A stretch of 33,381 bases of DNA from a virus, in the IMG/VR virus record IMGVR_UViG_3300012944_000042, positions 1 to 33,381 of that record; one strand, 5' to 3'. The position numbers were made by a program, and so were the translations under genes. Of the stretch, positions 1 through 33,381 are shown piece after piece. Under the pieces are notes generated by a model. It was not told the DNA's origin. It ran no database searches and saw nothing but the letters and a program-made list of their open reading frames with translations. Numbering within the stretch: position 1 is the stretch's first letter; the number at the start of each line of letters is the position of its first letter.

Positions 1-325
1 CGATCTCCGCGGCCATGATGTCCAGGGAGGACTTGGCTTGTTCTGCACGGCGTGCGTGCTCCTGGCTGGCCTCTGAGATGCCTTTGGCTATGAGCCTCAA
101 GGCCGAGATCTCTTCTCTCTGCTGGGTGAGTATCTTCCCGTCCTGGAACTGCGCGGCACGGAATGCCTTGATCTCTTCCTCCTCTCCGAGCTCTTTCCGG
201 AGGAATTCGGCGTCGGGGAGAACAACAGTTGCCCTGGCACCCGCGGCCTTCGTCGTCAGGAAGACTCTCGGTCCGTCTCGTTCAATGTCAAGACTATCTC
301 CGTACTCACATTCAATGCGTGTCAT
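1..325 (-). CDS. Hypothetical protein, C-terminus beyond the left edge
   Basis: The frame opens at an ATG at 325 and stays open to the window edge, giving 108 codons with no stop. It begins MTRIECEYGDSLDI. From about residue 45 it becomes rich in Glu, Lys, Arg and Ala with a helical, possibly coiled-coil look (EFLRKELGEEEEIKAF, then SQEHARRAEQAKSSLD). I do not recognise a family. Its ATG overlaps the stop of the tiny upstream frame as ATGA, the junction type used throughout this operon, which supports both the frame and the start. Confidence 0.7.
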   Translation of the reverse strand, partial: MTRIECEYGDSLDIERDGPRVFLTTKAAGARATVVLPDAEFLRKELGEEEEIKAFRAAQFQDGKILTQQREEISALRLIAKGISEASQEHARRAEQAKSSLDIMAAEI

Positions 326-366
326 GTGCTATCCCATTCCCTATCTGGTTGCGGTTTCGGTTTCAT
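322..366 (-). CDS. Possible 14-residue micro-ORF (MKPKPQPDREWDST)
   Basis: A 14-codon frame sits between two genes. Its ATG overlaps the stop of the membrane microprotein upstream (ATGA at 363-366) and its TGA overlaps the ATG of the next gene (ATGA at 322-325). The peptide is hydrophilic and Pro/Lys-rich, with no recognisable domain. It could be a true micro-gene, or a re-initiation bridge that keeps ribosomes coupled across the gap. The double overlap is the only evidence. Confidence 0.3.
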   Translation of the reverse strand: MKPKPQPDREWDST

Positions 367-461
367 CGGTATCTCCGGTAGAGATCGATCAGTTTGCCCG
401 AGTAGACGACAAGGGCCATGCCAATCACGACCGCGCCGGCGTGTGTGAAGAAGAGGATCAT
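363..461 (-). CDS. Single-pass membrane microprotein (32 aa)
   Basis: The ATG at 461 overlaps the stop of the methyltransferase gene (ATGA). The 32-residue product is almost entirely one hydrophobic helix (MILFFTHAGAVVIGMALVVY) followed by a short basic tail ending RRYR. This predicts one membrane span, the basic end probably cytoplasmic by the positive-inside rule. Function is unknown. Small membrane proteins also occur at 6097-6599 in the same operon. Confidence 0.55.
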   Translation of the reverse strand: MILFFTHAGAVVIGMALVVYSGKLIDLYRRYR

Positions 462-1033
462 TTCCAGGGCCCGCAGATGCTGCCGTGAGATTGGAATGTC
501 TCGGCGAAGACGTCGCTACAATCTGCATGTCCGGGGACATAGATCAGGGCATTCGCGTGCGTCGGGCTGCGATTCGAGGATCCATCCGGGTTGTCGAACG
601 CGATGCGCTTATCGAAGATGCAGAAGGGGAAGGAGGTCGCGTGACGGCACGTCCGAAGGCCTTCGATGTTGAAGAGCAGGAAGAGGGCGTGATTGATATG
701 TCCGCGGGTCCGCTCCTCGAGCAGATGATCCCAGAACAAGGCAGTGCGGCTTGGGTCCTTCGGCGCGGGGCCGGTCTTGCCGCCGGGGGGATTGCACCAG
801 ACGTTCTGCGGGTACTCCGGGGAACCCCAGATCTGCGCGATGCCATGATGATCGCGTTCCACGAGATCATTGTTCTGCGGCGCACCGTAGAGGTAAGTCG
901 CCTTGACCCGAAGGTTCGCCTCGGCGGTCGATGCCGGATCCAAGTCGATGGTTCCGAGCACATCCCGTGCCGCCTCGATCAGCCAGACGGGGGTCATCCA
1001 CGCGTCGTTCTTCGAGGAATGTTGTGCAATCAC
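458..1033 (-). CDS. Phage DNA N6-adenine methyltransferase (Dam-like)
   Basis: The 191-residue product has the layout of the phage N6-adenine methyltransferase family. NDAWMTP is near residue 10, IDLDPAS at 29-35 and the catalytic NPPG at 81-84 (a variant of the D/N-PP-Y/F motif). These enzymes transfer methyl from S-adenosylmethionine to adenine N6, usually to protect phage DNA or mark it. The start is a GTG at 1033: it overlaps the stop of the preceding gene as GTGA, is preceded by GGAG about 6 bases upstream, and begins just before the conserved N-terminus. A longer in-frame extension would overlap two other genes. The target sequence cannot be read from the protein. Confidence 0.85.
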   Translation of the reverse strand: MIAQHSSKNDAWMTPVWLIEAARDVLGTIDLDPASTAEANLRVKATYLYGAPQNNDLVERDHHGIAQIWGSPEYPQNVWCNPPGGKTGPAPKDPSRTALFWDHLLEERTRGHINHALFLLFNIEGLRTCRHATSFPFCIFDKRIAFDNPDGSSNRSPTHANALIYVPGHADCSDVFAETFQSHGSICGPWK

Positions 1034-1191
1034 GGCATCTCCGGAATCTTGATGTTCAGCTTCGTGAATAGGTACATCTCGATGAGCGCAAGCCGCTCCT
1101 GTAGTTCGTTGCAGCGACGCCGGGTCTGCTGAAGCTCGTCCTCGAACTGAAGAGTCAACTGCGTGGACGGTGTGATTGATAGACGTTTCAT
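1030..1191 (-). CDS. Hypothetical coiled-coil-like protein (53 aa)
   Basis: The ATG at 1191 overlaps the upstream gene's stop (ATGA at 1188-1191) and AAAGGA lies just upstream. The TGA at 1030-1032 overlaps the GTG start of the methyltransferase (GTGA). The product is charged and Leu/Gln/Glu-rich in the middle (LQFEDELQQTRRRCNELQERL), suggesting a short helical coiled coil. No family is recognised. Both junctions make it convincing despite its size. Confidence 0.65.
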   Translation of the reverse strand: MKRLSITPSTQLTLQFEDELQQTRRRCNELQERLALIEMYLFTKLNIKIPEMP

Positions 1192-1664
1192 GGGGTCCTT
1201 TGCCAACCGGTCTTGTAAGAATCTCCCCCATCTGCAACCGGCCGATGATCAGGCCCGGGGCGGCCCTGCAAGAATGCGTAATCCGTAAACCCGTGCATTC
1301 CCTGGGATTTCCACCCGAGACGGGATAGACACGCCCTCAGCTCATCTCCGATGAGACGTTCTGTCAGATACCCTCCGGACCATTCAACCCAGATCTCAAG
1401 CCACCCTACAGTACAGGCTCGTCGGACCTCTACGTGGGTGACCCCCACGACGGCAGCCAGAACGAAATACACCTCGGGAAAGATGGGAGTCTCGTGATAG
1501 GCCGCATCTCCAGGACCAAGGCCCGCCGGGGAAAGGATGATGCCTCCAACCTTGATCTGCACGTGCTTCGGATCATACGTCTTGACAGTGCCGCCGAATC
1601 GCTTCTGGCACGAGGTGCACTTACGATCCTTGTCTGCTGGCTTTCCGCAGTAATAGCACTTCAT
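1188..1664 (-). CDS. Zinc-ribbon protein of unknown function (158 aa)
   Basis: The N-terminus carries a four-Cys zinc knuckle (CYYCGK at residues 3-8, then CTSCQK at about 16-21). A beta-rich domain follows (KHVQIKVGGIIL, FVLAAVVGVTHVEVRRACTVGWLEIWVEW) with no recognised relative. AAAGGAAAGAG lies immediately before the ATG at 1664. The gene ends in an ATGA overlap with the 53-residue gene. A role in nucleic-acid binding is only suggested by the zinc ribbon. Confidence 0.75.
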   Translation of the reverse strand: MKCYYCGKPADKDRKCTSCQKRFGGTVKTYDPKHVQIKVGGIILSPAGLGPGDAAYHETPIFPEVYFVLAAVVGVTHVEVRRACTVGWLEIWVEWSGGYLTERLIGDELRACLSRLGWKSQGMHGFTDYAFLQGRPGPDHRPVADGGDSYKTGWQRTP

Positions 1665-1756
1665 CTCTTTCCTTTCACCAGCCGGCCCCGGCGAGGGACC
1701 GGGGGCATCTCCGGGCGGGGCGGCAGGGGCTTGCTCTTCCAGATGACGCGGATCAC
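1661..1756 (-). CDS. Possible 31-residue basic peptide (GTG start)
   Basis: A GTG at 1756 overlaps the stop of the 57-residue gene (GTGA), and the frame ends in an ATGA overlap with the zinc-ribbon gene. The peptide is very basic and proline-rich (WKSKPLPPRPEMPPVPRR, ending KGKR). No strong ribosome site is visible, and composition alone could come from GC-rich non-coding sequence. The coupled junctions on both sides are the support. Confidence 0.35.
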   Translation of the reverse strand: MIRVIWKSKPLPPRPEMPPVPRRGRLVKGKR

Positions 1757-1926
1757 TCGGACACCGGCTCGAACATCTGAAGGCAGATTCCGTCCCACGT
1801 GTGAAGCTCGATCGTCTCTCCCGTAGCGTTGGCTTCGAATTGCAAGTGCGTACGCATCGCGCGGCGACAATCGGGGCTGGACTCGAACTCGGCAGAAACG
1901 GCGAGGGACATCGTGTTCGTTTTCAT
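1753..1926 (-). CDS. Hypothetical protein (57 aa)
   Basis: The ATG at 1926 opens a 57-residue frame (MKTNTMSLAVSAEFESSPDC..., ending FEPVSE). The middle reads as alternating beta-strand sequence (THLQFEANATGETIELHTWDG). It follows a 31-base gap after terL, one of the few gaps in this operon. TTGACA at 1956-1961 and TACCTT at 1934-1939 are spaced 16 apart upstream, but only the first is a good match to a promoter box. No family is recognised. Confidence 0.55.
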   Translation of the reverse strand: MKTNTMSLAVSAEFESSPDCRRAMRTHLQFEANATGETIELHTWDGICLQMFEPVSE

Positions 1927-1957
1927 AGATCAGAAGGTAACACTCCCTTCCGGATTG

Positions 1958-3418
1958 TCAACGCCCAAAGAGAGAAGCCATCGCAGCCTCAGCCCAATTC
2001 TGGTTAGAACGCATATAATTCAGTGCTTGCGTCGTCGTGTCCACGGTGTCGTCGTTCGCGCCCGCGGGGAAGGAAAGCATCTCTGCCTGGTGATGCACGA
2101 TCCACGGCGCGCGCTCCGGCGATGGGTGGAAGACATTCCTTGCCTCGAAGATTCCAGTGCAGCCGTTCGCCCTGCTGACCTTGCCTCCCTCTGGCTTCAC
2201 GCGGACGAGGTTCGTGATGATCGTGCTGTCCCCCTCGATCTCAATCCCCTGCTCGATGGCATCGCACGCTGCAGACCCATTAGCAGCCTCCTCGACGAGG
2301 ACGACCCTGGCCTGGGGCCACGCCGCCGAAAGGTCCCTGATGGCCTTCACCGTGGCAGTGAAGCCCCATTGCCCCCGGACCTGATCGAGGAGAAAGTACT
2401 TCACCCCCGCGCGGCCCCAAGCTTGCCCGACGACGAAGTCCGAAGTCTTGGATCCCTTGAAGGTGCAGTCGAAGGACAGAACGATCTCATCGAAGTCCGT
2501 AGGGAGCTCGTCCGCAGTCTGGAACCAATCGGCACGGAAGATGGCGCCGCCGGCGGGCGCCGGGCGTTGCTGAAGCTGGGCGGCCGCGGCCATCGGACCT
2601 AGGTCGAGCTCGAGCGCACGGACAGTCTCATCGGGGAAACGCTCGGGCCAGAGAAGCTCTCCCTCGATCGTCCGTGGGTCCGAGCCGAAAGGAGTCACGC
2701 AAGGGAACGCGGACTCGTACCTCATCGGCAGACGGAGGTGCACCCAATCCTCGTGCGCATTGTTCGCAAGGACATGTCCGACCAGATCTCTCTCGTGCAG
2801 GCGCTGCATGATGATGACCTTGACGCCCTTCGTTGGGTTCCGGAAACGGGTCGCGAGAGTGCCGCCCCACCAAGTGATCACGCCGTCGAGCGCCTTTGCG
2901 CTGTCCCATTGCTTCGGCTTCAGGGGGTCATCGACCGCGAGGCAATCGGCGTGCCGACCGCAAGCCTTACCCTGCACCGACGTCGAGAACCGGAACCCCA
3001 TATGGTTATTGCTGAAGTCGCTAAGGGCCACGGAGTTTGGGAGCTTGAATCGATTCCCCCATCGCGCCTGAAACCATGCGGATTGCATGATGTCGAACAG
3101 CTTGCCGGCGTCTCGGCGGGTCAGCCCCGCGTCGAAGGACGAGTTCAGAGAGCGATACCCGGGCTCGCGGATCCAGATCCACGCCGGGAAGAAGACGCTC
3201 ACGAGGAGGCTCTTCATGCAGCCCGGCGGGACGTTGATGATCAGCCGCTTGCAGTCCCCCCGGTGCAGCGCCTCGAGGTGCAAGCAGATAAGTTCGATGT
3301 GCCAATTCTCGATGAAGTCCGCACCGGGCTCGACGATATGCCATGCCATCCGAACGAAGTCGTAGAACGATCCTCGAAGCCCGATCTCTCTTTCTAGGTC
3401 GACGAGAAGGTTCGCCAT
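1958..3418 (-). CDS. terL: Terminase large subunit (TerL)
   Basis: This is the ATPase-nuclease motor that packages phage DNA into proheads. With the ATG at 3418 (486 aa), the P-loop PPGCMKS is at about 64-70, Walker B LAVDDP at 160-165 and the QRLHERDLVG segment near 205. The RNase H-like nuclease acids are SFD near 317, EE near 376 and GANDD near 456. AAGGAAG precedes this ATG. An in-frame ATG at 3451 would add 11 residues but overlap the upstream gene more deeply. The P-loop has Met where Gly is usual, a variant I recall from other phage terminases. No small terminase is recognisable nearby, and the capsid genes are far away on the other strand. Confidence 0.93.
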   Translation of the reverse strand: MANLLVDLEREIGLRGSFYDFVRMAWHIVEPGADFIENWHIELICLHLEALHRGDCKRLIINVPPGCMKSLLVSVFFPAWIWIREPGYRSLNSSFDAGLTRRDAGKLFDIMQSAWFQARWGNRFKLPNSVALSDFSNNHMGFRFSTSVQGKACGRHADCLAVDDPLKPKQWDSAKALDGVITWWGGTLATRFRNPTKGVKVIIMQRLHERDLVGHVLANNAHEDWVHLRLPMRYESAFPCVTPFGSDPRTIEGELLWPERFPDETVRALELDLGPMAAAAQLQQRPAPAGGAIFRADWFQTADELPTDFDEIVLSFDCTFKGSKTSDFVVGQAWGRAGVKYFLLDQVRGQWGFTATVKAIRDLSAAWPQARVVLVEEAANGSAACDAIEQGIEIEGDSTIITNLVRVKPEGGKVSRANGCTGIFEARNVFHPSPERAPWIVHHQAEMLSFPAGANDDTVDTTTQALNYMRSNQNWAEAAMASLFGR

Positions 3419-3552
3419 TCTTCCTTGCGTTTCTTCCAGCAGGGGGTGCATTCATGCCCGGCAAGGATCGGCACCCAGCCGAGCGACTGACAGCCGACGC
3501 AGGGCACCTCGTGATAGAGCTCCCCGTCCCGGATCATCTGCCGAGGTTTCAT
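3394..3552 (-). CDS. Zinc-ribbon microprotein (52 aa)
   Basis: The frame starts at 3552 in an ATGA overlap with the sigma-factor stop and ends at TAG 3394, just inside the terL start. It contains two Cys pairs, CVGC (18-21) and CTPC (35-38), followed by a basic WKKRKEEWR tail, which is a classic small treble-clef or zinc-ribbon pattern. Its position between the sigma factor and terL could fit a transcription or packaging cofactor (a small terminase has not been seen), but that is inference. Confidence 0.7.
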   Translation of the reverse strand: MKPRQMIRDGELYHEVPCVGCQSLGWVPILAGHECTPCWKKRKEEWRTFSST

Positions 3553-4307
3553 CTCATCTTTTCCTTGAACCATTCGACGAGGTCCGACACTTCATCGACC
3601 CGCAGCCAGGCCTTCTCTGCTACTTCCTCGTGGGACCAGCCTTCGGCCGACAAGGACAAGGCCTCGCGCTCGCGGGGGGAGAGTTCGGCCAGGGAGTCCG
3701 TGAACTCCTTCTCCAGGGCCGCACGCTCGGGGGACGCCGCGGGGTCGGTGAGGAGCTGTCCGAAGGCAAGGCGAACGGGGTGAAGGACGTGCCGGCAATG
3801 CATGCGCGTGCCTCCCTCGATGGGGACGCAATGAGGGATCCGCCGCCAGTTCTCGATCTTGTTCGGAGGCAATCCGAGGTCTTCCCCCGTAGCTTCTCTC
3901 CCATGCTGCGCGCGGAACGCATCGAGGGCACGGACGATCGGCGCCGGCATTCCTTCCTGGCGCGCGCGGTGGACGACATCATTCTTCGAGATAACGAGCT
4001 GGATCTCCCGGAGCGCCCAAAGGCGGGCATACCGAGTGAAGCATGCACCCGGATTCACGGCGCCCTTCGGCTTGCGCCAGCGACTGATCGCGACAAGGAG
4101 TCCCATGCGGCCGGCTTGCTGAAGGTCCTCGAAGTCCCGGAGGTTCGCGGGGAGGAATTTCTTCCTGTTGAACTTCTCGCAGATGCCCTTGATCAAGGGC
4201 TCGTACTGCTGAATGATCTGCGCCCGGATCATCTCCGCGGCCTTGCCTTTCGGGGGCAAGCGCTTCAGGCGATAGAGGAGGGCGGCTACGTCAAAGGGGG
4301 GTTTCAT
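3549..4307 (-). CDS. Sigma-70 family RNA polymerase sigma factor
   Basis: The 252-residue product has sigma region 2 at about 25-115: QYEPLIKGICEKF, then DFEDLQQAGRMGLLVAISRW for core binding, then FTRYARLWALREIQLVI where -10 recognition normally lies. A region 4 helix-turn-helix is at 205-252 (LSPREREALSLSAEGWSHEEVAEKA). A short region 3-like helix (AFRAQHGREATGEDLGL) links them. The ATG at 4307 overlaps the phosphoesterase stop (ATGA). Phage sigma factors redirect host RNA polymerase, usually to late genes. Region 2.4 is far from housekeeping sequences, so the promoter it reads should be non-standard. The repeated GCTTCAT element in the right arm is a candidate target (inference). Confidence 0.85.
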   Translation of the reverse strand: MKPPFDVAALLYRLKRLPPKGKAAEMIRAQIIQQYEPLIKGICEKFNRKKFLPANLRDFEDLQQAGRMGLLVAISRWRKPKGAVNPGACFTRYARLWALREIQLVISKNDVVHRARQEGMPAPIVRALDAFRAQHGREATGEDLGLPPNKIENWRRIPHCVPIEGGTRMHCRHVLHPVRLAFGQLLTDPAASPERAALEKEFTDSLAELSPREREALSLSAEGWSHEEVAEKAWLRVDEVSDLVEWFKEKMR

Positions 4308-5233
4308 CGTTGGACAATCGGGTAGAACTTCGAGGAGAACTCGCACGCGCGGCCGCGGCGGTCGACGGTGAACGTCAGGATCGATCCGCCGACATCCCAC
4401 GGACCGGTGATGCGATTGGCGAACTCGTAGCGCTTCATCTGAAAGGTACCCCCGGCGGCGCAGTAGATGTCTTCGGCGGCGGCGTGGAAGGCCGCATAAT
4501 GATGAAGATGCCCTGACAGGATCAGGTCCGTCGGGACGTCGAGCTTCTCCGCCTTGTTATTCAGCATGCGGCGGATGGCATTCGTCGTGGACGCCGCGCC
4601 CATGGGGTGCCAGAGATGCGTGCGCGCGCCGTGGAGGACCGCATTGCCGATGCACGTACCGGCGTGATGCCAATCGATGCCCTCGGCCTGCATGCGTTCC
4701 TCCGTGAGCCGACCGATGTCGGAGCCGATGGCATGGCTGGAGTAGCCATCGTGATTGCCCGAGATGGCCGCGATCGAGAAAGGACATCCAATCTTGACGA
4801 CGCGCTTCCAGATCTGAACGCCTTCGTCGATCTGCTCGTCTGCGCCGGTAACGCGCTGCTCTGGAACGAGGAGCGGCTTGACGCCGTCGGTGTTGTCCCC
4901 GGTGGCTGCGACGACTCGGCACCCTTCGCTCCACGCAAAGCGGAGGAAGTCGATCTGCCCTTGCTTGCTCGAATGCTTCGATCCCCAATGCGGGTCCGTG
5001 TAGTGCGCGATCTTGTAGCGCCCGGGCTTGGCCGTGCCGAGCGTGATCGTCGGGCCCGTGGTGACCGGCAGCTTCGTGAAGACGTTCTGTCCGACGATGT
5101 GGACGTGAAAGCCTTGCTCTTGCGCGGTCTTGATTGCTGCACGCAGCTCCCGTTCCGAGCAGACGAGCTTGAGGGTAAGCCAGCCGATCGACCGTGCGAT
5201 GCGACTAGTATGGTGGATGATGTCGAAGATCAT
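4304..5233 (-). CDS. Calcineurin-like metallophosphoesterase
   Basis: All metal-binding motifs of the family are present in the 309-residue product: DPH (80-82), GDN (112-114), GNHD (159-162) and GHLHH (241-245). The first 70 residues carry no recognised domain. These enzymes use two metal ions to cleave phosphomonoesters or diesters; phage members include RNA-repair and nuclease-like phosphatases. The substrate cannot be assigned. The ATG at 5233 overlaps the upstream stop (ATGA), and the longer in-frame extension would run through the nucleotidase gene. Confidence 0.87.
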   Translation of the reverse strand: MIFDIIHHTSRIARSIGWLTLKLVCSERELRAAIKTAQEQGFHVHIVGQNVFTKLPVTTGPTITLGTAKPGRYKIAHYTDPHWGSKHSSKQGQIDFLRFAWSEGCRVVAATGDNTDGVKPLLVPEQRVTGADEQIDEGVQIWKRVVKIGCPFSIAAISGNHDGYSSHAIGSDIGRLTEERMQAEGIDWHHAGTCIGNAVLHGARTHLWHPMGAASTTNAIRRMLNNKAEKLDVPTDLILSGHLHHYAAFHAAAEDIYCAAGGTFQMKRYEFANRITGPWDVGGSILTFTVDRRGRACEFSSKFYPIVQR

Positions 5234-5781
5234 TCGATGCCTACGATCGCGTTCAGGACGTTGCGGTAGTCGTCGCAGCGCGTGACATACGGATGGGTCT
5301 CCCCTTGATTCCAGGGACGGTCGAGGAGGAGAGCATCTCCGTCGTTGTTCTCCGCCCATTGGTTCACGGTCTGGAGGTTATCCTCGATCAGGAAGTCAGC
5401 CGCGACGCGCGGCTTGTTCTTCCCCGAGCAGAAGATCACGTCCGAGATCCCGATGTCCTTCAGCCAGGCTTTGCGTTCGTTCAGCCAGAACTCCGACTCG
5501 AGGGGCGCGGTCAGGGCGATGACCTCTCCGAGGCCTTTCAGCTCCCGGACGAATTCCGCGGCGGCGCCGTAATTCAGGATCGAGGCGCACCATCCGTACG
5601 TCTTCATCGCCATGTCGAGGACGCGCATGTCCTGCGCGGACAGTGTCTCTTTCAGATCCCAGGACTTGAAGTCCTGGGGGGCGTAGCGCTCTCCCGTCAC
5701 GAGGACGATCGTGCGGCACGCACGCGCAATGAAATTCGCGATGACGCCATCGACGTCGAGCAGAATCGTGGGCTTACTCAT
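5230..5781 (-). CDS. HAD-family 5'(3')-deoxyribonucleotidase-like phosphatase
   Basis: The 183-residue protein starts with the HAD nucleophile motif DVDGV (Asp9 and Asp11). It has a Thr at 91 (IALTAP), a Lys-bearing segment KNKPRVAADF (121-130) and the acidic pair in FLIEDN (133-134). The layout resembles cytosolic 5'(3')-deoxyribonucleotidases (NT5C family), which dephosphorylate deoxynucleoside monophosphates. With the diphosphohydrolase-like gene upstream, it fits dNTP-pool remodelling during infection. Confidence 0.82.
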   Translation of the reverse strand: MSKPTILLDVDGVIANFIARACRTIVLVTGERYAPQDFKSWDLKETLSAQDMRVLDMAMKTYGWCASILNYGAAAEFVRELKGLGEVIALTAPLESEFWLNERKAWLKDIGISDVIFCSGKNKPRVAADFLIEDNLQTVNQWAENNDGDALLLDRPWNQGETHPYVTRCDDYRNVLNAIVGIE

Positions 5782-6100
5782 CTTCGGAATCCTCGAGCCA
5801 GGGGGTTAGGGCCTGCACGATGGTCTCTTCGACCTCGGCATAGCGCTTGATCTTGAACACGTCACGCAGGGCGAAAGCAAGGCCGGAATGGTAGATCATG
5901 CAGTGCACGGACTCGTGCCGCACGACGGCGGGGATCAGGTCCGGGGGCGTGCCCTCGAGCACGTAGATCTTCCCGAACCAGGGCATGGCACATCCGGAGT
6001 TGAACCCGTCCTTCTCCTTGAGGTCAGGCACTTCTTTCTTCGAGGCCAGCCAGACCTCGTGGACGATGTCGCAGATCCGTTTCTTGCCGATGAGCTTCAT
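5774..6100 (-). CDS. Small HExxH metalloprotease-like protein (108 aa)
   Basis: The zinc-protease signature HESVH is at residues 62-66 in a helix (AVVRHESVHCMIYHSG). A downstream acidic cluster (AEVEETIVQAL, from 88) could give the third metal ligand. The N-terminus is basic and the C-terminus acidic (WLEDSEDE). At 108 residues it is only a minimal catalytic core, with no signal peptide, so it would act in the cytoplasm. The ATG at 6100 overlaps the upstream stop (ATGA). The longer frame to 6316 is antisense-like and rejected. No substrate can be named. Confidence 0.65.
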   Translation of the reverse strand: MKLIGKKRICDIVHEVWLASKKEVPDLKEKDGFNSGCAMPWFGKIYVLEGTPPDLIPAVVRHESVHCMIYHSGLAFALRDVFKIKRYAEVEETIVQALTPWLEDSEDE

Positions 6101-6321
6101 CGGGAGTAGTCCGAGAGCGCAATCTCTGCTTCGATGCGTCGACGTATCCCCATCTCCGCAGCAAGAATTGCGCCTGCGAATTCCAGGATGACCCCTATCA
6201 ATGTCCACCATCCCCCGCCGAAGAAGAGACCCCCGAGGAAAAAGAATGCGGCAATGACACAACCATTGGCACGGTTCTCCCACTTTTCGGCGGCGGCTTT
6301 CAGGGCCCACGGGCACTTCAC
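6097..6321 (-). CDS. Two-span membrane protein (74 aa)
   Basis: A GTG at 6321 overlaps the upstream stop (GTGA) and the frame ends in an ATGA overlap. Two hydrophobic segments, CVIAAFFFLGGLFFGGGWW and LIGVILEFAGAILAAEMG, predict a membrane hairpin with charged ends. It resembles the small membrane proteins many phages encode and could be holin-like. However, the holin candidates at the right end of the window are in a better context. Confidence 0.65.
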   Translation of the reverse strand: MKCPWALKAAAEKWENRANGCVIAAFFFLGGLFFGGGWWTLIGVILEFAGAILAAEMGIRRRIEAEIALSDYSR

Positions 6322-6599
6322 GGTGCCCTCCCCGCGTCCAATCGGATCGCCTTCTCCGCGAGCGCGCTTTCGAGCTGTCCGATGCTGATCACGCCGGCCT
6401 TGATCTCCGAATGAAAGAACCCCGTGACCGCAAAGAGCGCCAGGGCGACCAGGACGACGACCGGATCGAATCCGAGCCCCGTGGACACGCCGAGAGCAAA
6501 GGCGCCGGCAATGGCCGCCAGGTCCCGAAGGAGGAACTTCTTCGCTACGTCCTCTTCATGCTTCTCGATGTCGAGAAGCAGCTCATTCACTGTCGCCAT
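6318..6599 (-). CDS. Membrane protein with helical N-terminus (93 aa)
   Basis: A charged helical stretch (NELLLDIEKHEEDVAKKFLLRDL) precedes a hydrophobic region (AAIAGAFALGVSTGLGFDPVVVLVALALFAVTGFF) able to form two spans. A short soluble helix then ends in a basic tail. The ATG at 6599 lies 17 bases inside the upstream gene. A longer frame to 6665 would not fit the tiling. Together with the adjacent two-span protein it may form a membrane complex; this is inferred only from adjacency. Confidence 0.65.
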   Translation of the reverse strand: MATVNELLLDIEKHEEDVAKKFLLRDLAAIAGAFALGVSTGLGFDPVVVLVALALFAVTGFFHSEIKAGVISIGQLESALAEKAIRLDAGRAP

Positions 6600-6738
6600 T
6601 ATCTGTTCCCGTCGTGGCCATCTCGGCCCGGTCCCGTAGCTGGTACACCCCATCTTGCAGGACAACCTTGCCCTGAAGAATCAGCTCCTCGAGAGCCACT
6701 TGGTAGGCCTCGGGCATCGTGACGATTCGTATCCTCAT
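6583..6738 (-). CDS. Hypothetical protein (51 aa)
   Basis: The ATG at 6738 overlaps the stop of the diphosphohydrolase-like gene (ATGA). The sequence (MRIRIVTMPEAYQVALEELILQGKVVLQDGVYQLRD) looks like a small winged-helix or antitoxin-type fold. I cannot identify a family. The acidic tail ends TGTDNGDSE. Confidence 0.6.
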   Translation of the reverse strand: MRIRIVTMPEAYQVALEELILQGKVVLQDGVYQLRDRAEMATTGTDNGDSE

Positions 6739-7169
6739 GGCCGCACCGGATCGATTCCGTGCTTGATGGCCAGAATAAAAAGCGAGCAGCATGCCATGTG
6801 AGCAAGGTGAGGCAGACCCGACTCCGTGTCGTTGACCTCGCCCGAGCGCCATGCCTCGTAGTGCCGGAACATGGCCGCCTCGTAGCGCTCAACCTCGATG
6901 CCTTGCCAGTTGTTTGGCTCGTACTTCGCCGCGCCGAAGGTCATGACCTGCACGACGAGCTTCACGGCACGGAAGGGAAGCAGGTCCCATCGAAGCTTTC
7001 CCGTGTCGAACTTCCGCGCGCCGGCGGGGACGGGGTGCTTCTCTCCGTCGTAGAAGGCATTGCGCAAAGCAGAGACTGCTTCTGGGTGCCGATACTGATG
7101 CCCGGAGCAGTAGCCATGTTTCTCCTCCGATATGCCGCATAGAGCTACTTGGCAGATTCCTTCGTTCAT
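6735..7169 (-). CDS. dATP/dGTP diphosphohydrolase-like protein with zinc-knuckle N-terminus
   Basis: Residues 53-130 (KFDTGKLRWDLLPF, TFGAAKYEPNNW, AMFRHYEAWRSGE, GLPHLAHMACC) match the all-alpha family annotated as dATP/dGTP diphosphohydrolase (DUF5664, MazG-like). This family includes MazZ of phages with 2-aminoadenine genomes. The enzyme would hydrolyse purine dNTPs to dNMPs. The first 30 residues add a possible zinc knuckle (C6, C11, C21, H24) of the kind seen in HNH-associated proteins. AAGGA lies 8 bases before the ATG. The deoxyribonucleotidase is four genes downstream. No purZ or HD-type dATPase is visible here. Confidence 0.78.
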   Translation of the reverse strand: MNEGICQVALCGISEEKHGYCSGHQYRHPEAVSALRNAFYDGEKHPVPAGARKFDTGKLRWDLLPFRAVKLVVQVMTFGAAKYEPNNWQGIEVERYEAAMFRHYEAWRSGEVNDTESGLPHLAHMACCSLFILAIKHGIDPVRP

Positions 7170-7200
7170 GGGATGATCCTTGCACAAGTGCCGAGCGGCG

Positions 7201-7605
7201 TCAAGAAGGATCTCGCACGAACCGAAAAGGCATCGAGCACCCGTCATCGACGAGCACGCCCGTACCGCGGTACCAATTCCGATCGAAGCGGAACGCCAGA
7301 AAGCGCACATCATCGCCGCCGAAGGACACCCCGGTCACGACGTCGCACTTATTCTTGCTCGTCTCCTGGCTGACCGACTCGGCCTCGCTCCCAGAGAAGT
7401 CGAACTCTCCGGACTCGAAGACGAAGTGAAACGGTGAGTGGTAACGTTGCGCGGTCTCGATGCACTTCTTCGAGGGATTTTCCGGGGCACGGAGGAAGGC
7501 GACGTACTCGATGTACCCGGCCGGTGGGGAGCACTGGGGGGTTGCGGCGGAGGCCGACGTGCCAAGGAGGATGATCAGGAGAAGGAGAATGATTGCTGTC
7601 TTCAC
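7201..7605 (-). CDS. Secreted protein with signal peptide (134 aa)
   Basis: The GTG at 7605 overlaps the upstream stop (GTGA) and is preceded by GAGGCGGG. The N-terminus is a clear Sec signal peptide: a single Lys, a long Leu/Ile core and an SASA cleavage site, with the mature protein beginning ATPQCSPP. The mature part has four or five Cys (C29, C52, C91 and C123 region) that could form periplasmic disulfides. No family is recognised. It is paired by overlap with a small lipoprotein-like gene, and the pair may act at the cell envelope. Confidence 0.65.
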   Translation of the reverse strand: MKTAIILLLLIILLGTSASAATPQCSPPAGYIEYVAFLRAPENPSKKCIETAQRYHSPFHFVFESGEFDFSGSEAESVSQETSKNKCDVVTGVSFGGDDVRFLAFRFDRNWYRGTGVLVDDGCSMPFRFVRDPS

Positions 7606-7739
7606 TTGCCCGCCTCGTGCACCATTCCGGCAGTCATGATGCCACATGACGCCAACGCGCAAGACCCACATGCCGCGAAGGGAAGAAGTAGAATGACGAG
7701 GACAACGAGCTTGAGGCAGATCGAGAGAGACTTGTTCAT
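7602..7739 (-). CDS. Small lipoprotein-like or membrane protein (45 aa)
   Basis: The product begins with MNK and a hydrophobic core (SICLKLVVLVILLLPF) followed by AACGSC, close to a lipobox with Cys24 as the lipidation site. The remaining 20 residues are Cys/Ala/Gly-rich. Both ends are coupled: ATGA with the HNH frame upstream and GTGA with the secreted protein downstream. A lipoprotein overlapping a secreted protein recalls spanin pairs, but no coiled coil or proline-rich linker is visible, so I leave the function open. Confidence 0.55.
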   Translation of the reverse strand: MNKSLSICLKLVVLVILLLPFAACGSCALASCGIMTAGMVHEAGK

Positions 7740-8055
7740 GCCTCAGAGTGGCACGGATGGTGTCGCCCTGCAAGCCATTCTTCTACGTTCTTTGCGCCCT
7801 TGCTCGAATTGCACGATCCGCACGCCGGAACCAAGTTGTCGATCATGTGTGCGCCACCGCGGGAGATGGGTACGACATGGTCCAGGCATCAGTTTTGGCA
7901 AGGAACTTCTCCCGATTCGCTTTTCGCAGGACCTCGGCCTTGGCCCGATACTTCTCGGGATTCGCCAGATATCGGGCCGCATGGTAGCAAGCCCCACACA
8001 TCCCCTTGGCTCTATGCTTACGCTCCGGATGTCCGCATTCATTGCCCCGCGCCAT
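7736..8055 (-). pseudogene. HNH endonuclease, reading frame broken by one base
   Basis: The ATG at 8055 (overlapping the preceding stop as TGATG) opens a frame with a zinc knuckle, CGHPERKHRAKGMCGACYHAARY, then a basic helix. It hits a stop at 7843. The HNH catalytic core continues in the -1 frame: DHVVPISRGG, then NLVPACGSCNSSKG, ending at a TGA (7736) that overlaps the next gene's ATG as ATGA. The switch must fall near 7879-7888, at TGGACC on the minus strand; one extra G would give a 106-residue intact enzyme. This may be a sequencing or assembly error in a G run, a real mutation, or programmed slippage. Intact HNH proteins nick or cut DNA, for packaging or homing. Confidence 0.75.
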
Positions 8056-8237
8056 CACGCACGTCCCTCGAGCGCCGCGTCTTCCAGACACGGCTTGCAG
8101 CAGAAGGTCGACACTATGTTCGGAGGATCTCCCTTCGCCCAGACGCAGCGGAGGCAGCATTCCCGCGAACAGCGCGGGCACGGTTTCTGTTGCTGCCAAT
8201 CGAGCATCTCTCTTCCGCAGCCTTGACAATGTTTCAT
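8055..8237 (-). CDS. Cys-rich zinc-finger protein (60 aa)
   Basis: Ten Cys in 60 residues are arranged as CQGC (4-7), CPRC, CCLRC and CCKPC, enough for two zinc sites. The ATG at 8237 overlaps the DNA polymerase stop (ATGA) and the stop overlaps the HNH start (TGATG). It is likely a nucleic-acid or protein-binding module. Its position between the polymerase and the HNH gene gives no clearer role. Confidence 0.72.
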   Translation of the reverse strand: MKHCQGCGREMLDWQQQKPCPRCSRECCLRCVWAKGDPPNIVSTFCCKPCLEDAALEGRA

Positions 8238-10276
8238 TTAGGCTCCCAGGGGATCAATCGTCCGTTCGCGTCAAACGCCGGTTCTGCTTTCTTGTGCCAA
8301 GCGTGCATCAACAGCACTTCGATCTCCCCGAAGGGTACGTCCGGTACGAGCTCGTTCGCACCGATCCTCATGAGCCGGGCCAGCTCATATGCGGCTTCGT
8401 GCTGCATTGGCCCCCGGGGGATCTCCACCAGGAACTCGTCGTACACCACGGCCACGATCCGGGAGCCGTACAGGGGAGAGGCCTGGTCGACGTAACATGC
8501 CTTCATGATCATCCACGCCGCACGCTTCGTGCAGTCGCTGCCGGGGCCCTGGAACCACGTGTTGCACCACGCCGTGTAGTTCGCTCCTCCCCGGGAACGC
8601 TTCGATCGAGGGAGGTCCACGGTGCCGGACCCCGTGCGACACGCATCCCCAGCAGCGCGGAAGAGCTCGACCATCTCCGGGAACGTCGCCTTCCAGAGCT
8701 TCGTGTACGCTACGACCATCTTCAGGTCGACGTCGATGCCGTTGTTGGCAAGGTACTTGACGAACTTCTTATCCCCCATGCCCCCGGGCTTGCCGAAGTT
8801 GAAGACCTTCGCGATCTTGCGGGGAAGCCATCCCTTGTCCTTCGCGCGTTCGACCGCCTCCTCGTAGGAGATCTCCTCGAGGTTCGCCGCGAAGGCCGTG
8901 TGAGGATCGATGCCAGAGTTCAACATCTCCGCCAGCTTCGAGAACCCGAAGAGGTCTAGGCAGGATTGTCCCAGGGTGTGCAGCTCGAGCGCCGGATAGT
9001 CCGCTTGCGCGATGTCCCAGCCATCCCGGGCCACGAAGCACGGACGGACCGAGAGCTCGTCCCCGTTATCCGTCTCGATCGTCATGCCGCGCAGATTGTA
9101 AATGTTCGGCCCACTGGACGTCTCCCTGCCCGTTGCTGCGAGGCCGATGCGGCTCTGCACCGGGACGACCGCGCCCGCGAGGAGCATCGGGATATCCTTG
9201 GACAGAATATTACCGTAGGACGTGATCAGCGCATAGTCGGCCATGATGGGGTCATCCGCAGCCGCGCACGCGTCGGCATCCAGACAGACTTGCCCCTCGG
9301 GGAACTTCTTTGATGGGGGCGTCATGCGGACCTCGATACCCTCCTCGGCGCACGCGGAGATCATGGCCGCGGCCGCGGCTTTCAGATCCCTAGTCCCGTC
9401 CTTGCGCACGATACCGACCACCTGCAACCGCTCCTGTACCTGGACATGCGCGTGCACGGTGGCCGCCCGGAGTCGCTCGACCGCGACGGGATCTGTCTTG
9501 AGCCCTCGACAGCTCTGGAGATGCGCGCGGAACGCGGCACGGCATTGCTCCCACTGATTCTCGAGGTACTTCTCGTGGGCAAGCTGGCACTCATAGACCT
9601 CCAAGGCGGCCACGGCGTCCTCGATCGGGTACTCGATGCAGCGCTCGACCGGCGCCGTTAGCATCTCTTTCAGGTCGGCGTAGCGTTGCTTGACCTCGGA
9701 GTTGTCCGGATCGAGAAGCAGATTGTGCTCTGCGAGTCCGAACTCGGGCCGGTACTTGTCCTGCACCTCGCGTGCGTGCTCGACCCAATGCTGAATCGGA
9801 ACATCGCGGAACTCGGCATAGAACATGCGCCAGCCATCCTTGACCAGCGTCCGTTTCGAGAACCGTCGGGCGAGATCTGCCAACGAGTACTTTGGCTTGT
9901 ACCACTTGCCCGACTTGTCCAGCCATCCCGCGTAGAGTCCGCCCGCGATGTCGAGGAGCTTGGCACGAATCATCGTGTCCGTCACGCGGTTCTGATCGTA
10001 GGCGCGCACGACGAGCGGCAAGAGCTTCGGCCACTCGGCGCAGATGACGGCCATGTCGAAGGCGATGTTCTGCCCGACGAGGATGCACTCGGACTCCAGC
10101 CATTGGGTCAGGATCGGAAGGGCCGTCGAGTGGTGAGCGATCTGTCCCACGGAGAGCTCGTACAGCGCGCGGTCCCTCTGGATGGCCGACTGCCATGTCA
10201 CGCAAGTGATCGGTGGGGCGAGTAGCCCCGGAGCAATCAGGGCAGTTTCAGTGTCATAGGAAACAACGGAAGTCAC
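8234..10276 (-). CDS. Family A DNA polymerase with 3'-5' proofreading exonuclease
   Basis: The replicative polymerase has 680 residues. The exonuclease motifs are DTE (8-10), GQNIAFD (68-74) and YPIED (216-220). The polymerase palm has the GRETSSGPNIYNL segment (383-395), motif A QADYPALE (424-431), motif B RKIAKVFNFGKPGG (486-499) and motif C VYDE (611-614). There is no 5' nuclease domain. Motif C has Tyr where His is usual, and motif B ends PGG instead of the usual Tyr-Gly. The GTG at 10276 is chosen because it overlaps the upstream stop (GTGA) and starts just before exonuclease motif I. The 120-residue in-frame extension is out-of-gene translation. Confidence 0.93.
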   Translation of the reverse strand: MTSVVSYDTETALIAPGLLAPPITCVTWQSAIQRDRALYELSVGQIAHHSTALPILTQWLESECILVGQNIAFDMAVICAEWPKLLPLVVRAYDQNRVTDTMIRAKLLDIAGGLYAGWLDKSGKWYKPKYSLADLARRFSKRTLVKDGWRMFYAEFRDVPIQHWVEHAREVQDKYRPEFGLAEHNLLLDPDNSEVKQRYADLKEMLTAPVERCIEYPIEDAVAALEVYECQLAHEKYLENQWEQCRAAFRAHLQSCRGLKTDPVAVERLRAATVHAHVQVQERLQVVGIVRKDGTRDLKAAAAAMISACAEEGIEVRMTPPSKKFPEGQVCLDADACAAADDPIMADYALITSYGNILSKDIPMLLAGAVVPVQSRIGLAATGRETSSGPNIYNLRGMTIETDNGDELSVRPCFVARDGWDIAQADYPALELHTLGQSCLDLFGFSKLAEMLNSGIDPHTAFAANLEEISYEEAVERAKDKGWLPRKIAKVFNFGKPGGMGDKKFVKYLANNGIDVDLKMVVAYTKLWKATFPEMVELFRAAGDACRTGSGTVDLPRSKRSRGGANYTAWCNTWFQGPGSDCTKRAAWMIMKACYVDQASPLYGSRIVAVVYDEFLVEIPRGPMQHEAAYELARLMRIGANELVPDVPFGEIEVLLMHAWHKKAEPAFDANGRLIPWEPK

Positions 10277-10491
10277 TTGAGCACCCAGCCCTTCGAGAAG
10301 CAGTATGCCATCCACCAGGGACGATCGAAGAGGTAATCCGCCTTCGCACAACGCCCTTCGATCTCGCGGAAGGTTCGACGGATCTTCTGTCGTCCTCGGT
10401 GGTAGAATTCCCCTCGAATGATCTGCACCCCAGAATTGACGCGCTGGGCGGCCTTCGTCTTGGCGAAGGGATGTTTCGTATGTTTGCTCAT
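10273..10491 (-). CDS. Hypothetical basic protein (72 aa)
   Basis: The ATG at 10491 overlaps the upstream stop (ATGA) with GGAAAG just before it. The last codons overlap the polymerase GTG (GTGA). The protein is Lys/Arg-rich in its first 50 residues (KHTKHPFAKTKAAQRVNSG, GRQKIRRTFREIEGRC) and ends with an aromatic stretch (WWMAYCFSKGWVLK). Tight coupling to the polymerase hints at an accessory DNA-binding role. No family is recognised. Confidence 0.65.
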   Translation of the reverse strand: MSKHTKHPFAKTKAAQRVNSGVQIIRGEFYHRGRQKIRRTFREIEGRCAKADYLFDRPWWMAYCFSKGWVLK

Positions 10492-10904
10492 GACTTTCCG
10501 TGTTGTGCTCTCTGCTTGTCCGTGAGTCCGTCCGGCCCGCGAAGGGCTCGTTCCTTGGGCACCCAACGCGCACGGCGCGCCGCTCTTTTCTTCTCCGCTT
10601 GGGTCTCACTCTGGCTCGCCCAGCGGATCCGGTCAAGCTCCCGGCGATGCTCTTGGTATGCGGGCTCGGTGCGCTTCTCTTTCGCGCGTGTCTTTACCTC
10701 GGGCCGATTGCGGTATTCTCGGCGCCGCTCGAGGGAGTAAGGAAGGTTCTGCCGGAACCGACGGGTCGCGAGGTTCGTCTCCCGCCAAGGCGTGTCCCGT
10801 GCCAATGCCTCTTTAGCGATCTCTCGCTGGGCGATGTAGTCCACCGATCTAGCATAGAGTTGTCCGTAGCCGAGTTCCTCGAGTGCCTCATTCAGATCCA
10901 GCAA
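10488..10904 (-). CDS. Arg/Lys-rich protein (138 aa), TTG start
   Basis: The TTG at 10904 is supported by AGGAG five bases upstream and only a 17-base overlap with the previous gene. Residues 1-35 are helical and acidic (LDLNEALEELGYGQLY). The rest is dominated by Arg, Lys and Glu, with YRNRPEVKTRAKEKR and EKKRAARRARW stretches. Repeated short basic helices of this type occur beside HNH nucleases and zinc-knuckle proteins, but no knuckle is present here. Nucleic-acid binding is likely; function is unknown. Confidence 0.65.
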   Translation of the reverse strand: MLDLNEALEELGYGQLYARSVDYIAQREIAKEALARDTPWRETNLATRRFRQNLPYSLERRREYRNRPEVKTRAKEKRTEPAYQEHRRELDRIRWASQSETQAEKKRAARRARWVPKERALRGPDGLTDKQRAQHGKS

Positions 10905-11184
10905 GGATGCTCCTGGAGACCTTCAAGAGGAGCTGCGCCTGATCCACGGATCGCGTTTCGGCGAAGGTCACCAACGAGGCAGCGATCTTGGTCCGTTCCC
11001 ATTGGATCGCTTCCTTGAGGACGATCTGTCGCTCCTCCGAGACGGAATCCCGACCTGCGCGGAAGGCGCCGATGACGAGCGCTTCGAGGTCGACCTCTTG
11101 TTTCTGGCAGCGGAAAAGGGCGTCCTCCCCTTCGGGAGAGGAGAGGAATCGGGAGAGGTAGTGGCTCTCGACCGTAGGGCTCAC
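10888..11184 (-). CDS. Hypothetical helical protein (98 aa)
   Basis: The GTG at 11184 overlaps the upstream stop (GTGA) and has GAGG five bases before it. Almost the whole chain is predicted helix (LEALVIGAFRAGRDSVSEERQIVLKEAIQWERTKIAASLVTFAE). No conserved catalytic pattern or family is recognised. Confidence 0.65.
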   Translation of the reverse strand: MSPTVESHYLSRFLSSPEGEDALFRCQKQEVDLEALVIGAFRAGRDSVSEERQIVLKEAIQWERTKIAASLVTFAETRSVDQAQLLLKVSRSILAGSE

Positions 11185-11492
11185 GGAAGCCTCGCGATCG
11201 TGCGGTCCAGGAGATCGTGGATGTCCTGGAAGCCCGTGACGGTATCATTGATGTCCGACAGCATCTGTTGCCTTGCCGTCTTTCGCATGAGATCCGAGAT
11301 ACGATCGGAGGCAACAGGATGCACTCCCTTTGCGCGTCCAATGGCGCCCAGGACGCACCAGCGCACGGCCTTGGGAGACAGCGGGTGCACCCTCTGCAGC
11401 TCTTTGTCTCGTGCGTAGGCCCCGGTGCAGAACTTGTCCGGGGTGGCAATGAGTGCTTTCGCTTCAATCAGAATCTCTTTATCGGTCTTCAT
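11181..11492 (-). CDS. DUF6197-like protein (103 aa)
   Basis: The sequence LIATPDKFCTGAYARD followed by VRWCVLGAIGRA matches the pattern I associate with the DUF6197 family of phage and actinobacterial proteins (W/F-x-x-GAYARD, then a CxLGA segment). The function of that family is not known. AAAGGATCGAGG precedes the ATG at 11492. The gene is coupled on both sides by ATGA and GTGA overlaps. The protein at 15157-15576 has a related-looking CGTSACALGWA segment. Confidence 0.65.
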   Translation of the reverse strand: MKTDKEILIEAKALIATPDKFCTGAYARDKELQRVHPLSPKAVRWCVLGAIGRAKGVHPVASDRISDLMRKTARQQMLSDINDTVTGFQDIHDLLDRTIARLP

Positions 11493-11776
11493 CCTCGATC
11501 CTTTCCGTTCCGAACATATCCAATTCCGAAGCACTTTGAGCATGGCGAGACATCCCATGAAGGGCATTCCGTGCACGCATCGATCATCCGCGCCTTACCT
11601 CCGACGGCCTCGGCCACGAACCGTGCCCCGGCCTTGCGGGTCACGATGACCTTGGCCACACCGGCGGGGCGTGATGCGCGCTCGGCAGAGATGAGCGCGA
11701 AGTCCAACGTCTCGGTTCCCTCGAGGAGCGTCTGGAGTCCGCCGTAGTCATGCCGCACAAGGAGGAAGTTACTCAT
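11489..11776 (-). CDS. Hypothetical protein with C-terminal zinc ribbon (95 aa)
   Basis: AGGAG lies six bases before the ATG at 11776. Residues 1-60 form an alpha/beta domain (FALISAERASRPAGVAKVIV). The C-terminal part has two Cys pairs, CTEC (68-71) and CSKC (79-82), followed by FGIGYV, like a DnaJ-type zinc ribbon. Its role is unknown. Confidence 0.68.
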   Translation of the reverse strand: MSNFLLVRHDYGGLQTLLEGTETLDFALISAERASRPAGVAKVIVTRKAGARFVAEAVGGKARMIDACTECPSWDVSPCSKCFGIGYVRNGKDRG

Positions 11777-11930
11777 CGGGATCTCCTAGGTAGGACCGGT
11801 TAATCGGCGTCCAGACCATCGCGAAGATGGCATCGGAGAGCTTCCCCTTGAGCGTGTGCGTCGTATCGTACCAGCGCACCGGCACGCCCATCTTCTTGCA
11901 GTACGAGCGCCAGCGAAGCCACTCGCTCAC
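11769..11930 (-). CDS. Hypothetical protein (53 aa), GTG start
   Basis: The GTG at 11930 overlaps the upstream stop (GTGA) with AAGGTG just before it. The product (SEWLRWRSYCKKMGVPVRWYDTT...) is basic at its start and ends acidic. The downstream start overlaps by 8 bases. A longer frame to 12101 would run through the neighbouring gene and is rejected. No family is recognised. Confidence 0.6.
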   Translation of the reverse strand: MSEWLRWRSYCKKMGVPVRWYDTTHTLKGKLSDAIFAMVWTPINRSYLGDPDE

Positions 11931-12223
11931 TTGGACACCTTGGCACGGTACCAGTCGCGGGCGGCGTTCGGCGTCTCCGTCGGCCGGTTCGTGCGGCGAA
12001 TGCCCTCTTCGAGACTCTCGAAGATCTTGTCCGTAGCGGCCGAGGATAGGTCCTCTTGATACTGAGACCAGTCGCTCATACGATCCGCTTCGTCGATCCA
12101 CCGCCAGAGCATATTCCGGAGATTATTGAGATGCTCGTCGCTGAGCTCGGATAGGGCTTCTTCCGTGCCATTGGCCTTGCGCCAATATCCTTTTCGTGTC
12201 TTGCAGTATTCCAGTCGTGTCAT
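11927..12223 (-). CDS. Hypothetical protein (98 aa)
   Basis: A good ribosome site, GAAAGGAAAAGGATT, precedes the ATG at 12223. The protein is hydrophilic and mainly helical (EALSELSDEHLNNLRNMLWRWIDEADRM, then DKIFESLEEGIRR). It is the first gene after the structured RNA block at 12245-12380, so it may be translated from an mRNA processed there. No family is recognised. Confidence 0.68.
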   Translation of the reverse strand: MTRLEYCKTRKGYWRKANGTEEALSELSDEHLNNLRNMLWRWIDEADRMSDWSQYQEDLSSAATDKIFESLEEGIRRTNRPTETPNAARDWYRAKVSK

Positions 12224-12244
12224 AATCCTTTTCCTTTCAATAGC

Positions 12245-12291
12245 GGACCTCTCGCTCCCCGTGAGGAGACCACGATGAGAGCGAGAAGTCC
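12245..12291 (-). ncRNA. Long imperfect hairpin next to the tRNA-like element
   Basis: Bases 12245-12256 and 12280-12291 form a 12-bp inverted repeat with one mismatch. The 23-base loop itself holds a CGTG/CACG pairing. No U-run follows, so it is not a classical terminator. It starts three bases from the 3' end of the tRNA-like element and ends 21 bases before the next start codon. It may be an RNA-processing or stability element. Confidence 0.55.
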
Positions 12292-12294
12292 TAG

Positions 12295-12362
12295 TGCAAG
12301 AGGCAGGAATTGAACCTGCAACCCGGGTGTGATACCCTGCTCTACCATTGAGCCTCTCTTGC
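12295..12362 (-). tRNA. tRNA-like element with shortened anticodon arm
   Basis: The 68-base element has a perfect 7-bp acceptor stem (GCAAGAG with CTCTTGC), a 4-bp D stem (GCTC with GAGC) with loop AATGGTA, and a 5-bp T stem (GCAGG with CCTGC) with loop TTCAATT. The anticodon arm is only 13 bases, GGGTATCACACCC: four bases short, foldable as 3 bp plus a 7-base loop or 4 bp plus a 5-base loop. No U precedes the central TCA. CCA is not encoded (A then CTA). It is likely a degenerate or non-decoding tRNA, or a tRNA-mimicking processing signal. A UGA-reading role is conceivable from TCA but not supported. Confidence 0.65.
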
Positions 12363-12380
12363 ATACCCCCGAAGGGGCAT
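12363..12380 (-). ncRNA. UUCG-tetraloop hairpin abutting the tRNA-like element
   Basis: On the minus strand the bases ATGCCCC and GGGGTAT pair (7 bp, one G-T) around a C(TTCG)G tetraloop, one of the most stable RNA hairpins. It ends directly at the first base of the tRNA-like element. No T-run follows, so it more likely insulates or protects a processed RNA end than terminates transcription. Confidence 0.6.
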
Positions 12381-12409
12381 CGTGAATCTACGTCACATCC
12401 CGAACGGTG

Positions 12410-12895
12410 TCAACCTCCGACGGGGTAGAAGTCCGGGTTGCTGTACGTACGGTCCGCCTTGTCGCCTTTGCCTTCGCGCGAGGTCATGCGGATCTTGACG
12501 AACTTGCCCGTGTAGATCTTGCCGTCATCGTTCTTACGGAGCTTGCCCGCGAACTCGGCCATGCACGCCTTCTGCTCGGCGACGGAGAGGCCCTTGCGAT
12601 CGATGTTCTCTGCCGCGAAGCAGAGCTTGAAGATCTCCTGAATCCCGACGGTGCCCTGGTCACCCGCCATGCCCTGATACCACGAGTGCTCGGCTCCGAC
12701 CTTGGTCTCGGTGCTGTCCGTCTCGTGGACGACGAATTCGGCGATGAACGCCGGACCCTTCTTCCGTGTGTCTTTCTCGAACATCTTCTTGATCTCTACG
12801 ATGTGCGTCCCGAGGGGGAGTGGCACGCCGCGTTCCGTGATCTTGACGTTCGCAATTGCTTCCGTTCCGAAAAGTTGCTCAGCGAGGCTTGACAT
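12410..12895 (-). CDS. Putative single-stranded DNA-binding-like protein (161 aa)
   Basis: The protein sits between the helicase/nuclease genes and the polymerase. It has a beta-rich core (ITERGVPLPLGTHIVEIKKMF, KKGPAFIAEFVVHETDS) and a long helix-containing middle. The tail is Lys/Arg/Asp-rich and ends NPDFYPVGG. The core layout and replication context resemble phage OB-fold ssDNA-binding proteins, but I do not see a diagnostic signature, so this is inference. The ATG at 12895 lies 17 bases inside the preceding lipoprotein gene. Confidence 0.5.
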   Translation of the reverse strand: MSSLAEQLFGTEAIANVKITERGVPLPLGTHIVEIKKMFEKDTRKKGPAFIAEFVVHETDSTETKVGAEHSWYQGMAGDQGTVGIQEIFKLCFAAENIDRKGLSVAEQKACMAEFAGKLRKNDDGKIYTGKFVKIRMTSREGKGDKADRTYSNPDFYPVGG

Positions 12896-13040
12896 TGTCT
12901 TTCAATTCCGGGAAGGCACGATACGGCGTTCCCTTTACGTGGTGCGTTATTGTTTCCGAGATCGAAGGGCAAGGCGGTAGTGCTCTGCCCCCGCGACAAC
13001 CGACCGCAAGGAATGCGGACAGAAGAATGATGTGCTTCAT
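12879..13040 (-). CDS. Small lipoprotein (53 aa)
   Basis: The ATG at 13040 overlaps the helicase stop (ATGA). The N-terminus is a lipoprotein signal: Lys2, a hydrophobic core IILLSAFL, then AVGC with Cys15 as the lipidation site. The mature part is 39 residues with Arg/Gly and ALPPCP, then a polar tail. Its size resembles Rz1-like outer-membrane spanins, but it lies in the replication operon with no inner-membrane partner next to it. The function is open. Confidence 0.65.
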   Translation of the reverse strand: MKHIILLSAFLAVGCRGGRALPPCPSISETITHHVKGTPYRAFPELKDNVKPR

Positions 13041-14728
13041 CTATGCCAGATCTTACCCGGCTGGCTCTTGATGTCAAGCTCATTCGGCACAAGCACGTCG
13101 GCCAGATTGAGTTTCTGGGGCGCACCCATGAGATCCTCAGTCGCCCGGGCACCTTCGAGGGCGCGCTGGATGCCCTCCCAGTGCTCGAGACAGCCGACGA
13201 GCACGTCGACCGTGACCTGTTCGGACCGGTGATCAGATCGGTGCGTGCGGCCGATGAGCTGCTCCCACGGCTTCGGGCCGGGGTCGGGGGCGGTGATGAG
13301 GTTCCGATCCCAGGCCCGCTGGAGATCGAGGCCTTCGACGCACGCGCGGGACGAGGCGATGATGCACCCTGGCTTGGAGATCACGGCGTCATGGTAGGCC
13401 TGGAGATGCACGCCCTTCTCGTTCGTCGCGTCCTGTCCGAAGTAGGGCACCCCGGTCCTCCGGGAGAGCTCGTGACCGAAGAATCGATGGGACACCCAGA
13501 CGATGCCGGGCCCTTCGGCCATCCACTTCTCGCACACCTTGAGCGCTGTGTCATCGTGCCAGACATCCTTCGGACGGATCTGGAACGTGTCCTTGATCTC
13601 ATCCCAAAGTCGAAGTTCCTGTTGCCCTCCAATGCGGCCCGCGCGGACCGCGCTCTCGACCTCTCCGGGGGAGTCCAGGGTCCGGGAGTCCGAGAGGATC
13701 TCCCGAACGAAGCCGGCCCATACCGAGCGCGCGATCAGCCATTCCGGCGGTGCTCGAGGATCCCAGATGCCGTGAAAGCCGATGGCGAGCTGCCGTGCAT
13801 ACATCCAGATCTGGTTCATGTCGGAAAACGCCCAGCCATCTGGCGTCTTCTTGTCCTTCCGGAGCTTGGTCATGTGCTGCTCCACGATCGCGGAAGGCTG
13901 GTACATGATCGCCCGGACGTAGAGAGAGGCACCGACCTCCGTGGCCGTCGCGCCGACGACGCCAGGCGTCTCCAGGAGCCTGTCTCGGAATCCCTGTCGC
14001 ACGTCCTCGAGGTCATCGCTGCCTCCGGACCACTTCGTCAGGGCGCCCGGATGCATGCGCTTGTATTCTGGGATGTCCCGGTCGAGCGCCGAGGCGAATT
14101 CCTCTGTTTCCTGCCAGCCCTTCGGTACCGGAGCGCCCTCGCCGAGCGCCCAGCGGCAGGTCTTCGTCAGGTCCTTGATCGAGCGCACGAGGAACGTCCC
14201 CGACGCAGCGGCAAACTTGGTGTCCGGGTAGGCATCGAGGTACCGGCCGACACGCCGCGTGACCGCGGCCTTCGGGTTCTTCAGCCGATGTGCCTCGTCG
14301 CAGAAGATGCCGTCCGGGCGTAGCCCTTCGAGAAGCCCCTTGCCCGATTCCGTTCCGAGGCGATCGTAGGACCACATCGTGATGTTCTGCGCGATGCGCC
14401 AATGCGTCGTGAGGTCCTGCTGATTCTTCCGCACCTTCTCGATGAGCGAGGCGGGCATGAGCAGCAGGGGACGTTTGAGTTCGAGCACGTACGGCGCCAA
14501 GAGGAAGATCAGAGTCTTCCCTCCGCCCACGGGGATAGGCGCGAACAGGCCGCCATTCTCCGCGAGCTCGATGAGCGCCTGGGCCTGGATGGGCCGGAGC
14601 TTCCAGGTGCCGTAGCGTGTCTTGAGGACGTCCGTGAGCTCGGCAGTGATCTCTTCCCAGTTCCGGTCCTTGCGCCGGGGGAGGGCATCAATGCGGAGGA
14701 ACTCCGGGGTGCGGGCGATCGCCCTCAT
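13037..14728 (-). CDS. SF2 DNA helicase / SNF2-like ATPase
   Basis: The 563-residue protein has LRPIQAQAL (45-53), a P-loop VGGGKT (67-72) and a DEAH box FCDEAHRL (142-149). An SGT motif III follows, and GRTHRSD (about 490-499) gives the arginine finger of motif VI. This is the two-RecA-domain layout of superfamily 2 translocases used in phage replication or recombination. The ATG at 14728 overlaps the upstream stop (ATGA). The longer frame to 14929 is the reverse of the membrane-protein gene. It neighbours a Cas4-like nuclease, suggesting end-processing or recombination. Confidence 0.88.
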   Translation of the reverse strand: MRAIARTPEFLRIDALPRRKDRNWEEITAELTDVLKTRYGTWKLRPIQAQALIELAENGGLFAPIPVGGGKTLIFLLAPYVLELKRPLLLMPASLIEKVRKNQQDLTTHWRIAQNITMWSYDRLGTESGKGLLEGLRPDGIFCDEAHRLKNPKAAVTRRVGRYLDAYPDTKFAAASGTFLVRSIKDLTKTCRWALGEGAPVPKGWQETEEFASALDRDIPEYKRMHPGALTKWSGGSDDLEDVRQGFRDRLLETPGVVGATATEVGASLYVRAIMYQPSAIVEQHMTKLRKDKKTPDGWAFSDMNQIWMYARQLAIGFHGIWDPRAPPEWLIARSVWAGFVREILSDSRTLDSPGEVESAVRAGRIGGQQELRLWDEIKDTFQIRPKDVWHDDTALKVCEKWMAEGPGIVWVSHRFFGHELSRRTGVPYFGQDATNEKGVHLQAYHDAVISKPGCIIASSRACVEGLDLQRAWDRNLITAPDPGPKPWEQLIGRTHRSDHRSEQVTVDVLVGCLEHWEGIQRALEGARATEDLMGAPQKLNLADVLVPNELDIKSQPGKIWHR

Positions 14729-14943
14729 CCTAGGCCTAGCTTGATGCCAACCCAGAACCAGAACTTGAAGCACGCTAGAAGGAAAAGGATGCCTGCCGGC
14801 GCGCCGACGGTAAAGATGCCGACGAGGACGATCGTCCCTCGTGCCACGTCGTTGCTCCAGAGACGGGAGAGGATCGAGGTCCTTGCTGGAATCTCCGGAG
14901 GCGCTTCCTCCGGAGGAGGAACGGCGCATGTCCGGTAGGCCAT
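14725..14943 (-). CDS. Membrane protein with proline-rich N-terminus (72 aa)
   Basis: The first 25 residues are Pro/Glu-rich (AVPPPEEAPPEIPA). A long hydrophobic C-terminus follows (GTIVLVGIFTVGAPAGILFLLACFKFWFWVGI) able to make one long or two short spans. The ATG at 14943 lies one base past the upstream stop, with GGGAG nine bases before it; an ATG at 14958 is an alternative. Function is unknown. Confidence 0.6.
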   Translation of the reverse strand: MAYRTCAVPPPEEAPPEIPARTSILSRLWSNDVARGTIVLVGIFTVGAPAGILFLLACFKFWFWVGIKLGLG

Positions 14944-14944
14944 G

Positions 14945-15160
14945 TCACGGACTCCCATCGCGCCGCACCTTCCCGACGCTGTCCTCGGCATGCAGTCGCA
15001 GAGCCTTCCGAAGCGCCTTGACTTCAAGGAGGGAAAGGATAATCGCGGCCGTATTCCGTCCTTCCTCTACGCGCATTACGAGGCCGGCCCCGCCGAAGCA
15101 AGTGGTGATCTGAACCCTATCATGCATATCTGCCGAGGACTCGATGATCGTGGCTTTCAT
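14945..15160 (-). CDS. Hypothetical protein (71 aa)
   Basis: The ATG at 15160 overlaps the upstream stop (ATGA). The sequence has a beta-rich first half (VQITTCFGGAGLVMRVEEG) and a helical second half (AAIILSLLEVKALRKALRLHAED). It may be a small regulatory or nucleotide-binding protein. No family is recognised. Confidence 0.62.
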   Translation of the reverse strand: MKATIIESSADMHDRVQITTCFGGAGLVMRVEEGRNTAAIILSLLEVKALRKALRLHAEDSVGKVRRDGSP

Positions 15161-15576
15161 CCTGCCCTCCGAAGCCGCACGAAGCGGAGAATGTGGTTGG
15201 CGACCTGTCGTGCCGTAGCGTTTCCCGGGGGGCTAGAGGGATAGCCCGCTATCCGATAAGCGGGCATGAACAGGTAACGAGCTTCCTTCTCCGTGAGCCC
15301 GAAGAGACGCGCAGAAACAGTGTGGAAAGAACAGTTTTTCCCGTCGAGTTGGAATAAAGTCTGATTCCTGTCTACGGACAATTCGACCCCCAACGCACGG
15401 AATTCCGGAAGCGCCGCCGCCCATCCCAGGGCACACGCGGACGTGCCGCACGAGAGATCTGGCTTGAACCTTGCCTGTATGTTCGACAGGAAGTCGGAAA
15501 AGTCGAACACGGGATCCGTGCGGAGGAAGCGCGCCAGACGTACGAGGCGATTGTTGTAGATGGCTTGCGAGGTCAT
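15157..15576 (-). CDS. Hypothetical protein with CGTxACALGWA segment (139 aa)
   Basis: The ATG at 15576 overlaps the nuclease stop (ATGA). A recognisable segment, CGTSACALGWAAALPEF, lies in the middle, followed by a beta region and an LFGLTEKEARYLF helix. The CGT-x-AC-x-x-GWA pattern recurs in phage proteins of unknown function and resembles the Cys/Gly segment of the DUF6197-like protein at 11181-11492. I cannot give a role. Confidence 0.62.
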   Translation of the reverse strand: MTSQAIYNNRLVRLARFLRTDPVFDFSDFLSNIQARFKPDLSCGTSACALGWAAALPEFRALGVELSVDRNQTLFQLDGKNCSFHTVSARLFGLTEKEARYLFMPAYRIAGYPSSPPGNATARQVANHILRFVRLRRAG

Positions 15577-17159
15577 GCCCGCACCACCTTTCCGAAGAGC
15601 ACTTCGAGTTTGGACAGGCACACGGCACCCTCGGGAGTATTCGTGTCGATGAAGAGTTCGGGCACGGTGTCCAGGCCGCCCTTGGCGAGTTCCGCCACCA
15701 GCGTCGAGAACAGCCCGGCACCTTCATAGGCGATCTGCCGGTAGTCCTGCACGCCCTTGAGCGCGCCGAGTTGCTTGTTCGCCTCCACGTAGAGGACCGT
15801 GGCCGAGACCACGTCCCAGGACGGACGGCAGTTGACGTAGAGGGTCTTCTCGGCCTCGACGGACGGCCCGGGGGAATCCGGGCTCTCTAGAAGGGTCTTG
15901 AACGTCTCGGACTCCAGGATGACCAGACCTTCCTTCATCAGGAGCTCCTTCGCCTCAGCGACCTTCTTCGCGTGGACTTCGGCGCTGGGCGTGCGCGCTT
16001 TCTTCGCGGGCTGCTGGTCAGGGAACGTGCCTTGCCCGGTCACGGGGGCGAAACCCTTCTCGACCGCAGCGACGACCTGCTCTGGAGTGACCGTGGCGGG
16101 CACGGAGACGACAGGCTTCTCGGGGCAATTGATCGGGTCGGCCTTTCGCGGAGGCGCGTTCGTCTCGTCGTACTTCACGGTCGTGACTTGGCCCGCGGGA
16201 GAAGTGTGGATGACGGGCGATGTGGCTGCGGGCGATACGATGGTCTGGATAGGAGGTAGCGCCGGGGCGCTAATGGGTGTCACGGGGGAGGTAAGAGTCT
16301 CCGTGAATGCATTGGAGATTTGCGCTTGGCGTGCTTTTATCTGTTCGATGACGGATGACATGTCGGTATTGACCTCGGGACCTGCGAAAAAGGAGCGCCG
16401 GAGTTGGTCCGGGCCCAGGTTACATCGACTCTGGAATGGGCATCCTCCGTACGCGCGGCACATGTCCGGGCTCGGTGTCAGCGTCAACGGGTCGACCCCA
16501 GCATGATGCACCCTCTCGACCTTCCGCGCAAGGGTCACGAGCTTATTAAATTCCTTTCGTGCTCCAACGCGCGTGACCGTCTGCTTCACGGGCATGGCCG
16601 TGTACCGAGTCTTATGCAAGTACAGCCACATGAGATTCATCTCGGGCGCTTCGTACTCGTGCATCGTCGCCACGGCATAGATGACGCCCTGGGGATCTGT
16701 TAGCAGATCCTCCTTCGTCTTCGCGTACCGGAAGTCGCTCGTCGTCTTGTAGTCCACGTACGTCAATGGCCCCCAAGGACTCGGCGGCACCGTGAGGTCT
16801 CGGTAGCCGTGGAACATGAGAGGCCGGCCTGGGTTGCCGGGATCGTAGTTCACTCCGAGCGAGAACGCCGCCTCGGTCTTCCCCGTGCCCGGCGGCGGGA
16901 GATGCTCAAGGGCCGCATCCGCAATGTATCCGGTGATGCCCTTGGGGTCGAGCGGCGTCGGCTCGTACGACCAATGCACGCCCGTATTGTGCCAGGCCTC
17001 GAGCTTGGCATGCGTCTCGGTTCCAATCTGCGCACTTGGGGGGGCTGGCCCCCGGATCTTCAGAATGTACTGGAATCCCCACTTACGCTCGCATTCGTTC
17101 CACGTCGTAAGCTGGCTCGGCGATACCTTGTAATGCACTTCGGATTCGAGATCGGTCAT
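15573..17159 (-). CDS. PD-(D/E)XK nuclease, Cas4/RecB-like with Fe-S cluster, plus extra C-terminal domain
   Basis: Residues 1-250 have the Cas4/AddB-type nuclease layout: VSPSQLTTWNECERKW at the start, GTETH (46-50), an acidic residue at 121, the catalytic DYK (136-138) and QGVIYA (157-162). Four Cys at 23, 234, 240 and 246 would hold a 4Fe-4S cluster. Residues 270-360 are a Pro/Thr/Ala linker. A further domain of unknown identity follows to 528, which is unusual for Cas4-sized enzymes. It probably processes DNA ends for replication or recombination with the adjacent helicase. This is the first gene of the leftward operon. GTG 17174 is an alternative start preceded by GAGAGG. Confidence 0.85.
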   Translation of the reverse strand: MTDLESEVHYKVSPSQLTTWNECERKWGFQYILKIRGPAPPSAQIGTETHAKLEAWHNTGVHWSYEPTPLDPKGITGYIADAALEHLPPPGTGKTEAAFSLGVNYDPGNPGRPLMFHGYRDLTVPPSPWGPLTYVDYKTTSDFRYAKTKEDLLTDPQGVIYAVATMHEYEAPEMNLMWLYLHKTRYTAMPVKQTVTRVGARKEFNKLVTLARKVERVHHAGVDPLTLTPSPDMCRAYGGCPFQSRCNLGPDQLRRSFFAGPEVNTDMSSVIEQIKARQAQISNAFTETLTSPVTPISAPALPPIQTIVSPAATSPVIHTSPAGQVTTVKYDETNAPPRKADPINCPEKPVVSVPATVTPEQVVAAVEKGFAPVTGQGTFPDQQPAKKARTPSAEVHAKKVAEAKELLMKEGLVILESETFKTLLESPDSPGPSVEAEKTLYVNCRPSWDVVSATVLYVEANKQLGALKGVQDYRQIAYEGAGLFSTLVAELAKGGLDTVPELFIDTNTPEGAVCLSKLEVLFGKVVRA

Positions 17160-17177
17160 GCCCCTCGCTACCACGAA

Positions 17178-17211
17178 CCTCTCGATGAAGCAAGCGCCTT
17201 GACCGCTTCAT
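17178..17211. promoter_or_regulatory. Divergent control region with two opposed GCTTCAT elements
   Basis: GCTTCAT occurs on the minus strand at 17191-17185 (within TTGCTTCATCG) and on the plus strand at 17205-17211, pointing away from each other. If each is a -10 element, transcripts would start near 17177 (leftward operon) and 17219 (primase gene). Both downstream genes have Shine-Dalgarno sites inside the short leaders. No conventional -35/-10 pair was found here by eye. Confidence 0.5.
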
Positions 17212-17257
17212 TGCGCCGTGGCACGGTATCGTGGGCATATTGCCCGCTAGGAGACTT

Positions 17258-19453
17258 ATGCCTGTATTGTACCCGTTGTCCTTCACCCCTGGCGTCAACG
17301 CCAAAAGTTCCGTCGTGCGCGGATGCGTCCAGATCGATTGGGACGAGTTCGTCACGATGCCCCCCGAGGCCGATGGCAAGCCAAAGGAGGCCTACGACTT
17401 CATCTTTCCCTCTCGGTTCGAGCCCGCCGTCCGAAACGAAGCCAACTGCCGCGAGCTATGGGCTGCTCGGTTCGACGTCGACAAGGAGACGGTGGAGGAG
17501 GGCGCGCTCCGTTCCGTCCTGTCCGAGTTCCAAGCCGTCGCCTGGACGTCCTTCTCGAGCACGCCGGAGGCGCCGCGATGGTGCGTCTGGATCGTGCTCG
17601 AGCGCGTGCCGACCAAAGAGGAGTATGCGGCCACCGTCCGAGACCTCTGCTCTCGCATTCCGGGCGCTTCGACGGGGCAGACCGACATGTCCCGCGCGCG
17701 CATCGTCCCCGTGGCCCGTCCGGGCTTCCGCCGGTTCGTGACGGAGGGCAGACCCCTCAAGGTTCTCGATGCTCCCGCGGCCGCGCCCTGGATCGAAAAG
17801 GCCAAGGCCGATCCTCTCTGGGACCGCGTCGGCCAGCCGGACGTCCCCGCGGCGCGGGCGATCATGAAGGCTCAGGGCTTCCCGAAGGAGGACACCTACG
17901 AGCTCCGTCGCCTCCTGGCCAGGACGATCAACTCCGCCGGCTTCTCCCCCTGGGAGGCCCTGTCCTTCACGTCCGAGGACGGCGGCGTCGAGGAGAAGTG
18001 GGTCGCGCCCATGCTTCGATCTGCGGTGTCCGGCGGGGTTGCGCTGAACCGGCATTGGCCGGCGGCGACGATCTTCCTGGCCGCCCTCGGCATCGTTCCC
18101 TTCGGTTCCGTCGAGGCGGAATTGCTCAAGCCCAAGCCGGCTGCGATCGAGGTGCCGGACACCCCGGCGAATCTGCCACCCCTGCGCGTCAAGGATCCGA
18201 AGCATGAATACTCGTACCATCCGACGTTCATCGCCGCGACCGATCTCCGCAAGACGAATCACACGTCCGTGATGACTGCCCTGATCTCCCTCCCCGACTG
18301 GGAGGGCGTCCTGCGCTGGAACTCATTCTCGAACCGCGCAGAGGCAATCGATCCTCCCCTTGCCCTCGATGCGGAGAAAGGCATGGGTATCAGCAAAAAC
18401 GATCTCACCCTCATGCGCTCCTGGTTCGCTTGGAAGCTCGGGGTCTCCGTCAAGGAGGACGACATGCGTGCCGCCGCGCAGGCTGCTGCCAAGGCCCAAT
18501 CGTACCATCCGGTCCACGACTACTTCGCTGCCTTGCCCGTGCTGTCCCGAGAGCAATCGGAGACCGTCCTCGGGGGCCTCGCTGGACGCCTCTTCGGCGC
18601 GGTCGATCAGCTCGAGGAGGTCTTCCTTCGCAAGTTCCTGATCCAGGCCGTCATGCGCATCCTGGAACCCGGGTGCAAGGCCGATAGCGCCCTCACGCTC
18701 TATGAGGCCGATGGGGGAATGAAGAAGACGATGTTCGTCCGTGTGCTTTTCTCCTCGGCATGGTCCGCGCCCTACGGCAAGACGACGATAGGCGACATCG
18801 AATCGGCACGGAAGCTCGTCGGTAAATGGTGCCTCGAGGTCGCGGAGATGGCGGCCATGCGGAATGCGCAGGTCGAAGACGTCAAGGCCTTCATGACGAC
18901 GGAAGCAGATTGGCTGCGCGACATGCATGACGCCACGTATTACGACAGGAAGCGCGAATGTGTGCTGATCTGCACTACGAACGACAAGAACATCTTCCAC
19001 GATGACGCACATGAGCGACGATTCTGGGTCATTGAGGTCCGCAAGATGATCGATGTCGAATATTTGGCGAAGCACCGAGACCTCATCTGGGCGGCTGCGT
19101 TGTCGTTGGCGCTCTCGGGGGAGCAGTATTGGCTCACGGAGCAGGAGAAGGGCATCGCCAAGGTCGGACTCAAAGAATTCCGCGACCTCGATGCATGGTC
19201 CGAATCGATTGCCGTGTACTGCCAGGGCAAAGATACAGTGAAGGTGTCTGCCGTCTGGGCGTACCTTTCGAAGGCAGAGGAAGGATCCCTAGACAAGGTC
19301 AAAGAGATGCGCATAACCTCCGTGCTGAAGCGCCTAGGAGCAAAGAAGGGCACCAATGGGATCTATCGGTACTGGATCGTCCCTGAGTTTCTGGCTAAGG
19401 CCAAGCCAGCGGACACGCCCAACGCCCTAGCAGCCAAGCTCAAGCAGAACTAA
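17258..19453 (+). CDS. Primase-helicase: AEP-like N-terminus and VirE-type SF3-like helicase
   Basis: The 731-residue protein has an N-terminal region with an archaeo-eukaryotic primase look: FDVD (72-75), TSFSSTPEAPRWCVWIVLE (97-115) and DMSRARIVPVARPG (143-156). Its C-terminal half is a virulence-associated-E type P-loop ATPase. This starts near 415 (YHPVHDYFAALP) and has the P-loop region EADGGMKKTMF (about 484-494). TTNDKN and ERRFWVIEV lie near 570-592. Such fusions prime and unwind DNA at phage origins. The P-loop has Lys where Gly normally precedes the Lys. AGGAG lies four bases before the ATG at 17258. It begins the rightward arm and is followed by a strong terminator and the origin-like region. 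Confidence 0.85.
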   Translation: MPVLYPLSFTPGVNAKSSVVRGCVQIDWDEFVTMPPEADGKPKEAYDFIFPSRFEPAVRNEANCRELWAARFDVDKETVEEGALRSVLSEFQAVAWTSFSSTPEAPRWCVWIVLERVPTKEEYAATVRDLCSRIPGASTGQTDMSRARIVPVARPGFRRFVTEGRPLKVLDAPAAAPWIEKAKADPLWDRVGQPDVPAARAIMKAQGFPKEDTYELRRLLARTINSAGFSPWEALSFTSEDGGVEEKWVAPMLRSAVSGGVALNRHWPAATIFLAALGIVPFGSVEAELLKPKPAAIEVPDTPANLPPLRVKDPKHEYSYHPTFIAATDLRKTNHTSVMTALISLPDWEGVLRWNSFSNRAEAIDPPLALDAEKGMGISKNDLTLMRSWFAWKLGVSVKEDDMRAAAQAAAKAQSYHPVHDYFAALPVLSREQSETVLGGLAGRLFGAVDQLEEVFLRKFLIQAVMRILEPGCKADSALTLYEADGGMKKTMFVRVLFSSAWSAPYGKTTIGDIESARKLVGKWCLEVAEMAAMRNAQVEDVKAFMTTEADWLRDMHDATYYDRKRECVLICTTNDKNIFHDDAHERRFWVIEVRKMIDVEYLAKHRDLIWAAALSLALSGEQYWLTEQEKGIAKVGLKEFRDLDAWSESIAVYCQGKDTVKVSAVWAYLSKAEEGSLDKVKEMRITSVLKRLGAKKGTNGIYRYWIVPEFLAKAKPADTPNALAAKLKQN

Positions 19454-19460
19454 CCGACCG

Positions 19461-19486
19461 AAAAGCCCCGCGAACCGGGGCTTTTT
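19461..19486 (+). terminator. Rho-independent terminator after the primase-helicase
   Basis: AAAAGCCCCG (19461-19470) and CGGGGCTTTT (19476-19485) pair over 10 bp around a CGAAC loop, and the right arm runs into a T-tract ending at 19486. It lies eight bases after the primase stop, so it separates that transcript from the structural genes. Confidence 0.92.
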
Positions 19487-19496
19487 GCTGTCCACC

Positions 19497-19935
19497 CCCT
19501 ACGACCCCAAGGGGGGTAGTAAAGAAGCTAACTCCCCGACACCATTCCCTTATTACTACCTTACTACCTTTTATATATATATAGGTATACAGTATAGCCC
19601 TAGGGGGAGGGGTAGGAGGGCGGGGGGTACCCCTGGCTGAATAGCCCATAAGGGGGAAGGGAGGTAGTCAGCCGTAAATTGGGAATTCCTCAATGATATC
19701 AACCCCCATCTCAAAAGAGGTGGTCGTAACGGGATGGGGGCTAGACCCCCCAATCACCTCCCAGTCCGATCGGTCTGACATTCCCTCTGTAACTTTACTG
19801 CGAGCAGTGTAACGCAAAGGTCCTATGGCACGGGCCTTGCATGAGCCCCTACCGATCGGACTAATTGTCCAAGGTCCTAGCTAAGGAATTTAAGCCGATC
19901 GGTAGGGACTGAAACTGTTACGGTTGCAGTCGTCG
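19497..19935. other. Non-coding region, candidate replication origin
   Basis: About 500 bases between the terminator and the DUF2213 gene have no plausible gene. They contain a tandem TTACTACC repeat (19553-19568) with an inverted copy (19515-19522), and a 26-base AT tract (19571-19596) that would melt easily. An 8-bp inverted repeat lies at 19703-19710/19733-19740, ACTGC-GA-GCAGT at 19797-19808, and three CCGATCGG copies start at 19766, 19852 and 19895. An AT-rich unwinding tract plus iterated palindromes next to a primase-helicase gene is the usual layout of a phage origin. Function is inferred; a regulatory or packaging site is possible. Confidence 0.5.
19847..19907. repeat. 13-base perfect inverted repeat containing CCGATCGG
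   Basis: CCCTACCGATCGG (19847-19859) is the exact reverse complement of CCGATCGGTAGGG (19895-19907), with a 35-base spacer. A third CCGATCGG at 19766 shares AGTCCGATCGGT with the left arm read in reverse. The spacing suits binding sites for an initiator or repressor dimer. Confidence 0.7.
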
Positions 19936-19937
19936 GA

Positions 19938-19952
19938 TGCTTCATTTGCGTC
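19938..19952 (+). promoter_or_regulatory. GCTTCAT start element before the DUF2213 gene
   Basis: TGCTTCATTTG lies with its GCTTCAT at 19939-19945, exactly 7 bases from the ATG at 19953. There is no Shine-Dalgarno sequence. This is one of seven start codons in the window with this arrangement, and the geometry matches a -10 element driving a leaderless mRNA. Confidence 0.6.
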
Positions 19953-21032
19953 ATGCAGTGGAGGATAGATGTAGTGGGGGGGATGGCCCCCAACCTGTCG
20001 CGTACGCCATCCGGAGGCATCCGCGTCCCCGCGAACCTCACGCGAACCGGAGTGTTCGTATACAAGAACGCAGATGGGACTACATCCAGGGAGCTCAGGC
20101 ACCCGGAGCAGGTCTTCGCCGCGGACTCATTGGCCAGCCTGGCCGATGCCCCTGTCACCGTCGGACACCCCGGCGTGGTGACGGCAGAGAGCTGGAAGGC
20201 CGACTCCGTGGGCCATGTCCGTGACGTGCAGCAGGATGGGCGCTTCGTTGCCAGTCAGTTGATCGTTCAGGACTCGAAGGCCGTCTCCAGGGTCATGAGC
20301 AAGACGGACGACAGGCTCACGGAGATCAGCTGCGGGTACCAATGCACGGTCATCCCGGAGCAAGGCGTCTTCGAAGGAGAGCGCTACGATTCCCGCCAGA
20401 CGGCAATCAGGTACAATCACGTCGCCCTCGGCCCGAAGGATTGGGGTCGTGCGGGCAATGACGTGAAGATCAAGCTTGACTCTGGTGAAGAGGTATGTAT
20501 TGGCACCTGCTTCATTCCAGCCATGACGCTCGACGAGGCGCTGGCACTCATCAAAGTCCAGCAAGACAATCTCGCGTCGCTGAAGAGCGATAGCGACAAG
20601 ACTGCGGCCGAGCGCGACACGCTCAAGGTCGAGAACGACAAGCTTCGCGCCACCACGGACGCCCTCAAAGCCGATTCATCGGAAGAGAAGTTCGCCTCGC
20701 GCGTCGATGCTCGTGTTGCCCTCCTCGAGGGCGTTCGCCAGGTGCTCGGAGAGGTCGATAAGACCAAGTCCGATGCCGAACTCACGATGGTCGTGCTGAC
20801 CAAGCACGACTCGAAGTTTGACCCGAAGGGCAAGTCGCAGGACTACCTTCGCGCGCGCTTCGATGCCGTCATCGAGCAGTATGCCAAGGGCCAGTCGAGT
20901 CTCGCGCGCGTCGCTGAGAACTTCGGCAACGCCTTCGCGCAGGATGCCTCGGGCGCCAATGAGTCCCTCACGGAGAAGGCGACCCGCGAGTTCAAAGAGA
21001 AGCAAGCGAATGCTTGGAAGGTGAGCAAGTAA
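19953..21032 (+). CDS. DUF2213 family prohead protein (probable protease-scaffold)
   Basis: The first 185 of 359 residues match DUF2213: TRTGVFVYKNADGT, DSLASLADAPVTVGHP, SVGHVRDVQQDGRF, then ISCGYQC, YDSRQTAIRYNHVALG and RAGNDVKIKLDSG. Members sit before capsid genes and are thought to be prohead proteases or scaffolds. The second half is a long charged coiled coil (LASLKSDSDKTAAERDTLKVENDKL) and a helical tail, typical of a scaffold. The ATG at 19953 is set by the upstream GCTTCAT element, and no better start is present. An internal start at 20523 would release the scaffold half alone. Confidence 0.82.
   Translation: MQWRIDVVGGMAPNLSRTPSGGIRVPANLTRTGVFVYKNADGTTSRELRHPEQVFAADSLASLADAPVTVGHPGVVTAESWKADSVGHVRDVQQDGRFVASQLIVQDSKAVSRVMSKTDDRLTEISCGYQCTVIPEQGVFEGERYDSRQTAIRYNHVALGPKDWGRAGNDVKIKLDSGEEVCIGTCFIPAMTLDEALALIKVQQDNLASLKSDSDKTAAERDTLKVENDKLRATTDALKADSSEEKFASRVDARVALLEGVRQVLGEVDKTKSDAELTMVVLTKHDSKFDPKGKSQDYLRARFDAVIEQYAKGQSSLARVAENFGNAFAQDASGANESLTEKATREFKEKQANAWKVSK
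20508..20522 (+). promoter_or_regulatory. Internal GCTTCAT start element inside the DUF2213 gene
   Basis: TGCTTCATTCC (20508-20518) lies within the coding sequence, at the CFIP codons. Its GCTTCAT is exactly 7 bases from an in-frame ATG at 20523. The nine-base core is identical to the copies that precede the starts at 19953, 22824, 25659 and 32794. Confidence 0.5.
20523..21032 (+). CDS. Nested scaffold protein, in-frame internal start (169 aa)
   Basis: The ATG at 20523 is codon 191 of the DUF2213 gene and in the same frame. It begins MTLDEALALIKVQQDNLASL, exactly where the protease-like domain ends and the coiled-coil half begins. Many phages make scaffold protein from the 3' half of a protease gene through an internal start (lambda C/Nu3 is the best known). 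The GCTTCAT element at the right distance is the added evidence. Whether the shorter protein is made is not shown by sequence alone. Confidence 0.5.
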   Translation: MTLDEALALIKVQQDNLASLKSDSDKTAAERDTLKVENDKLRATTDALKADSSEEKFASRVDARVALLEGVRQVLGEVDKTKSDAELTMVVLTKHDSKFDPKGKSQDYLRARFDAVIEQYAKGQSSLARVAENFGNAFAQDASGANESLTEKATREFKEKQANAWKVSK

Positions 21033-21033
21033 C

Positions 21034-21531
21034 ATGCCCCAGACTACGTACCTGACCGACCGCGCTATCGCCGTCGCAGGACAACTCGCCGATGGCGGGA
21101 ACGACATTCACATCGCCACGTGGCCTGCATCGGAAGTGATTCCGTTCGGTCTCGCGGTGGAAGTGGTCTCGGGCAAGGTCCGCCTTCCCCAGAGCACGGG
21201 TCAAGAGATCGCGACCTTCGGCGGCGTTGCGATGTACAAGGACATGGCCGTCCCGGGCGGATACGCCATCGGCGACATGGTCCCCGTCCTTCGTAAGGGC
21301 CGCATCTGGGGCGTCGGTTCCAGCACCCTCACGGGCGCGACCGAGCTCGAAGACGCCAAGGTCTCCCACTCGTCCACGGTCGCTACTGACCGCGGCAAGT
21401 TCACGGACGCAGCTTCGGCGGCGACGGCCGGCTCTGAGATCAGCGGCGTGGTTGCCAAGTTCCGCGGCTCGAAATCCACCACCGCCCTCGTCCTCGTTGA
21501 ACTCAACCTCCCGTCGGGAGGGGTGCAATAA
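21034..21531 (+). CDS. Capsid cement / decoration-like protein (165 aa)
   Basis: The gene lies between the scaffold and major capsid genes, the usual place for a head decoration protein. The sequence is beta-rich with many small residues (FGGVAMYKDMAVPGGYAIGDMVPVLRKGRIWGVGSS, ending LVLVELNLP), like phage structural cement proteins of the DUF2190 type. AAGGTGAG lies about 12 bases before the ATG. The TAA overlaps the capsid ATG (ATAATGA). Confidence 0.6.
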   Translation: MPQTTYLTDRAIAVAGQLADGGNDIHIATWPASEVIPFGLAVEVVSGKVRLPQSTGQEIATFGGVAMYKDMAVPGGYAIGDMVPVLRKGRIWGVGSSTLTGATELEDAKVSHSSTVATDRGKFTDAASAATAGSEISGVVAKFRGSKSTTALVLVELNLPSGGVQ

Positions 21532-22514
21532 TGAACCTCCGATTTGATGCCTTCTGCGCGGCGACCCGCACGGTCGCCGCCGGCCTCGGCGTCCACTTGG
21601 ACGCGAACGAAACCCTGACCTTCACCCGTCAGCTCGAGTACATCTTCACGCAGTCGTTCCAGATCGAGTACCCGGCACTGAAGGGTCGCAGTGTTGCGCC
21701 CATCAACTACCAGGTGCCGACTGGCGCGCAGAGCCACACGTACCGCCAGTACGACCAGTTCGGCGAAGCGGACTACATCGTCGACTACAGCGACGAGTTT
21801 CCGAACGGCGAGCTGATCGGCAAAGAGTACACCGCGGGCATCGTCCCCATCGGTGCGAGCTACATCTACTCGATCCAGGACCTCCGTGCAGCGCAGCTCG
21901 CAGGCTTCAACCTGACCTCGGAAAAGGCCAACCTGGCCCGGAACATGGTCGAGACCAAGCTCGACAAGCTCATCGCTTTCGGCGATGCGAACGTCAAGAT
22001 CGACGGCTTCCTCAAGGACAGCGCCGGCGCCGCAGTGGGCACCGCCGTTACCTCGACGGGCACGTGGACCTCGGCGAACGTCGATGCGGACCATCTCACG
22101 GTCATCACGGACATCCAGAACCTCATCAAGTCGGTGTGGGTCAATACGATTCAGATCCGCTCAGTGAACAAGGTCCTCTTCTCCACCAAAGTGTGGGCCA
22201 AGCTGGCCTTCAGCAAGCTCAATCAGTACTCCGATGAGACCTTGCTCTCGTACCTCCAACGCACGAACCCCGGCGTCACCTTCGAGCCCTGGTTCCGCCT
22301 CGACGCGCAGGTCGACTCGACGCACGACAAGGCAGTTGCCTACTCGAACGCGCCGGACGTCCTCAGCACGATCATCTCGCAAGAGTTCGAACAGTTCGCT
22401 CCGCAGCAACGTAACCTCGCCTTCGTGGTCCCCGTTCACCTCCGCTGCGGCGGCGTGACCGTTCGATACCCGAAAGCCATCTCGTACATGAGCATTCTGA
22501 ACAGTTCCCTGTAA
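21531..22514 (+). CDS. Major capsid protein (DUF2184 family)
   Basis: The 327-residue protein has the DUF2184 capsid pattern: an N-terminal FTRQLEYIFTQSFQIEYPALKGRSVAPINYQVPTG, then YDQFGEADYIVDYSDEFPNGE. YIYSIQDLRAAQLAG, the helix ARNMVETKLDKLIAFGD and a beta-rich C-terminus with HLRCGGVTVRYPKAISYMS follow. The fold is expected to be HK97-like. GGGAGGGG stands before the ATG, so this gene uses a strong Shine-Dalgarno site, as its copy number would demand. A rho-independent terminator follows. Confidence 0.85.
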   Translation: MNLRFDAFCAATRTVAAGLGVHLDANETLTFTRQLEYIFTQSFQIEYPALKGRSVAPINYQVPTGAQSHTYRQYDQFGEADYIVDYSDEFPNGELIGKEYTAGIVPIGASYIYSIQDLRAAQLAGFNLTSEKANLARNMVETKLDKLIAFGDANVKIDGFLKDSAGAAVGTAVTSTGTWTSANVDADHLTVITDIQNLIKSVWVNTIQIRSVNKVLFSTKVWAKLAFSKLNQYSDETLLSYLQRTNPGVTFEPWFRLDAQVDSTHDKAVAYSNAPDVLSTIISQEFEQFAPQQRNLAFVVPVHLRCGGVTVRYPKAISYMSILNSSL

Positions 22515-22537
22515 ACTCCGGGCAATAGTGCTCGGCC

Positions 22538-22569
22538 GGCCCCGCGACTGAAAGGTCCGGGGCCTTTTT
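22538..22569 (+). terminator. Rho-independent terminator after the capsid gene
   Basis: GGCCCCG (22538-22544) pairs with CGGGGCC (22558-22564), followed by five T. The loop contains a further GAC/GTC pairing. It lies 24 bases after the capsid stop and could limit read-through so that capsid is over-expressed relative to fibre genes. Confidence 0.88.
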
Positions 22570-22585
22570 CTTTTCTGGAGGAATC

Positions 22586-22801
22586 ATGTGCTATGCCTGT
22601 AGAGCAGCAGCGACTCCGAGCCCCGTGGATTCGGCTTTCGTCGTCGGGGTAGCCGCGGCACTCGTGCATGCCACGGGCAAGGGACCTCTGCCATTGTGTG
22701 AGGCGCACGGACGGGCGTTGGCGCTCGCCATCAAGATCCTCATCACGGACGAGGGGCCGGCGGTGAACGTCCCCAAGGTAGCGCAAGGTCCCACCAATTG
22801 A
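22586..22801 (+). CDS. Small protein with Cys/His pairs (71 aa)
   Basis: GGAGG precedes the ATG at 22586 by five bases, the strongest ribosome site in this stretch, directly after the terminator. The N-terminus CYAC and the later LCEAH give a C-x2-C...C-x2-H set that could bind zinc. The middle is Ala/Val-rich (SAFVVGVAAALVHATGKG). Function is unknown. Confidence 0.65.
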   Translation: MCYACRAAATPSPVDSAFVVGVAAALVHATGKGPLPLCEAHGRALALAIKILITDEGPAVNVPKVAQGPTN

Positions 22802-22807
22802 GTGGTC

Positions 22808-22823
22808 TGCTTCATTCGCGCTA
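22808..22823 (+). promoter_or_regulatory. GCTTCAT start element before 22824
   Basis: TGCTTCATTCG (22808-22818) lies 8 bases (from the end of GCTTCAT) before the ATG at 22824, with no Shine-Dalgarno sequence. Spacing is one base longer than in the other copies. Confidence 0.55.
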
Positions 22824-23210
22824 ATGGCTGGGACCTACAATCTGACGATTCATCCGGGAGAAAGTGTCGATCTGTCTCTCGTCTGGTCGATAGGTAGCGT
22901 GCCCGTCAATCTCACTGGTTACACCGCGTCCGCGTGCGCGCGTAAGGGCGCCGGCCCGGACTTCGATTCGCTCTTCCGCTGGGACAGCCCGGCGAGAATC
23001 TCCCTGGACAGCAGCGGGAACATCAAGCTCTCCGTGCCAGGCTCCGAGACGTTGCCCCTTTGGTGGCATGCACCGGTGTTTGACGACAAGGGCGGGGGCG
23101 GGCGCAATCGACACATGGGAGGATGGTGGGACCTGTATCTCACGTCCCCAACGAATGTCACGAAACTCCTTCTTCAAGGGCGGGTGTTCTTCGTTCCTTC
23201 GGTGTACTAA
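22824..23210 (+). CDS. Structural protein, Ig-like / baseplate-type (128 aa)
   Basis: The sequence YNLTIHPGESVDLSLVWSIGSVPVNLTGYTASACAR, then GNIKLSVPGSETLPL and LLLQGRVFFVPSVY, follows a beta-sandwich pattern common in small phage proteins that precede fibre genes (a G-x-x-x-x-L-x-W-x-x-x-x-x-P-V-N-L-TGYTA motif). It likely joins fibres or acts as an adaptor. The start follows a GCTTCAT element. The stop TAA shares its last A with the next ATG. Confidence 0.55.
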   Translation: MAGTYNLTIHPGESVDLSLVWSIGSVPVNLTGYTASACARKGAGPDFDSLFRWDSPARISLDSSGNIKLSVPGSETLPLWWHAPVFDDKGGGGRNRHMGGWWDLYLTSPTNVTKLLLQGRVFFVPSVY

Positions 23211-23596
23211 TGGCGGATAGTGTAATAGAAGTAGACTCTCCCGCGTACACGATCGATATCCTCGCCCAGACGAGCTCGGTGCTAATCGACGGGGCCGCCA
23301 TCGTTGTCTCTCCTACCGAGCAGCCCGTCACGGTATCCGTCGGCGGCACGTCCGAGCTCATCGCCTTGACGGCCGTCGGGCCTCAGGGTGCGCCGGGGTT
23401 CGGGTCCGCCGCGGCCTCTCAGATCTTCTCTTCGCCTGCGAGCGATTGGGTGTTCACGCATAACCTCGGGTATCTGCCCGCCATCACGGTCCTCATCGGG
23501 GGCACCGTCGTCCTTGCCGAAGTCATCGCCCTCACCTCGACGACGGCTACTATCCACTTCAACACCCCCCAATCGGGCACGGCGGTCGCATCATGA
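23210..23596 (+). CDS. Fibre-like protein with collagen-type motif (128 aa)
   Basis: The start overlaps the upstream stop (TAATG). The middle contains GPQGAPG, a short collagen-like triplet stretch typical of phage fibres. DWVFTHNLGYLPAITVLIGG, a beta-strand motif, reappears as TFTHNLGKLFPIP in the next protein. The whole chain is beta-rich and poor in charged residues. Probably a fibre or adhesin subunit. Confidence 0.58.
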   Translation: MADSVIEVDSPAYTIDILAQTSSVLIDGAAIVVSPTEQPVTVSVGGTSELIALTAVGPQGAPGFGSAAASQIFSSPASDWVFTHNLGYLPAITVLIGGTVVLAEVIALTSTTATIHFNTPQSGTAVAS

Positions 23597-24468
23597 GTTT
23601 CAAGAGCTACGTAAATATCGACCTACAAGGGAATAAAGTCACGGGCCTCGCGGACGGCACGAACCCGACCGACGCTACGACTAAGCAGCAGCTCGACGCC
23701 GCGCTGATCGGGTTGTCCTGGAAGGATGCGGTCAATGCTGCCAGCACGGGGAACATCAATCTCGCGGCGCCCGGCGCGTCCTTGGATGGGTACGCGTTCC
23801 AGTCCGGGGATACGTTCCTCGCGAAGGACCAAACGACCGATAGCGAAAAAGGGCCATATAACTGGAACGGCCCCTCGACTCCTGCGACCCGGACATTGAG
23901 TGGTTCGACGTTCGTCGCCCTCCAGGGCGCGGCCATGAAGGTCATCAATGGCACGGTCAATGGTGGCCTGAACTATACGAACTCGGTGCAGCTCACATCA
24001 TTCACGGGACAGCTCTGGGTCCTTGGCCCGAGCTCCTTCTCTGCGGGCAACGGACTCGTGTCCACGGGCAGCGCGGTCAATGTCGTGACGGGAGACACGT
24101 CGCTCGTCGTCAATGCGGACGAGATGCATGTCGGACTCAACGCCGCCGGCGGACTCCAGACGGCATCCGGACTCGGGGTCAAGCTCAACGGTACGACCCT
24201 TACGGTCGGCGCCTCGGGCCTCAGTGTCACGACCCCCGTCGACAGCACGGTCGCGCGCGTGGCCACGACGGCCGGCACCGGAACGGGCACGACGTTTACC
24301 TTCACGCATAACCTCGGCAAGCTGTTCCCGATTCCTTGCTGTCAGCTCATCAGCACGCATGAGGTCATTGGCGTGGACGCCGCCGGCGACGGCACGGGGA
24401 ATGCCACGGTCTTTACGTTCGCCTCGAGCCAGACACTGAGCAACTATCAATTCACCGTGGTGGGCTAA
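23593..24468 (+). CDS. Tail-fibre-like protein (291 aa)
   Basis: The N-terminus SYVNIDLQGNKVTGLADGTNPTDATTKQQLDA is the module used by phage fibre proteins to attach and trimerise. Further on are a Gly/Thr/Ser/Ala-rich, beta-structured shaft and the FTFTHNLG segment at the C-terminal domain. Both junctions are overlaps (ATGA and TAATG). It probably helps bind the host surface. Confidence 0.65.
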   Translation: MSFKSYVNIDLQGNKVTGLADGTNPTDATTKQQLDAALIGLSWKDAVNAASTGNINLAAPGASLDGYAFQSGDTFLAKDQTTDSEKGPYNWNGPSTPATRTLSGSTFVALQGAAMKVINGTVNGGLNYTNSVQLTSFTGQLWVLGPSSFSAGNGLVSTGSAVNVVTGDTSLVVNADEMHVGLNAAGGLQTASGLGVKLNGTTLTVGASGLSVTTPVDSTVARVATTAGTGTGTTFTFTHNLGKLFPIPCCQLISTHEVIGVDAAGDGTGNATVFTFASSQTLSNYQFTVVG

Positions 24469-24923
24469 TGCCCCGGCAGCAAGGCGCGCAAGGCCGCCCC
24501 ATCGGCGCCTACGCCGCGGCCGCAACGGCGATCGGTACGACCATCACGGCGGTCGCGGGGCTTTCCCTGGCCATCCCGACGGCGGGCATCTGGCGCCTCG
24601 AGGGAAGGATCTCCCTCGTCGTGGTCGGCGCGCCGACTGCATTCACCCTCACTCTTTCGCCCACGTCCGCGCCCGCGATTACTTCGATGCGCGTGCTCTG
24701 CAAACGGCTGGACGCGACGACGGCCTGGACCGATTCCTTCCTGACGGCATTCAACGCCGCCTCCGTCTCGAGCGCGCTCACCGCCCAGACGTACTGGTTC
24801 ATGCTCGACGGCGCGATGACCTCGACGGCGGCCGGCACGTACTCGGTAAGTATGACCCGAACAGGGGGGACTTCGGCTACGACCGCCATCGGTGACTTCA
24901 TCCTTGCAACGCGGATCGACTGA
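24468..24923 (+). CDS. Fibre-associated beta-rich protein (151 aa)
   Basis: The start overlaps the upstream stop (TAATG). The composition is Ala/Thr/Ser-rich with alternating hydrophobic strands (WRLEGRISLVVVGAPTAFTLTLSP, SYSVSMTRTGG-like), as in C1q-like or head-fibre C-terminal domains. No family is recognised with certainty. The context, between two related fibre proteins, points to a structural role. Confidence 0.5.
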   Translation: MPRQQGAQGRPIGAYAAAATAIGTTITAVAGLSLAIPTAGIWRLEGRISLVVVGAPTAFTLTLSPTSAPAITSMRVLCKRLDATTAWTDSFLTAFNAASVSSALTAQTYWFMLDGAMTSTAAGTYSVSMTRTGGTSATTAIGDFILATRID

Positions 24924-25501
24924 TGAGCAAGCTCTATGTCAACTTGAACATGCAGGGCACGGGAGTGAACAATGCCGCCGATGCCGTTTACCCCGGGGAC
25001 CTTGTCACGAAGCGGCAGCTGGACCTGCTGCCCTCAGCGGTCTCATCTATCCTCTCGAGCAACCAGGCGACGTCCGCGGGCGCTCTCGTAACGATCACGG
25101 GGCATACCTTCACATTGCTCCCGCTGCAGGCATGTTCCGTGAGCGGTACGCTGATCTGCAATGTGTCGAGTACGCTGCAGGGGTATATCTACGGTCTCAC
25201 TGTTTCTTCTCCCTCGGGGGCGAACGGCAACGTGCAAGGCAGTGTCCAGCTCATGGTCGAGTCGAGCTCGAACTTCGGAGGAGGGGCTTTCGACGTCGCA
25301 GCTAATTCTGCTCAGAGTGTAACGCAGGGTTCCACGCTCTCCTTGTCGGGCACCAACATTGGCACGCTCTATGCCACAATCAAGAATCTCAGCTCAACGA
25401 CTTCGGCCACAGTCTCGATTCAGATGCAGAGCAAAGGGGCCAGCACGCTTACGGCTCTCATCGGCACCGGATTCTCCTCGCTGCTGTTTCCCGCTTCATG
25501 A
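24923..25501 (+). CDS. Tail-fibre-like protein with duplicated N-terminal module (192 aa)
   Basis: The start KLYVNLNMQGTGVNNAADAVYPGDLVTKRQLD is clearly related to the N-terminus of the 291-residue fibre protein (same YVN, QG, AD, P-x-D, TK-x-QLD pattern). The remaining chain is Ser/Thr/Gly-rich beta structure. The paralogy suggests duplication of a fibre gene followed by divergence of the receptor-binding part. Confidence 0.6.
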   Translation: MSKLYVNLNMQGTGVNNAADAVYPGDLVTKRQLDLLPSAVSSILSSNQATSAGALVTITGHTFTLLPLQACSVSGTLICNVSSTLQGYIYGLTVSSPSGANGNVQGSVQLMVESSSNFGGGAFDVAANSAQSVTQGSTLSLSGTNIGTLYATIKNLSSTTSATVSIQMQSKGASTLTALIGTGFSSLLFPAS

Positions 25502-25506
25502 GGGGC
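25493..25506 (+). promoter_or_regulatory. GCTTCAT start element before the 43-residue gene
   Basis: GCTTCAT (25493-25499) overlaps the end of the upstream gene. It is exactly 7 bases from the ATG at 25507, which is the start supported by family conservation. Only the seven-base core is kept here, so it is the weakest of the copies. Confidence 0.4.
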
Positions 25507-25638
25507 ATGCCCCTCGAACCCGGCGATTACTCCTCCGCCATCAGCAAGAACATCAAGACCGAACGTAAGGCCGGAAAGTCCGAAGAACAAGCGGTCGCCA
25601 TCGCGGAAGCTGAAGCGGAGAAGGCCAAGAAAAAGTAG
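25507..25638 (+). CDS. Small phage protein of the 'ISKNI...QAVAIA' type (43 aa)
   Basis: The sequence MPLEPGDYSSAISKNIKTERKAGKSEEQAVAIAEAEAEKAKKK follows a widespread small phage pattern: MPL-x-x-G, then ISKNI, then AGK-x-x-QAVAIA. Its function is not known. The start at 25507 fits the conserved MPL N-terminus; an in-frame ATG at 25498 would add three residues. The Lys-rich tail could bind nucleic acid. Confidence 0.65.
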   Translation: MPLEPGDYSSAISKNIKTERKAGKSEEQAVAIAEAEAEKAKKK

Positions 25639-25643
25639 GCCCC

Positions 25644-25658
25644 TGCTTCATTCGGACA
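25644..25658 (+). promoter_or_regulatory. GCTTCAT start element before the neck protein gene
   Basis: TGCTTCATTCG (25644-25654) in the 20-base gap between genes. GCTTCAT ends exactly 7 bases before the ATG at 25659. No Shine-Dalgarno sequence is present. Confidence 0.6.
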
Positions 25659-25946
25659 ATGGTGACCGTCGCCACTGTCCGCCTCATGCACCCCGAATTC
25701 AAGGGCGCCGCGGACGCGTTTATCCAGGCCTTCCTTGATGAGGCCGCCTCGGAGCTCGACGCAGAGATCTTCGGGGACAAGTATGACGCGGCGACCCGCT
25801 GGCTCGCGCTGCACAAGATGGCTCTGAGCCCGATGGGGATGAGCGCGAAGCTCGTCGATTCCAAGGGCAATTCGACCTACAATATCCACTACGAGAGCAT
25901 TGCTCGGACGGTGTCCTCGGGGTTCCGTGTGGCATGGCCAACGTAA
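25659..25946 (+). CDS. Head-tail adaptor, DUF4054-like (95 aa)
   Basis: The helical layout (VRLMHPEFKGAADAFIQAFLDEAASELDAEIFGDKYDAATRWLALHKMAL) matches the DUF4054 head-tail connectors: an HPEF start, a helix of about 20, then a W/F near residue 45 and LALHKMA. These proteins form a ring beneath the portal. The start is set by the GCTTCAT element. Confidence 0.7.
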   Translation: MVTVATVRLMHPEFKGAADAFIQAFLDEAASELDAEIFGDKYDAATRWLALHKMALSPMGMSAKLVDSKGNSTYNIHYESIARTVSSGFRVAWPT

Positions 25947-26428
25947 AGGATGCCGATCACGGCTACCGAGATCTCCTGAAGCGGATGAAAGAGGCGAATG
26001 CTAAGCTCTTCGTCGGCATCACGGAGAAGGCGGGCAGCGTCGGAGCGAAGGGTTCCGAAGGGTTGACGGTCGCGGACATCGCCACGTTCAACGAGTTCGG
26101 TACAGATCGAACTCCAGAGCGTTCCTTCCTCCGTGGCTGGTTCGATGAGAACGAGGCGAAGAGCAAGGTCATGGCCTCGCGCATGATGCAATCCGTGGTG
26201 GCCGGCAAACGCACGACGCGGCAGGCGCTGGAAGTTCTGGGGCTCGCCTTCGTAGGAGGAATTCAGCAACGGATCTCCAAGCGCATCGACCCCGAGAATG
26301 CGGCATCCACGATCGCCAAGAAGGGGTCCGACGTGCCTCTCATCGACACCGGCCAGCTCCGTTCGGCCATCACCTACGTTGTGATCCAGGACGGCGCCGT
26401 CGTCGCAGAGGGCAAGAGCGGTGAGTGA
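25934..26428 (+). CDS. HK97 gp10-like neck/tail-completion protein (164 aa)
   Basis: The motif TVADIATFNEFGTDRTPERSFLRGWFDENEAK, then VPLIDTGQLRSAITYVV, is typical of gp10-like head-tail joining or tail-completion proteins: an N-x-FGT, P-x-RSFLR and D-TGQLR-x-S-I sequence order. Its place right after the adaptor gene agrees. The start overlaps the adaptor by 13 bases. Confidence 0.72.
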   Translation: MANVKDADHGYRDLLKRMKEANAKLFVGITEKAGSVGAKGSEGLTVADIATFNEFGTDRTPERSFLRGWFDENEAKSKVMASRMMQSVVAGKRTTRQALEVLGLAFVGGIQQRISKRIDPENAASTIAKKGSDVPLIDTGQLRSAITYVVIQDGAVVAEGKSGE

Positions 26429-26981
26429 TTCATTCGACTATGAAGCGCTGCGCGCGGTATGGGTCGCGGCCTCGGGTTTGCCGATAGAGCAGGTGCGCTA
26501 TTCGTCCGAGGGGCAACCCTTCATGGGGTCTCTCGACTCCAATGGGAATCTCGTAGGACATCTCCTGCTGACGGTGACCACGGACGTGAACGTCGGCAAG
26601 GACGATTACCCGACCGAGTTCGATGTCGACAACGAGGCCATGTACACAACGCAGGTCTCCCGCGGGTTCGTCACGATCACCGGTCGACTCACGGAGTACG
26701 GCCTCACGCACGCGCTCTCGCGCATGCGATACATCCGCCGGCGCTTCGGGGGCATCGAGATTCCGGGCATGCTACAGGCGCTGAACATGAGCATCAAAGA
26801 TCTGCCGCAGCTCATTTACAGCGAGACGCCGATCGACGACAAGACGCACGAGACGGTCGTCTTTGACGCGCAATTCAACTGGTGCATGAGCAACGACATC
26901 ACCGCCGAACTCGGAAACGCGAACGGCACGGACGCTTGGATCGAGAAGGTCAAGCCCATCATCGGGACGGTAGGGGTATAA
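26421..26981 (+). CDS. Neck terminator-like protein (186 aa), GTG start
   Basis: The order of genes (adaptor, gp10-like, this protein) and the sequence (SFDYEALRAVWVAASGLP, RYSSEGQP, LRRMRYIRRRFGGIEIPG-like, SETPIDDKTHETVVFDAQFNWCMSND) match the phage neck terminator group (LIC_12616-type). It completes the tail tube or the tail-head joint. The GTG at 26421 overlaps the upstream gene by 8 bases. Its TAA shares the A of the next ATG. Confidence 0.62.
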   Translation: MSDSFDYEALRAVWVAASGLPIEQVRYSSEGQPFMGSLDSNGNLVGHLLLTVTTDVNVGKDDYPTEFDVDNEAMYTTQVSRGFVTITGRLTEYGLTHALSRMRYIRRRFGGIEIPGMLQALNMSIKDLPQLIYSETPIDDKTHETVVFDAQFNWCMSNDITAELGNANGTDAWIEKVKPIIGTVGV

Positions 26982-29900
26982 TGTCGATCCAAGACAGCGT
27001 AGAAGTCATCATCAATGGCACCCTGGGGAGCCAAAGCGGAGGGGGCGGCGGGGGCGGCGGAGGGGGTGTCGTTCCGAACTTCCAGCCCATGCAGATCGGC
27101 GCCACGCCTACCGCGGGGCAACAGGCCTCCCTGATTGGCTTCGGCCCGAACATGCTGATCACGATGACCGGCGCCGGCACGGGCAAGCCGAATCAGTATT
27201 ACACGAACATCAACGGCTACAACCCCGACCAGTACAACTTTTTCAATGTACCCTTCTTCGGTGACGTGGAGTTCGTGTGCCGCTTTTCGACAGGCGCTCT
27301 GACCGCGCGCCAGCAAGTAGGCCTCGCGATCCGAGAAGGCTTCGGCGTGAGCGATCGGGATGTGGCGGTATTCTATTCGCCCGCGGCGAACAACGCGAGC
27401 GCCCCCGGGGACAGCACTCCCCGCTCCGTCGTGCATCAATCCACGCGCCTCACGACCAGCACCGATCCTCTCGTGAATACCCCGACGCGCGTCTGCCCTC
27501 ACATCCCCAACCCCGACCTCGCAGGGTTCATCTGGTTCAAGCTGCAACGAATCGGCGGGGACATCGGCGCCTATTGGGCCCGAGACGGAATCAATTGGAT
27601 GGCGCTCGGCCTGTTCGGCGTGCCGGAATTCGTGAGCGGTTCGATCTATCGCATCGGTCTTTTCGTCGCGAGTAACTCCCAATCCGTGGCCGCCTCCACG
27701 ACCGTCGACAACATCTACATCGGACCGCTGCGGCTCGAGTTCGAATCCTCGTGGGTCGGCAACACGTACTCCCGCGCGTCCTCCGGCACGAGTCGAAACC
27801 TCACGGATAGTTGGGTGTCGTTGAATGCACAATGCATGTACGTCCACCCCGTGTCGGGGGTCAGCTACGTCGGCGCGCAAACGGACGAAGCCGGCCAGAG
27901 TTGCAAGGCCTACAAGGCGGACGGCACGATCTTCCGTGGCTTGAACGATGGCACGCTGATCACCAACGGCAACCACACCAAAGAGGGCGGCATCACCGGG
28001 GACGGAACGAACGTCTACATCTACTCCGAGGAAAAGAATCTCTCCAGCGTGGTAGGCAAGTACGTCCGTGCGCTCGTCGCAAGCACTGGCTCGTGGACGT
28101 ACGACTTCACGTTCACCAACACGTTCGGCGCCGGCGGGTGCACTGGGCTTGCATGCTCCTCCCCCGCGACCCACGAGCTCTACGCGTCGGACCTAACCGG
28201 CAACCGCATCCTGGTGTTCGATACCGTGACGCATGCCGAGCTCCCGGGCCGCGCGTTCTCGTTCACGCAGGGGCGTCCAGGGCCGATTGCGGTGGACTCT
28301 CGAGGAGATCTCTGGATCATTCAAGAGGGCGTCACGAGCCCCATGTTGCATCAGTACGCCACAACGCTGACCACGAGCATTCGCTGCTATACCAAGGCGG
28401 GCGTCGATACGGGCAAGGTCATCACGAGCACCGCGGTCCCGTTCCCGACGCACGTGCATATCTCCCCCATCGCCGACGAGCTTTGGGTATGCGACGGCGC
28501 GGTCGACTCCAACATCAAGATCTTCACTGGGCTGGCTACCACACCGGTCCTCAATCGCACGTTCGGACAGACGGGCGGCATCTGGTCGGGCAGTAATCCC
28601 GGCCTTGTCTATGACCCTGCCGCGGGCTTTCATCGAAGGTTCTACGGCCTGACGTCCGTGGGGCTGGACAACGCGGGTAACGTCTACGTCGCATGCGACG
28701 GCAGCGGCACTGACCTGCGCAAGTTCAACACCTCCGGCTTTTTGACATGGCAATTGAACGCGGACAATGACGCGTTTGCCGTGGGCGACATCGACCCGAC
28801 CGCGCTCGATTACATGGGCCGGATGAAGCACTACACGTTGGATCTATCCAAGACCGCCCCGGGCAGTGAGTGGGCGTACAAGGGGTACACCCACAACCCG
28901 TTCCGGGCCAATACAGATCCTCGCACACCGACGGCCGGCGCCACGCTGATTCGCACCCTGGGGGGCACGCGATTCATGTACTTCAATGACGAAGGCAACT
29001 TCCGCATCGTCATCTACCGATTCGTAGGAGAGACCGCGATTCCGTGCGGCTCGGTGAAGACCGTGTCCGGAAGTCCTGGGACCACGACGCTTTGGCTGGA
29101 CACGAACGGGGATGGCATCGATACGGGCGGCGAAGAGACCACACACGCTTCTCCGTTCAATTCCTCGGGCGGCCTCTCGATCATGTTCTTCGATGTCGAC
29201 GAGCTGGGAGATATCTGGTGGAATCTCGGCCCGGGCATCATGCATCTCGCCTATCAAGGCGTGGGCGGCGCAGGACAAGCTCTCTACTCCCTGAGCGGCG
29301 CGGGCTACGAGGAGATTGCATGGCCCACTCCGTTCACGTTCATCGGCTCCGCGATTGCACGAGGCATTCGCTACGATCAACCGAACGATGCGATGTACCT
29401 ATGCGGAAACACGCAGACGATCACGGCGCCCAATGGGTTTTCGCAATTCCCTAACGCGGGCATTGTCGTGGCACGGTACGACAACTGGTCAACGACGAAG
29501 CTCACGAATCCGACGCCGCGGTACATGACGGAGTTGCCCCAGACAACGCCGTCGATCCAGACCGACGATAACATGGTCGTCCAGCGTCCCTACGTGAATT
29601 CGGGGAGTCCGATCTACCCTTTCTGCAAGGCCTTCGCAGCCGGGGAGGATTACTTCATGGCCGTCGAGGAGTTCGCGAAGATTCGCGTCTTCGATGCTAA
29701 GACCGGCAACCACGTCTACTCGATCAATCCCGGACCTGAAGTGAATGCATCGATGGCGTTCGTAGACCCCATCGTGTTCCGCATCCGAAAGAACGGAAGC
29801 GAATATCTCATTCTGTCAGAGGCCAGCGGGTACCAGGCAAAGCAGCCGCTTTACCGCTGGACCCCCCAGCGACTGAACTTGCTCAACGCCTCTCCCGGAA

Positions 29901-30673
29901 CGCCCACCAACATGCTCGCCGTGGGCGACAACGGAGGGATTCGGGTCACGTGGCAGGGCGCCTACGGATTCATCGATTCATTCAATGTATACCGCACCAT
30001 CGCGGGAGTCGAGACGTTGGTCGCCAACGTGAACGCACCGCTCTACATCGACACATCCACAACGCCAGGGGTGTCCGTATCCTATCGCGTGCGCGCGCTA
30101 TGGGGCACCGCGCTCGGCAACTTCAGCGGCTCGGCAACGGGCACCGCGCTCGCCGCAACGGCAACGTTCGTCTCGAGGGACAACACGCACCAGGGTTCGT
30201 GGCACGGCATCTACGGAGCGATCGGCAACTACATCATCGGCGACACGAATAACCTTGGCTCGAACATCGACTTCTCGACCATCGTCGGCACGGTGCAAGG
30301 CGTCATCGCCTCTCCGAGTTCGAACCCCATCGCGCTCGAGAACCCGGGCAATACCACGAGGGAGCTCAATCAGCTCTACAACTTCACGTTCACCCCGTCG
30401 TTCTCGTTCCTTCCCCCCGAGATCGAGATCAAGATCAAGGACGGTTCGACGAAACAGCTTGCCATGTACTTCGTGTGCAACGGCAATAGCACCGTCTCCC
30501 AGACGGTCGAGATCCGGGATGCCGTGACCAACATCATCAAGGATACGCGCACGCTGGCGGCCCCCTACGATCAGGGTTCGTGGATGGTGTACAACGTGTC
30601 CGGGCACCTGAAGATCCGCTGCGTGAACATCGGCGGCAACATCGCCAACTTCAACGGATTCTTTATCGCCTGA
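26981..30673 (+). CDS. Large adhesin-like structural protein with beta-propeller and FN3 domains (1230 aa)
   Basis: A short N-terminal anchor is followed by ten consecutive Gly (residues 20-29). Then comes a concanavalin-type lectin domain (about 95-255: GDVEFVCRFS, GLAIREGFG, AYWARDGINWMALG). A long NHL/beta-propeller-like middle follows, with repeats such as GPIAVDSRGDLWII and GLDNAGNVYVACDG. An EF-hand-like Ca site, DTNGDGIDTGGE, lies near 706-718. A fibronectin III domain (about 970-1040) precedes a beta-rich C-terminus. It is the largest protein here, probably a tail or capsid fibre or receptor-binding protein. The start overlaps the upstream stop (TAATG). Confidence 0.75.
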   Translation: MSIQDSVEVIINGTLGSQSGGGGGGGGGGVVPNFQPMQIGATPTAGQQASLIGFGPNMLITMTGAGTGKPNQYYTNINGYNPDQYNFFNVPFFGDVEFVCRFSTGALTARQQVGLAIREGFGVSDRDVAVFYSPAANNASAPGDSTPRSVVHQSTRLTTSTDPLVNTPTRVCPHIPNPDLAGFIWFKLQRIGGDIGAYWARDGINWMALGLFGVPEFVSGSIYRIGLFVASNSQSVAASTTVDNIYIGPLRLEFESSWVGNTYSRASSGTSRNLTDSWVSLNAQCMYVHPVSGVSYVGAQTDEAGQSCKAYKADGTIFRGLNDGTLITNGNHTKEGGITGDGTNVYIYSEEKNLSSVVGKYVRALVASTGSWTYDFTFTNTFGAGGCTGLACSSPATHELYASDLTGNRILVFDTVTHAELPGRAFSFTQGRPGPIAVDSRGDLWIIQEGVTSPMLHQYATTLTTSIRCYTKAGVDTGKVITSTAVPFPTHVHISPIADELWVCDGAVDSNIKIFTGLATTPVLNRTFGQTGGIWSGSNPGLVYDPAAGFHRRFYGLTSVGLDNAGNVYVACDGSGTDLRKFNTSGFLTWQLNADNDAFAVGDIDPTALDYMGRMKHYTLDLSKTAPGSEWAYKGYTHNPFRANTDPRTPTAGATLIRTLGGTRFMYFNDEGNFRIVIYRFVGETAIPCGSVKTVSGSPGTTTLWLDTNGDGIDTGGEETTHASPFNSSGGLSIMFFDVDELGDIWWNLGPGIMHLAYQGVGGAGQALYSLSGAGYEEIAWPTPFTFIGSAIARGIRYDQPNDAMYLCGNTQTITAPNGFSQFPNAGIVVARYDNWSTTKLTNPTPRYMTELPQTTPSIQTDDNMVVQRPYVNSGSPIYPFCKAFAAGEDYFMAVEEFAKIRVFDAKTGNHVYSINPGPEVNASMAFVDPIVFRIRKNGSEYLILSEASGYQAKQPLYRWTPQRLNLLNASPGTPTNMLAVGDNGGIRVTWQGAYGFIDSFNVYRTIAGVETLVANVNAPLYIDTSTTPGVSVSYRVRALWGTALGNFSGSATGTALAATATFVSRDNTHQGSWHGIYGAIGNYIIGDTNNLGSNIDFSTIVGTVQGVIASPSSNPIALENPGNTTRELNQLYNFTFTPSFSFLPPEIEIKIKDGSTKQLAMYFVCNGNSTVSQTVEIRDAVTNIIKDTRTLAAPYDQGSWMVYNVSGHLKIRCVNIGGNIANFNGFFIA

Positions 30674-30819
30674 TCTATCGGGGCTGGACATTTTATACCG
30701 TAGGGTGCCACGTGAAATGTAGCGCTCACTCCAGTGTCAAGCCACCTCTTCATTACTAGGCGACCGTTGACGTAGACGAAGACCTCATTGCCCACGGTTA
30801 CGGAGAATGTGGCGTTCAC
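30571..30819 (-). CDS. Hypothetical protein on the minus strand (82 aa), overlapping the adhesin 3' end
   Basis: A GTG at 30819 follows the lipoprotein gene by 13 bases and has TAGGGG seven bases upstream. The first half reads like a beta-sandwich (NATFSVTVGNEVFVYVNGRLVMKRWLDTGVSATFHVAPYG). The last third is antisense to the adhesin gene end and may be just read-through. I think the gene is real but may be truncated by recombination. No family is recognised. Confidence 0.45.
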   Translation of the reverse strand: MNATFSVTVGNEVFVYVNGRLVMKRWLDTGVSATFHVAPYGIKCPAPIDQAIKNPLKLAMLPPMFTQRIFRCPDTLYTIHEP

Positions 30820-30832
30820 TTCACGCCCCTAT

Positions 30833-31465
30833 TCACCGCGAAACCCACGAGAATACGATCTGCGTCGCGCGCGCGGCCGCGCAGTCAAAGTAGGCGGCAT
30901 CGTCCGTGACGATGGGGAGCTGCGCGCATGCGGGGCCCTTGCCGACCGAGTAGGCCACGACTTCATGGGACAACGCCTCGGCGCCGCGTCCCGGGAAAGG
31001 CTGCACCGCTACGCCGTCGGCGCACATGACGAGGTAATCGTGGCGAGCTGCGGCGGGCGCCGGCGCGGAGGCATCGGCCAGCGTGAACGTCACCTCGATG
31101 AACCCGTGATAGGCAAAGTCCGCACCTTCATCCGCGCACTTGACGGAGATTGTGTGTCCGTCGATGACGGCGTCCAAGGAGCGATCGTCCCCCGAGGGAA
31201 TCGCCGTCGAGCCCCGGCCGGTCACGGTCACGCGCGCCGCGATCTCCTGCTGAGTCAGCTCAGGGTATTCATTCTGCGCCGACCAGACGGAAGATCCGTC
31301 CTCGTTGTAATGCACTCGGTTGCAGAGCGAACCGAACTCGTGGATAACCACGGGGGGCGCGGCGGCATCCGCCGGCGGCGGGGGGTCGTTCGTAAACACT
31401 TCGCCCGCACAACCCAGGACCAAAGAGGAAAGAAAAACAGACGAGGCAATGATGAGCGTTTTCAT
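30833..31465 (-). CDS. Lipoprotein (210 aa), probable moron
   Basis: The N-terminus is a lipoprotein signal (MKTLIIASSVFLSSLVLGC, Cys19), followed by a Pro/Ala-rich linker and a beta-rich domain with four further Cys. It points against the neighbouring structural genes. A sigma-70-type box pair lies upstream: TTGACA (31499-31494) and TACGAT (31477-31472), spacer 16, just 6 bases from the ATG. These are hallmarks of a moron expressed on its own, often a surface or superinfection-exclusion protein. The family is unknown. Confidence 0.72.
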   Translation of the reverse strand: MKTLIIASSVFLSSLVLGCAGEVFTNDPPPPADAAAPPVVIHEFGSLCNRVHYNEDGSSVWSAQNEYPELTQQEIAARVTVTGRGSTAIPSGDDRSLDAVIDGHTISVKCADEGADFAYHGFIEVTFTLADASAPAPAAARHDYLVMCADGVAVQPFPGRGAEALSHEVVAYSVGKGPACAQLPIVTDDAAYFDCAAARATQIVFSWVSR

Positions 31466-31471
31466 TCCCTG

Positions 31472-31499
31472 ATCGTAACCCAGGGACGGGACCTGTCAA
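31472..31499 (-). promoter_or_regulatory. Sigma-70-type promoter for the lipoprotein gene
   Basis: A perfect TTGACA and TACGAT (4 of 6 to TATAAT) with a 16-base spacer, on the minus strand. The likely start falls at or next to the ATG at 31465, so the mRNA would be almost leaderless. It overlaps the stop of the BNR protein gene. Confidence 0.5.
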
Positions 31500-32761
31500 G
31501 TGATCGGCAGACGAAGTCCGCACGCACCGTTCGACCAGGCCAGCTTCACTGCATGGTTGGCCATCAGCCGCGCGCCGCCAGCGGAGAGAACGTTCCGGTT
31601 CGGATCCACGCCGCCGGTCGCCACGGGGAGGGAGAGGTCGCTCGGACGCCATGTCGCGCCATCGTCCGTGGAATAAAGCACGGTCATCCGCTCATTCGCC
31701 AGCCCGACCTCGCGCGCGACGAGCGCAACCCAGACAGCGCCGAGGCTTGAGATGTCGTAAATTTCCCAGTTGGGATAAGCGGGCTGGGCCTTCACGGTCC
31801 AGGTGAGTCCGTCGGGGCTCGTCCAGAAGTTCAGCTGATTCGCGCTGCCTCCCACGAAGAGCGCCCCGAACATCCAGAGCCCCTGCGTCGCATTGTAGTG
31901 CACGGCCTTGGGCACGAAGTTGGTCGTAATCGGCAGGGTCGTTCGGAGCGTGAACGTCGTCCCATCGTCCGTCGTCATGTAGTTCACACCCATGGCTGCG
32001 TTCTTCGGGATGAATACCGCGCGCGTGGGGGAGGCATCCGCGGACCAGTCGTGGATCGAATTGACCGTGCCGGGAATGCTGGCCGTCAGATCTGTCCAAG
32101 CGGCCGTGCCCGTGGACTTGATGAGATGGGAGCCGATGCCGGACTCGCGCCCCGCGGCCAGGAAGACGGAGCCACTCGCGAGCCAGACGACGTCCCGGTA
32201 GAAGACGGTGTGTCCGGAGATGCCCGCGGTCGTGTTCGAGAAGGTGCTCGGGCTCGAGGCAGGGAGCCAATAGGCCTTGTTGCTCGCCCCGTCGACGCCC
32301 ACCACGAGGCCCGCGGGGTTCGACCCAACGACCGGCTTGTTCGTCGGGGTGCTCGACCAGGAAGTAGAGACCCAGACCTGCCCCCCGTCGTAGGAGATCC
32401 AAGGAAGGTCGCCGCCGCCGGTGCTCGCCGAGGCAATCCACCGGTGATTCACGGTGTCATAGGTCGGACCGAACACGTTGTTGAACGTCGGTTCCTGCGT
32501 CCAATTGATGACGTCGGCTTGCCCGAGCCCGTCGGCGAGTGTCCCGAAGTAGGTCTTCGCCGAGGTATCCGTGCCGAACGTGTCGAAGAAGAGCTTGTTG
32601 AAGTATTCCGCCGCGGCGCCGGACCCCGGCACGAAGCCTCCCGCGGGCGAGGCAAAGGCTACCTTGATCGGCTGGCCGGACCAGGGCGCGCCGCCGGCCG
32701 GATAGTTCGTGTTCGTGGCCCACGTCGGGACGGTATAAGACGCTGCGGAAGGCCTCGACAT
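31496..32761 (-). CDS. BNR/Asp-box repeat protein, probable receptor-binding or sialidase-like fibre (421 aa)
   Basis: The protein shows repeated Asp-box motifs (S/T-x-D-x-G-x-x-W): SYDGGQVW near 123, TTDDGTTF 263-270, TSPDGLTW 314-321 and STDDGATW 364-371. These form the loops of a six-bladed beta-propeller of the sialidase/BNR type. The N-terminal 60 residues are Pro/Gly/Ala-rich, suitable as an attachment region. There is no signal peptide. The catalytic Arg triad of sialidases is not clearly seen, so binding is likelier than cleavage. The ATG at 32761 has the GCTTCAT element exactly 7 bases upstream and no Shine-Dalgarno site. It is divergent from the holin genes. Confidence 0.72.
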   Translation of the reverse strand: MSRPSAASYTVPTWATNTNYPAGGAPWSGQPIKVAFASPAGGFVPGSGAAAEYFNKLFFDTFGTDTSAKTYFGTLADGLGQADVINWTQEPTFNNVFGPTYDTVNHRWIASASTGGGDLPWISYDGGQVWVSTSWSSTPTNKPVVGSNPAGLVVGVDGASNKAYWLPASSPSTFSNTTAGISGHTVFYRDVVWLASGSVFLAAGRESGIGSHLIKSTGTAAWTDLTASIPGTVNSIHDWSADASPTRAVFIPKNAAMGVNYMTTDDGTTFTLRTTLPITTNFVPKAVHYNATQGLWMFGALFVGGSANQLNFWTSPDGLTWTVKAQPAYPNWEIYDISSLGAVWVALVAREVGLANERMTVLYSTDDGATWRPSDLSLPVATGGVDPNRNVLSAGGARLMANHAVKLAWSNGACGLRLPIT

Positions 32762-32793
32762 AGGGAGAATGAAGCAGCTGCTTCATTCGGGAC
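32762..32793. promoter_or_regulatory. Back-to-back GCTTCAT elements forming a perfect 22-bp palindrome
   Basis: GAATGAAGCAG (32767-32777) and CTGCTTCATTC (32778-32788) are exact reverse complements with no spacer. Each strand carries GCTTCAT exactly 7 bases before a start codon: ATG 32794 on plus, ATG 32761 on minus. The palindrome could also be a binding site for a dimeric regulator. Confidence 0.65.
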
Positions 32794-33030
32794 ATGCCGG
32801 CCGAGGTAGCAACAATCGTCACCGTGCTCGGTTCCGTGTTCGGAGCCGTGTGGTTTTTGAGCTGGAAGATGAGCTCCTTGACATCAAGTGACGGGAACAT
32901 GAAGGCGGACATCGCCCAATTGACCGTCGATGTCGGAATGCTCAAGACGGACATGGCCTCCGTAAAAACCATCCTGCAGCCGGAACGGATATCCGCTACC
33001 CCCCACCCTCGTAAGAGACCTCGTCGATGA
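32794..33030 (+). CDS. XhlA-like membrane and coiled-coil protein (78 aa)
   Basis: One N-terminal transmembrane helix (VATIVTVLGSVFGAVWFLSW) is followed by a charged heptad-like helix (NMKADIAQLTVDVGMLKTDMASVKTIL) and a basic tail ending RKRPRR. This resembles XhlA-type or holin-associated lysis proteins. The start is set by the GCTTCAT element. The stop overlaps the next start (ATGA). Confidence 0.6.
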   Translation: MPAEVATIVTVLGSVFGAVWFLSWKMSSLTSSDGNMKADIAQLTVDVGMLKTDMASVKTILQPERISATPHPRKRPRR

Positions 33031-33263
33031 AACTTTCCCCCACGTTGTTCGTTACCGCTGTCCTCGGCCTCGTTGCCGCGCTGATCGTGGCGTTCCTTTT
33101 CCTGGGGACGAATGCGGGCATGGTTGCCGGTGTTGTCACGACTCTTCTCGCCGCGGTCATCAAGCTCGGCACTGGCGAAGATGCTCGCCTACCTTCCCCC
33201 GTGCCGGTCGAAGCGGCCAGCGCGAAACCCGATCTGAAGATCATTGCTGGAGGCCAGCCATGA
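33027..33263 (+). CDS. Holin-like membrane protein (78 aa)
   Basis: Two membrane spans (LFVTAVLGLVAALIVAFLFLG and GMVAGVVTTLLAAVIKLG) with a short connecting loop, then a Pro/Ala-rich soluble tail. Size and layout match small holins. Overlaps on both sides (ATGA) put it in a lysis cassette. Confidence 0.62.
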   Translation: MKLSPTLFVTAVLGLVAALIVAFLFLGTNAGMVAGVVTTLLAAVIKLGTGEDARLPSPVPVEAASAKPDLKIIAGGQP

Positions 33264-33381
33264 AGTTTGCCGTCCTTTGCCTCGCCCTCTGCGCGTGCGG
33301 CTCCTCGTTTACCCCGCAAGATGCGGTCGATGTGAGCACCCGCGTCAAGGTGCTGGACACCTGCGAAGACCAGGCGCGCGA
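33260..33381 (+). CDS. Lipoprotein, partial (possible outer-membrane spanin)
   Basis: The ATG at 33260 overlaps the holin-like stop (ATGA) and the frame stays open to the edge (40 codons). The N-terminus MKFAVLCLALCAC is a short lipoprotein signal, followed by GSSFTPQDAVDVSTRVKVLDTCEDQAR. A lipoprotein right after a holin suggests a spanin subunit, but the rest of the protein is outside the window. Confidence 0.6.
   Translation, partial: MKFAVLCLALCACGSSFTPQDAVDVSTRVKVLDTCEDQAR

Follow-up and report, generated by a model that had tools for sequence, protein, structure and literature searches.

Does this virus carry its own sigma factor, and if so, which promoters would that factor read? The question was raised by a first-pass annotation of the 33,381-nucleotide stretch of viral DNA analyzed here (the window), which described the open reading frame (ORF) at 3549-4307 as a sigma-70-like protein with regions 2 and 4 and put it forward as the candidate reader of a recurring heptamer, GCTTCAT. 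The description of the protein held. The ORF is on the minus strand, encodes 252 amino acids, and is flanked by the genes for the terminase large subunit and a metallophosphoesterase. Both curated Pfam profiles scored above their cut-offs, Sigma70_r2 (PF04542) at 5.5e-6 and 26.5 bits and Sigma70_r4_2 (PF08281) at 2e-6 and 27.8 bits, making regions 2 and 4 detectable. With a profile built from the window sigma and its relatives, the top match among solved chains was FliA (9wsm; E 4e-25, 223 positions); the window sigma as a lone sequence aligned to FliA over regions 2-3 only. An AlphaFold (AF2) model with a mean pLDDT of 74.5 resembled open-complex sigma factors in the PDB. Regions 2, 3, and 4 in the absence of regions 1.1 and 1.2 are the arrangement of group 3 (FliA-like) factors. 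From the Pfam matches, the profile, the AF2 model, and syntenic homologues, the product is a sigma-70-family factor of the FliA-like type.

Close homologues of this protein were not found by direct searches. A tblastn search with the window sigma against 50,697 phage records (E 1e-3) returned zero matches, as did a search of viral contigs with the sigma protein alone and a search for relatives with the window helicase as the query. None of 80 bacterial-genome loci with a related terminase contained a clear homologue; the best candidate among them, at 6335-7051 of a Nostoc contig (L196), looks like a different sigma factor. That gene, near a related terminase, may mark a cyanobacterial prophage with a sigma of its own. 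Relatives of the virus were recruited through the major capsid protein.

The heptamer itself is enriched, with 14 copies in the window against 4.1 expected, a count reached in none of 100 shuffles. Several copies are incidental, and in this respect the annotation needed revision. We rejected as promoter elements those at 6094 and 13034, which are reverse complements of ATGAAGC start codons, those at 4432, 25493, and 26440, which are intragenic, and one at 28823, which is probably intragenic. The true unit is the 9-mer TGCTTCATT, which occurs at eight sites when one change is allowed (one site reads CGCTTCATT and one TGCTTCATC).

At six of the eight sites, the 9-mer is followed by six nucleotides, or once seven, and an ATG. 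The site at 19938..19946 (+), downstream of a terminator, precedes by N6 the ATG at 19953 of the head maturation protease gene, the first gene of the late operon. The next, at 20508..20516 (+), is N6 from an internal ATG at 20523, in frame within this DUF2213 protease gene. A scaffold protein nested in the protease gene is expected by analogy with lambda C/Nu3, and the start at 20523 is by the same analogy probably that of a nested scaffold protein; nested starts with their own motif are also found inside the protease genes of two relatives, G002 (36244) and G006 (38799). The remaining start-proximal sites are at 22808..22816 (+), with N7 to the ATG at 22824; at 25644..25652 (+), with N6 to the ATG at 25659 of a gene for a DUF4054 protein; at 32779..32787 (+), with N6 to the ATG at 32794; and at 32768..32776 (-), with N6 to the ATG at 32761 of a gene for a BNR-repeat protein.

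The last two of the eight sites lie between divergent operons, where the heptamer is present on both strands exactly as annotated, at 17185-17191 (-) and 17205-17211 (+). The CGCTTCATT site (17204..17212, +) is upstream of the helicase gene at 17258, and the TGCTTCATC site (17184..17192, -) is upstream of the minus-strand operon that comprises a PD-(D/E)XK nuclease gene and the genes beyond it. The Shine-Dalgarno leaders reported for these divergent genes are present as Shine-Dalgarno-like sequences, TAGGAGA before 17258 and GCGAGGGG before 17159. A 10-codon leader frame at 17218-17250 (+), running from GTG to TAG and encoding MARYRGHIAR, begins 5 nt past the CGCTTCATT box and stops just before the helicase Shine-Dalgarno sequence.

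The spacing to start codons is far from random. In the window, the pattern GCTTCATT-N5..7-[AG]TG has 7 matches, whereas Markov-shuffled sequence averages 0.06. In 3.8 Mb of comparison loci, there were 13 chance-like matches, several of them copies of one site. Among viral contigs, at least 80 stretches matched CTGCTTCATTC-N5-ATG, with single hits as chance predicts and no second carrier among the matches listed. A Shine-Dalgarno sequence is present at none of the six motif-led starts, whereas 19 of the 33 other starts in the window have one. In leaderless genes, a TANNNT box precedes the start codon by about 12 bp (PMC3160421), and at the six genes, TTCATT begins 12-13 nt before the ATG. Setting TTCATT at -12 to -7 puts the A of the ATG at +1. 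We found no conserved -35 element at the window sites; the sole upstream conservation is a T at -15 and a G at -14, which bears out the suggestion that the element might be of the extended -10 type. From these sequence features, TGCTTCATT is very probably a promoter of the extended -10 class.

The constant spacing at six genes that have no Shine-Dalgarno sequence could also be expected if GCTTCATT were a translation-initiation element, that is, a non-Shine-Dalgarno ribosome-binding signal located 6-7 nt before the start codon. We consider this highly improbable. The annotation had favored a promoter role over a translation role, and its argument that the motif also occurs at leadered genes stands, with two sites well upstream of Shine-Dalgarno-led genes. 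Two other sites form a palindrome that serves divergent genes. Further, TATAAT-like boxes are found at equal spacing in relatives, some of them followed by a Shine-Dalgarno sequence, as at 29411, 31369, and 36598 in G006, where the box is upstream of the leader. The window also has TTGACA-N16-TANNNT boxes of its own with N6-N7 to the ATG, a geometry shared with the TGCTTCATT sites. A promoter thus accounts for both settings of the element: at six genes, transcription would begin on the A of the ATG or on a neighboring nucleotide, giving leaderless mRNAs, and at the divergent operons it would begin further upstream, ahead of the Shine-Dalgarno leaders.

The palindrome at 32767-32788 is perfect over 22 bp (GAATGAAGCAGCTGCTTCATTC) and consists of two back-to-back TGCTTCATT boxes (32768..32776, - and 32779..32787, +). 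The two ATGs, 33 bp apart, each lie six bases outside a half-box, so that the palindrome can serve a divergent pair of leaderless genes, although not both simultaneously. A search of viral contigs with the 20-mer palindrome gave three low-GC chance matches, which we discarded as a signal of relatives. This palindrome and the inverted pair at 17184-17212 would also suit a half-site bound by a promoter-covering phage protein, whether repressor or activator. That explanation is very unlikely, given that four of the eight sites are single copies with constant orientation and spacing to the downstream ATG, and an operator would have no need of N6-N7 to an ATG. Symmetric-sequence bidirectional promoters are known from E. 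coli and Salmonella plasmids, according to excerpts of PMC12825309 and PMC10268837. Relatives have overlapping divergent boxes with a CTAG core (G004, 6490/6493; G012, 28777/28780; G001, 45361/45369) or a divergent box pair (G006, 42598/42650); sites of bidirectional promoters are thus a repeated feature of these phages.

As a check on the pairing, the annotation had proposed asking whether this sigma subtype and the motif occur together in related phages. A PF04542 sigma was detected in 9 of 41 records: the window, G001, G002, G004, and G006, in the last four of which the gene adjoins or is near the terminase large subunit gene; two more long contigs with homologues, G012 and G014; G005, whose sigma is RpoD-like; and G016, whose sigma is distant. 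We ranked every heptamer that has one free position or none in noncoding DNA N5-7 before ATG or GTG. The top heptamer in the window was CTTCATT (p 7e-10). CTAGNCT was at the top in G012 (p 6e-18) and G004 (p 2e-12), as was CTANCCT, also rendered CTA[GT]CCT, in G001 (p 2e-9). GTANACT was found in G014 (p 3e-6) and in G006 (p 1e-10), where it is the promoter motif and ranks behind TCGNGGT, a repeat artifact. In G002, TAANCTT (p 1e-7) and GTAANCT (p 2e-6) were at or near the top. In each of the seven long contigs that encode a homologous sigma, the motif is specific to the phage but of the same class, with no -35 element and at the same distance to start codons. The remaining 32 of the 41 records had no PF04542 sigma, and no phage-specific -35-less motif class was seen among those examined; sigma-less contigs mostly gave Shine-Dalgarno sequences or nothing clear, and some gave host-type promoters. 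The annotation had named relatives that lack the sigma gene but keep the motif as evidence against the pairing, and none was seen among the sigma-less records examined. A rank test of the 7 sigma-bearing against 35 other contigs gave p 6e-5, to be read with the facts that the contigs are non-independent, that the 35 include many partial loci, and that the G006 entry is a repeat.

Two other motifs in this comparison were set aside. The strongest motif of a sigma-less record, TTATCTT in G024, is a host promoter because TTGACA lies about 17 nt upstream; near-identical leaderless TTGACA-N17-TATCTT promoters precede several genes of this record (L136; 8975, 9871, 18507, 18808, and 19407, -). G016 at first resembled another sigma-motif pair, but its GAATCAT copies are tandem operator-like repeats, and its more distant sigma is accompanied by no leaderless motif. 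These partly palindromic GGGAATCAT repeats, at 10153-10177, 18415-18435, and 23824-23839 (L262-L264), are near gene starts and are probably operators.

The start of the orthologous protease gene allows the boxes to be compared at one place. It reads TATAAT-N6-GTG in G005, TATCCT-N6-GTG in G001, TAAGCT-N6-GTG in G002, TAAACT-N6-GTG in G006, and CATAAT-N6-ATG in G008. The TTCATT box of the window appears to be the same object in other letters, and a -10-like box at the same place in relatives is further support for a promoter.

The reader of the -10 box could also be a host factor, an alternative sigma of the FliA or ECF type. The host, whichever it is, could supply such a factor, and the pairing of the phage sigma with the motif was drawn from sequence. 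We regard this reading as unlikely: the motifs vary from phage to phage and track the sigma beside the terminase gene, and relatives that lack the sigma have TTGACA/TANNNT promoters or Shine-Dalgarno sequences instead. The claim that the phage sigma reads the motif is thus supported by co-occurrence in relatives; because no close relative shares GCTTCATT, we infer the reading itself. Weighing against it are the points that the pairing of the window sigma with TGCTTCATT comes from one genome plus analogy, that the relatives' motifs keep TANNNT, which host sigmaA could read, and that G016 is an exception to the co-occurrence. The reading we prefer, and consider probable, is that TGCTTCATT is an extended -10 element (TG at -15/-14, TTCATT at -12 to -7, and no -35) recognized by host core RNA polymerase with the phage sigma. 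For phage 7-11, the promoters of the sigma had earlier been predicted by computation (PMC4331800), and experiment did not confirm that prediction (PMC8948821). Because that prediction differed from the mapped promoters, our confidence is high for the promoter role and more measured for the assignment to the sigma.

The lack of a -35 element has a counterpart in the proteins. Upstream of the box, column information in G001, G002, G004, G006, and G012 showed no excess over random. In the C-terminal helix of region 4, which reads the -35 box in sigma70, the canonical RERIRQ of RpoD is replaced by LRVDEVSDLVEWFKEKMR in the window and is absent in the other sigma-bearing phages too; the RpoD-like sigma of G005 keeps SRERIRQ. 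In region 2, the alignment shows Y430 and W434 kept in the window sigma, with R at T429, L at W433, R at Q437, and Q at T440. In sigma70, Y430 and W433 hold the flipped A-11 (PMC4496690). The box of the window is the only one in the set that does not have an A at -11, and the changes near the A-11-holding residues fit this loss but do not prove a connection. A correlation between region 2.4 residues and motif is suggestive only and is contradicted by G014, whose sigma has no aromatics at these positions (V430, N433), yet whose motif keeps A-11.

A second promoter class is present in the window. It has four exact TTGACA-N16/17-TANNNT sequences where 0.13-0.15 are expected. Every one is on the minus strand, and these consensus host promoters are a class separate from TGCTTCATT. 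Two have N6-N7 to an ATG, namely, TTGACA-N16-TACGAT at 31472..31499 (N6 to the ATG at 31465) and TTGACA-N16-TACCTT at 1934..1961 (N7 to the ATG at 1926). The other two, on the same strand as the sigma gene, lie upstream of it: TTGACA-N16-TAAGAT at 13050..13077 and TTGACA-N17-TAGATT at 12385..12413. Directly behind the latter is a tRNA-like gene (12295-12362, -; Rfam RF00005, 50 bits) that was missed by ARAGORN and has a 4-bp anticodon stem with a 5-nt loop (ATCAC). Intrinsic terminators, each with a T run, follow the helicase gene before the late operon (19459..19487, +; fold -18.9 kcal/mol) and the major capsid gene (22538..22564, +; -21.9 kcal/mol). In the proposed sequence of events, transcription by host sigma70 would come first and cover the early genes of the minus strand, that of the sigma among them. 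The phage sigma would then switch on the helicase, head, scaffold, and tail genes at TGCTTCATT sites and reinforce its own operon from 17191 (-).

Two other features of the noncoding DNA were recorded. An AT-rich island at 19560-19600 (TTTTATATATATATAGG), in a genome of 61% GC, lies in the 480-bp gap before the late operon and may be an origin or an early promoter. The window has the octamer TGGCACGG at 11 positions (6267, 7749, 11941, 17219, 19826, 23949, 29469, and 30200, +; 10804, 12170, and 23039, -), with five copies in noncoding DNA, where 0.2 are expected. Its sequence is similar to the -24 element of sigma54 promoters, but the copy at 17219 showed no -12 partner.

The window sigma shares regions 2, 3, and 4 and the lack of region 1 with FliA (sigma-28), its closest match among solved structures by profile. 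The -10 element of FliA is long and begins with GC (GCCGATAA), as does the element of the window. The window sites differ from the FliA class, TAAA-N15-GCCGATAA, in having no -35 conservation, and thus no TAAA, and a different -10, TGCTTCATT; the sigma itself is phage encoded, and its region 4 helix is noncanonical.

The closest known system, judging from excerpts of PMC4331800 and PMC8948821, is that of phiEco32 gp36, a phage sigma that reprograms host core polymerase, as proposed here. In both phages, promoters are single elements without a -35 (transcription starts 6-8 bp downstream in phiEco32), the sigma gene is in a minus-strand cluster, and the plus strand carries the structural genes. 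In the window, host-type promoters are confined to the early strand, where they are also found in phage 7-11, a relative of phiEco32. As in a phiEco32-type regulon, -35-less promoters serve the structural genes of the window. The phiEco32 motif, tAATGTAtA, is unlike TGCTTCATT; gp36 has no recognizable region 4, whereas in the window sigma this region is present, although its recognition helix is degenerate; and the leaderless geometry of the window is not described for phiEco32 in these excerpts. The tblastn search of 50,697 phage records (E 1e-3) likewise showed no homology to gp36 or phiEco32-like phages. Phage 7-11 also has a diverged sigma, SaPh711_gp47, with its own promoter class, which is bipartite (GTAAtg-16-aCTA), whereas the window has no -35-like element (PMC8948821). 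SaPh711_gp47 and gp36 are 15% identical and use different promoters, such that, from one related phage to another, the sigma and its promoters change in step (PMC8948821). The leaderless TANNNT promoters of Actinobacteria and Deinococcus-Thermus resemble those of the window in that the -10 box puts the transcription start at the start codon, and those of M. tuberculosis also have no conserved -35 (PMC3160421, PMC3898074); TTCATT differs from TANNNT in having no A-11 and in the TG at -15/-14.

For this family of metagenomic phages, we judge the chances to be even that the terminase-adjacent sigma covaries with a leaderless -10 motif devoid of a -35, that the window sigma opens promoters without A-11, and that late transcription is in this way orthogonal to host sigma70 in the same genome. 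A promoter fused with the start codon would free the late genes of the virus from the need for a -35 element and a ribosome-binding site. The phages form a natural series of sigmas with candidate promoters (TTCATT, TAGNCT, TATCCT, and TANACT), all without a -35 and mostly leaderless, in which the sigma residues that determine -10 specificity, and the need for A-11, can be studied. The series also suggests simple orthogonal transcription parts, and the relatives' own sigma-motif pairs make it testable how viruses rewire the host transcription machinery.
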